Assembly: GCA_016748015.1 (NCBI GenBank)
Contig: JAAOMT010000200.1
Location: 901,502 to 965,501, forward strand
Source of the DNA: Geosiphon pyriformis
Lineage: Eukaryota; Glomeromycota; Glomeromycetes; Archaeosporales; Geosiphonaceae
DNA length: 64,000 nt
Reading direction: 5' to 3'
Shown here: positions 1-64,000 of the stretch, piece after piece
Layout of the letters: each line of letters opens with the position of its first letter
How positions within the stretch are numbered: the first letter of the stretch is position 1
The notes under the pieces: generated by a model
Told to the model about the DNA's origin: nothing
Seen by the model: only the letters and a program-made list of their open reading frames with translations
Database searches by the model: none
Position numbers and translations under genes: made by a program

Positions 1-422
1 CTAATCGTGTATAAAAAGTGCATAAGCCGCGTTTAATAGGGAACATGTATTTGTCGAATTTATTTAAATAGCAGCTGAATCACACCATATGCAAAAAAAC
101 AAATTACACAAATCATTTTTATTACATTAAAAAACTATCCAATTTTTCATTGGATTCATCAAAGTAAAGGTTTTTGATATCCTTAAAATTTCTTTGATAT
201 TTACATCAGAAGTGGTTAACTCTTAGATTAGAAGTTAGCATTAATGAAGATTCCAAAACTTAGATTTACTGTCAATGATGATCCTGGCATAAATGCCACA
301 AATAGAAAGAAAGCTCTGGCCTTTATTGTAAAAGCTATTTTGACCGAATATCTTTAACCCCCAATTCTATTTCACAAAAATTCTCTTATGGGAAACATCA
401 TCAAAACCAATGCAAAAGCTGA
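1..422. other. No recognisable gene
   Basis: A/T-rich sequence. One short plus-strand reading frame from the ATG at 244 to a stop near 356 has no recognisable motif. I see no RNA gene or repeat here. Confidence 0.5.
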
Positions 423-860
423 CTCTCAAAACTGAACCACTCTTCAGCCGATGATGATTCCACCAAATATAAAGATCGTAGTTGGAGAAAGTCCTCGTTT
501 TATATTCAAGCAACAATTGCCTTGGGAATCGTGGATTTGTCACACATTTATGCACAGGAGAATTCTCCTTCTCTGGAATCCGGTATTTCATTAATCCTAA
601 CAAACTATTTATTACGTTTCATGTCAACAGATCAATTGGAACCAACCGATGTTCGAAATTGTCGGTATCAAATCATTTGGAATTTAATTTTTAGTGGATC
701 GATAAAGCGCTAATGCCTTAAACTTGGGGAAACTAGCTTCCGAAAGGTATCCCATGTATCAGGAACTGGTTTTTTTGATGTCGATGGAGCAAATCAATTC
801 GCAATCGTGAGTAAACCAGAAATATCATGGGATGGGTTACGAAGAAGGTGTGTATATTCA
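423..860 (+). pseudogene. Unassigned gene remnant
   Basis: One plus-strand frame is open from 423 to a TAA at 711-713. It then continues with protein-like sequence in the same frame for about 45 more codons past that stop. Its composition (charged and aromatic residues well mixed, far fewer A/T-only codons) differs from the surrounding desert, which suggests a former coding exon broken by a nonsense change. No convincing start codon or intron structure is visible, although an in-frame ATG lies at 522. I do not recognise the family. It could also be chance open sequence in a less A/T-rich stretch. Confidence 0.22.
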
Positions 861-2876
861 CTTTTGTGTTGTTTGATTCAATATTTTTTCTAATGATAAC
901 TTTTATTTCGATTCAAATATTGGTTTTATTTTTGTGAGAAACCGAAAATAGTCAAATTCTAGTATTTCAAGAATCTTCGTTTCCGCCTATAATACCATCT
1001 ATTTACATTGCCTTTAATGATTATCTTGCAAACAAAAGAAATCAACAAAATCAACGAAGAAAGAAAAAAAGAGCTACTCATTAAATCTATAAAAAATACT
1101 TAATACTATTTTCTGTTAATGATTAAAATTTTATCTAACAAGCATCCAACTTGCAGCAGTAAAATTATGAATTGAAAATGAGTTATTGATGATATCTTAA
1201 ATAATAAAATTACATTTTCGCATTCGCATAATACAATAAAATTCCGCTCTTTATGATTTAAAAATAAGAAATTCAAAGGTATAAATTATGACTCAATATA
1301 TTTTTGTGTAACTGAGCTTTCATAGGTGATCATCTAGTAGTGTTGAAAAATGTTTTTAGCAAAATGATATCATATTAAGGATAGATGCCGCGCTCGGGGA
1401 AAAATTAATCATATTTGCTGTCTTTATTTACGGAAACCATAGAGCTAGTGAGATATTTCAATAGTCATACAGAGTAATTAAAAAACATGAATCCCTACTC
1501 CTAATTCGTTCACATCCCTTAATGCACCTTTTTGCCAACATGTTCGCTCGCTTGATGAAACGGCAAAAAACCCCTTGATGATCATTATTATAAGTGGTAG
1601 ATTTTTTAATCTCATGTTTATTGGTGTGAAAATTTCTTTGACAGTAAGAAAGAGTGCAGTCCATTTCAAGATGACTTTCATTATTATACAAAAAAGCTTG
1701 GGAAGCTCAGCATAATTATAATTGAAATTGGGAATTGTTTGGTTCCGTGATAAATACTTGGACTAACCCTTTTAGTTGAAATAAAAATCCTTGATTTCAC
1801 AAAGCTTACTCATAAAACTTCATTCGATTTGATCCAATCTATTAAGATACAGTTTAATGTCAAATTAAAATAGTTTGTTTCTATGCCTTTCGCATAACTG
1901 TACCTGTTGCCGCTCTTTTATGAAAAATCAGCTTATTAAACGACTTTAATTTTTCGGAGTCTCAAAATGGATTCACGGCAATTACTGTTTCCACCAAAAA
2001 AATGCATCCTGTATTATTTTATCTCTCTATATCCGATTGCATTTTTAGTAGCCACTGGTAGATTAGATGTACATCATTCTCACTTTTAGTAGTGGGTAAC
2101 TCTTTAGGAAAAGGATCTTGATTTCTTAATAATAATAATGAACGAAACGAAGCAGAGCTATACCCAGTTGGTAAATTAATAATGGAAAGCGCTGAGCTAT
2201 CGATAAAAATTTCAATGGTTTTGATTAGACAATTCTCAGCTAGGGTATTTGAATATTTGTAGATTCGGTAAAGATGAACTCAAAGATGAAACAACATTGA
2301 ATCTGTAACAGAAAAGAGAAAAATAATAAAATTTTCTAGTGATGGAAGTAAAAGAGCTCACAATGGTAGATTCAATTAGATTGATACATATAAATAAATA
2401 TTAAATAAAGTGAATTATATAATCAGAAATCTAAACCTGACTCATTTTCGTCAGTAACTATACACTTCCAAAAAAAATTAGTTTACTTTTCAGTCGATTC
2501 ATATGGGCGATCAAGAAAAATTATGTTGGCTGTTTTTTATCTTTTGCAATTAAAATATAACTTTCCTTTGCTGTTTATTTACCAAAAAAACCCATAAAAA
2601 AGCATTCTGCTAGGTAATAAATATCATGAAACGGCATTCATCAATTTCTTAAATTTTTAGCTACACAACAGCATTAATAGATAAACAAATGACTTTGTCA
2701 TCTTCGCCCGATACATGATCTTTCCGACTGTTTTTCGGCGATAAAAAATCTAGTAATGAACTTAAAAAATCTACATGACTGCATCACATTCTTTCTGGAT
2801 GTGAAAAAAATTATATAACAAATTGCATTAAAGAATTGAAACGAATCACATAGCAAAGATCCCGTGTTTCGTATCT
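861..2876. other. Gene-poor intergenic sequence
   Basis: About 2 kb of A/T-rich sequence. Short minus-strand open frames between 1458 and 1691 overlap each other in different frames and match no family I know. They may be scraps of an old element. No RNA gene or ordered repeat is seen. Confidence 0.5.
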
Positions 2877-3045
2877 ATGGCAGGCTTCTTCTATCATTAT
2901 GGAATTGGGACGGAGGAAGTTGCTAACTTGGCTTGCAGAACTATCTGCTTTCAGCCAAAACGCGGCATTTTTATACCAGGAAGGAGATACCAAAGTAAAT
3001 GGAATGTCGAATTTGAGCCTGTGCTATAGTCACGCGTTAAGACAG
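2877..3045 (+). pseudogene. Sel1-like repeat remnant
   Basis: The frame from 2877 reads MAGFFYHYGIGTEE, close to the Sel1 repeat signature (L-G-x-x-Y-x-x-G-x-G-T-x-x-D). After a frame change the next 90 nt read LYQEGDTKVNGMSNLSLC, which resembles the following part of a Sel1 repeat (x-E-G-x-x-x-G-M-x-N-L-x-x-C-Y). Sel1 repeats are TPR-like helical pairs used as scaffolds and are very abundant in mycorrhizal fungi. With two frames and no start, this is a decayed scrap and not a working gene. An intact Sel1-type gene lies at 38639-39091. The short match length limits confidence. Confidence 0.35.
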
Positions 3046-4000
3046 GTAATTTTTTAATTAATTTATTCAAAACTTGAAATCTAATGAGTCACTACGTTTA
3101 TGTGGGTAAAAGAGCAATAGGTTTGTGTAGCGTCACCAAGGAGATGATTTTGGAACACAGAAGAATCTCGATAATATTTATCAACGTGATTAAAAATCAC
3201 CTTATGAAAATATTTATTATGAACCGTGTCTGTATTTAGCGCAAAGGCTACCAACGACATAGTACGCTAAATGAAATTTCTAAAAACCTTTTGGAAAAAT
3301 TCCTCTTTGACGTCAAAAAACCTTAAAAACAGAAAAGGCCGATTTATACATGGCAATCGGGTTTCCTTGTTTAGCGGAACTTTTTAATAGAGAGATGCAT
3401 TAATTTAACTTTTAGGGTTTGCTAATAGAGCTGACAAGGTCATTTTTAAATTCCGGCTTGGTATACACATAAAACAAACCTAATTTTATTTCGTGCCGTA
3501 TATTATCGAGAAACATAATTCAAAGATGATGCTTCTGGCCATGACACAGATTCGAAAAAAATTTTCAAATCAATTCTATTTCGTAGCCATAATCCTTGTT
3601 CTATTTTTCAAAAGAATAACATTTTTTGACTCGTTCGCATTTGTGATTTCAAGATTCCCGAGGTATGATCAAATTATTTGCATAATATTTCGAATAATAC
3701 GCTAAAAGGTTTCCTATCTTTATGAAATTCTATTATCTGCTTTTAAAAATTTAGCATGCATAACCATCCATTTTCATAGAATATGACAAAACGGGTAAGA
3801 CAATCACAGCTTTCTTACTATACCAATATCACTTCAATTGTCATTTATATTGTAAGTCCGGTTTCCAAACTTGGACAGGAAGAAAAGGGTTCTTATGAAT
3901 AAGTAAAAATGATGCACAGCGTAGATGAATAATTATAAATTGTGATTTGGAACGTGGTATAGAGATTCCTGCGGGAAATTAAACGATGGAACAAGGAAAA
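3046..4000. other. Intergenic sequence, nothing recognised
   Basis: A/T-rich with scattered GC-richer words. The open frame at 3493-3705 has low complexity and no recognisable motif. No RNA gene is seen. Confidence 0.5.
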
Positions 4001-4013
4001 AAATGATTAAAGA

Positions 4014-4042
4014 ATTATTATTATTATTATTATTATTATTAT
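4014..4042 (+). repeat. (ATT)n microsatellite
   Basis: Nearly ten perfect ATT units. The repeat lies inside a short open frame (4003-4233), where it gives a run of leucines that only imitates a signal peptide. The rest of that frame matches nothing I recognise. Confidence 0.9.
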
Positions 4043-4380
4043 GTTATATTAACGATATGATTTATTATGAGAAGCGAGATAATTTAAGATTTATTACACG
4101 AAATAAAAATCCTCTTGATCATTACTATGCATGCTTACGTTTTTCGATCAATTTATTTGAAAATCCTGAACAAAGTCGACAATTGAAAAAAGAAACCGGA
4201 TATTTAATCCCATGTTTTATCTGGATCCTTTGATTTTTTGACTCTTTGGCTCAATGAAGAAATCATACAAATAAGTACGGGAAAAACTTTAAAATTTTGA
4301 ATTTGACCGCCAAATTTTTAAAGAGTCTTTCAATTAGCTGACTTTGGCAATAGAAACAAGTTATACTAAATAAGAATATT

Positions 4381-5521
4381 ATGGCTTTTGAAATTGATAG
4401 CATTCAGTTAACCGTTGTTATGTTTAGCGTTGTTATAAGTTTAGCTACAAGTACAGTATTAATACGATATATGTGGAAAAGGTTTACTTATCTGAGACTT
4501 GCTTGGTAAGATTTCTTTGATTGCGGTCTTTTGTTTTCAAATTGTTTTGAGTAATTAACAAAAAAAATTAACATTCTGCTTTTATATGTTCTCGACCCCT
4601 TCCCTTTTCAAAAGTGTTTTTGCAGGAATAACAATAATTCTCTTATCAACATGCAACCTTCTAAAAACCCTATTTCCAAACACAATCTACGAAAAGTGGT
4701 ATTGGTTCTGTTATGAACTTCTCTCGGGAACATACACCTCCCTAATTACAATTTTCTTATTATTCACTGGGCGACGATTTTATGCGCCACAATCTCGACA
4801 CAATAACCTTTTCAAATTTACATGTTTCTTTCTTTTGGCAACTATCATCGTACACGGGACAATTGCATTTTTTGTATTACCACCGCTAATACAAAGTTCT
4901 TCGACGCTTTCTGAAAAGTTTGAGATAAAAAAAGAACCCAATCTGAACTCATATATTGTTCAAGTGATAGTGAGAATGCTAGTTAGCGTCTTTGGATTTT
5001 TGTATGCTTTTATGCCAGTCTTACGCTTACAATTCCGTTCCATGAAAAAGGAATATGGAAATGCAACGAAACCTGACAACAATAATATGAACAAGTTGAA
5101 TAATAATGAAGGATCAACATATGATAGAAAAGAACTCAACCCACAAAATGCCGCAGTTGGGATATGGTACATGACCACCATTACATTATTAGTCGTATTA
5201 TACATTTCGTTTTACGCATCAGTATTCATTCTTGGGATGAAGAATTCGGTAGAAGGAAGCACAAAGGCTCCATTTTTGCCAGTGAATAATGCCATTGATT
5301 TTATTTTACGGATTGGAGTCTTACTTGTTTATGGTATTCCTCCTTCTGGAGTTGTGCTGAAATTTTTGATCAAGAAGATCAAAGGTAGTAACAAGTTGAA
5401 TACAAGTGATGATTTTAATATTAGTATACATGTTATAAAAAATTTTGATGAAGATAACACAACTATTAATGAAGATGTTGAAAGCAGTAGGGAAAGCCAG
5501 AAGGGCTGGTTAGATTTGTAG
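4381..5521 (+). CDS. Seven-transmembrane receptor-like membrane protein
   Basis: Two exons are proposed: 4381-4505 and 4615-5521, with a 109-nt GT-AG intron (donor gtaag at 4506, acceptor ..caaaag ending 4614). The joined frame gives 343 residues. Exon 1 starts MAFEID and supplies a first hydrophobic helix (about residues 10-29). Exon 2 supplies six more, at about 43-62, 70-93, 108-130, 155-178, 224-248 and 268-292. That makes seven in total, with a long polar Asn-rich loop between helices 5 and 6 and an acidic hydrophilic tail of about 50 residues. This matches the topology of a G-protein-coupled receptor or a THH1/TOM1-like 7TM protein. I see no diagnostic STE2 or STE3 motif, so the family is open. 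An alternative start at 4586 would lose helix 1. Both flanks are decayed sequence. The ligand and function are unknown. Confidence 0.6.
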
Positions 5522-6009
5522 AAAATTCATTAGAAAAAGTGTAGATAGTAAAAATAGGATGTAGAAAAATGTAAAAATTTAAATTAGAGGGATTTAAAAT
5601 TTCTATTACTGACATCAGGTAATGTAAAAAAAACTGATGTCGAACTTTTACTTTCTGATTAATTCTTTAAACTGTCTAATAGTTTTGACACAGTAAATTA
5701 TTAATTATTAAAATACTAGCAAACTTAAAAACTGTTATTTCCCTTTTTTATAAAATTTAAAATTTTGTATTTATATGTTACTAAAATTAAGAATTTATTT
5801 TCGTTTAATAAATATATTCAGTGGGTTATTTTAATAAACTATTTTGTCTTTATAAACACATGTCTAATGAATTGAGTAAAATTATATAAAAGCCAACTAG
5901 TCGTGAAATCTCATTTTTTTATCTGAAATAGTTACCCTCCGACCTTGATGAAAAATTTAAAGATCAATTATTAAACATTGTAGAATCTGGTAAATGAATA
6001 TGTCCTTTA
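5522..6009. other. A/T-rich intergenic sequence
   Basis: This is the 3' flank of the 7TM gene. No gene or ordered repeat is visible. Confidence 0.6.
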
Positions 6010-6117
6010 TCACGTGGCCCGTTCCTTATAAATTCCATCGAAATTAGGGAAAAACAATTTAATTAAGTATCTTTTGTCAAATATCATATTTTCAAATGGC
6101 AATTGAAGGAGCTTATC

Positions 6118-6339
6118 CAAGGTAAATTTAAAAGGAATGCCACGATGCATTCTAGAATAAAAATTAGTGCCATCCTCAAATAAAACTCCAATATAGTGAA
6201 CAGCTATAGTCTCGCTTAAAAAACTGTACCATTTTGCTGGCTGACATAAAATTTGCCTTGGCTTATTCTTACACTTCTCTCTTTCGTCTTTAGTCTTTTT
6301 ATTACATTTCTCTTCTGAAGTGTGCTCTAGTGAAAAAGT
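6118..6339 (-). pseudogene. FKBP-type prolyl isomerase (FKBP2-like) remnant
   Basis: Read on the minus strand, one frame gives a Cys/Lys-rich segment followed by ETIAVHYIGVLFEDGTNFY and then HRGIPFKFTL. This closely follows the FKBP fold signature (VHYTGxLxDGTxFDSSxxRGxPFxFxLG), and the preceding EEKCNKKTK resembles the start of the mature domain of the ER-type FKBP2 subfamily. FKBPs are peptidyl-prolyl cis-trans isomerases. The match stops just after the FTL strand. There the expected GQVIKGWD active-site segment is absent and the frame runs on into unrelated residues to a stop at 6010-6012. The point of loss could be an old exon end whose splice donor has mutated (ggataag in place of ggtaag). 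No start codon is visible upstream. I read it as a truncated gene copy. Confidence 0.55.
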
Positions 6340-6580
6340 TTAGAAAGAGCATCCAAAATAAATTTAGAAATAACAGTTTTTACAGATTATAAGAAAATTT
6401 CCCCACTAGTCTGAAGGTTTTGGGTGGCGCTTGGAATTTACAAATGTAATGAGGGAATAAACAAAAGTAAAGAAGGCTAAGAATAAAGGTCAAGTACTTA
6501 CATTCTTAGATTAAGTTATTAAACGGAAGATTGGAAGGCAAAAAACCTAACACATCAATAATAGGTAATACCAAGTATTG

Positions 6581-7500
6581 TTAAATAACACTCATCAAGC
6601 AATCCCCGGAGGAAGATCCCGGCAGTTGTACACATTGGACCTTCCGATTCTTTGGATTTTGCCATATTACAAGTCTTGGATTGTAAGCTTCGTTCTGGAT
6701 AATAATACGGACCCCTAATTCCTTAACCTTGCTGATTAGACGTTGTCGAAAACAATAATGTCCCCAACAATGCATTTTCCAAACAGTTTTTCGTGTAATC
6801 TTTCTTGTCTTGCGATTCACTATCTCTGAAACTTCAAAAGGAGGAAATGACAATGGCATCGAATTCGGGAAAAAATCTAACTGATTTCCAGTGATTTCAC
6901 TTTGCATACATACAGCTTTTCGCCACACTCGAAATCGCCTTATCGAGTCGCCAGGCCATTTATTTTTACATTTTGAGGAGGATACTAATAAATTATTCTT
7001 TTTGCAGATTATATCATCCAAGTATTTGCAAATGCCAACATAGGTCCAATAGAATGTTCACCAATCTTATATGCACCGTTTGTGGGAGAGTACCATGTAA
7101 AAGGTGTATAAGCTCCAGAATTAAATAGAGACTGTATGAACAGAGCTATTCGCTTGGGTTTCGCAGAGCTGTTTTTATGTCTCATATACTCAGACTAATT
7201 CTACTCATTAATTTTGCGAGAATAAGTGAGCTTGCCATCCGACATTATCTGGTGAAAAACCGGCCGCTATTATTATGTCTCTTTTTTCCGAAATGAAAAG
7301 GCCTTATCATTATCCAGAATGATGGTACGCTTATAACAATGTGTGTAAGCATCATCGGATTATGGAGATAAGTGACATAGAAACGTTTCTATGTGGATTT
7401 CGAAAATTTCTGTGCACGAATTGTCAGTTTGTCGCAGATCTTTCAAGATCGAAATGATAGTGTGTTGATAGGCCTTGCCGATTCGCATTACACTTAATCA
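6581..7500 (-). pseudogene. Degenerate Fanzor / TnpB-like transposon nuclease
   Basis: The best-preserved part is the frame 6581-7021, whose C-terminal half reads KTRKITRKTVWKMHCWGHYCFRQRLISKV and then GVRIIIQNEAY (given here in pieces). That is the signature of the OrfB/TnpB C-terminal RuvC region of Fanzor proteins, the RNA-guided nucleases of eukaryotic transposons. After NEAY the expected zinc ribbon is lost by a frameshift. The neighbouring frame still reads KTCNMAK and later AGIFLRGLLDE, echoing KTCxxCG and ARNIFLRxLLD. Upstream (7022-7380) further matching pieces occur with several stops, including WYSPTNGAYKIGEH, where the usual catalytic Asp of Y-D-P appears as Ser, and DNDKAFSFRKKE. 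Traces may extend to about 8.0 kb. Frameshifts, stops and a lost catalytic residue mark it as dead. Confidence 0.68.
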
Positions 7501-8184
7501 CTTCTTCCTTAGCAATAAATACTTCATCAATTTTATCAGTGGGCGCTTTGCCGTGCACACTCCAAAACATTCTGAGACACACAACAGTTCGGATGAACTT
7601 GCGCTCATCCCATGTTCGGAGTTTTTTGTCTTCGTTTTCATTAACTTAATTTCCAGGCAGAAATCTGTTTAAAGCTCAAGTTATCTTGATGGATTGAGTC
7701 TTCATCCAAGAGTGTTGATATGGGTGATGTCGACACTATTAGACAACGATACTATAAGCAAATCTCGTCAAGCCCAGCCACCGCTTCAAGAGCTGCTTTT
7801 GAAGATGTTTTAGATACACCTTGATTAATAGTGAATTGTTGAGAATATCTGATATTGCTACGAGCTGTTATGCGTTTTTCGTCTGCTATGATGCTCCCGT
7901 CAATAGCAGCCAGCTGCATGCGACAGATAAAGACTGTGTTGATAAAAATGTTTATGAAGAGGTCGGCAAAGTATATCCTGGTGGGTGACCACAACTTTCG
8001 AGACCATTCCGCGACTTGTTCGTAGGTGGGAAATCGAGAGAGAAGTTGCTTTGTCGCTCGATCCTCTTTTGCTTTGCACTAGAGACACGGGTATAGAGTT
8101 AATCTTTCTTGGTGGCAGAGGTGGTGAAGATGGTATCAGATGAGGTATTTATTTTCGCAAATCTTTTCTATTGGTTAAATCCAA
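7501..8184. other. Intergenic region; possible extension of the Fanzor remnant
   Basis: Minus-strand open stretches (7520-7640 and 7752-8088) have protein-like composition but shift frame. They may be the decayed N-terminal part of the neighbouring Fanzor copy or a second element. The last 100 bases must also hold the promoter of the PPR gene. Confidence 0.3.
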
Positions 8185-11100
8185 ATGTTAATCATTGATT
8201 GGCTTCATCATTCGATAATTTTTTGTTTGCTTCCTTGCTTTATGGTATTCTCTGGACAAAAGCTGTCAATGTCACCAGTGCAAAAAACGCTATTCTCTTT
8301 TATACAGATTCAGCGCCTTCTATCAAAGTCTCATACTAATTCAAGGACATTGAAACATCAAGCATCCTCTAATTGTTCACGCTCTCAGCGACTCATTAAT
8401 AAAGACCGCTACTATATTCTCTCTCTGAGGGTTACTTGTAAATTTCGTCCTGGGGATTTCTTCCTGTCTCCACCAACAGGAATTAGTCGTTTTTTGAGTA
8501 CAAACTGTAGCGCTGAACTCCAGGTTAACAAAGTACCAGACCTGGATAAGTCGAATATTCCTTGGACAGTAAAATGTTTTCTTGCCCTTCTGAATGAATG
8601 TGCCAATCAGGCTCATAAAGAGCGACAAATTGACCCAAATGTGATGAACGTCATGTGGGACTTATATGTCTCAATTGAATCGCAAGAAAAAGTATTTTTG
8701 AAGTTGGATGATTTCAATCTATTTATCTATATATTAAAACATTATGATCACAAAATCAAGCAACAACCATCAAAATTGATCAAGATTCTAGATGATATCA
8801 AGGAAGTCAAGCTGAAGTTTGGGAGGCAGCACTACAATACTTTGATTCAAGCACTAGGATGGAAAAAAGATCTAGCAGGTGCACTAATGGTTTTCCTCGA
8901 ACTACAATCTCATAGATTTCCACCAAATGGAGTGACTTTCGATTCATTAATGGATGCGTTCCTCTCGAGTTTTAATCACAAGGAGGCCATGAAATTATAT
9001 CGGGGGCTCAAAGATCCCATTATCCCACAGGATGTTCCCATAAAATTTTTCATCAAACTTCTTAAGTTTCAATGTGATCGAGGCTATCTGAAGTCTGCGA
9101 TCTCAATATATAAAGATATGATAGAGGCAGATCGACAACCCTCGATCTACGTAGCCAACGTAATCTTGAGTGCAATATGTGAACATAATGATTTGACGAC
9201 AGGCTTACAATTTTTTCGAGATAATTATCCCCCAAACGCAGCAAAAATTGCTTCTAGTTACAATATTCTTCTTACTACTGCACTCCAAAATGACGAACGC
9301 ATTATGATCCTTCAAATTTGGAAAGAAATGGTAGACAACGAAGTGGAACCAGATATAATTTCATATACACTTCTAATGCGACTTCATCTCCGCGAATTGA
9401 AGCTCAGAGAAGCTCTCGATGTTTACACAGAGATGCTTAAAATAAATATTATTCCAGACTCTCCTATATTCCGGATTTTGGTTCAAGCGTGTGTTTTCAA
9501 GGAAGAGTGGAAACCTATGTTGCCATTTATTTGTGAAGAAATGAAACAATTCGATTTCATTGATCAGAGTTCTTTGACATATAATATTGTTCTCAAAGCT
9601 CTTACTCAGCTTGGAATCAAGTTCGCCCAACGCGTTATGTATGATTTAATTTGTGCTGGATTATCTGTTGACAGTAGATCCCCTAAAGCTTTGATTGAAG
9701 AATACGTGTCTCGTAATGATTTACCAAGTGCCTCTCAAATCTTACAACGCTGCCAATCTCATAACATCCTCCCTGATCAACAAACATATGAAATTTTAAT
9801 TCGTGCTTATATACGTGAAGGGAATATTTTACAAGTCCAAAAATACTATAGCGAATTTATTAGCAACAATAATCGCGATTTCCCTCAGAGAGCTTGGCCG
9901 AAACAAAACGATGACATATCCGGTATAAACGAATTTCTCAAATTATGTTCAAAAAACAAATTGAAATTCGGGATCGATTTCTTTGAACATATCCAAAAGC
10001 TTGGCTTCAAGGGAAACACAATGACGTACACCATATTAGTTCAATTTTTACTGGATTTAGGGCGTCGTGAAGACAATAAACTTTTAGCACGCATATACGA
10101 AAATGCATCTACCTCAAATATACAATTTCCTCTTGATATATATAATCTTTTATTGCGCCGGTTTATAATTACACGAAACACAATATGCATGCATAAAGTC
10201 TTCGAGGATATGATGCATGCCAATCTTGAGCCCGATTCCGAAACATTCAGGGTTTTAGTAGACGGATTTAACAAATTTTCAGAAGCTGATGTATTGGAAA
10301 TAGTTTATGATAAATTAAAAAAATCATTCAGTGCCAAATTGAGTAGAATTAATTACAATGGATTTATTTATGGATTCTGCCGGAATTCTAGAATGAATCT
10401 GGCTTATAAGGTATATACGGATATGCGCACGTCCGGATTGTCTCCTGATGTTATAACCTTTAGCCACTTAATCAACGGTTACGCGAGTGAGAAAGATATT
10501 AAATCAGCACATCTGATATTCAGCGATATGCCCTTATCAGGAATTAAACCGACGATCGATATCTACCAATCTCTCATAAATGGATATATAAACTTATCAC
10601 TACCATCAAAAGCCATCCAATTATATGAGGATCTGGCCAAAGTACAACCCTTTCTGATCGATAATTCGATTTATCATAATATTATTTCGGCGTGCCTTCA
10701 AACATCAAACTTTGGGCTTGCTAACGAATTACTTAACAAAATGGAAAAAGACACAACCCCTTCCAAGAGATTCACTGGGGTCATTATTCAAAGCATTGAT
10801 CGTCAAGATCTTGGGACGGCTATTTTTATATTTGAACATATGGTAATAAAAAAAATAGAAATCACTTTATTATTATGCCAACATCTCGTAGAAGCTTTGT
10901 CGAAACACTCTGAATTTCCTTTGGTCCGTCGTTTATACCGTTATTTGGTAGCCCGTAAAGGTAGACGTAAAGTGCTGTTAAGTATGGCCCTCTTAAATTC
11001 TGTTATTAAATGCGCATCGATGACAAAACATACTAGATATGCTAAAAGGGTTCTCGAAGATTTACTGCGCTTTGGTTTCACACCTTCGACTGAGACAATG

Positions 11101-11979
11101 AATGCCTTTATAAGTGGTCCGATCAGAGCAGGACACATTGAAGAAGCGAAAAAATTGATGGATAAAATGCGAGCTCTTTATAATATCGCACCAAATACAG
11201 AAACTTTCTCGATGATGATCAATTCGTTGGTACATCGCGGTCAACTCGGAGAAGCAATGGCAGTATTGCGGTCAATGAAGCAAATTGACATTAGACCTAA
11301 TATTGCAATATTCAATTCAATTTTTGACGGATATATTCACAGTTGCCCCTGGCGTGTTGCCTTACGTGTATTAGAACAACTATTACGAGAGTATCCATTC
11401 AAACCTGATATTGGAACTGCCAACATTCTATGTGAATTTTTGATCAAGAAAAGATCTAGATCGTTACTAAAATTACGTGAATTATATAATTGTTTGCATG
11501 GACGTGGCATGGAAGTTTTCATGAAAAATGAGATCGGGGCAGTAAAGGAACAAGTCAGTGAGTCGCCTCTAGTAAACGGACCTTCAAGGCTAGATTCTCC
11601 TTCTTTGGAAGTTGGAAAACCCTATCAAGATTTAATTTCACATGATAAAACCAATTTCCAAGATTTTGCCAGCGATCACCAGATATTTGATTTACTTTTT
11701 AAAATTACAAAAATTCGAGTCAAAAATAAAAAATCTGTTTCCACAAATCAGCAAAATTTAAATGAGCTCATCGATGAACATCAAAAGACCCCCAAGAATG
11801 AAACACTCAATGAAATAATAGATTTATATTTCCAAGTAAGCAAAGAATCCTTAAAATCACTTACGTTGACTCGATCTACATATGTAAAGTTCTTGAAAGC
11901 CTTCTGGAAATATGAAGATGTGAGTGCAACTCGGCAAGTCTTTGCAGATATGAGAAAAAGAAAAAAATTAATATTATAA
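8185..11979 (+). CDS. Large pentatricopeptide-repeat (PPR) protein, probably mitochondrial
   Basis: A single uninterrupted frame of 1264 codons. From about residue 215 to 1100 it is built of roughly 24 helical-pair repeats of 33-37 residues with the PPR pattern (TYNxLIxAxxxxGxxxxAxxxxxxMxxxGxxPD). Clear examples are SYTLLMRLHLRELKLREAL, TFSHLINGYASEKDIKSAH and TFSMMINSLVHRGQLGEAM. PPR proteins bind organellar RNA in a sequence-specific way and act in its processing, stability or translation. The first Met (8185) gives a hydrophobic acidic start. Met29 (8269) would give a Ser/Arg/Lys-rich, acid-poor presequence typical of mitochondrial import and may be the true start. No catalytic domain follows the repeats. 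The roughly 170-residue C-terminal part is Ser/Lys/Asn-rich and ends in another helical segment. No introns are visible. The RNA target cannot be predicted here. Confidence 0.87.
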   Translation: MLIIDWLHHSIIFCLLPCFMVFSGQKLSMSPVQKTLFSFIQIQRLLSKSHTNSRTLKHQASSNCSRSQRLINKDRYYILSLRVTCKFRPGDFFLSPPTGISRFLSTNCSAELQVNKVPDLDKSNIPWTVKCFLALLNECANQAHKERQIDPNVMNVMWDLYVSIESQEKVFLKLDDFNLFIYILKHYDHKIKQQPSKLIKILDDIKEVKLKFGRQHYNTLIQALGWKKDLAGALMVFLELQSHRFPPNGVTFDSLMDAFLSSFNHKEAMKLYRGLKDPIIPQDVPIKFFIKLLKFQCDRGYLKSAISIYKDMIEADRQPSIYVANVILSAICEHNDLTTGLQFFRDNYPPNAAKIASSYNILLTTALQNDERIMILQIWKEMVDNEVEPDIISYTLLMRLHLRELKLREALDVYTEMLKINIIPDSPIFRILVQACVFKEEWKPMLPFICEEMKQFDFIDQSSLTYNIVLKALTQLGIKFAQRVMYDLICAGLSVDSRSPKALIEEYVSRNDLPSASQILQRCQSHNILPDQQTYEILIRAYIREGNILQVQKYYSEFISNNNRDFPQRAWPKQNDDISGINEFLKLCSKNKLKFGIDFFEHIQKLGFKGNTMTYTILVQFLLDLGRREDNKLLARIYENASTSNIQFPLDIYNLLLRRFIITRNTICMHKVFEDMMHANLEPDSETFRVLVDGFNKFSEADVLEIVYDKLKKSFSAKLSRINYNGFIYGFCRNSRMNLAYKVYTDMRTSGLSPDVITFSHLINGYASEKDIKSAHLIFSDMPLSGIKPTIDIYQSLINGYINLSLPSKAIQLYEDLAKVQPFLIDNSIYHNIISACLQTSNFGLANELLNKMEKDTTPSKRFTGVIIQSIDRQDLGTAIFIFEHMVIKKIEITLLLCQHLVEALSKHSEFPLVRRLYRYLVARKGRRKVLLSMALLNSVIKCASMTKHTRYAKRVLEDLLRFGFTPSTETMNAFISGPIRAGHIEEAKKLMDKMRALYNIAPNTETFSMMINSLVHRGQLGEAMAVLRSMKQIDIRPNIAIFNSIFDGYIHSCPWRVALRVLEQLLREYPFKPDIGTANILCEFLIKKRSRSLLKLRELYNCLHGRGMEVFMKNEIGAVKEQVSESPLVNGPSRLDSPSLEVGKPYQDLISHDKTNFQDFASDHQIFDLLFKITKIRVKNKKSVSTNQQNLNELIDEHQKTPKNETLNEIIDLYFQVSKESLKSLTLTRSTYVKFLKAFWKYEDVSATRQVFADMRKRKKLIL

Positions 11980-14929
11980 AACAAAGGAGTCAAATTCCTG
12001 ATTTGAAAGATCTCCATGAGCAATTATCTTGCACGCAGGCCCCAACTATTAAGAGATTATCATGTGCAAGAGCGTGAATAGTGCCACAACAAACTCCCCG
12101 TGATTGGATAACAATTATATTAGAGTCTCGGGGTCCAAGTTATAATTATACAGGTTTTCTTTTTTTAACTGTCTAAACAAGACTTGTTAGTTAGATCCAA
12201 GATTGCGACGATATCTTCTTTGAAGTGTGTTTGTAGGATAACAATAAATTGAGCATTAAATTCACATGATAAAATTTATCTTTTATTATTTTACCAGAAG
12301 GCTATATCAAGCCAGTTCGAGGTTTTAAGATAATTTCCTTATTAATATAAATTTTATTTTCATATATATTTACAAATGGTGTTTAAAAGGAAAATTTTAA
12401 ATCAGTCAATTACCTAAAATATATTAGCATTTTTTTATTTCTGTGATATTATTTTAGTCTGATAATTAAACACAAAAGACATCACATTTTAATTGTTATT
12501 GTTTTTTTAAAAATACAATTACAAATATTTATATTTATTACATTTAAAAAGATATAGAATTTAATTAATATTATTTGTATTAATTAAAAAACTATTTTAT
12601 ACTTTGCCAGAATTTAAATTTACAAAATTAATCTTTAAATATACATGTTTTTAAAAAAAGAAATTAACATCAAAAATACCAAACCATTTAATGCTGTAAT
12701 AATATATTACTATATAAGATTTTAAGAAATTGCTTAAAAATTCTGGGTTTTCAAACACAAAAAAAGAATAATATTTGTTAATAAGAAATAAAATTATTTT
12801 AGAACAAATAAAGTCTATTTTAAGTTAAAATTGCTTATGTTTGTATAGTTACAAATTATGTATATATATATAATAATTTTTAATTTAAAAAATATATATT
12901 TAATAATTTTATTTATTTAAAATATTAATTTATTATTTTATTATTTTAATAACATAATTAATATTAAAATAACAATTTTTTCTTGCTTAAAAACACTAAT
13001 TTATTATATTAACAGCTGAGATTATTACATTATAAAAACAAATTGGACAATTAATTTACTAAACCTAATATTATAAACAAAACTTTAAATTAGCAATTAG
13101 TCAACTAACAAAATTCACTTTATAATAATTGGAAAAAAATTGGTTGCTGACTTAATTTTGTTAATGTTTGGCAATAAAAATAATACTAAAACTGTTTTTA
13201 GTAAAAAATTTTAATAACAATTTTACAATAGAGCTAATATTTAATTACCAGTTTATTGCCAAAAAAAAATTAAAGTTGTTGCTTTTTTAAAATAAATATG
13301 TGTTTGATTTCGAAAATTTTTAAATTAATTGGTAAAAAATCAAAATTTATTATATTTTTTAATAGTGTTTTTTAATGATAAATAATCAAAGTTAATTGAT
13401 TTAAATTTTTAAAACTAAATACTTATAATTATATTTTATGTCAAAATTTTTTGATCTACAGTATAGTATTAATTAATATTAATATTTTTATTTATCATAT
13501 GTTAATTTGTTATTTAATTCACCTTTTTATTTTGAACTTAATTGTTAACATAAAAATTAATTAGGTTTGATTTAATTTCTTATTAAATTTATAGATAAAA
13601 GCTCTAGAGAAACATAAATAAAATATTTTATAACAAACTTATTTTCAGATTAAATGAGATTTTTTTTATATAATTTATTAAAAAATAATAATAATAAAAA
13701 CTTGTATCAAAAGATATTATATATGTTAAATATAAGATAGAATTGTATTTATAGTATGATTTTATTAGTATTTTAATAGAATTCAAATCTTTAGAAATTA
13801 ATTATTATTATTTTGCTAAAGGTATAGCCCAACCATAATGATCTCTTACGATACTATATCATACATTAGACTTTGATTGCGCGTGACAGTTTGTTATTTT
13901 TGCTAAAATTAATATATTCTTTTTTGTTAAATTTTTATTTTATTATTATTTTTTTAAAAACAATTAAATTTCTTGATGTATAAAAAAATAAGCTTTTTAT
14001 TATTGAAATCAAAATTTTAATACACAGCATAAAAAAAATTTTTAAAACTTTAAAAAATTTGTTCAATGAAATTGTTACCTCGTTAAAACACAAAATATTA
14101 TTTAAAAAATAAAAAACTTTGTTTGTAATCTGTAAAAAACAAATGTTATTTGTTACTAATTCCAAAAAATACCAATTAAAGCATAAAATTACAATAATTA
14201 TATAACTTTTTATTAACTACTTTATATTTTTAAAATTTTTTGGTAATCAACAATGTTTTTTTTAGTTAATTATTCTTATTTATATATTAATATATTTTTT
14301 ATTTATATTAATTATATAACTCTTTTAATAATAATTTTTTAATTAAAACAATAATATTTATTGTTTTTTTATTTTACTTAAATATTGCTATTTATAATAA
14401 TTTAATTAGATTACTTAATATTTATTTATTTTTTCAAAAACAGAATTTTTATAAATATAAAAACAATAAAAGATTTTAATTTGCAATAAATATATATTTT
14501 TTTAATATGATATATTAATAATTATTTTATTATTTATAAATAAAATGCAAAATATATTAAATATAATTAATTTAAATTGAGTTTTTTTAAATAGAAAACA
14601 ATTTAAACCAAACCAAAAATATTAAAATTAAACTCATACAGTAAATATGTGATTTAATGTTTCTGAATTTATAAATTTTTATTAAAAATAAGTAATAAAA
14701 CTATTTAATCAAAAATACATTTTTTAAAAAAAATTTATTAATCAATACTATATTACAAAAATATAGAAAATTTATTTTAATTTAAATACAATAATAATGT
14801 AATATATAAAATTTGATAACAAATTCTGAACAAAATTGTTGAAAATTACTTGAAAATATTGTTATTATAAGTTAAATATTAAAAAAAATAACAAATTAAT
14901 GTTAATTTCTATTAAATAGGTTTTTATAT

Positions 14930-15220
14930 CAAAAGTAACATTTTTAAAAATTTAATATCAAATATCAGTTGTACTTTTTAGTAAACATTTATTTAATATA
15001 CTTCACAAAAACTAACAATTATACAAATTAAAATAATAATAATAATAATAAAATAAAATATTTAATATTATTATATTAATTTGAGTGTAAATTTAAATAT
15101 AAATGATCTTTTTATAACTTTAAAAAGTCTTGCTTATATATTTTTAAAAATAGAATGGTTAATTAATAATATTAGTGGTTAATACATATGATTATTTATG
15201 ACTAAGTAAATAAATAAAAA
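14930..15220 (+). repeat. Dispersed AT-rich repeat, copy A
   Basis: This segment is recognisably homologous to 30105-30450 in the same orientation. Shared blocks include a core reading TTCACAAAAACTAACAATTA followed by TACAAATTA, then GCTTATATATTTTT and GGCTAATACATATGA-like sequence, in the same order. The two copies differ by many substitutions and by a minisatellite insertion in the second copy. No coding capacity is visible. Confidence 0.7.
15031..15051 (+). repeat. (AAT)n microsatellite
   Basis: Short perfect AAT tract inside dispersed repeat copy A. Copy B has a purine-rich tract (AGAAAGAAAAAGAAA) at the same point, so this position is unstable in the repeat family. Confidence 0.8.
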
Positions 15221-16338
15221 TTATAAAGTAAAAAATTCATCTGTAACAATATAAATATTTAAATATATATTCAAATTTGCTTTATTTTTTGATTTTAATT
15301 ATTGTTAAAAATATTTATTATTATGTTCAAGTTTAAAAAATTATAATTGTTAAAGCTAATATTTAAAATAATTGTATTTGGTAAAAAACTTTTAAATATT
15401 AATATAATTATAAATATTAAAGTAAAAATTATTTGGTTTTTAATGCAAAATTACTTTTTTTGATTTCTTAAATTTATTGAAATTTTAGTTGCTCAAAATA
15501 TTCTTTCACTGGTTATTAAGCTTAAATCTTTTGTAAAAATAAAAAACAATTTTTTTTTGGAAATTCAAATACAAAACTTTAATAATATTATTAATATACT
15601 AATAAATAAATAATAATGAACCATTAATAAATAATGTATATTTAGATAATTAATAATTCTATACAAATTTGTAAACTTCTAAAATTAAATTTAGCAAAAA
15701 AATACAAGAATCTAAATAAAAAAATTTGATTAATAATAAAATTCAAAATTATTTTATTAATAAATATGCAAAAAGACATTTTATAATTTATAATAATATA
15801 TAGCATACATACATATTTTATAAATTTTTAAAATTTAGAGGTATTTATTAATTTCCATGTAAAATTAATATAATCCAAAAAGGATTATATATATTTTAAA
15901 TAAATTTATTTTAAATATTAAAAACAGGTGAAAACCCAAATACAACAATTTCATATGTAATAATTTTATAAAAATCTTAAAATACATCACAATTATAATA
16001 TATTCGTTATAGTATGAATAAAATATTTAATAAAATAATTTCTTTAAAAACTTTTGTAATATGTTTTTTATTGGATAGAAATTATTTTATTTTTATGATA
16101 TTATGCAAGTAAATTGAAAAAGTTTTTAAAATTAAACCTGTAAAATTTGAATTATAATTATATAAAAAACAAATAAAAAATAGATTAAAATGTTCTTCAA
16201 AATAGTTATTTTTTCAAAAAAAGTTTTCTTATACCAGTATCGAGCTTTTTGCATCAAAGCATACTATAATTAAAGATATCAAATATATATGTACGAAAAT
16301 TTATAATAAAATAAAAAAAGAGCAATATATGATATTGA

Positions 16339-17655
16339 TCAGGATCCCGAATTTATCACGCATATATTCCAATTACATGTGCGGCTAGCTCGGATGTTTT
16401 TCCTGAGATACAAGTTTTCCTCGTGAGTTTTGTTTAACACAATGAACAACATCCTTTTCAAACTCGAGAAGTCATGTTTTACGCCGCCCTCGTATTTATG
16501 ATATTTGACAATTGTCTTATAGAGGTATGAGCGGGAAAGGAAAGTCAGAACTAGGTCTGGTCTAACCTCATTAAGGAAGATAGAGTTTACAAGATGAACG
16601 GTAGCCGAAGTGACTTTGACGAAGGGAAAAGTAAATGTGTCATCCGCCCGTCTTTCGAGACCTATGCTCTTTAGATGCGAGTCAAATGAAGTGTACCAAT
16701 CGCTGTCAGTGCTGCGGCCATATTCATTGGGTGGTACATATTTTGGAGTTGCTACATATTTCGGAGTTGCTGGTGGATGAGGAACATATTCAAATATCGA
16801 ACGTCTAAATCCACTCGTTTTTTCCATGATGTCGGATCCAATTTCTTTTCGGAATGAAAAATGACAGAGAACCAACATTAGTTTTGGGGAGATGACGTAA
16901 AAAAAATGGTAGGGAAATTGAATTGGACCAAAAATCCCCAGGGATTTATTCACTCCTTCGAAGGTGCCAAATCCGTGGCTGGTCATTATAAACTCGTCAT
17001 TTTCACCGGCTTGCCAAATTACAAGAAAAGAATCATGCATGGACTGCTTGTAATCTTGTCTATCTACCCAAAAGATTCGCAAGCTGTCTTTGATCTCTTC
17101 ATGCGGGGTCTCTAGTATTTCACGGATATTCTGTAACCACACTTCTTGAGTCTTTTTTAACTTGTGCTCTCGCATAAAGTCTTTTACCATCGACGAAGTG
17201 AAAATATCAAACTTTTCATTGGAAAATTGGGACCATCGAAGAGGGTTTCGATAGGCCATGATAAAGAGGAACTTGCGTAGATTTTCAAGGTCTCTTCTAA
17301 CCAAAACGATCTGACTTTCCACTTGAGATGTCTTTATAATATCTCTAACCACTCTTGATGCTTTTTCTTCAAGTTTTGATAGTTTTTCTTCTACATGCAT
17401 CGCATCTTCATGATTAATATCTTTGTACATGTTATAGTATCCATAGGTTTTCGCGACTAAAGAGACGTCCAGTTTATCAATCGTTCTATCATAAATTCGG
17501 AGAAGTGCTTCTTCCTTATTCTTATTCCTAAATTTTTGTCTCTGTTTTTTCTCTTTGAATAGCTCTTCATTGCTCATAAATATCCTCTCATAATTATTAA
17601 TAGCAAAATTACGAAGAAGGAATCTTGGAATGTAGTGATGGTATTGATTTTGCAT
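16339..17655 (-). CDS. DUF4238 family protein
   Basis: Intronless frame of 438 residues. The N-terminus, YHHYIPRFLLRNF at residues 5-17, is the diagnostic opening of DUF4238 (HxIPRFxLRNF), and helical charged sequence follows. A basic KKQRQKFRNKNK stretch lies near residues 35-46. A short Pro-rich duplication (ATPKYVATPKYVPP) lies near residue 300, probably in a linker. The biochemical function of DUF4238 is not known; the family occurs in bacteria and is expanded in some fungi. The start is the first Met, directly before the family motif. The gene stands alone in A/T desert, with a GC content clearly above its surroundings. A 5'-truncated second copy of its last 98 codons and 3' flank lies inverted at 40368-40940. 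An isolated coding island plus partial duplication fits transfer or mobilisation, but that is inference. Confidence 0.82.
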   Translation of the reverse strand: MQNQYHHYIPRFLLRNFAINNYERIFMSNEELFKEKKQRQKFRNKNKEEALLRIYDRTIDKLDVSLVAKTYGYYNMYKDINHEDAMHVEEKLSKLEEKASRVVRDIIKTSQVESQIVLVRRDLENLRKFLFIMAYRNPLRWSQFSNEKFDIFTSSMVKDFMREHKLKKTQEVWLQNIREILETPHEEIKDSLRIFWVDRQDYKQSMHDSFLVIWQAGENDEFIMTSHGFGTFEGVNKSLGIFGPIQFPYHFFYVISPKLMLVLCHFSFRKEIGSDIMEKTSGFRRSIFEYVPHPPATPKYVATPKYVPPNEYGRSTDSDWYTSFDSHLKSIGLERRADDTFTFPFVKVTSATVHLVNSIFLNEVRPDLVLTFLSRSYLYKTIVKYHKYEGGVKHDFSSLKRMLFIVLNKTHEENLYLRKNIRASRTCNWNICVINSGS

Positions 17656-20600
17656 TATAGTTTAAGTCTTAAAAGAGCACCCATAATTAGGTTTATATAG
17701 GCACAGGTATGCAAAATCATCTTTTCATTGTAAAATAAATATATCCACAAACTCATTTAGCCTAATGGATGTTATGATTCTTCGAACCCCTTCTTTTGGG
17801 GTGTAAAAACCCGCTTAATCGAGAAATTTTTCTTTAAAAACCTTTTCATTAACACCTGAATCAAATTATTGCCTTAAACAGTACTTAGCAAGATATAGAT
17901 GTTATACATGAAAATCGTTGCCGCCGTTAATGCCGTTGTTATCGTCATTATTTAAATATTATTGAAAATAAAGTTGTTAATGTCTTTGCTAGTTTGCAAA
18001 TAAATATTAAGGAATTTTTTTTTAAAAACATGTAAATAGCATTAAGTAATATTTTATATCTAGTTAAAATATTGTTTAACTTTTGTTAATTATGTTTAAT
18101 AGAAAGCTAATTGTATTGTTAAATACATAAATAATAAGTTGACAAGACATATTGATTAAAATAAAACTAGCTTAATATAGTATTCTAATAGTTTTATTAA
18201 GTTTAATACTATAAGCTAGAAGTTAGCCGGTTTTTATACATATGATCAGAAAGAAAATTATATAATTTGATATATTTTAATAAAAAATATATTAGATATA
18301 AGAAGAAAAAAGTATAAGATTATGTTTTTTTGTGTGTATAAGATTTTAATAAGAGACATCTAATTCTATAAAAACTTGTTTAAAGTTTTATAAATACTTT
18401 TTAATGTCTAATATTTGTATAATGCTAAGATTAATGGTAAAATATATATGTTTATTATTAAAATTTTGTTTTCAATAATTAATATAATAAATTTGTAAGA
18501 TTTTAAAGCTAATTGCTATTAAAGTTTTTTTTATTTAACGAGGGCGGCCCAACCACTATTAAAGTTATTGCAGTTTAATATGTAATTATTAAACTTTTAA
18601 TAAAACCAATAAAAAAGCAATACTATAAAATCTTAAAAAATTAGCAGTTTATAAAACCAAATTATTAATTTTAAAAATTGTATAACTAAAAATAATCAAC
18701 CAATTTAATTTTAAAAATTAATAACTTTTTTTAATTGGCAAAAAAATTTTGATATTATTTTTATTATCAAAATTAATTAATATAACAAAAGTAGCTTTAA
18801 CAGCTTTAAAAAACTTAAAATACAAAACAATATATTGTTATTAACTAATAAACTTTAGCTTTAATATTTACTAAAAACACTTAAAGCATTTTTAATTTTG
18901 TTAAAAAAGACATTCAAAAGAATATCTACAAAACTGCAGCAATAAAAACAGAAGTAAAATAAACATTACAAAATTTTTTACAATCTTACAAATATTAACA
19001 AATATAATTTGAATAGCAATATTTAAAATGACTTATAGTAAAATTTCATACAAAAAAGCTTAATATTGTCTTTTACAACCAATTTCAAACCAAAAAAAAA
19101 CATATAAAAACTAAAATAAAAATTATTTATCTAAAAAAATTTTAATAATTAGTAAATATTTTTTAGATATTATTAAGACCAATAGTATTTTCAGAAGACA
19201 AAAAAGAAAAATGCTTTAGTTTTTATTTAATTAATCTAATATTTAAAATCAAATAACTTAATAGATTAATTAATTAAAGTTATATGTAAAAGCATAACTT
19301 GTTTGCTTTTAAGACAGTAAATATTGACGAGAATTCAACATATTAAACAATTTAATTATGTGCTAATTAAAACCAGTTTTGGTAGATATGTAGATTAGAT
19401 ATCATAATCAGTACAAGTGTAACAAAATTAATATAAATACCAGTAAAACAAAATAAAGTTAATATCTTATTTTTCAGAAAAATTTTCGAATACTATTGTT
19501 GTATTTTTGTTAATTTTGCTTTTAATTACTAATTAAATTTCTATTAATTAAAAAGAAATTATTGTTTTAAAAAATATTTTTAAAACCAAATTAGTTAATT
19601 TTTTAATTTCCAAATTCTAATTGTTATAAAAAATACAATTTTAATTTATAAAACTTAATTTTATTGTTGTTAAAAATAATATGCTTAAAAAACTATATTT
19701 GATAAAAATATTTTAAGTTATTTAACTCAAAAATATTGTATTAATCTAATTTTTTAAATTTATTATATGATTTGGTAATTAGTATGTTATATTGTTTGAA
19801 AAAGCTTATATAGTAACTTTATTTATTGGTTATAAAAATACTTACAAGCATAGTTATGTATATTTTTATAATAATAGACAGATTTCAAAATGCTGTAAAT
19901 TTATTTTTATCATTTTTAAAATTTTTAAACTTAATTTATTTTAATATAATTACAGCTTACTGAATATAAAAAGATCTGTATTGAGCATTTAAAAGTTTTC
20001 AAGTTATAAAAATTAAGATAAAAAAATTTAATTGAAAAATTAATACAATTAAAAATTTTAATTTAATATAGTTAAAGCAAAATGTTTTAAATTATGGTCT
20101 GAATGCTTTTTTATTATAATATTTCATTTATTTTAACAAAAACAAGCTTATTAATTTCTTACTTGTAAATTAAATATAATAAAAATAGTTTGAAGTATTA
20201 ATCTTAAAAAAAACAGCTTTTTTTTAACAAAAAATAATAGTTGTTAAATTAAAAAATTGTAATTACATAGTTTTTTATAATTCAAACTTTTTTAAAACAA
20301 ATTTCAATTTTTAATCAAACAAATTGACTTTTGATTTAACTTAAAATTTATGGAATTTTAATTAATTTTACAAACAATATTCAAACAAACGAAAAGTCGT
20401 GTTTTTTTTAAAATAAAAATTTTAAACAAATATTTATTATTGTTTTTTTCAATTATTTTTACCAAAACTAAGTATTATATTTTTCAATTATATCATTTAG
20501 TGTAATTTTTTTAAAGTTTGCTAATTTCTTTATTAAATACTAATTATTTATTTGAAAATTCAATTTTATTTATTTTATAATATCATATCTATAAAACAAA

Positions 20601-21881
20601 TGAAGATATTTTATAATAAAAATTGATTTAATTTGATTTATTTTTTTTAATTAAAAATTTAAAAATAAATTTTGTATTTTAGATTTACGAGTAATTTTAC
20701 ACTTAAAATATAATAATAATAATTATAATAATAATAAATAATAGATTTGTTTTTGGATTAAAAATTTGAATAGTTACAAAATTTAATTAATTATAATGTT
20801 TTTTTTTTCGATAAAATTTGATAGAATTTTTACAAGATGATTTTATAACCATCTAAAAGAATACATTTTTATCAATCTAAACATAATAACCAATTAAGTA
20901 AGTAATATATATATATTTATTTTTTTATTAATTGGCTAAATTACATATATAACTAAAATTTTGAATTTTGAATTTTACAATGCTCTGTTAATTTTTAATA
21001 AATAATTTTTTTGTTACATAAAACTTTAATTAAAAATACAATTATTATTATTGAAATAATTTTTTATGGTTTTAAATATTTCAATAAAACATAAATTCTT
21101 AACTTTGTTTAACAGCTAAAATTCATAAATGAGTTTTACTAAAAAAAATTCAATTTAAAATAAATGTAACTTGTTTATTTATTTTATTTTTTTAATCAAT
21201 TGAATTAATGTGAAATTTATTTTGAAAAATAATGTTTTTTCTTTGCCAATTAATAATTAGATTCATTATAATTAATTGATGAAAATCAAGTAATACTGTT
21301 AATAATTATGTTTTCTTAATATATTTTTAATCTGAATTGACAAAAAAAATAATTACTATTAATTAATTTAATTGAAAAATTTCAAAAATATTTTATCAAA
21401 TATTACAATAAACTGCTTAAAAAATAAAATTTAAAAGCTGTAATTCAAATTTTTTGGTTAAATTATATTTATATTAAAATTGTTTCAAGAATTGATGTAT
21501 ATTTAATTAAACATTAAACAATAATAATAATAATATAATAATAAGCAGTGAGCTTGTTAAATTAGAAAATTATATTACTTTAATTTTTATTGCTTTTAAA
21601 AAAACCAGACTTGCTATTTGAATTATTATAAAAAATTTGAGCAAAAAGTATTTTTACTAAAAATAACTTAATGTAAGTATATTTATTTAATTTAATTTAT
21701 TACACCAAAATATATATAAATAAATAAATTTAGAAATGTTAATTCATATTACAAAAATAAACCGATTTAAAAATATTTTTGTGATAACTAGTAGATATTA
21801 GCAACTTTTTGAGAAGGCAAGATTTTAAGGAAAAGGAGAGTATTGAAGCTGGTAGTGATAACTCAAGGTTCATTTTCAAGT
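17656..21881. other. A/T desert without genes
   Basis: After the DUF4238 promoter region (a TATATAG lies just upstream of its start), composition falls to near-pure A/T with poly-A/T runs. One GC-rich island, GAGGGCGGCCCAACCACTA, lies near 18540. Related words occur near 13830 (AGCCCAACCATAATG) and 41785 (AGTCCAACTACTAC), perhaps marks of one repeat family. No gene or RNA is recognised. Confidence 0.65.
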
Positions 21882-21989
21882 TTTTCCTCATTAGACCAAA
21901 CTTTCCATTGCCGAAAATTCTCCTCATTAAACCTAACTTTCCATGGCTTAAATTTTTTCTCATTATACCAAACTTTCCATGGCTGCAAC
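21882..21989 (+). repeat. Three 36-bp imperfect tandem repeats
   Basis: Three adjacent units share CTCATTAxACCxAACTTTCC followed by ATGGC. Unit 1 starts near 21882, unit 2 near 21918 and unit 3 near 21954. The repeat length is a multiple of three, and on the minus strand it stays open as a repeated GKxGLMR motif. It could therefore be a scrap of a repetitive protein, but no larger frame surrounds it. Confidence 0.75.
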
Positions 21990-23879
21990 ATTCACAATAA
22001 CACGATTATTCTAGATGTTTGAAGGAGTCTTATTGCAAAGATTTAAAAAACGTCATTTAAAAAAATTAGCTTTAGTATTTGGGTGATAGACTCATGTGTA
22101 AAATGCATATGTTCGTAGTCCTCAATGAGTGAAAATAATTAAATATGGTATAATAAGGTGAAGGCAATAAGGCTTGCTTTTCTTAAAGAAAAGACAACTT
22201 GTGAAGCATCCATCTTGGTTAAAATACTGCGGTTATTGCTCGAATTCGTATGTTACATGTATGTTCAACCAGAAGTTTTACAATTTACGATAAAGGCTTT
22301 GATTAAGGGATTGAAATTTTTATTACAACGATCACTTTTGGGAGACACCAACATACCTATATTTGGTAAAAGGCAGTCAATTTTGATGGTTTTAGGCAAT
22401 AAGTATAGTTGAAGGTCGAGATTTATAGTGCAAATATCGTTTTAATTCCTTTTGCGCTATCGCTACGGGTAGAGTCTTCACAAATATCTGTGGCGAAGAT
22501 CAAAATTACTTGTTCAAATGCAGTGAAACCAAATTACTGCAACACTGTTAATCAATAACAAACATTTATGCAGCGATCCCGCATTGTGATTCCTTTAAGG
22601 TTTTTGGTTGGTAAGGCTGACAAATGGCTCTTACAATCAATGCTCACCTAGCGTATGTGAGAGTTTGCCCTCTTTCCAGAAAATTAGATTTTATTTTAGT
22701 TTTAGGCCACCAAAGAATTTTCATCTGATGGTTGATTCGCAGTATATGTCTGGTTCTAGAGTGTTCTTTTTTGACTAATTTTTGTTCTTGATTTATATTC
22801 ATTACTATAGCTTTTTCTAGCATCAAAATAATAATTTATAAAGTTTCAACATGAATTGAAAGTACATATACCTGCCATTCATGAAAATCCATGATTTAAA
22901 AATTTATTTTAAACAAGACATCCAAACTGATTAATTTATGTTAATATTGGAGAATTGAAATTAAATGATCTTTTTTATACATTAAAATTATGATATATTA
23001 ATTATTGCAAAAAGCAAAAAAAAATTTGAGGTTAAATTTATATGAGTTAAATGTTATCAATAATTATATTTTAAAAATACTAGAAATTAATTGTGAAATC
23101 AAGAAAAAGCTTGACTTTAATAAATAATCATATTTAGATATGATACCAATTTTTTACTTTGATTTCACATTTAGTTTTGACAATTATCATGCCAATACTT
23201 TATTATTCGTGAAACAATTTCAAGAAGCAAAAAGATCAAGTAAAAGAAAAAGGAAACTTTAATTAACAAGCTTTTTATAGAAGATAATTGATTTTTTAAA
23301 ATAAAATTGAATAATTTGTGCAACTAATTCTAGAATTTGAACCTCCAATAACTTTTTTGAAGTGCGCCAATATTATAGAATTATTTGAAAACTATTAATA
23401 TATTTGAATAAAATTCCATTAAAAATGAAGAAAAAGATTTTGAACCAGCCTCATCACAAATGAAGAATTTGATTATAAATGATTTTTCTTTAGGTGAATA
23501 AATCAAAGAATTGAAGATCTACCATTTGTTTTCAGGGCTAAATGCAAATGGAACTAGAAAATTCGATCCATCAATTGAAACCCCTCGGAAAATTATTAAA
23601 GAATTATGGTAATAATAAAAAATCCCAAAAACTTATATTTTTATATTATTTTATTACTTAATTAAACTTATTATAGAGATAATTGTTTAAGTGGCTGGTA
23701 AATAAGGTTTAAGAATAATTTTGAAACCAACAATTTTTTAATCAGAAAGTTAATCAAATTCAAATGGTGAAAGAATTCCTTTGGAAAAACAGGTTGAATA
23801 CAGGTTTTTAAATATAAATTTTAATATAGAAACTCAAGATTTTTCGCTATCAAACCTATTTTTTTTACAATTTATTCAG

Positions 23880-23880
<1 letters not shown>
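21990..23880. other. Lower-A/T island of unknown origin, then A/T-rich sequence
   Basis: Between about 22000 and 22850 the composition is closer to that of coding DNA. The plus-strand frame 22158-22412 and the minus-strand frame 22644-22826 show no recognisable motif and no start or splice logic. They may be remnants of a mobile element. The remainder is A/T-rich with nothing recognised. Confidence 0.35.

Positions 23881-23924
<44 letters not shown>
23881..23924 (+). repeat. (TTA)n microsatellite
   Basis: Perfect TTA tract of about 44 nt, the longest simple repeat in the window. Confidence 0.95.
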
Positions 23925-25058
23925 GAGTGGCACTTAATTAAAATATGTGAGCATTTTTGCAACTGAATCATATGCCTATAAAATTTTTCTTGGAAAAAAT
24001 ATCTTGGAATTGGAGCGCAATTTTGTCCAAGTATCTTATTCTTTATAAAAATCTTAAAATTTTATTGGTGTTAAATATATATAAAGAGTTTTATTTTAAA
24101 TAAGAATTTAAGTGCGTTGTGATACATATCTTAAAATTGATTATAATTGATTATTTCGGAGCTACATTTTACCTTAAATTAGTCTCGGAAGCATTCATTA
24201 ATATTCTTTAATAAACTTATTTGGCTAAACAAAAATGTTCGTCATTTACTAATATAGCCTACACATGTGAATAAATCTTTTTTGTGACTTATTATTTTCC
24301 TTAATATTCATTTTTGAGTTTAATTTGTACAAAAATCCATAATATTGGAAGAAATGCTGATACAACCAACCAACCAACCAACCAAACCTTTTCAACTTGT
24401 ATTTTTCTAATCTGTAATTTACTTGATCTTTACAATAAAACAATATTCATACTTCCCAATTCAGTTTTGAATTATATGTTCGAATATAATATGAAAGAAA
24501 TGATTCGATTGGAAGAGCAGATATGGCAAAGAGGGAAACACGGATGATCCTGTATAAAATTAATAGATAAATACTTTTAGTGATCCCAAAAGAAAATCTA
24601 TGATCACATTCATCTAAACGTTGATAACAATTCGAGGTAACAATCTCCGAATTCTCCAAGCTATTTTTTAACTAGGATCGAATATTTGGGCGTAGGTTTT
24701 TAGAGAATAACATATAAAATATTAGTTAGCAGCAATTGAAATTTTTTTTCAATAATCTCTTCATGAGAAAATGATTACTAACCTTAAAAATGTAACATGA
24801 CTTGATCGCTTCATTGTTGAAACACTCCTAATAACCTAATAAGCTAACCGCCTCTACTGTAGTGTCACCAGCTTGTGGAACGTATGAAGAGCGTCATTAT
24901 TTAGTGCCTTAACATTTCCAATTATTGTTATCACAACATACACACCATACCTTCGTCTTTTTCGTGAATCAAAAGTATTGATATTTTTTGTCTTTATCAC
25001 AAACTAGTAGATCCCTCAATTTTTACATTAACATTCTAAAATTTAAGGGAACTAAAAT
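23925..25058. other. Intergenic sequence upstream of the small two-exon gene
   Basis: A/T-rich sequence becoming less so after 24.3 kb. A (CAAC)n tract sits at 24363-24388. Short overlapping frames on both strands (24249-24659) carry no recognisable motif. The last 250 bases presumably hold the promoter of the 25059 gene; no clear TATA box can be assigned. Confidence 0.4.
24363..24388 (+). repeat. (CAAC)n tetranucleotide repeat
   Basis: About six CAAC units. It is unusual here because nearly all other simple repeats in the window are pure A/T trinucleotides. Confidence 0.85.
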
Positions 25059-25585
25059 ATGTCATCAACCCCTCGAAAAAGACCCCGAGAAACTGCCACT
25101 CCTAACAATGAACCTATATCAAAAGAAAGTAAACACTGTGGTCATCCAAAGCATGAAACATACATTTCTACACTTAAGCAAACCAGTAAAAATCCAAAGC
25201 CTGGGTTAATTAATAGAAAATTGGTCAAAGTTCCAAAGAGAATGATTCTTGCGCTGGGCGTCAAGGAAGGAACGTTGATTTGCAGTCGTTGTGTAATCCA
25301 GACGGATAAGGATCCTCAGGTTTACAAAATTTTTTTTACGAAATATTAACATCAATTTTTTCAAAAAAAAATTATTATTATTTTAAAAAATTTATTCATT
25401 TATAATTTTGATTAATCGTTTTTTAATTTCAGTATCTCAAAAACCCAAAATATGTGTCTCAGAGAGTGCAAACACGTAAGAATGTTCTTTCCAGTTTGAA
25501 AATTGATATGAAAGATGATCCCAGAGATAGAAGGGAAACGAGAAGTTCCAGTGCAAAGGCATTGAATGGCAAAAAGAATCTTTGA
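25059..25585 (+). CDS. Small Cys/His-containing protein of unknown function
   Basis: Two exons are proposed: 25059-25319 and 25433-25585, with a 113-nt intron (donor CAG|gtttac, acceptor ..ttaatttcag). The joined frame gives 137 residues. The N-terminus is basic (SSTPRKRPRE, nuclear-localisation-like). Next come CGHPKHE near residue 30 and LICSRCV near residue 78, which together could bind one zinc ion. Between them is a conserved-looking RKLVKVPKRMILALGVKEG segment. The C-terminus (exon 2) is Lys/Arg/Ser-rich. The start is the first Met of the frame, and an in-frame continuation past the donor would end after nine more codons. I do not recognise the family. It may be a stand-alone gene or the amino-terminal domain of a transposon-derived zinc-binding protein. 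Confidence 0.55.
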
Positions 25586-28193
25586 GGCTTTAAAAATTTT
25601 CGAAATAGATTATTGCCTGTATCGAGGGTTGGTATTGTAGCGTAAAACACTCTATTAACAACTTTCATTATTCAGATAATATTTCTTTCTTCCTTTCTTC
25701 TTTCACTATATATTATATGAATATTTTTACATTAAGTTATTTTATATTTCCTGGCTCTTAAATTTACTTACTAAAACTTACCAATATTCTGTCATTTCCA
25801 TATAAGATTGACCTTTTTATATAGTAATAGAGAGTTTAAATTTTAAAATTTCAAATAGCTCTTTCCACAAATAGTTTATAATATATATTTTTTTGAAAAT
25901 GAATATAATTTTGAAATATGCGACAAAGAAAAGTCACTCTATTATTTGGTTCTCGTTTCAAATTTGAGGTCATTAATATCCTTGAATTTTTTAATTTTTT
26001 TTGTTTCACATTTAAATATCAATAAAGTCTATTTTTAAATATATACAAAAATGGAAAGCTCAGAATATTTTGAATAGGGTCTTATAAAATAAGATGACAC
26101 TCACTTTAGAAAACTCAAATTTCTAATGAGGCCTGGTTTTATGTTCAAAGCATTTGGAACAATATGATTCATTTCAAAACCGTTGATTAAGAATAGGCTT
26201 AATTCGGTTTAAACTTAGGACTTTTTTATTTACGTACAATAGAAATAATTTTCATTAAATCAATTATGATTTGGCCCCAATCCAATTGAAGAGCCCTTAA
26301 ATTTCCCAAGAAACTAAAATTCCGCAATTCTATTAACTTTGACAGATTTCACAATGTTGAAACTCAAAGTTTTTCCCCAGTTAACCATTAAACTAAGCCT
26401 AAATGCATTCATCATTCGTGTTCTTAAACCTAAATATGTTACAGCAATTTTTGTACAATCGTTATTGATAAAAGATTGGTCAACCTGAAATTTTAAAGGG
26501 TATTCATGTGACTGATTAACTGTATAATGGGAACATCTAATTAGCATAATATTTAATTGCAACTTTAAATCATATAAATGTAATTAATTGCACCCATACA
26601 ATGTTATTTGTTGCATTTACAATTTCATCTTTAGTTGGATAAGTATTTTGGAAGTACAGCTTTCTTCACTTTAATCTTGGAATCACATTTGAATTTAAAA
26701 CTAATCAAACCTATTAGAAACTAAAAGACATATGTTTTAAATTTCAGGATCAATATGTTTTCTGTATATGTATTTAAAAATCAAAGTTTCTTTTAGACTA
26801 AATTGTTGGTTTGAAATAAGCTTTTGACATTTAATGAGTTCTTTGTATAGCTTTCACAAAATATGGTTTTCAATTGGCTGAATTCTAAGAATAAAGATAA
26901 TTTCGAATTAAAATATTTCCAAGCCTTATCGTGTTAAACTAAATTTGTATTGTTAATAAAAAGATATTTAATAATTTGGGCATATAAAATTTAAAACAAG
27001 TCTAGTTAAAAAAAATAATGCGAATACGAAGTTACTTCAACCCAAAATATTTTTTAAATTAAATGAAAGAAGTTTTCATACTTGAATAAGAAAATTTAAA
27101 TCAAATTCTCGAATAATTAATTTTTAAAATGTTACATGATAAAATATAGCAAAAATCTTATTTTGTAATTTCCTGCCAAACTTTATCATATAAACTGAAT
27201 TTTGAACCAATTTTTTGCTAATTTAACTTAAAACTAAATGATAAAATGATATTATGTCTTTTAAACATAATATAAAAATATTTTAATTATATCAATAAAA
27301 ATGAAAATAAAATAAAACAGATATATATATATATAATCTAAAAAGTTAACTTTCTTTAAAATTGTGTAAATGTGGAATTATTATGTTTGATTTTTTTATA
27401 AAAAAATTTTCGTAATTAAGAATTAATAAAAAATTAATGCGAAAAATAATTTAATATACATATAAAAATTTAATCTAAATTTACAAAAATAATTACATAA
27501 AAAAGCTCTTTTTTTATTTTCATGATCACAAATAGAGAAAACAATAAGAAAAAGCAATTACTATTTTTCTTATAATAACTAAGCGTGTTAAAACCAAAAA
27601 AGTTCTTTTAGTCATAAAAGCAAGTAAACAAGATGTTGTGTAAACACTTTTTTTAAATAACTCTGGTGTAAAGCAGCCTCCAGCTTTTTAAAAGCACTTT
27701 TTTTGAAGTCTTTTTAAGTCAAAATTTCTTCAAAACAACACATTAGAACCAGTCTTAGTGTTTCTATTACTATTATAAAGAGTCTTAATTACTTTTTTTA
27801 CTCTTGTTCAAATGCTAAAAAAATCAAAACAGCCAAGAAATAACTGCTTTTTTTCTACCACTACTATTTCTATTAAAAACTTTTTTTAAATTCTAAAAAA
27901 TACTTTTTTTCTTAGTATTTCTTGTTGTTTTTTTTCCTTTCTAGAAGATAAAGTTATAAATTTCTTTTTTTCTAAAGTTTTTATTAATTCTGTATTCCGA
28001 ATACCAAATACAATGGTTTATTTAAATTTAATTGTAAATAATAAAATTTTCTCTATTTTGAACAATAGCAGAAATATCACATTTATTAAAATAAATATAG
28101 ATTCATAAATAATTGTAATGTTAAAGCAGTTAACTTTGGTAGATTATTGCCAATTATTGTCAATGATAGAGCAAAACAAATTATGTTTCAATA
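25586..28193. other. A/T-rich intergenic sequence
   Basis: No gene, RNA or ordered repeat is recognised. The minus-strand frame at 26314-26562 shows no motif. Composition slides from moderately to extremely A/T-rich, with poly-T runs near 27.8-28.0 kb. Confidence 0.55.
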
Positions 28194-28375
28194 TACAGTC
28201 GAACCTCCTTAAATGCACACGCTCTCTAAGTGCACAGTTACTACTGGTCCCGTAATGGGACTTATAGATAAGAGCACACTCTTCACTCTATAAGTACACA
28301 TTATTTTTTAGACCGATCTATATATAGTATCTCTCCATAAGTGCACATCTCGTAATTACACCAATCAAATTTTGT
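28194..28375 (+). mobile_element. Tigger/pogo-like DNA transposon end (solo)
   Basis: After a TA dinucleotide (28194-28195), the sequence begins CAGTCGAACCTCCTTAAATG, the typical terminus of Tigger/pogo-type (Tc1-mariner superfamily) elements. It continues with subterminal copies of a short motif near AGTGCACA (around 28221, 28264, 28287 and 28340) and an inverted word GGTCCCGTAATGGGAC. I find no matching inverted terminus or DDD transposase downstream. It is therefore read as a solo end or the remnant of a non-autonomous element. Confidence 0.55.
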
Positions 28376-30104
28376 AATTATATTGTGAAAATCAATGTTG
28401 TCAACAAAAAATTTTTTTCTAAGTTAGATGTATATTCGAAAACCGACTGACATACTATCAAGTTAGAATATGATGAAACATTATTAGAGTTACATAAAGG
28501 GATAAAAATGCTTCATTGAAACAAGTCAGTATTGAAACTTTTTTGTAAATTGAATAAAATTTATTAGTAGCTTTTAATTTCACCAAATAATAGAATAGTC
28601 CCAATATATTAATATAGTTATTTTTCAGTCAAAATCAACTGTAGACTCTTCAAAAATAAGTAATAAAGGAAAAAATAATAGTGCTAATATGTTTTTATTG
28701 ATTTGGAAAAGAGAATGTTTCTTTTTAAGCTGAGAATAAGCTTGATTTAATCTATTAAATTTGGTAGCTAATTAAATTTAGAGTGTTGGTTGAAAATAAT
28801 TGTAAAAGAATTTGGTTTTCAAAGTAAAATTTATTTTTTAATAGTGACTAATGTTTCTATTAAGGATTCTGATTAAATATAATATGTTTTTCGAAAAAAA
28901 AGCTTTTATTTTATATATTTGGTTGTAATACTATTTTAAATTCTGATTTCTTTATTTTATTAATATTTTTATGAACTTTTAAGAGCTAAATATATATATT
29001 TCAAAAATTATAAATAATTTTGGTAAACTATTGAAAATTTTAGTGAATTTCTAAATGTTTTGGTAAATTCTTAAATACTACATAGTTTAAAGTATTACAT
29101 AATCTAATTATACATTTAATTATATTTTGTTTATTATACAAACATAAATTAATTACTGGCATAGTTCTTAAAAAAATTTCTTAAACAAGCTTTGTAAAGC
29201 ATACAAGTATGTAATTAAAACTTATAATTGTAGAGCATATAAACAGAAAACAATTTATTTTTGATCTTTATAACAAAAAACTTGCACAATTATCTTTCAA
29301 ATTTTCAAATTATTAAGATTTAAATAGTACTATAAACTAAATAAATGCATTTGTTATTTTTTAGTATTTAATTAACTTTAAATCAGATTTTGTTGGTATA
29401 TTAACTTTTAAAAAAATATTTTAATAGACGAAAAATATTTTAGCTGATTTTAAATTAAACAACATTTTTATTTTATAAAAAGTGATTAAAGATTTTTAAA
29501 TTTACCAATTTTTGCTGTTAATTTATAAGAATTACTATTTAACTAACTGCTTTAATATTTAGAAATAATTGTTTATGTATAGCGTTAAAGTTAATATTAT
29601 ATTTTAAATTTTTAAACGAGTTTTTGTTATGAATTTTGTTCTAATTTATGCTGATTTTTTAAGTCATATATTATTAATATTAATGTTTTAGATTTTACTT
29701 TTGAAGCAATTCTGTTATAATTTAAATTAAATAATTAAATATATTTTATTGTTTCTATTTACGTTAATTTTTTGCTTTAGAAATAATTATAATGTATAAA
29801 ATACAAAGCTTGTAACAATTACTTTTATTTTTAAATAATAATAATAATAATATAAATATGATCAGATATATCGCACTAATAGATAGCAAGAAAAAATAGT
29901 ATTGTATGATAATAAATTGATCAAGAGTAAATTCAACTTTAATGAGCAAATTAAATTTGTAAAAATTCAATATGTGATATCAGTTTTATAAATATCTCAG
30001 ATATTAATCTTTTCAAAAAATAATAAGAGAATCTGAAAGTAGAAAGATAATCCATACTATCAACAAAAATAACACACTGATATAATTTTATGTCTTATAT
30101 TAGT

Positions 30105-30450
30105 GCTTTTAAAATTCAATATTAGATATTAGTTATATTTTTTAGTAAACATTTAATATATTTCACAAAAACTAACAATTATACAAATTAAGAAAGAAAA
30201 AGAAATAGTAAAAAATAAATAAAAAAGTTGATATTGTTGTATTAATTTTTGTTTGAATAAATTTTTATAGCTTTGAAAGGTTTTGCTTATATATTTTTTT
30301 AAAAAATTAATAATTAGATTAGTAATTACATTAATAATTTAGTTAATAATCAAGTTAATAATCGAGTCAATAACCAAGTCAATTATATTAACAATTACTT
30401 CTAAAAATAGAGTGGCTAATACATATGACTAGATATGACTAAATAAATAA
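30105..30450 (+). repeat. Dispersed AT-rich repeat, copy B
   Basis: Homologous to 14930-15220 in the same orientation, sharing several blocks in the same order. It is longer because a 12-bp minisatellite (30309-30395) interrupts it just after the shared GCTTATATATTTTT block. Confidence 0.7.
30309..30395 (+). repeat. 12-bp minisatellite, forward copy
   Basis: About seven degenerate units of a 12-bp motif close to AATAATCAAGTT (variants AATAATTTAGTT, AATAATCGAGTC and AATAACCAAGTC). It sits inside dispersed repeat copy B. Its reverse complement forms a second array at about 31224-31295. Confidence 0.75.
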
Positions 30451-31223
30451 GATAATTATTAATTTTATCTTGTTAGTATATAATACCAAATTATTATTTA
30501 TTATAAATAATTTTTTTTAATACATTATAACGATCTGAATTTTAATTGGTTTAAAAATAATGGTTAATTTAATTTTTTATTATTTTAATTTATTGTGAAG
30601 TAGATTAATGTTTTTTTACAATATTTAAAATTTAAATTTAAAAAAAAGTTTACAGCCAGCAATAAATTATTTTGTTTAAGTCTAAATATTTTAAAATTAC
30701 AGTGTTTTTTTATATTCAAATTCATAACTTCAAATAATTTATAGCTATTAATATTTATGCTTACAAAGTTTTAATAATTTTATTATATTTAATTTATTAA
30801 CCACAAAATTGAAATATTTAAACAGATTTATTTTATAATAATTTAATTTATGTTTTAAAAAAAAACCATAACAACTTACCTATTGGCTATTTTAAAATTA
30901 GCAAAATTTTATACTTGTTATTAAAAACTATTGATGACTAAGACAATAAAAATTTCTTGAAGATTATATTAAGTTTTGTATATTTATTTTCAATTTAAGA
31001 TTTTTTGTTATTTTTTTGGTTTGCTGTAATCTTTGCTTATTTTAAAACATTTGAAATCTATTTTATAAATTTATAACAAATTTGTTTAGTTTTTGTTATA
31101 ATATTATTAAATTTTATGGTCTTTCAGAAAAATATTATTATCATTAAAAATTAAAGTTTTTATTAGATTATCACATGTTTTAATCTTATATTACATAATA
31201 AGCACTTTATTTTTAAATAATAA

Positions 31224-31295
31224 TATTAATCTAATGATTAATTTAATTGTTAATTTAATTATTAATTTGCTTATTAACTTAATTATTGACTTTTC
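31224..31295 (-). repeat. 12-bp minisatellite, inverted copy
   Basis: Roughly five or six degenerate units near AACTTAATTATT, the reverse complement of the 30309-30395 motif. The two inverted arrays bracket about 0.8 kb of A/T-rich sequence, which could mark a non-autonomous element with minisatellite ends or a hairpin-prone region. Confidence 0.6.
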
Positions 31296-32450
31296 TAAAA
31301 ACTAAAAAATAATGTTTTTCTTAACTAAAGAAAAAACATCAAGCAATAGAAGTCCAATTTCTTATTTTTCTGTTATATTTTTTATTTTTAAATAATTATT
31401 TGTTTGTTTTTACATTTTTTTATTTATTTTGTTAAAATTAATCTAAAAAGTTATTTGTTTGCATTTGTAATTTATTGAATAAAGAAATACTTATCGATTC
31501 TAAAAATTGCCAAGTAAAAATAATAACAAAAAAACAATAGTTTTATTACTAATTTGTTGTTAAAAATTTTAAAACTCTTAGTAATAAATGTAGCACTAAA
31601 ACTTTTTTTAACGTGTTATTTAAATAAAACCCTAATTTAAAAAAACTTCAAGTTTAAGAGAAAAAGTGCTTCTAAAACAACTAAAAATTGTGTCAAATCT
31701 GTATTATTTAAGAAATTTTTTTTTATTGTAAAAAATATTTTTTAATTTATTGTTTTTTCTTTTTGGCTCTGGTTGTGAAAATAAAAGCTAAAAATAAAAA
31801 AGCTTATTTCTATTTTATAATATTAATAAAAATTAATAGATCAAACTTTTTTGTAATAATTAAAAAATTAGTTTTCTCTAGTTTATAAAATATTAAACTT
31901 TCTTAAATTTTAGATTTATTAATTATATATATAATTAAAAATAAAAATAAATTAAAACGGAAATTTTGAAAGAAGTGTTTAATTGTATATTTTTTATTAA
32001 AAATATTGCAAAGTTGTTCAAAAAAAAAATTAATATTATAATTATTAATATCAAATTCTTTGAAAAAATAATGATTCAAGAAATGTTTATAATAATTTTG
32101 AAACTTTAATACACAAAGCATTTTTTATAACTATTATTAAAAATAAAATTGCCACAATTATAAATAAATATTATATAAATTATAATTATATAGTTTATAT
32201 CTTATTAAAAATGTCTTTCTTAGTTATTGTATTGTGGTTTTATTTCAATTAATAAAAATTGATCCATCAAAAATCTAAGCAAAAAATTTTGTGATATTGA
32301 ACTAATTATTATTATATTTCTAGATGAACATAATTTTTTATTTATATTGCAGTATATCATTCTTTAATATAGTTTTCTTATTGTATTATAATTCACTAAC
32401 AATTATATTAACCGAGAAAAGTTTCATATAGCTAATTAATAAAAATTAAA

Positions 32451-33750
32451 ATTTTTGATTATGTTGGCTTTGAAATGTCTCATTTTAAGTAATATGCAAT
32501 TGTCATTTTTCTATAATTTTTGAAAATTTTCTAAGCTGTTAGCTGGAGAAATATTCCAGCTTCTTTTATGTGCAAATTCAGCTTAAATTTTTTCATTATA
32601 TCAATTTATCTATTTCTTTCAGAACAGGCTCCCTTCATTTCTGGATAGAAATTTTGAAAATAATAAAAAATATTTTACACTAAAAAGATATTATTAGGGA
32701 AAAAAGTAAAGGAACTTATTTCCAGCGCGATTTATTTCTTGGACAAGACCTTAAATTTGAAATAATTTAGATCGAATTATTTGTAAATTTACACTTTTAA
32801 AAAAGTTCTCATAATTTTTAACTTGTCTGCAAACAAATCACAAACAGAAAAAGCCGCTTCCAATCCCTCAAGAATTAGGATAATTTCATTAAGTTTACCC
32901 AAGTAAGCAAGCTTCTAGGAATGGTTAGTTCACAATACTTTTTATTCTTTTTGGTTCATTTAAAATCTATATAGGAGTTTGTAAACGAAAAATCATAAGC
33001 TTCTAAAAAACCTTTGATGTCAATAAGATATGTTCTTCCAACAGCAAATAAAAATCATGCTTATTATTTATGCACCAAGAAATAAATACTTAAACTGAGA
33101 ATTTTAACTTTGCTGATTTGAAAAAAATGACGTATTAGAATAGGTAGTAATTCAAGAGACAGTTATTTTATCTTTAATTAAAAATAATTTTTTAAGGAAT
33201 TGGACCCTTAAAAACTTTGCCCAAAATGTAAAAACTTTCCCAATTAAAATAATGTCTTGACTCATGAAATTTCATTATTATAGACTTCTTATAAAGGTTA
33301 TCAACGAAGAAACCAAAATGGGTAATTGAATTCTGATTTTTGGGAAAATTGACGGGCCGAAAGGTTTCCAGTCATTGTTTTCTTTTATTAATATGGGTTT
33401 CGGCAATTATCGTTATCAATTACCAATCAAAATACCAAACCAGGAAGGCACAGTTTTATTAATAATCCAGACTAGTCATGAATCAAAAGATATAAATCAA
33501 AACCTTAAATCTGTATTTGCTATTGATAAGCCAAACAAAAAAAATCTAGTTAATGCAGAAGGTCGTATTAGTCTCTGCCAACCGGATCAACAAAAATCAT
33601 GTCTTGAAACAGTCATAATTATTCATCTAAGAATTCGGGTTTCCGGAAAATCAGAGAACAATATATATAAACACCAAGGTTATCTTTAAATAATTTAGAT
33701 TTTCTTCAATTACAATTTTCTCTAAAAAAATTAAAGATTCTTTTCTCAAA
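32451..33750. other. Intergenic region upstream of alternative oxidase
   Basis: Less A/T-rich sequence with a perfect 7-bp inverted repeat AGCTGGA/TCCAGCT around 32541-32561. A 104-codon plus-strand open frame (33375-33689) ends 61 nt before the oxidase start. It has no recognisable motif and would occupy the promoter or 5' UTR, so it is probably not a gene. Confidence 0.45.
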
Positions 33751-35310
33751 ATGTTACGCTCCGCTTTTCGAGCCACAAATATAATTGCTCGTCGTAGCGC
33801 TTTGTCAACAAGTTTAATTTCAACTTATTCGACTCAATTTTCAAATATTGTTCATAAATCTCCTGTAAGATTCATCACTGAAAGTGGTGCTCCAAAAGGT
33901 GCAGCTATCACGAGTAGTGCTTATGCAAAGCCCTCGATAAACAACGACACCAGCGATAAGGATCGTGACGCAATTTTGCAACAAATTCCAGCCGAATTGC
34001 TACGTACACCTCATCCAAGACCTGTTCGTAATGAATTCATCGATGCGAAGAAACCATTGACAACGAAAGATCTGGAGAAAATTGATATTAAAATTAATTT
34101 GCATCGTGAACCAGTTACCTTCAAGGACAAAATTGCTTATACTGTGGTGAAATTGTTAAGAATTCCAACGGATATGTTCTTTAAGAAGAAATATATTCAT
34201 CGATCAGTTATGTTGGAAACGGTAAGAATTTTCGGTCTAAAAATAACTGTTAATTTTAATTTTTCATAATTCGAGATTTCGTTCAACGTCTGGAAAAGGC
34301 TCTTTCAAAATAGTTCTTCCTAAATCAAATTTGCATAGGGGTGCACAGCCTTCTGTAATTATGATCAAAACAGATCAAATTAATACGAGAAAACTATGAT
34401 ATTAATACTTTTCTTTGTAACTTTTAGCGTAAATGGAACTTTCTCGTACCTAATATATTCCTTAAACCTCTGATTTTTAGGTTGCTGCCGTACCAGGAAT
34501 GGTTGGGGCTACACTCAGACATCTTCGATCACTTCGTAGAATGAAACATGACGGTGGTTGGATCGAACATTTGCTACACGAAGCAGAAAATGAACGGTAA
34601 TAATCTGCTAATTCTCGTTATAATTCAGAAGGTGGGCTCTAATATTTACGGATAAGGTTTCAATTTTAGCATGCACTTACTGACATGGATGCGTTTTTCA
34701 CAACCCAATCTTTGGGAAAGAGGCTTAGTTGCTGTTGTTCAAGGCGTTTGGTATAATGTCTTTTTTGTTTTATATCTGATTAGTCCAAGTACTGCTCATC
34801 GCGTTACCGGTTATCTTGAAGAGGAGGCAGTCATTAGTTATACATCTTTTTTGAAAGGTGTGTTTTTAATAAGTTTATCATGATTTTGCGTGTAAAGCTT
34901 GATATTGATTCTTCGAATTTTTTCCTTAGAGATCGATAATGGTAATATTCAAAATATTCGTGAAGTACCTGAGATTGCTTTAGAATATTGGAAACTTGAC
35001 CGAAATACTGCTACCTTACGTGATGTTGTCCTAGCAGTGCGTGCTGATGAAGCAGTACACAGGTAATTTATTTTTTTATGAATTTAAATGAATTGGATAT
35101 TTAATCTCAATGGATTAAGAATACAGTCCTAAGAATATTTCTTTATACATGTATAGGGATTCCAACCACCACTTTTCGGATCGTCTGATTCTTCATCGTG
35201 AAGATTTAAGAGAAGATATCAAACTTGTTATAGCAGAGGAAGTGGCGAACAAGAGAAATAAAAATATTGCCGGTTTGAATCATAATGCAAATGAAAAATG
35301 GGCACACTAA
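33751..35310 (+). CDS. Mitochondrial alternative oxidase
   Basis: Five exons: 33751-34221, 34481-34596, 34670-34857, 34930-35062 and 35157-35310. All introns are GT-AG (259, 73, 72 and 94 nt). The spliced protein has 353 residues. The enzyme oxidises ubiquinol and reduces O2 to water on the matrix face of the inner mitochondrial membrane, bypassing complexes III and IV. All di-iron ligand motifs are present: LETVAAVPGM spanning intron 1, HEAENERMHLLTW spanning intron 2, [10 protein letters not shown] in exon 3, and ADEAVHR-DSNH spanning intron 4. The N-terminus ([20 protein letters not shown]) is a typical Arg/Ser-rich import presequence. The length matches fungal alternative oxidases. Every splice junction restores a family motif, so the model is secure. 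No regulatory site was identified. Confidence 0.95.
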
Positions 35311-36489
35311 GTAAAACCATGTACAATGACTGCGTTAAGGTGTATTAAGGGTCATTTAAAACTGATTAGAACATTGGAAGAGCATTATTCGATAAATTTA
35401 AATTATCTTCTGTCTTAAATATTTCTATACGACAATAGATGTACATTGTGTAACGAAAAAAATAGGATATTTTACTCATTAAATCATTTTTTTAACAACA
35501 CTCCAAAGATATTTTATTGAATTAATTCTATATTGCTGAAGAAAAGCTTTAGCAATTTGGTTTTGTAAGCTTGGAATTATAAATTCTGAAATAGGATTTT
35601 AACGTAAAAAAGCAGATCTAGTAGTTTTTTTCAAATGTCTGGTTTTCTATGTTAGTTTTTATTAAGACTGATATGGTTAAGTCTAGAACCTTCTATAATG
35701 ATGAGGCTTTAATTTCTTTAGGATGATATTCATTATACACGCTGGAAAAACTAGTATTCTGCATTCAAACAAGCCTGTCATGAATGAAGGGTTTGTGAGA
35801 GAAGTTGGTTTGATATTTTGAACAGAACTTGGCTGAAAAATAATAGGCCAGTAACTTTATTCGGAACCTAGCCGAAATGTAACAATTTTTATAATTTTAA
35901 AAGCCTTGGATTATTGGACATACAAATTATTTCTGATTAAGGTTACCGTAAATTTGCCTGGAGAAAAATTCTTTTGTGTACCCCCGTTTGAAAAGCCTCT
36001 TTGACCTTTAATTTTGTTTCCAAACAGAATTGCCCCGTTTTTGACTAGGGAACACAAAAATAGTAAGTCTAACTGAGATAAAGGTAACGTAACATAAAGC
36101 AAGCGGAAATTTTTGAAGCCTCTATTCCTTCGCCTCAAAGCAATCGATCAACTCTTTATTTAGCTTAGCAACCATTAAAATTCCTCTATTTAATGCAGCA
36201 CGCATATCAATTCTAATAAAAATAGGTTTAAAAATAACGTTGAAAAAATTTGATTGTTCTCCGAATTCTGTGCAAAATATTTTTAGAAATCAATGCCTTA
36301 ACTTATTCCTAAACGAGTCATCAATTCAAAATAGGTTTACGAGTACCAATAAACGTTATTTTAGGCATGAATTTGATAAAGGAAGGGAATTCGTCCGTTT
36401 TTCCTTCTGAAATCTTCGAATTTTCTGGGAATTATCTTTCAAAAAGAAAATAAATCCAAATTTCCCCCATAGAGACTTCAAAAGCACAA
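35311..36489. other. Intergenic region
   Basis: This holds the 3' flank of the oxidase and the promoter of the FAD-oxidase gene. A minus-strand open frame at 35911-36138 has no recognisable motif. No RNA gene is seen. Confidence 0.5.
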
Positions 36490-38350
36490 ATGGTTGAACA
36501 CAATTCGAAAATATTTGTGTGTTTGCTGCTAACAATTTTTCTCGCTTTATTTATATCGAACGAAACTCAATTTGTCGTCAGTCAACCGCAACCAACAACA
36601 GCGAAAACTTATAAATCAGTTGAAGAATGTCTCGCTGCCACTGGAGCAAAAATAGTTTTGGCTTCTGATCCTTTATATCAAGAAGCAAGACTTGGGGAAC
36701 GAATACGGTCTTTATGAGAAGAATTTTTAATTGGTTTTCGTGTACCATTTCTTAATTTTGTATTCTCATCAATTACACAGAGTCCAGCATTATCCCACAG
36801 CTATAACTTTTCCCACAAATACTTCCCAAGTCCAAGCATTAGTTTTATGTAGTACAGGTTTCCAGCACAAACCCATCCCCAGAAATGGTGGTCATAGGTA
36901 AGAATTTGTGGAAATTAGTTTTCAACCCAAAAATATTATTATTCTAATCGATTAAAATATTGTTGTATTTAAGTTATGAAAGTTACTCTTCAAGCGATAA
37001 TTCAATTGTGATTGATGTCAGTAAGATGGTTGATATATCGATAAATCAGAACGCTAAAACCGCTATCGTTGGTGCAGGATGGCGTATTGGCCCATTATAT
37101 CTACGACTAGACCAAGAAGGTTTTACGATAGTTGCTGGAACCTGCCCATCCGTTGGACTCTCCGGGCTTATAGCTGCTGGAGGATACGGTATACAAAGTC
37201 GGCAATACGGAGTCACGTATGTCAAAATTTCTCTTTCGCTTCCAATTTATTCAATTCTTAGTTACATTTTTCATTTAGGGGGGATTTAGTGGCAGAGGCA
37301 AAAGTTGTCACTGCAGATGGAAACCTTGTGAATGCAAACGCACAGCAAAATTCAGATCTTTTTTGGGCAGTGAGAGGTGGTGGTGGTGGAACTTTTGGAA
37401 TAGTTACACAATGGACCCTGAACCTAATTCCATCCTGGAAACAAAACACCGTTTTTAAACTCACCTATCCGTTACAAAGTGCTCTTACCGGATTTAAATT
37501 ATGGTCAGAATGGGCACCAAAATCTCCAAACAATGTTAGCGCCTTTGCCCAATTGAACCAAAATGAATTCATTATTGTTGGTCATTTTCTTGGGACACCA
37601 GATCAAATTAAATCTATCCTTGACGCCGCTGGTTTGCGAAACATTGGAGGGACAAGTCCTTCTGAAACGTATCAACTTACAACCAATATCGGGGCCAGAG
37701 CGTATTTCGCTGGTAATGAGGATCAAAGCGTCCTTAATATTGGAACATCACCATTCACTAGTTCTGGTGGTGGTCTTGTAACTGAAGGTGTCTTGCCTGG
37801 CTTCCCGGCTGGACCCAAGGTTCGACGTGAACTTGAAAAAACAAAGTCAATGTATTTTGATAAACCCCTTACTAGCGATCAGGTAAAGGTCATAATCGAT
37901 CTTATCGCGAGATCTCCTGGTGCTTCATATGCTGCGTTTGATCCGTACGGTGGAATCTTCGCCGGTCAACCTTCGGATTTAACCGCGTTCCCCCATCGAG
38001 CAGGGACTTTATTTGGCTTACAAGTGAGCATTTTCTTGACGGGTGATCAAGCAAAAGATAAAGTTGATTTGGACTGGATAAAATCATGGGATGCGTTAGT
38101 CAGACCTTTTTCAAATGGATATAGTTATCAAGTAAGAATTTCATTCAAGATACTGTCTATCAGTGTATATATATAAACTAAACATTTCTCATGACACTTT
38201 TAGGGATACGTCGACGCAGATTTACAGAATCCTCAAAATTCTTATTTTGCTAACAATCTACAAAGACTACAAGAAATTAAAACCAAATATGATTTAAATA
38301 ATATTTTTTCGAACCCACAATCGGTGAAACCCGACTCGTCGCTAGGGTGA
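36490..38350 (+). CDS. Secreted FAD-linked oxidase, berberine-bridge-enzyme type
   Basis: Five exons: 36490-36707, 36781-36897, 36974-37216, 37279-38131 and 38204-38350, giving 525 residues. Introns are 62-76 nt with GT-AG ends; the first donor (gtcttt) is weak, but joining there restores a family motif. Residues 1-31 form a signal peptide (hydrophobic core VCLLLTIFLALFI). The FAD-binding (PCMH) domain shows PRNGGHSY with His111 and AGTCPSVGLSG with Cys169. These are the two residues that carry bicovalently bound FAD in this family. AVRGGGGGTFGIVTQWTL follows. The last exon has the BBE C-terminal domain (YFANNLQRLQEIKTKYDLNN). Family members oxidise alcohols, sugars or alkaloids with O2 and release H2O2; the substrate here is unknown. 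It lies 1.2 kb downstream of the alternative oxidase on the same strand. Confidence 0.92.
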
Positions 38351-38638
38351 ATCAAATGATAAGCATCATACATGTATTTGAAATAGTAAAACAATTAGGG
38401 ATTCGTATTTTTTCTAAAATTCGATTTTAGATTCTCGTTTTTCCGCTACCCTGTAACTTCCTTTCTCGAATAAAAAACTAGGAGTCGATAACAATTACAT
38501 GTATAATGCATCATGACCTTTTATTGCCTGCTACTCGTGAAGTTCTCGAATTTTTATCTTTGAATTTTTGATAAATTGAACGTATTCTGATACCTCCTCA
38601 TTAAATACTCTGTACCCCAGTAAGTTTCTTATTCCACC

Positions 38639-39091
38639 ATGAAAAACCTTGGATCACCCTTACCTATTCAGATCGATATTCTATTGAAAGAGTTTACCGT
38701 GATATTCCAGAACCATCAAAAAACGGAAACTTCTGCAAAGCTCATTTTTTTTACTTTACTTCAAAAACATTCAATGAATCCTAAAAATTTATTCATTTAC
38801 TTGCTTAACCATTCAAAAACTGGTCTAGAATTTATTATGTTAGGTTTTTTGTATCGTTGGGGAGTTGGGGCGCCAAAAGATTTGAGAAAGGCAAGGATTT
38901 GTTTTTGGAAAAGTTTAGAGTTGAAATTTCGGGCAGCCTATTACTTTTTGCCAGATTTTTTCATAGTTGGGAATGGAGAAAACAAGGACTTGCATTTAGC
39001 CATCAAGTTGCACAAGAGTTTTTTGGAAAATGGAGGGAATGAGCATAATAACGATTTCGCTGTAAGACTATTTCAAAATGGTTGGTTCTAA
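38639..39091 (+). CDS. Short Sel1-like repeat protein
   Basis: Intronless frame of 150 residues. The middle reads MLGFLYRWGVGAPKDLRKAR near residues 67-86, a good Sel1 repeat (LGxxYxxGxGxxxDxxKA). A second, weaker helical pair follows with DFFIVGNGENKDLHLAIKLH. Sel1 repeats are TPR-like scaffolds for protein-protein contact. At 150 residues the protein is short for the family and may be a truncated paralogue or a single-domain adaptor. The N-terminal part (residues 1-60) resembles the linker often found before such repeats in these fungi, but carries no named motif. The start is the first Met, preceded by a stretch with stops in frame. Confidence 0.55.
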   Translation: MKNLGSPLPIQIDILLKEFTVIFQNHQKTETSAKLIFFTLLQKHSMNPKNLFIYLLNHSKTGLEFIMLGFLYRWGVGAPKDLRKARICFWKSLELKFRAAYYFLPDFFIVGNGENKDLHLAIKLHKSFLENGGNEHNNDFAVRLFQNGWF

Positions 39092-39454
39092 AAGACTGAA
39101 ATATATGCTTAAATAATATCTTCGGAGATAATGAGTTAAATTTAAGTCCATAATAAAGAAAACACCTTTTTGAATTTTTTTCCTAAAGAAGCGTTGACTT
39201 GAGAAAATTTTACTTAAATTTGTTTTTAACATATCTGAGAAAGTTAAGTAATGCTCTCTTTCAGATTTAAAATCGAAAATGAGCAAAGTTGGTTTATATT
39301 CAGTTAATTTCCCAGAGGCCAAGGATCCTAGCATTGTTCCCAAAAAGTACGGCACCAACTCAGGAGTCAACTTATGCCCAACACCAATTTCGTGGCTCGG
39401 CTTAAAACCTTGAGTGATAAGATTTATCACGCCACCATTCCCATTCCAAGTTGC
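39068..39454 (-). other. Unassigned minus-strand reading frame
   Basis: A minus-strand frame is open from 39454 down to 39068, overlapping the 3' end of the Sel1-like gene by about 24 nt. Its first 65 codons (ATWNGNGGVINL, then GHKLTPELVPYFLGTMLG) look like real protein sequence. The later half is Lys/Phe/Leu-rich and less convincing. There is no ATG at its beginning, so it could be an exon scrap of a decayed gene. I do not recognise the family. Confidence 0.2.
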
Positions 39455-40367
39455 TCAATAAAAGTTTCGTCGCGTTTTGCGAAATGATTATATTTTGTAT
39501 GAAAATATACCTTTTTTTTGAAATAAGTATATATATGTAATTTCAATCATATGAACACTTAACTCAGATTTTTCAGAAATTAAATAAAAAATGTTGAATT
39601 TTTTTCTTATGTATAAAACTCTGATTGTCAATAAAATATTAAAGATTTAATAAGTTCAGAAACTGTAACATGTATCATGAGAAATAGAAAAACAATGTCA
39701 AAAAAATAAATAAAAATTTAAACATGCCACCATATATTTGAAAATACATCATTAAATTTTTATAGAATTTTATAGAATTTTATTCTTAAGAATATCTCGG
39801 CCAAATAATGAAACAAATATAAATTTTGCAAAATATTTTGGTTCTTATATTGAGGAATTTTAAAATAAAGGATTTGCAAAAAAAATTATATAGGCTTTGA
39901 AGATATTTTTTGTTTGATTTATAATGTTTTACCAAAATCAATAATTTATTGGCATAGCCAAAAAAAATTTAATATTGTTGAAGTACTGAATCAAGTTGTT
40001 TTTTTGGTTTGTTTCTAGTTAATTGATCTGTTTTTTAATATAAATCAACTTGAAATTTTGTATAATTAATATTAAAAAGTTAACTTGAACAGCTTGTGTA
40101 TATTGGCATTAAGATATATTTTTGGTTATCATTTTACTAATAAGTTTAAAATTGATAATTTTAGCTTGACATTAACACTTGTTTTTTGTGAATAATAAAT
40201 GAAAAATACTTGTGTCACTATTTTAATATTAATACTAATGGTAAAATAGTTAAAAATAGAATTGTAATTGGTTTCAACTTTTATAAAAAAATGCTGTAAT
40301 TGTTTTTATGAAAAATTCCAACTTTTTATATGGAGTTATAACAAATTAAAAAATTTTAAATCTTGCT
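39455..40367. other. A/T-rich intergenic sequence
   Basis: No gene or repeat is recognised up to the sharp break at about 40368, where homology to the DUF4238 gene begins. Confidence 0.6.
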
Positions 40368-40661
40368 TTTCCCTTCGTCAAAATCACCTCGGCTACCGTT
40401 CATCTTGTAAACTCTATCTTCCTTAATGAGGTTAAACCAGAACTAGTCCTGACTTTCCTTTCCCCCACATACCTCTATAAGACAATTATCAAATACCATA
40501 AAGAAGAGAGGGTCGGTAGACAACATAACTTCTCAAGTTTAAAAAGGATGTTGTTCATAGTGTTAAACAAAACTCACGAGGAAAACTTGAATCTCAGGAA
40601 AAACTTCCCAGCTGGCCGTACATGTAATTGGAATGTACGCGTGATAGCTTCGGGATCTTGA
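40368..40661 (+). pseudogene. 5'-truncated copy of the DUF4238 gene
   Basis: A 98-codon open frame ends with the same residues as the DUF4238 gene at 16339-17655 (FPFVK-TSATVHLVNSIFLNEV near the start, LKRMLFIVLNKTHEENL in the middle, CNWN...SGS at the end). Homology starts abruptly at 40368 inside the coding region and runs past the stop for about 280 more bases into the 3' flank. The copies therefore share a DNA segment of about 0.57 kb. It is inverted relative to the full gene. There is no start codon, and about 340 N-terminal residues are missing. The frame is still open, so the duplication is fairly recent or constrained. Confidence 0.85.
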
Positions 40662-40940
40662 TCAATATCAACCCCATGAGGAGGATATTGCATATATTGT
40701 TCTTTTTTTTATTTAATATAAATTTTAGTATAACATATGCCTATTTAATATATGTGTTTGATGCAAAAAATTTGATACAGCATACTAGTATAAGAAAAAT
40801 AATTTGAAGAACATTTTTGATCTATTTTTTATTTGTAATTATAGTTGAAATTTTAATGGTTAATTTTAAAACTATTTCAATTTACTTGCATAAAATCCAA
40901 AAAATATATAATAATTTCTATTTAATAAAAAACATATTTT
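40662..40940 (+). repeat. Duplicated 3' flank of the DUF4238 gene
   Basis: Sequence after the truncated copy aligns with the reverse complement of about 16050-16338. Shared blocks are ATTGTTCTTTTTTTTATT-like, TTTGATGCAAAAA, GAAGAACATTTT, TCTATTTTTTATTTGT and CAATTTACTTGCATAA. The alignment fades near the shared AATAAAAAACATATT. Non-coding flank is included, so the duplication was at DNA level and not through a spliced transcript. Confidence 0.8.
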
Positions 40941-43900
40941 ATAAATATTAGCTTTAATAATCATAAGTTTAAGAGATTTTTTAAACTTGAACACAATAAT
41001 AACATATTTTTAACAGTAATTAAAATCAAAAAATAATACGAATATAATTATATATTTAGATAAATATATTATTAATTTTAAAAGCTGTACTTTTAAATAA
41101 AAAATTTATTAACTTTGTTTTAAAAATATTGTATAAAACAATAATTTTTTATCTTTTGACATTATGTTTTTACAAAATATAATTAACAAACAAAAAGAAA
41201 ACAGCAGATTTAAAACTTTTATAGTAAACTATTACAAATTAACGAATTTAACTTAATAGTAAAAATTTTATTAAACATTTTAAAAGTTTTTAACAATAAT
41301 ATCAAGAACTATATTATAAAAAATTACAATATTAAAAGAAATTATAATAAATAATTAATATTATTAAATATTAATTAGCTATAAAAAAAACAAATCAACA
41401 ATTAGCTTTATTATAATAATAAAATACAATTAATTATTAATTTAAATTGAATACAAAATAATTTTGATAAGTAAAAAACTAATCAAATTAATAATATTTT
41501 AGATCTATAATTTTAATCCAAAAATAATTATTAAGAAATATAATAATTAATTTATAAATAAAGTTCTATATTTAACTATTTAAATTTAATTATTTAAATA
41601 AATAACATGTAAAATAAAATATTAGTAAGTTTATAATTAAATTATTTAATATATAAATTTAATATAATTAATCATATAATTATTTTATAAATATTGATAA
41701 AAACCTTTTTATATCTATGTTTAAAATTTTATAAAATTATTAAATCAATATTTATATTATTTTATTATATGTTTAATAAGTATAGTCCAACTACTACTTA
41801 AAATCATAAAACTATACAAACTCTTATATTAAATATGGCTCATGCTTTTTCTATACATGACCAGTCACTTAGGCCAATTAAAGCAATCCTAAGCACCTAA
41901 ATTATCTACAATTAGAAAGTTATGCAAAAAACTAAAACATATATTAAACAAACAAAAATGTAAACCAAAACAAACATGAACATTCAACTTAATACCAAAA
42001 TTATGAATCATCTTAGAAAACCACAAAAATGTTAAATCAGATACAGCCAGTATTACAGATTTATTACATGACAGGAAGTTATGTTTTTTATAATATACTT
42101 TCAGCTTAACAGTCGGCAACTATATAATAGATCTGTAACCTTTAGTAAAACCCTAGACTAAATTGATAATTAATTAATATATTTCTAAAAAAATAATATA
42201 TTTTAAAAATTTAATTTAAGATTAGTTAAATTTGTATTTTTTTAATTTGTTATATAATTTATACAGTTTAAATATTCTAAAACTATATATATATATGTTT
42301 TTTATAATGTATAATTTCTAAAATAAATTAAAATATTATTAAAATAATGCATTATAAAATAATTTAAACAGTTTTAAAGAATTAATATTTATTAAATTTT
42401 AAAAACAACAAATATATTAATTAATCCAAACAATATAAATAAATATATTTTTAAAAACAAAAATAAAAATTTTTTCTTTTTTTTAATTTTATAATCATTA
42501 GATTAAAGAATAAAAAAGTTTTAAATATTACTTTTCTAATAATAACTAATAAAGTTTCTAAAAAAATAATTCTTTTTGTTATAAAAACAATTAAACAAAA
42601 TATTTTAAAAGCATTTTTTTTAAGAATAATAATAAAAAACTGTTTTTGGCAGCTTTTAAAACATTTTTTTTATTTTTGATTAGTGGTTTTTTTTAATCAA
42701 AGTTTTTTTTAAAAGAAATACTAAAATTAATTTTAATTTTTTTTTAAAAATTTCAAAGTTTTTAATAATAAATAGTTAATAATTGGTTTTTTTTGTTCTT
42801 ATAATTACTATTATTAATATTATTTTATAAATAAAAAAAAAAAAATAGCAGTTATTTGTGTTGGTTATTATTATACCAAATTTTAGATAAAATTTTTACA
42901 ATAATTTTGTTAATATAAATAATAACAACAATAACATATTTTTTAAAATAAACCAAAATTAACTATTGACTATATTGTTAAATATAATCTTTTTGGCAGA
43001 TCATTATCAATTTTGAAAACAAAACAAGATATATTTTTAAATATGTTTTTAATCAATTAACTTATAAAATTACTTAATTTAAAAATTCGATCAACCAAAT
43101 AAAAACTAAATTAACATTTTCTTTTTTGTTTTATTTGTTACTTGATTTTGTTAAATTTAAGTCAATTTTAAAAGATAATTTTAAGTTGTTTGTGTAAATT
43201 TTGTTTTTGAGACTTTTTTGGTTGCTGTTATTAAAGTTCATATTAGTAATTCTCTTTTTGATTATATTTAAGATTGCAAAGTTTTTTGTAATAATATTTA
43301 CTTTTATTATTATTATTATTATTGTATTTTGTAATGTTTTTTTAGATAATATTAAAAATGTTTTTGGTGATTTTAGTGTTATTATATCAATTAAGTTAAA
43401 TTTATTGGTTTATAATAATATATTATTGTTTAATTTAAAAACTTTTTTCTGTTATTGTTCTTATTAACTAATTTGTATTAATTAAAAAATACAATATTAA
43501 AATATTTTTTCTGTTTAACTAAAAAGAAATTATTATTTTAAAAAATACTTACAAGATTAAATTCGTCAATTTTTTTTAAGATCAATAATTTAATTTTTCA
43601 AGTTAGTAGTTATATATATTTTACTATTATTAATGCTTTATTGTTATAATTTTTGTTAATATAAAATCTTATGCTAATATTTCTGTTTTTTAATTTTTTC
43701 TACTGTTGTATTTTTGGTTGCTTTTGCTGTTAGTTTTATAATTAATTTTAAACTTGATTTTTTGAAATTTTAGATTTCTGATTTAGTTGCTTTAATTAAG
43801 TTTGTTATTAAACTAATTAATTTTTTAGTTATTCTAATTACTTTTTTTTAAATAGAGATTTATACAAAAACTTTAAAGTAAAAAAATATGATTACTATAA

Positions 43901-46057
43901 TAAATGTTACTAACTACTTTGCTGGTTTTTTTGTTAGTCTGTTTAAAAACTTTGTAAGTTTTAAAACTAAAATAATAATATAAATGCTGTTAAAATATTT
44001 TTTTAAGCAATAAAATTACTAATTATTAGTGACTTTATAGCAAATAAGTAATTTTAATATCAAGTATAATGTTAAAAAGATTAGATTATTTTTAAGTAAA
44101 TTTATTTTTAATAATCAAAACATGAATAATTTTATTGCCAGTTTTTGTAAGTTAGATTTTTCAATTTTTTCTAATTCAGTTTAATATGTGTTTTAATTAA
44201 CTCAAGTAATTAGTCATATATAAAAAATATATAAATTATATCTAATTTAAAAATTTTAAAAATCATATTATATCAAATTATAATAAAGTCACACTTTGTT
44301 AAATCATAATAAAATAAAAACAAAAATAGTATTATTAAATAGTTAAAATAATTATAATATATTTAAAAAACTGTTTTTTATTTGTTTTTTCTGTGTTTAT
44401 ACCAAATTATAAACTTTTAAAATTCAATTTTTATTAATATCTAAATTATATATAATTAATTTAACAAATTAAAAATTAAAAGTAATATATACCAATTTTT
44501 AATTATAATAGTTAATATACAATTTAAAAAAATTATTTTTTTCTTAATAAATAGTAACAAAATAGTTGTTAAAAATTTGAATTTTGTGTTTGAAAAAATT
44601 GTAAATTAATCCAAATAAAAGTGGTTTGTTTTTTTTTAAATTAATAAAACAATTATATAACCAATGTTTTAAAATCAAATTAGCTTTTTTTATTAAAAAT
44701 TTTTGGTATTACATAATAGTTTTAATTTTTTAGAGGTCTCAACTTTTTATTTACGATAAAAATAATAGAAATAAATATAATAAGTTAATTAAAACAATTT
44801 AAAAAACAATTAATGTTTTAATAAAAAATATTTTTGCAAATTTATACTTTTATTTATTTACTATTCTAGAAATATTAAACAATTTAATCATATAAGTTCT
44901 TTAATTAATTATTAAATTATACAAATATAGTTAAAACAATTCAAAAATAACAATATAATATGAACTTTTATAATATTAAAAGTTATTTTTTTTGATATAA
45001 AAATAAATTATAAAAGTTTTTTGTTTAATATTTTATAAAATATTACATTATTTATTATTAATATCTAATAACATAATATATTTTGTGAATTTACAAAAAT
45101 TTTATAGATAAAACAAAAATTTTTACACTAACACTAAGATTTAATTCAAATTTAATAAGATAATTAAAACTTAAAACATAAATAAATACAAAATAAAAAT
45201 ATTATTAAACCAAAATTAGAACCAAATACATAACGAATTTAAAACTTATTATAAAAAAGCCAATAAGTTTTTAATTTGAAAGTTTAACAATATTTTGTTT
45301 TACAATTTTTTAATTTAACTTATTATTAAGATCTTAAAAGCTTATTATTGTATTTAAATCTGGTTATTTTTGGATAAAGTTACTATTATCCTATTAATTA
45401 ACTTAATAAAATACTAATAAACAATATAACCAGCTTTTTTATAATTTAAACAAAAATTATTGGTTTAATAACACAATTTTTTGGCATTTGTAAAAAACTT
45501 AAACTGAATTATATCAACAAATATAGGATTGCTATACTGGTTAGCTGTTAATTAATTCTTGCTAATAACAAAAAAAGAATAAAATTAGCAATTTGTCTTC
45601 AAAAACACCATTTTTAACATTGCTTAATTAACAATAATTTCTGTATATTGTTGTAAATACCAAAATTAAACTGTTTATTAATGTTTTTTTTTCTAATTAA
45701 CATTGTATATTAGTTGTTTCAAAATTCTTAAGGAATTTCTTGAAATCTTGATTAAAAAAGCAAACTAAATAGGAACTATTGTTAAATTTTTCAGACAAAT
45801 CGATTTTGTGTTTAGAAAATGTAAACTGAGTCAAAATAGCGTGACCAACTTGTAATTGAGCAAAGAAATTTTGTAGACAGATATTTTTTTGCAAGATCAA
45901 AGTTTGGTTACACTGGTCTTTTTAGTTTTGTTTTAATGTAGCAGGTAAGTGAATAGCTAATTGAAAACTGGTGTTGATCTACTTGTCGTCCAATTCTTCC
46001 TTATATATCTGAATCCCAATTCCAAATTTTGTTACTAGCTGATTTGATCAGTCAATT
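40941..46057. other. A/T desert
   Basis: Near-pure A/T with long poly-A/T runs. Open frames at 41889-42119 (minus) and 43201-43467 (plus) are low-complexity or motif-free and are not called. From about 45.7 kb composition becomes more mixed. A minus-strand frame there (45697-45900) shows no motif and may be an old mobile element. Confidence 0.6.
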
Positions 46058-46075
46058 TTCTAGAATATTCCAGAA
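46058..46075 (+). promoter_or_regulatory. Perfect four-unit heat-shock element
   Basis: TTCTAGAATATTCCAGAA has four alternating 5-bp nGAAn units, the binding site of a heat-shock-factor (HSF) trimer. No heat-shock gene is visible beside it, and it lies 1.6 kb before the first CaaX-peptide gene. It could regulate nothing, belong to a mobile element, or act on the array. Confidence 0.5.
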
Positions 46076-47382
46076 TACTCAATGGTTAAAATTGGTATAG
46101 TATATTTAAATAAATATAATTACATATTTTAATTGTAATTTTCCCAAAAACATATTTACATGTTGAAATAAATCGAAAATTAAATTAAATTTTTTAAGTT
46201 ATTACGACATTTTTAATATTAAAAACTACAAATAAAATATTTTATTTATATGTTTGATTTAAAAATAGAAATATAATTATGTAATTATGCTTAAATTAGA
46301 TTTTTATATATAATTTTAAACAAAAGAAATTTAAAATCTAAGATTTAATAAATGATCCAACACAATTATTATTATTTGCTGAAGTTTTTCTATTAAAGAA
46401 CTCAAAGAATATAATAAAGCTGACTACTGAAACTGATAATGCTTTAAATGAATTCTTGAATGGAAACATTAAAGATATAAAAATTTATTTTGGTATTGTC
46501 TTAAAAGATTTAATATTATTTAAGCTGCAGGTTATAAATAACGTTATGTAGAATTCCAAGTATACTTATTTTTTGAAGAAAAATGTATGCATAAAATCTA
46601 CACTGCTCATTCTACTTGAAAGTTTCCTGTTTTCTTATGTTTGACCTAATAATAAAAACATCTTTTTTAGAAAAAAATCAAATTATCTAAATTGGGTTAA
46701 TTTATTTCGCCCTTTAACAGGTTTTATTGTGCACCACTAATTAGCAACAATTCAATAAGACGTTTAAAAAATAGGAATTAAATATATACAAATACGAAAT
46801 ATTTAAAATACAAAGCAGGCATCTTTACAATTAATACAGGAGGGGTCCGCAAAATTATCTAAAACCTAGATTAATGAAGAGCCTAAATTGGGTTATGTAA
46901 ATCGAATAATTCGAGCTTTTTTAAAATAAATTTTTCCTATGCACACTTAGCAAAAATTCATTAATGCCTGATAATATTAAATTCTATTTCTTACTAACTA
47001 CTTGATTTCAAAATTTCCTTCAGATTGATTTTGAAATTGAAAAGCATTCGTTTATGATTGATACTTATTCTAAAAAACGAAAAATCATTTTATCACAATT
47101 TTTAAATTATATTTTGCTTTCGAAAAGGTTTAAAAAAGATATCCATTTATAATCATGAATTCAAAGGTATTTTCCGTCCTAGCGATAAAGTTTCTTGCAT
47201 GTATTACTTAGCGTTAAACAGCAGGAACTGGAATAATCAAAATTTAGAGTTTTTAATATTGTCTGTGAGTAAATATGTATTCATTGTACAACTATAACAC
47301 GTTTTACAGAATACCCTTTAAAAAGCCTGTTTACGGTATTGTAAATTCATGCATCCGCTATGTAATATATTGCATTGCAAAG

Positions 47383-47558
47383 AACAATGACCCACCTTTT
47401 GCCTTTTTAGACTAATAATCTGATATGTTTTTAGGGCATTGTTAGTATTGCTTTAACAATGCATCTATTAAATTTATGATTAAATGAAATAATATTTTGA
47501 CTTTTTTAACATTCTGCTTCAGTTAATATTGTTTCTTATCACATCTTTTTCTATAAAA
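47383..47558 (+). promoter_or_regulatory. Promoter of CaaX-peptide gene 1
   Basis: AACAATG, the HMG-box consensus (WWCAAWG), lies at 47383-47389. A perfect inverted pair follows: GCATTGTTA at 47436-47444 and TAACAATGC at 47454-47462, with a 9-nt spacer. ATTGTTT at 47528-47534 gives a further reverse site. The TATA box TATAAAA is at 47552-47558, 121 nt before the ATG. The order is repeated in the other units. Confidence 0.6.
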
Positions 47559-47672
47559 TTGATCGTGCCCTTACAATTTCTTTCATTTAATCCAACCAGA
47601 AGAAGTACGAAAAAAGAAAAAGAAATTGAGTTCTCAAATTCAAATTAAACCAAATCAAATAACTTAAACAAA

Positions 47673-47804
47673 ATGCAACCAACAACCAACAATCAATCCT
47701 CATTCAATCCGCTCTCAATCATTGCTCCTGGCAACGGCTCAATTAAAGGACCAACCGGTGACCCAGACGATGGCAGTGGCACTGGTCAATGCTCGATCAT
47801 GTAA
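47673..47804 (+). CDS. CaaX lipopeptide (pheromone-like) precursor, copy 1
   Basis: Intronless 43-codon gene. The product starts MQPTTNNQSS, has a Gly/Pro/Asp-rich middle (GSIKGPTGDPDDGSGTG) and ends QCSIM. Cys-Ser-Ile-Met is a strong farnesyltransferase CaaX box (prelamin A has the same four residues), predicting farnesylation, removal of SIM and carboxymethylation. Length, Pro/Asn/Ser-rich N-terminus, lack of a signal peptide and a CaaX end match a-factor-type fungal pheromone precursors. MQP at the start and IKG-x3-DP before the Cys recall yeast a-factor. There is no coiled coil, so a G-protein gamma subunit is unlikely. Start context is AAACAAAATG with A at -3. Five more copies encode the identical peptide. 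Maturation sites and receptor are unknown; the pheromone role is inference. Confidence 0.78.
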   Translation: MQPTTNNQSSFNPLSIIAPGNGSIKGPTGDPDDGSGTGQCSIM

Positions 47805-50800
47805 AAGTTGCAGAGTATTCATATTGAAGATTCTCTTTTCCTACCATCCCAGTAAATTGTGTGAAAAATTATCGTCGGGGCTTCTGAATTACATACTTCA
47901 AATTAATATAATGCAAATTTGGACTTTTAACATAGATATCTAGCTCTGAAGAATCAATAGTAAAGCAAAAGTCAGTATAATTACTCGCAACGAAAGGATA
48001 CTGCATATTTCTCTTTCACTATTTTTTATTATTAATTGTATATTAACGTTATAGTAATATAATTTGATTGGTTCTACCAAATGTTAAATAAATTATTTCT
48101 AGTATTTAAATTTGGTAATAAAATGTTCTGATTCAAGACCATAAAATATTCTTCTCTCAAAGCTAATTGGACCTTTAAAAGTATATTTCTTAATGGCGAA
48201 GTGAAACTTGAAAGTCAAATAAAACCTATTCAATTTTTACTAATTTAACTGAAGGCATTTAAATATTAAAATATAAAATCAAAAACTTAAATTAAAAGCC
48301 CTGATGCTTTTTACTGTTAATAAATTTCTGAATTTAGTTTAGAAAACTATAAAATTGTTTTCACCATGCAAGAAAATATTTTAGATTAAATTAAAATTTT
48401 ATAAATAAGAATGATAGTAATTTTAAATTATTATTTTAATTTTAATTTTATCAGCAACACAGTAGCAAAAGTTTTGAAGTTTTTTATATAGCTTTCAAAT
48501 TATACATATATCAAACCAAAAAAAGTGAAGCTTATTCCTTCAAACTATTATTCTATGTTGAAAAAAGCTATTTCCTAAAGTCTATTTTGAAATTTTTCGC
48601 AGATTTAATCCAAAAGCGATTGACAAGAAGACTGCGATAATTGAATTATAAATTGTGTGAAAATCAAAAAAATCAGTTATGAAAAATTCTATAGCTTGAA
48701 TTACTTAGCTACCTTAATTGTTTGATTTCGCGCTTTATATTAAAGCTGAAAATTTTAAATTGATATGGGATAATAATAATAAAAAATTTCAAAATTTATT
48801 TCGTTTTATTATTAATTTTCAATTCTAAGGATTGTTCGCTTTAGAAATTTTAAAACCAGGGTTTTTTCTTAAATATATTTGTGTATTAAATATTAATAAC
48901 TTATCAACTCCATTAAAATTCTCATTCTGTATTATCATAAATCTATTTCTCAATTATTTCAGTGAATTAATAAACTGTCAAAAGTTAATATAAAAATGTA
49001 TATCTTTTTGATGTTAGAGATATTAGGCTCAATTGAAAATCGAAAAGCTCAAATTAAATTGTTATCGTATAGTAATAGGTCATTTTTGAGAATTTAGAAT
49101 CATGGCAGAACCCTTTTGGAGATTTTAATTAATAGACTCTCCAGAATTAATTTATTTAAACTTGTGATTTATTTCAGTTATATTCAGGTCAAAAGTACAA
49201 AATATGATATTTACAATGCTTATGTCTTATATATTTTTACTCTTTCTCACGAAATTTATGTCAATGGAGTTTAGTAAAGGTGCTTCACATAAGAGGATAA
49301 AACTATTTTTAAATTTTACATTCATAATAACTCAATACTCACAAGATTTTGATTCAATCTAATGAAAAATAAGCCATTTTCAGAGTGTTAGCAATATTAT
49401 CAAAAAAAATAAAAAAGTAATAGATACTATAAAGCTCCTTAATATTATTGCAATATACTATAGATAACAGGAAAATTGAAACCCTATTTAACAAATGGTA
49501 ATGCACTTAGGCAATCTCTTCTTGTTGCATAAAAAATTCCCCTAAAAAAATTTGTTCCGAAAACATATATTGATATAATTATGCAAATTCTATTTTTTTC
49601 GGGTTTTGAGCACATCATAAAAATTTTGAAATTAAAAAAACTCTCCCAGCTGCTGAAATAGTGATAGAACTTTTTAAAGAGTAAGCAAAGTCTATTTTAT
49701 TTACCTCATATTCACCTTGAAAATTATTAAATTTTTGAAACAAAGAGATTAAAAGTTTGCAATAAATATATCCATTAATTAAAATACAATTTTTTCTCCA
49801 CACTCAATATATTCTTTTACATTTTCTTATTTGAAGTTATGAGTTTCTTAAAATATTTTGTGGTATTAAAAAATTAACTCTAATTTATAGTTTTAATATG
49901 AATTAAAAATAAAAGTTAAAATACCGAAGTTTATATGAAAAAGTATTTCAAAGAACAATTGCTTTTGTGAAGAATTATATTTTTAATACTGCTTTAAAAA
50001 AAATTTAAATGGAAATAATATTAGACTTGTAATTTTCTTGTTTTTTTATTGAACTTAGTTATTAAGCATCGAACCTTTTGATATAAAATTTAGAATTTGT
50101 TTTTATTGTAATCTAATTTAAAATCTTATTGATGAGTTTATAACAACAAATATTTAAAAAAATTTCAGCTCCATTTAATTAAAAAATATTGAAATTTGGA
50201 ATATACAAAGATTGTCAAACAAAAATTTATATAAAATTCGAATTATAAATTAAATAGCAAAAGATGTTTGTTAATCATAAATAACTCATAAAAAGTGCTA
50301 AATTTCTTACCTATTAACAAAAAGAATATTATTCAATCAGAAAATAATATCATTAAATTCTTACATTGTAAAAAATACCCTCAAACATCATTAAAGAAAA
50401 TAAATGCAAAGCTCTTCATTGGTTAAAACAATGGATAATAAAAACAACAATTAAAAATGAAGCAAATGTCTAAACGTTGATTTAATTTTTTTTTTATTAG
50501 TATTTAAGCTGCAACAGAACAATATCTACTTCAAATTGGTCACCAATATATTGTTTTTTATTTGAAATTTCCTATATTTCTATTCGACTTAAGAATTGAA
50601 GAATAAACGAGAATTGTTAAAGATTAACTCTTTGAAATAAGATCAAATTATCTAAAATTCAGTCGAACTATTTTATATTCAGGAAGTTTAATTTTTCTAT
50701 ATTAAGATTGGATAGTTAATTTTCTCTTTCAAAAAAGGTATTTAGAGACTAAAAAATTATCAATAAAAATCAAAAATGTCAGAAAACGAGATAAAAAGTG

Positions 50801-51092
50801 GCATCATGTAGCGTACACATTTTAAAAACTAGACTAATAAAAAGTTTAGATTTTATTAAGTGATTTGAGCTTTCTCATTAATTAATTATCTGTACCTATA
50901 GTTTATTTAATTGAGATTTCAATTTAAAAACTTTTTTCCTCTGGAATAATCGAAATTTAAAATTTTAGCATTGTCCGTAAATAAACAAGTATTCTTTGTA
51001 CAACTATAACACGCTTTGAAGAATACCCTTTTGAAAGTCTGTTTACGGCATTGTAAACTCAAGAATCCGTTCTATAATATTGTAGTGCAAAG

Positions 51093-51280
51093 AACAATGG
51101 CCCAAATCTTGCCTTTTTCGACTAAAATAATCAATTATAAGGGCTGATCCATTTTTTAGGATATTGTTTGCATAGCATACAATTCATCTGTTAAATTTAT
51201 GATTAAATGGAATATAATTTAACTTTTTTAACATTCTATTTCAATTTATATTGTTTCTTATCACATCTTTTTCTATAAAA
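51093..51280 (+). promoter_or_regulatory. Promoter of CaaX-peptide gene 2
   Basis: AACAATG at 51093-51099. The inverted pair seen in the other units has decayed here (ATTGTTT at 51173-51179, with only ACAAT on the right arm). TATAAAA at 51274-51280 lies 114 nt before the ATG. Confidence 0.5.
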
Positions 51281-51387
51281 CTGGTCGTGCCTTTACAATT
51301 TTCTTTTCATTCAATCCAACCAGAAGAAAAGGAAAAGAAATTGAATTCTCAAATTCAAATTATATCAAATCAAATAACTTAAGCAAA

Positions 51388-51519
51388 ATGCAACCAACAA
51401 CCAACAATCAATCCTCTTTCAATCCACTCTCAATCATCGCTCCTGGCAACGGCTCAATTAAAGGACCAACTGGTGACCCAGATGATGGTAGCGGCACTGG
51501 TCAATGCTCAATCATGTAA
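51388..51519 (+). CDS. CaaX lipopeptide (pheromone-like) precursor, copy 2
   Basis: Encodes the same 43 residues as copy 1, ending QCSIM. It differs from copy 1 only at synonymous sites (codons 10, 13, 17, 28, 32, 34, 35 and 41). It lies in the unit most similar to unit 1 over its full length, yet it carries GGT AGC at codons 34-35 where copy 1 has GGC AGT. That suggests exchange or conversion of the coding block between units. The 3' flank after the TAA is shared with all copies (GCAGAGTATTCATATTGAA). Confidence 0.78.
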   Translation: MQPTTNNQSSFNPLSIIAPGNGSIKGPTGDPDDGSGTGQCSIM

Positions 51520-54500
51520 AAATTGCAGAGTATTCATATTGAAGATTCTCTTTTTTCGACCATCCCAGTAAATTGTGTGAAAAATTATCTTCGGGCTTCT
51601 GACTTACATACTTCAAATTAATATAATGCAAATTTGGGCTTTTAACATAGATATCTAGCTCTGAAGAATCAATAGTAAAGCAAAAGTCAGTATAATTACT
51701 CGCAACGAAAGGATACTGCATATTTCTCTTTCACCATTTTTTATTATTAATTGTATATTAACGTTATAGTAATATAATTTGATTGGTTCTACAAAATGGT
51801 AAATAAATTATTTCTAGTATTTAAATTTGGTAATAAAATGTTCTGATTCAAGACCATAAAATATTCTTATCTCAAAGCTAATTGGACCCTTTAAAAGTAT
51901 ATTTCTTAATGGCGAAGTGAAACTTGAAAGTCAAATAAAACCTGTTCAATTTTTACTAATTTAACTGAAGGTATTTAAATATTAAATACAAAATCAAAAA
52001 CTTAAATTAAAAGCCCTGATACTTTTTACTGCTAATAAATTTCTGAATTTAGTTTAGAAAACTACAAAATTGTTTTCACTATGCAAGAAAATATTTTAGA
52101 TTAAATTAAAATTTTATAAATAAGAATGATAGTAGTTTTAAATTATTATTTTAATTTTAATTTTATCAGCAACACAGTAGCAAAAGTTTTGAAGTTTTTT
52201 ATATAGCTTTCAAATTATACATATATCAAACCAAAAAAAGTGAAGCTTATTCCTTCAAACTATTATTCTATTTGAAAAAAAATATTTCCTAAAGTCTATT
52301 TTGAAATTTTTCGCAGATTTAATCCAAAAGCGATTGACAAGAAGACTGCGATAATTGAATTATAAATTGTGTAAAATTAGTCATGGAAAATTCTATAGCT
52401 TGAATTACTTAGTTACTTTAATTGTTTGATTTCTTGCTTTGTGTTAAAGCTGACAATTTTGAATTAATAGCCTAATAGTAGAAAAAGAAAATTTCAAATT
52501 AATTCGTTTTCATATCAATTATTGATTCTCAGGATTGTTTGCTTTCTAATTTTGAAACAAAGGTTTTTTTTCTTAAATCTATTGGTGTATTAAATATTAA
52601 TAACTTATTAACTCCATTTAAATTCTCATTCTGTATTATCATAAATCTATTTTTCAATTATTTCAGTGAATTAATACACTGTCAAGATTTAATATAAAAA
52701 TGTATATCTTTTTTATGTTAGAGATATTAGGCTCAATTGAAAATCAAAAAGCTCAATTAAATTGTTATCGCATAGTAATAGGTCATTTATGAGAATTTAG
52801 AATCATCGGCAGATAGTTTAATACCCTTTTGGAGACTTTAATTAATAGACTCTCCAGAATGAATTTATTAAACTTGTGATTTATTCCAGTTGCCAAGTGG
52901 TTATATTTAGGTCAAAAGTACAAAATATGATATTTACAGTGTTTATGTCTTATATATTTTTACTTCTTTCTCTCGAAATTTGTTTCAATGAAGTTTAGTA
53001 AAGATGCTTCACATAAGAAGATAAACTATTTTTAAATTTTACATTAATAATAACTCAATACTCACAAAATTTTGATTCAATCTAATAAAAAATAAGCCAT
53101 TTTAAGAGTGTTAGCAATATTATCAAAAAAAGATAAAAAATTGTTAGACACTATAATTATCATTGTAATATACTATAGATAAGAGGAAAGTTGAAACCCT
53201 ATTTAACAAATGTTTATGCATTGTGTTTTCTGCTTTGCTTTGAAACAATATTTTATTGTTATATAAGAATTCTCCAAAAAGATTTGTTCCCAAAAATAGA
53301 TTAATATAATTACCAATTCTATTTTTTGTCGGATTTTGAACACATTATGAAGTCTTGAAATCGTCCCAAAAGCTGAAACCTTTAAAGAGTAAGCAATATT
53401 TATTTTGTTCATCTTATATTCACTTTGAAAATATTAAGTTTTTGAAACAAAGAGATTAAAAGTTTGCAATAAATATATCATGAAATTAAAATTTAATTTT
53501 TTTCTCCACACTCAAAATATTCTGTTGCATTTTATTATTTGAAGTTATGAGTTTCTTAAAATATTTTGTGGTATTAAAAAATTAACCCCGAATTTATAGT
53601 TTTAATATGAATTAAAAATAGAAGTTAAAATACCGAAGTTTATTATGAAAAAATACTCAAAGAACCATTGCTTTTGCAAAAGATTATATTTTTATGCTTA
53701 TTTGAGAAAAAGCTATATTTCAATAATATTGTACTTGTAATTTTCTTGTTTTTTTCTTGAATTTATAGTTATTAAGCATCAACTTTTTGATATAAAATTT
53801 AGGATTTGTGTTTATTGTAGTCTATGTTTAAATTTTTTATCATAAGTTTATAACAACAAATATTTGAAATTTTTTTCAGCTTTTATTATTAATATTAAAT
53901 ATTAAATATTCAAATGTAGAATATTCAAAGATTGTCACATAAAGATTTATATCAAACTCGAATTAATATTATCTAAAATACAAGATAATTATTGTTTAAA
54001 TAGTGAAAGATGCTAATTAATAATAAAAAACTTATAGAAGACGCAGATTTTCTTAGATTTTAGCGAAAAAAAATATTAACATTAAATTTTCAGAGTTTAG
54101 AAAATACCCTCAAAAATCATCAAAAAAAATAAATGCATAAAGTGCAAAGCTCTGCATGGTTAATACAATGGGATAATAAAACTGATATTAAAGTGAATAA
54201 ATTGTCTAGACGTTGATTTGATATTTTTTTTATTAGTATTTAGGCAACATAACAATATCTACTTCAAAACTGTATTGTATATTCTAATTGAAATTTCCTA
54301 TATTCTATTCACTTAAGAATTGAAAAATAAACGAAGAATTGTTAAACATTAACTCTTTGAAATTAGCTAAACTTGGTCAAACTATTTAACTTTTCAGAAG
54401 TTTAAGTTTTCCATATTAAGTGAGTTATGTATGTACACATTTAAAAACTAGACTAATAAAAAATTTGAATTTTGTCGGGTAAATCATGTGACTTGAACTT

Positions 54501-54722
54501 TCTCATAATAAACTTTCTGTACCCACAGTTTATTTAAATGAGGTTTCAGTTTAAAAACTCTTTTCCATCTGGAATAATCGAAATTTAGAGTTTTAGCATT
54601 GTCTGTGAATAGACAAGTATTTTTCGTTCAACGATAACACATTTTGAAGAATACACTTTCGAAAGCCTGTTTACGGCATTATATATTCATGCATCCGCTA
54701 TATAATAGGTTGTAATGCAAAG

Positions 54723-54912
54723 AACAATGACCTACCTTTTGCCTTTTTAGACTAATAATCAATTTTGAAATCTGAAATGTTTTTGGGACATTGTTAGCGT
54801 AACTTAACAATGCGCCTATCAAATTTATGAACAATTGGAATAATAATAAATTGGCTTTTTTAACATTCTGCTTCAATTAATATTGTTTCTAGTCACATAT
54901 TTTCCTATAAAA
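54723..54912 (+). promoter_or_regulatory. Promoter of CaaX-peptide gene 3
   Basis: AACAATG at 54723-54729. Inverted pair CATTGTTA at 54789-54796 and TAACAATG at 54805-54812 (8-nt spacer). TATAAAA at 54906-54912 lies 119 nt before the ATG. Confidence 0.58.
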
Positions 54913-55024
54913 TAGATCGTGCCTTCCCAACTTCTTTTCATTCAATCCAACCAAAAGAACTAAAAGAAAAAAAGAAATTGAACTCTCAAATTCAAATTAA
55001 ATCAAATCAAATAACTTAAACAAA

Positions 55025-55156
55025 ATGCAACCAACAACCAACAATCAATCCTCATTCAATCCGCTCTCAATCATCGCTCCTGGCAATGGCTCGATTAAAG
55101 GACCAACTGGTGACCCAGACGATGGTAGCGGCACTGGTCAATGCTCTATCATGTAA
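55025..55156 (+). CDS. CaaX lipopeptide (pheromone-like) precursor, copy 3
   Basis: Identical 43-residue product with the CSIM terminus. Private synonymous differences are AAT at codon 21 and TCT at codon 41. Its 3' flank diverges from units 1-2 about 400 nt after the stop, showing that spacer DNA changes faster than the gene. It is followed after only 1.9 kb by copy 4, the shortest spacing in the array. Confidence 0.78.
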   Translation: MQPTTNNQSSFNPLSIIAPGNGSIKGPTGDPDDGSGTGQCSIM

Positions 55157-56628
55157 AATTCGCAGAGTATTTATATTGAAAGTTCTCTTTTTTCGACCAT
55201 CCCAATAATATGTGTGAAAAATTATCGTCAGCACTTCTGAATTATATACTTCAAGTTAATATAATGCAAATTTGGACTCTTTACATAGTTATCAAGCTAT
55301 TAATAATCAATAGTAATGCAAAAGTCAATAGGATTATTTATAATGAAATGATATCGCATATTTCTCTTCACTATTTCTTAATATTAATTGTGTATTAGTA
55401 TTATAGCATTACTTTTATAAATGTCATTGGTTTTACCAAAGTTTAAATAAAATGCTTCTAGCATTTAAACTTAATAAAGGAAAGCTTTAACTCAAGGACT
55501 GTGGAACTTTTTCCTCAAAAAAAATGTGGTTTCTATCATATAAAAAATACTGCTACTCAGGTGCTTTTAAGGTATATTCTTGGTGAACTTGAACAATTAA
55601 ATTATTTAACGCAAAAATTGAGCCTTAGATATTTGGAATCCCCCCAAAAAATAGAAACCTAAATAAAAAATTTAAGTTTTTACTGCTAATAAAATTTTTG
55701 CTTTGAAATTATGAAATGCATAGCTACTATTTAAAGTATTTTAAAATATGTTATGAACTATTTTTCACTACTTTTTTTAGATTAATAAAAATCTTGATGA
55801 CATAACTTAAGTTTTTGAATTATTGTCTCTAATTTAAATTTTACGGGCAAAAAACATTGACATAAATATATAAAGTGTTACAATAGAAGGTTATAAGACT
55901 AAAAAAAATAAAGCTAGATATAAAATATATTAACAATTAAATATGACATCCTTTTGAAAATATCGAATTATTTAAATTGGGTTAAATTGTTTCGCTCTTT
56001 AGCAAGTTTCGGTTTGAATTTCTAATTAGCAGCTATTCGAATAAGTCATTGAAATAATTAAATTACAAGGCAGGCATCCTTACAATTAGTATAAGAGAGG
56101 CTAGCAAATTTATCTTAAAACTAAAATAATAATAAGTGTCAATTTGGTTTGGGTAAATCGAATGATTCGAGCTTTTTAAAATAAATTTTCATATGCACAC
56201 TTAGCAAATAGTCATTAAAGCCTCATAACTTAAATAATATTTTTTACTAATTACTTATTAATTCAAAGTTTCCCTCATATTAATTTTGAAATTAAAACGC
56301 ATTCTGTTTATAGATTGATACTTATACTAAAAGTCATTTTATTCCCGATTTTTTATGGATATTTGTTTATGAAAAGGTTCAAAAAAGATATTCATTTACA
56401 ATCTTAAATTCAAAAGCATTTTGCATGCTAGTAATAGATTTTCTTGCATGTAATACTCATTTAGCATACCGTTAAACATTAGATGGAAATTTAGAGTTTT
56501 TAATATTGTCCGTGAATGAACAAATGTTTTTTCTACAACTATAACACATTTTTGAAGAAAACTCTTTTGAAAGCCTGTTTATGGCATTGTAAATTCATGC
56601 ATCCGTTCTATAATATTGTAGTGCAAAG

Positions 56629-56817
56629 AACAATAACCTACATATTGCCATTTTCGACTAAAATAATCAATTTTAAAAGCTGATCCGTTTTTAGGACATT
56701 GTTAGTATAGCTTAACAATGCGTTTATCAAATTTCTGATTAAATGGAATAATAATTTGACTTTTTTAACATTCTGCTTCAGTTAATATTGTTTCTAATCA
56801 TATCTTTTTCTATAAAA
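56629..56817 (+). promoter_or_regulatory. Promoter of CaaX-peptide gene 4
   Basis: The first site reads AACAATA (56629-56635), one base off the strict consensus. Inverted pair CATTGTTA at 56697-56704 and TAACAATG at 56713-56720 (8-nt spacer). TATAAAA at 56811-56817 lies 111 nt before the ATG, the shortest leader in the array. Confidence 0.55.
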
Positions 56818-56921
56818 TAGATCGTGCCTTCCCAACTTCTTTTCATTCAATCCAACCAAAAGAACTAAAAGAAATTGAACTCTCAAATTCAAATTAAATC
56901 AAATCAAATAACTTAAACAAA

Positions 56922-57053
56922 ATGCAACCAACAACCAACAATCAATCCTCATTCAATCCGCTCTCAATCATCGCTCCTGGCAACGGCTCAATTAAAGGAC
57001 CAACTGGTGACCCAGACGATGGTAGCGGCACTGGTCAATGCTCGATTATGTAA
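56922..57053 (+). CDS. CaaX lipopeptide (pheromone-like) precursor, copy 4
   Basis: Identical 43-residue product. The codon choice is the array majority at nearly every site and shares ATT at codon 42 with copy 5 only, so copies 4 and 5 look closest in the coding part. The upstream flank contains the 55.95-56.25 kb block, which is otherwise found only before copy 1. Confidence 0.78.
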   Translation: MQPTTNNQSSFNPLSIIAPGNGSIKGPTGDPDDGSGTGQCSIM

Positions 57054-59033
57054 AAGTTACAGAGTATTCATATTGAAAGTTCTCTTTTTTCGACTATCCC
57101 AGTAAATTATGTGAAAATTATCGTCGGCACTTCCTCAAGTTAATATAATGCAAATTCGGACTCTTTATATAGATATCTAGCTCTTAATAATCAGCGGTAA
57201 AGCAAAAGTCGATAGAATTACTCGCAACTAAAGGATACTGCATATTTCTATTTCACTCTTATTTAATATTAATAGTGTATTAGCATTAGAGTAATCGAAT
57301 TTGGTTAGTATTAACAAAATATTCCTAATATGTAAATTTTAATATTAATAGACTTTAATTCAAGAACGTTAAAACCTTTTTTGCTCAAGTAAAATAAAGC
57401 TATTTGGACCTTTAAAAATATCTCTCTTAATATCAAAGTGAAACTTGAAAGTCAAATATGAACCTGTTCAATCTTTACTAACTCAACTCAAACCTGATAT
57501 TTACCTTGAATTATTAAATTTTTTAAAGCAAAGAGATTAAAAGCTTGCGATAAATATATATCAACCAATCTTTGAATCATATTTCTCCTATCAAAATTCA
57601 GTGAAATTCATATTAAATGTTTTATTTGCGCTTAAAATATTCTATTTCATTTTTTTATTTGAAGTTATGAGTTTTTCTTAAGCATATCTTTTAACATTGA
57701 GAAAAATCTAATCTCTAATTTATACTTTTAATATGAATTGATAATAGAAGTTAAAATACCGAAGTTTATTATACTAACAATTGAAAATACCTATAAAAAA
57801 AGATTGCTTTTGCAAAAAATTATATTTTTTAATACTACTTTAAGAAAAAACCTGTAGTGCACTTGTATTTTCATCAACTTTGATGTAAAATTTAGAATTT
57901 ATTTTTTATTGTGATCTAAGCTTAAAATTTTATTGATGACTTTATAATAATAAATATTAAATTTGGCATAATCAAGGTGTTTTTATATAAAAATTTAAAT
58001 CAAATTTGAACAAAATTTTTACCGCAATATTGCAACATAATGTTTTTTTAAATAGTAAAGATGCTAATTATTAACGAAAAGATAATATCTAATCAGAGAA
58101 TATTATTCGTAACTTTTTAGAATGTAGAAAATACTCTCAAAAGATTATTAAATGCACAGATGTAAAGCTCTTTATGGTTAAACACAATGGGTTAATGAGA
58201 CTAGCACTAAAAATGAATGATTTGTCTAAACGTTAATGTGATATTTTTTGGTATTTAAGCTTCAGATTATAGAATTCAAAGAATATTTATAACTCAGACA
58301 GAACAATATCTACTTCGAAACTCGCATAAAATCTATATTGTTTGTTTTAATTGAAATTTTCCTATCTTCCTATTTTCGACTTAAGCATTGAAGAATGGAA
58401 CCAGATAGTGCTCGAACGGAGATAAAGAATTGTTAGACATAAACTCTTTGAAAAAAATTTAAAGTATTTCACTTTTAAATTTGCGATAGTAAGAGTTGAT
58501 AGCTAGTTTTCCCATTCAAAAATATTTAGAGATAAATGTTATATTAAGTGAGTTATTTAATGTAGAAATCCTATAATTTATTCTAAAATTAGACGAATAA
58601 TTAGCAGGAGTTTATTTGAACCTAATATAAATAAATTTATTTAAAAATATTTTCAGTTCTACCCAAATCAATTCTGAATTTAAAAGCATTTGTTTATAAA
58701 TTGATACTTTTTACTAAGAAAACAAAAATGTTATTATTTCACATTAACTGAATTGCAAATCTAGCATATTTTAATTCCGAAGAGATCCTAAAAAAGATCC
58801 CTATTTACAATTTGAATTCAAAGGTATTTGGCATGTTAGTCATAAATTCTCTTGGATGTAATACCGTTAAACATCAGGCACTGGAATAATCCAAATTTAG
58901 AGTTTTTAGCATTGTCCGTTAATAAACAAGTATTATTTGTACAACTATAACACGCTTTTGAAGAAAACCCTTTTGAAAGCCTATTAACGGCATTGTAAAT
59001 TCATGCATCTGTTCTATAATATTGTAGTGCAAG

Positions 59034-59200
59034 AACAATGACCTATATCTTTCCTTTTTCGACTAAAATAATCAATTTAAAAAGCTGATCCGTTTTAACA
59101 ATGTGTCTATCAAATTTATGACTAAATGGAATAATAACTTGACTTTTTTAACATTCTGCTTCAGTTAACATTGTTTCTAATCATATTTTTTTCTATAAAA
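59034..59200 (+). promoter_or_regulatory. Promoter of CaaX-peptide gene 5
   Basis: AACAATG at 59034-59040. Only the right arm of the inverted pair remains (TAACAATG at 59096-59103); about 20 nt with the left arm are deleted compared with unit 4. TATAAAA at 59194-59200 lies 120 nt before the ATG. It is a natural variant for judging whether the pair matters. Confidence 0.52.
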
Positions 59201-59313
59201 TTGATCGTGTCTTCCCAATTTCTTTCCATTCAATCCAACTAAAAGAACTAAAGAAAAGGAAAGAAATTGAATTCTCAAAATTAAATTAAATCAAATCAAA
59301 TAATTTAAACAAA

Positions 59314-59445
59314 ATGCAACCAACAACCAACAATCAATCCTCTTTCAATCCGCTCTCAATCATCGCTCCTGGCAACGGCTCAATTAAAGGACCAACTGGT
59401 GACCCAGACGATGGTAGCGGCACTGGCCAATGCTCGATTATGTAA
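59314..59445 (+). CDS. CaaX lipopeptide (pheromone-like) precursor, copy 5
   Basis: Identical 43-residue product. Private synonymous change: GGC at codon 38. It shares TCT at codon 10 with copy 2 and ATT at codon 42 with copy 4, a mosaic pattern expected if short conversion tracts move between units. Confidence 0.78.
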   Translation: MQPTTNNQSSFNPLSIIAPGNGSIKGPTGDPDDGSGTGQCSIM

Positions 59446-62192
59446 AAGTTGCAGAGTATTCATATTGAAAGCTCTCTTTTTTCGACTATCCCAGTAAATT
59501 GTGTGAAAATTATCGTCGACACTTCCTCAAGTTAATGTAATGCAAATTCGGACTCTTTATGTAGATATCTAGCTCTTAATAATCAGCGGTAAAGCAAAAG
59601 TCGATAGAATTACTCGCAATTAAAGGATACTGCATATTTCTCTTTCACTATTTTCTAATATTAATTGTATAGTAACATTATAGTAATATAATTTGATCAG
59701 TTTTACTAAAGGTTAAATGAAATATTCCTATATTTAAATTTGGTAATAAAATGCTTTTATTCAAAACCATAAAACTTTTTTTACTCAAATAAAATAAAGC
59801 TAATTGGACCTTCAAAAGTATATTTCTTGATTGTAAAGTAAAACCTGAAAGTTAAATCCGAAACTGTTTAATCTTTACTAACTCAACTCAAGGCATTCGA
59901 ATATTTAGGTGTTCATAAGTCTTATAAAATTAAAAAATTAAATTAAAAAGCTTTGATACTTTTTATTGCTTTAAATTTCTGACTTGAGTTGAAAATAAGC
60001 AAAATTAACACTCTATTTAAAAACTTATCAGGAAAGTAGTAGCAAAAAATTTCGAATTTCTTTATATAGCATTAAAATATACAAATAGTTTCACATATAT
60101 TCAGTCTAAAGAAGTTAAAAAATAACTTAAGGCTTTTTCTTCTAAGTTAACATAAAAAAACCTCGAATGATTATTCTCTACTGAATAAAGTCATTTACTA
60201 AAATCTAATTATGGTCGGCTCTTACGCTTTCCATAGGTCTGATCCAAGGCTCTTTCATATGCAGAACGGAAACAATAAAATTTTATAGCTATTTTTCTTA
60301 GCAGTTGCTACTAAAGTAATAACCTTTCAATATTTGTATTTCTTTATTCTGGTGCTTGTGATAATTAAATTTTTTAGCCTTTGATTATAATAGCTAGTTT
60401 AAAAAAAATTGATTTTGAAGATATTAGGCTCAATTAAATATTGAGATTTCCACTAAATTTATATTAAAATATCAGATAATTTTTATTGCGATTGCAAGCT
60501 GTAAAGTCATTTTTGAGAATTTAGAGTTATCGGTAAATAGTTTAAATTTCTTTTGGAAAATTTAAAACATAGAGATTAATTATAATTGATTTAAATAATA
60601 AGAAATTATTTTTTGGAATTTGAAGGATAGATCGAATTTTGTGATTCATTCCTGTTGCTGAGCGGGTAGGTTTAGGTCAAAAGTAGCTAATGTTATAGCA
60701 TAATTAGTATAAATATGAAATTTGCAATATTTAGGTCTTTTGTCTTTTTACAAAATTTATTTTAATCAATTTTTTGTCAAAGGTACTTCACATAAGAGGA
60801 TAAAAATATTCTAAATTTTAATTAAAATAATAAAAACTAAGCAATTTTTAGAGTAACAGATACTATAGGGGCTACTCATTATCACTGTGATATGCTATAG
60901 GTGAGAACCTATTTATTAAATTCTAGTGCAGTGTATTTTTTGCTCTGTACTTTGAAACAATAATGAATTCATTTAGAAACTATTAAAATTTTAAAAGCAA
61001 AGAGATTAAAAGCTTGCGATAAATATATTATCAAACAATACTCTCAACTCTATTTTTTGATATTAAAAAATTTAAACCCTTTAATTTACACTTCTAATAT
61101 GACTTAAAAAACAGAGGTTGCAATGCAGATGTTTACTATACCAATAATTGAAAAATCCCTCAAAGAATGATTACGAAAAATTATATAGCAATAATATTTT
61201 ACCTATAATTTCCGTGTTTTTGTTTAAAATTTATAGTTATTAATATCAATTTTTTTAATGTAAAATTTAGAATTTATTCTTTATTGTAATCAAAGTTTAA
61301 AATTTTGTTGATGACTTATAAAAATAAATACCAAAACTTGGAATAACACACAAAATTTGAATTCAATGCGAATTATAAGCTAAACCATGTTTTTTTCTTA
61401 ATATTATTTGAATAATGCAACATAAAGAATTCAGTATTAATTGTTAGGAGTATTTAAATAATAATTAAATATTAACAAAAAGAATAATAATTAATCAAAA
61501 ATTATTTTCTAAGTGTAGAAAATATTTACAAAAAAGATTTATTATTAAAAAATAAATGAATTGTCTAAACTTTAATTGATATTTTTTTAGTATTTTAACT
61601 TTACTTTATAAAATTCTATAGTTCTTGCAGAACAATATCTACCTCAAAACTCGCATAATATATGTATTGTTCAATCTAATTGAAATTTTCTTTTATTTTA
61701 TTTTCGACTTAAGAATTGAAGAATAGACGAAATGGTTGACAAATGCAGATGAAGAGTGATTGAACATAAACTCATTAAAAAATTAAATATCCAAGATTGT
61801 CCAATTATTTTACTCTTTAGCGGGTTGAAATTTGCAAAGTAAGAGTTGACAGTTAATTTTTCCATTCAAAAAAGGTATTTAGAGACTAGTAATATTATTT
61901 CAAAATTAAAAATATTAGAACACACAAAAAAATTCTTATAATTTAATCTAAAAATTAGGCTAACCATTAACAAATTTAAGAATCTTTCATATCTACTTAA
62001 ATTAATTCTGAAAATTAAATTCATTAGCATAGAGTTAAACAGAATAATTGAAATTTAGAGTTTTTAGCATTGTCCGTGAATAAACATGTATTCTTTGTAA
62101 AACTATAACACGTTGTGCAGAATATCCTTCCGAAAACTATTTATGGCATTGTTAAGTTCATGCATCCCTATATAATATATTGTAGTGCAAAG

Positions 62193-62351
62193 AACAATGT
62201 CTACCTCTTAAAATCTGACATGTTTTTAGGGCATTGTTAATATGGCTTAACAATGCGTCTATCAAATTTATGATTAAATGGAATAATAATTTGACTTTTT
62301 AACATTTTGCTTCAGTTAATATTGTTTCTAATCATACCTTTTTCTATAAAA
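62193..62351 (+). promoter_or_regulatory. Promoter of CaaX-peptide gene 6
   Basis: AACAATG at 62193-62199. Perfect inverted pair GCATTGTTA at 62231-62239 and TAACAATGC at 62248-62256 (8-nt spacer). TATAAAA at 62345-62351 lies 122 nt before the ATG. Farther upstream (about 62092) ATTCTTTGTAA resembles the Ste11-type TR-box core TTCTTTGTT. Confidence 0.58.
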
Positions 62352-62466
62352 TTGATCGTGCCTTCCAAATTTCTTTTCATTCAATCCAACCAAAAGAACT
62401 AAAAGAAAAGGAAAAGAAATTGAATTCTCAAATTCAAATTAAATCAAATCATATAACTTAAACAAA

Positions 62467-62598
62467 ATGCAACCAACAACCAACAATCAATCTTCATTCA
62501 ATCCACTCTCAATAATTGCTCCTGGCAACGGCTCGATTAAAGGACCAACTGGTGACCCAGACGATGGCAGTGGCACTGGTCAATGCTCAATAATGTAA
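62467..62598 (+). CDS. CaaX lipopeptide (pheromone-like) precursor, copy 6
   Basis: Identical 43-residue product, ending QCSIM. It carries the most distinct synonymous set (TCT at codon 9, ATA at codons 16 and 42). It also shares GGC AGT at codons 34-35 and ATT at codon 17 with copy 1 at the other end of the array. No amino-acid change has accumulated, so selection on the peptide is strict even in the copy most diverged at DNA level. Confidence 0.78.
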   Translation: MQPTTNNQSSFNPLSIIAPGNGSIKGPTGDPDDGSGTGQCSIM

Positions 62599-64000
62599 AA
62601 ATTGCAGAGTATTCATATTGAAGCTTCTCTTTTTTGATCATCCCAGCAAATTGTGTGAAAAATTATCGGCACTTCTTCAAGTTAATATAATGCAAATTTG
62701 AACTCTTTACATAGATATCTAGCACTTAATAATTAGCAGTAAGAAAAGTCGATAGAATTATTCACAACGAAAGGATAATGCATATTTCACTTTAATCTTA
62801 ATTGTATATTAGTGTTATAAACTTATTTTGATTAGTTTTTACCAAAGCTTATATAGAATATTTCTAGTGTTTAAATTTGATAATAGAATCCTTTAACTCA
62901 AAGAACCATAAAAGCTTTTTTTCTCAAATAAAATCTTGAGCCTCTATCACTGATAAAATAAAACTAATTGGACCCTTTAAAAGTATATCTCTTGATAGCA
63001 AAGTGAAACTTAAAAGTCAAATAAAAAAGTGTTCAATATTTACTAACTTAATTCAAGGCATTCGAGCATTAGATATTCATAAATTTTATAAATACAGAAC
63101 TTTAAATCAAAAAGCCTTGATACTTTTACTGCTAATAAATTTCTGATTTAATTTAAAATGAGCAATGAAGTCATTATTCATCATGCAAAAAAAATTAAAA
63201 ATTAAAATAAAACTCTTATAATATAAATTATATAAGTTTTAAATTGTCACACTAATTTAAAAATTTATCAGCAAAACAGTGCCAAATAATTTGAATTTTC
63301 TTTATACGACCTTCAAATTATACATATATTTTTGACACAAATTCAATCGAAAAAAAGTGAAGTTTTTTCTTTAAACAACTATTCTCTATTTACGAAAATG
63401 TAATTCTCAATAGTGTGCAAAATTAGTGAAATCAGCTGTAGCTTAATTATTTTGATTATTTTATTTCTTGCTTTGTATTAAAATTGAAAATTTTGAATAG
63501 ATATAAACTAAAAATAATAAACTTTAGTTTCTTATTAATTATTGACTTTAGGAATTGTTTGCTTTTAAAATTATAAAACTAAAGTTTTTTCCTTAAATCT
63601 ATTAAGCTATTAAGTTATTAAATTTTAATTTTGTTGAAATTCTCATTTAGTATTGTCATGAAATTATTTTTCGAATATTTGTGTAACTTAATTGCAAAAA
63701 CTTAATATAAATACATATATCTTTTAAAATAATTCATTATTTTCAAATCCTTTCTCCTATAAACATAAAAAATATTATGGCTTTTTTATCATATTTTCAT
63801 TTAAGGCTTGTATTAATTGAATTTTTTAGCCTTTGATTAAATAGTTGGTTGGAAAATCTTTTAATGCTAAAGATATTATATTTAACTAAAAATTGAATTT
63901 AAAATTATTAGCATATAATTTAATTTTTTTTGAAAACTTTAAAGATAGAAGCTATCCAAAATAATTAATAGTTAAGACTAATCTTATACATCAAACTTTG

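Follow-up and report, generated by a model that had tools for sequence, protein, structure and literature searches.

It has long been asked, and is still debated, whether arbuscular mycorrhizal fungi and related groups reproduce sexually; the group was long taken to be asexual. Basidiomycete pheromone precursors (Ustilago mfa, PF08015) are small CaaX proteins, often multicopy, and are sensed by STE3-class receptors. Saccharomyces cerevisiae MFA1 and MFA2 (PF17317) also encode short CaaX precursors, with several genes per peptide in a genome that holds STE3 and Ste24, all features shared with the Geosiphon locus described here. In arbuscular mycorrhizal fungi, Halary (2013) reported STE3 and STE6 but, in the accessible text of that study, no peptide pheromone gene (PMC3834313); the putative pheromone-sensing pathway it describes in Rhizophagus, which belongs to the same subphylum as Geosiphon, is likewise reported with one STE3 gene. 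Rhizophagus irregularis, another glomeromycotinan, has also yielded candidate signalling peptides, but the accessible text presents these as secretory, KEX2-cut, and built of alpha-type repeats (PMC6339444), whereas the Geosiphon peptide has no repeats and carries a CaaX end. In the accessible part of a transcriptome study of co-existing Rhizophagus isolates, mating-pheromone genes were not found upregulated (PMC7490403). No earlier account of a Geosiphon peptide pheromone was found in the open-licence literature as far as its accessible text goes.

The window, a 64,000-nucleotide stretch of the Geosiphon pyriformis genome (Glomeromycotina), contains six 43-residue ORFs in its ORF list, all on the plus strand, that encode one identical peptide ending in Cys-Ser-Ile-Met (CSIM): copy 1 at 47673..47804, copy 2 at 51388..51519, copy 3 at 55025..55156, copy 4 at 56922..57053, copy 5 at 59314..59445, and copy 6 at 62467..62598. 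The first-pass annotation had described six direct repeats, each with a 43-codon CSIM gene and its own TATA box, and both the positions and the identical peptide were borne out. The repeats are spaced 1.9–3.7 kb apart and, across a core of 300 nt, are 80–94% identical to a reference copy. All six ORFs have an upstream in-frame stop, 27 bases upstream in five and 159 in the remaining one. Among the 161 window ATG ORFs of 30–80 residues only these six have a strict CaaX end, and a chance origin was therefore discounted. Scanning the window for Rfam families and tRNAs returned no matches. We consider that the genes probably encode the precursor of an a-factor-type farnesylated lipopeptide pheromone, and the peptide is best read as a strong candidate for the ligand that the STE3 pathway of arbuscular mycorrhizal fungi has so far lacked.

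It is close to certain that the peptide is translated and under purifying selection. In the window, all 14 variable columns among the six copies are third codon positions (pN 0, pS 0.22), and 5000 trials that placed the same changes at random never left more than three of the six peptides identical. Assembly-wide, the 24 copies with the identical peptide (from 21 distinct DNA sequences) have variable columns distributed 1/0/32 over the three codon positions, and all 33 intact copies together give a pN/pS of 0.044 over 528 pairs. Conservation by codon phase is 0.989/0.992/0.801 in the coding sequence, against 0.764/0.713/0.688 over the 99 bases that follow the stop. This bears on the public annotation, in which NCBI lists spliced models for these genes (G9A89_006322, 006324, 021138–021140, 004937, 004938, and 023116), as if the 43 codons were exon 1 of a larger protein and the CaaX end an accidental read-through of a splice donor. 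The usual stop context ATGTAA does hold a donor-like GTAA, and the eight annotated proteins, of 50–76 residues, depart from the frame there or further upstream; they carry eight different tails, however, CSIM is kept throughout, and TGA replaces TAA as the stop in two copies (TAA in the other 31). Because the codon signal ends at the stop codon, the spliced models are very probably wrong, and we rejected the exon-1 reading as extremely unlikely. Doubtful splice models in public annotation can thus hide small-ORF families.

The family proved larger than first described, which bears out the claim of a multicopy locus: the Geosiphon assembly holds 33 intact (full-length, stop-free) copies on 12 contigs, plus five decayed ones. 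Five of the intact copies lie on the window's own contig immediately left of the window (C380:889485-900474), so that 11 of the 33 stand head to tail on that contig. CSIM closes every one of the 33 stop-free matches of full length, a count for which CSIM was not itself a criterion, and is kept even in copies of 81 and 86% identity; the loss of the terminal Cys, which the first-pass annotation had named as evidence that would speak against its reading, is thus not seen. Dispersal over 12 contigs, degenerate remnants, and pairs that face in opposite directions on C283 and C318 would also suit copies that are carried by a transposable element or belong to one, with the ORF kept for the element's sake. 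The copies have no common element ends, though, since homology of the flanks to the best partner runs from about 30 to more than 2000 bases, a third of them form the head-to-tail array, and no Pfam family matches the peptide; a 43-residue CaaX ORF is not known to serve as a transposition protein. A transposon origin is accordingly very improbable and was rejected.

The way in which the peptide varies fits a processed precursor. Seven mildly variant copies carry five distinct substitutions, all at residues 7–18 and none at 19–43; the probability of all five falling within residues 2–20 is 0.019, with the boundary picked after the data were seen. Synonymous columns are evenly spread across the same division (16 vs. 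17). This pattern, which rests on five substitutions, would fit a loose leader followed by a fixed mature end. In the two most diverged intact copies, changes also fall within what would be the mature part (residues 22, 29, 32, 35, 37, and 38).

The genome also supplies a receptor. An intact STE3-type gene sits at a single locus (C303:334868 onward) and encodes 526 residues that match PF02076 with an E-value of 3.1e-70 over profile positions 1–292 of 292; the protein is identical to an NCBI model. Among the matches listed, its closest relatives are from Ambispora gerdemannii (47%) and Diversispora eburnea (48%), in a search that scored only the 8000 candidates with the most words in common and from which four passed. 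No Rhizophagus protein was among these four, despite the STE3 reported there in the accessible text of PMC3834313. STE3 had no match among PDB sequences at an E-value of 0.01, and a search of the genome for STE2 (PF02116) gave no match, but control genomes were equally silent. The receptor's contig carries no copy of the peptide gene, a difference from the basidiomycete precursors, from which the peptide is also set apart by having no Pfam match. In a 30-kb region around STE3, nine short ORFs have a Cys at position −4 and two of them end CaaX-like (CVVS and CSIL); none of the nine resembles the peptide by eye.

Most of the processing genes named in the first-pass annotation were recovered. Farnesyltransferase beta and Ste24 genes are present, each confirmed by the PDB relatives of one exon, as are prenyltransferase alpha repeats and an ICMT-family gene, the last by a family match alone in a family that also matches in prokaryotes. 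For Rce1, an exon-by-exon search of the genome gave no PF02517 match. Ste24 is able to do the Rce1 step for a-factor. There are 41 ABC_membrane exon matches, and the one exon examined is of the ABCB type, its match to ABCB1 (3.2e-50) being far stronger than that to yeast Ste6 (2.8e-22). By eye, the polar N-terminus of the peptide shows no apparent signal peptide. Prenylation of the peptide is very likely.

We propose that the roughly 33 genes, which lack introns and share a conserved TATA box, would be transcribed to give a high dose of one 43-residue cytosolic precursor. Farnesyltransferase would farnesylate CSIM at Cys40, Ste24 (and perhaps Rce1) would clip off SIM, and an ICMT would then methylate the new C-terminus. 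The N-terminal leader would be cleaved, probably near residues 18–21, to leave a mature peptide of perhaps 19–22 residues ending ...GPTGDPDDGSGTGQ-Cys(farnesyl)-OMe, which may be exported by an ABCB-type transporter without a signal peptide. Binding to the single-locus STE3 would trigger the MAP-kinase pathway for pheromone response that has been described in these fungi, and might serve mate recognition, hyphal fusion, or self-signalling. The earlier suggestion of an a-factor-like precursor is supported by selection, the invariant CSIM, the intact STE3, and the processing genes, and the signalling role is what we infer from them.

An alternative is that the peptide is no ligand of STE3 but a small intracellular protein anchored to the membrane by prenylation, or a signal secreted in symbiosis (e.g. 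to the Nostoc partner); we regard this as unlikely. Intracellular proteins also bear CaaX boxes, Geosiphon is host to cyanobacteria, and a role in symbiosis would suit a multicopy peptide specific to one species; matches to the peptide in the protein collection came from Geosiphon only, with no homologue among proteins of other arbuscular mycorrhizal fungi. On the other hand, the peptide has no domain, an identical multicopy product with a variable N-terminal and a nearly invariant C-terminal part is easier to reconcile with a processed precursor than with a structural anchor, and the genome has a STE3 receptor without a known ligand. A G-protein gamma subunit was rejected as well: no Pfam family, and so not PF00631, matches the peptide at E-values up to 10, and separate G-gamma genes are found on C75 and C195. 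The Pfam library searched presumably included PF08015. The sole PDB match, prolyl oligopeptidase (E 1.2), was dismissed as chance. Two DNA collections not aimed at fungi, one of genome contigs and one of viral contigs, gave 22 and 5 pattern matches, respectively, none of which was confirmed.

If the a-factor-type reading is true, lipopeptide pheromone signalling would exist outside Dikarya, and the peptide would offer a means of inducing or following partner recognition in the arbuscular mycorrhizal group. One Glomeromycotina genome now offers both a defined peptide and a defined receptor, so that the pairing is directly testable in yeast.

The peptide departs from the yeast precursors in having no PF17317 match, in ending with CSIM where yeast has CVIA, in its 33 intact genes against two, and in a gap of eight residues between DP and Cys where yeast has one. 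On the whole genome PF17317 gave eight sub-threshold matches (E 1.85–6.8), none at the peptide gene loci. In an ungapped, N-anchored comparison with the MFA1 precursor, 10 of 31 positions besides Met1 are identical (shuffle P 5e-5), the identities being M1-Q2-P3, T5, S15, N21, I24-K25-G26, and D30-P31; N21 is the last leader residue of the yeast a-factor precursor. MFA2 gave a P of 0.20 when N-anchored and 0.0045 in local alignment, and the other five pheromones compared (including those of Ustilago and Cryptococcus) showed no significant similarity. The MQP-T start, the Asn21 at the leader end, IKG, and DP could mark a true homologue of the yeast precursor, a possibility that we regard as doubtful. 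Were it so, the farnesylated peptide/STE3 mating system would be older than the Dikarya–Mucoromycota split; its pheromone would have stayed functional, at high dosage, in Glomeromycotina, whereas Mucorales turned to trisporoids.

Upstream, TATAAAA begins 111–122 bases 5′ of the ATG in all six window copies, on the plus strand at 47552..47558, 51274..51280, 54906..54912, 56811..56817, 59194..59200, and 62345..62351 for copies 1 to 6, and is found in 31 of the 33 copies vs. 23% of shuffled upstreams. A conserved ATTGTTTC lies 24 bases before the TATA box of copy 1 (47528..47535, plus strand), with equal spacing in the other five window copies (starts at 51250, 54882, 56787, 59170, and 62321), and occurs in 27 of the 33. 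It may be an HMG-box binding site, a reading that we do not put forward as a claim; what was measured is its conservation. Used as a DNA query against the genome, the 250-base upstream region revealed no paralogues with a different peptide; its 36 matches were at known copies, two of the decayed ones, and one promoter-only remnant without a CaaX frame at C394:182215.

Geosiphon pyriformis (Glomeromycotina) possesses a conserved, multicopy family of micropeptide genes ending in a CaaX box. An ORF list of the window returned the six 43-codon frames, all encoding one identical peptide, MQPTTNNQSSFNPLSIIAPGNGSIKGPTGDPDDGSGTGQCSIM, at exactly the positions reported by the first-pass annotation; among 161 window ORFs of 30–80 aa, these six alone carry a strict CaaX end. 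Searching the assembly (124.7 Mb, 406 contigs) with the peptide gave 37 matches, of which 33 are full-length and stop-free and 24 reach 100% identity. The full-length copies are spread over 12 contigs (11 on C380, the contig whose positions 901502–965501 form the window, five each on C241 and C216, three on C283, two on C318, and one on each of seven others). The other four matches are degenerate (C216:39722, C353:140157, C83:322889, and C393:605211), and C394:182215–182311 is a decayed copy consisting of the promoter-proximal part and 5′ leader without the peptide frame. The copy count is inexact in both directions: a 120,102-base contig that is absent from the contigs listed by the genome search carries two annotated copies (proteins P0004 and P0005), and some near-identical pairs could be one place assembled twice. 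C241:314768 and C380:949174, for instance, share 98% identity over about 3 kb, the former lying near its contig end, and could be either a recent duplicate or a single place assembled twice. Five further intact copies form another sub-array at C380:889485–900474, immediately left of the window, whose first 46 kb therefore lie between two sub-arrays. Opposite-facing pairs on C283 (160957/166753) and C318 (387077/389542) are 98–99.5% identical over the matching stretch, which suggests recent inverted duplications.

The family is a real coding gene. The 24 identical-peptide copies represent 21 different DNA sequences with 33 variable columns, distributed 1, 0, and 32 over codon positions 1, 2, and 3; when the observed changes were moved randomly to same-base sites, at most 8 of 24 peptides were identical in any of 5000 trials. 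Across all 33 copies, the coding frame has a pN/pS of 0.044, the remaining forward frames have 4.3 and 7.6, and the reverse frames 2.7, 0.19, and 6.5; the six window copies alone give a pN of 0 at a pS of 0.22. Synonymous sites differ on average by a pS of 0.39 (528 pairs), so that recent or homogenised duplicates can make up only a minority of the copies, although just 29 of the 33 coding sequences are distinct.

The gene ends at its CaaX box. C-terminal ends were read from match coordinates with no filter on the ending, two copies at 81 and 86% identity included, and Cys-Ser-Ile-Met plus stop (TAA in 31, TGA in two) closes all 33 full-length matches, as claimed for the window genes; loss of the terminal Cys, which the first-pass annotation had named as evidence against its reading, occurs in none of them. 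The degenerate copies keep QCSIM in two cases and QCLIM in one, and have lost the Cys in one. Eight NCBI models of 50–76 aa (G9A89_006322, 006324, 021138–021140, 004937, 004938, and 023116) instead lose the frame no later than the conserved stop, each with a different tail, and are very probably false. Conservation by codon phase falls from 0.989/0.992/0.801 within the CDS to 0.764/0.713/0.688 over the 99 bases past the stop. With its terminal Met, CSIM is a farnesyltransferase-type box, which human prelamin A, itself a substrate of the Ste24 class, also carries. Farnesylation of the peptide is very likely.

In seven copies one or two residues are changed, and all five distinct substitutions fall at residues 7–18 (P 0.019 for residues 2–20, a boundary set after seeing them), while synonymous variable columns are even (16 in codons 2–20, 17 in codons 21–43). 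This clustering points to a loosely constrained leader followed by an invariant mature end, but few events underlie it, and it is countered by the two most diverged copies, in which residues 22, 29, 32, 35, 37, and 38 vary as well.

The promoter claim also held: each window gene has TATAAAA 24 bases, start to start, after ATTGTTTC (47528, 51250, 54882, 56787, 59170, and 62321). Genome-wide, TATAAAA lies within 220 bases upstream of the ATG in 31/33 copies, nearly always at about −101 to −130, compared with 23% of shuffled upstreams, a control that leaves the shared ancestry of the copies in; ATTGTTTC just precedes it in 27/33. Upstream conservation peaks locally at this block (0.86 and 0.84), drops to 0.69 between −70 and −38, and climbs again near the ATG. 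ATTGTT resembles sites of HMG-box proteins, and ATTGTTTC may be an HMG-box factor site. Large MATA-HMG families are described for AMF (PMC4771724); a regulatory link is only an idea.

The peptide would work like an a-factor precursor: the best explanation, which we consider probable, is an a-factor-type pheromone that has STE3 as its receptor. A profile search of the genome placed PF02076 matches at one locus only (C303:334886–335808), within an intact STE3-type receptor gene of three exons (C303:334868–336610). Its 526-aa product, identical to NCBI G9A89_010645 and annotated merely as a hypothetical protein, matches PF02076 over its full length (3.1e-70). Among the best 8000 word-sharing candidates, its closest relatives are from Ambispora gerdemannii (47%) and Diversispora eburnea (48%), with a distant one in Mycena and no Rhizophagus protein. 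The genome search gave no match for STE2, its control being likewise silent. Two CaaX-like short ORFs within 10 kb of STE3 in the extracted stretches around it (L038:4189, minus strand, 63 aa, CVVS; L039:4764, plus strand, 55 aa, CSIL) are unrelated to the peptide and likely due to chance.

The processing genes expected by the first-pass annotation were recovered in part: farnesyltransferase beta, Ste24, and ICMT-family matches are present, but Rce1 was not detected in the genome, with a family that matched 11/14 controls. One exon on C320 is closest to farnesyltransferase beta structures; two further prenyltransferase loci lie on C227 and C282, and PPTA alpha repeats on C320 and C368. Ste24 lies on C306, where one exon matches structures of CAAX prenyl protease 1 at about 2e-29 and Ste24p at 3.7e-27. 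ICMT-family matches on C80 and C282 belong to a family that also matches five prokaryote controls. Of 41 ABC exporter exon matches, the one examined (C300) is of ABCB type, nearer ABCB1 than Ste6. G-gamma matches lie at loci separate from the peptide genes.

The search for relatives yielded Geosiphon matches but none from other species in the protein collection, with either the single query or a 7-sequence profile; prokaryote-genome and viral DNA collections gave none, which is no surprise given their content. Because lipopeptide pheromones evolve rapidly, missing relatives weigh little against the pheromone reading. By sequence, the peptide belongs neither to PF17317 nor to another Pfam family. 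The whole Saccharomyces cerevisiae MFA1 precursor used for comparison matches PF17317. Aligned ungapped from Met1, this precursor and the peptide have M1, Q2, P3, T5, S15, N21, I24, K25, G26, D30, and P31 in common, that is, 10/31 identities beyond Met1 (shuffle P 5e-5, 1/20000; seven pheromones tried). N-anchored, however, MFA2 fell short of significance (P 0.20; 0.0045 by local alignment), and nothing emerged for the five other pheromones compared. We regard the MFA1 resemblance as a lead, not homology. The mature a-factor dodecapeptide is given in an excerpt of PMC7035247.

Excerpts of Halary et al. (2013; PMC3834313) describe STE3, STE6, and a MAP-kinase cascade in Rhizophagus and no a-factor or alpha-factor gene, and excerpts of the open-licence literature on Geosiphon or Glomeromycotina and pheromones contain no report of a gene like the present one. 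STE and MAPK genes can also serve perception of host signals, not sex, as exemplified by Fusarium (PMC4771724).

Elsewhere, the window holds a single 1266-aa open frame rich in PPR repeats (8179–11979, plus strand), a DUF4238-domain protein (16339–17661, minus strand), and an open frame whose match is to the beginning of the alternative oxidase family (33694–34269, plus strand; PF01786, 2.8e-7).
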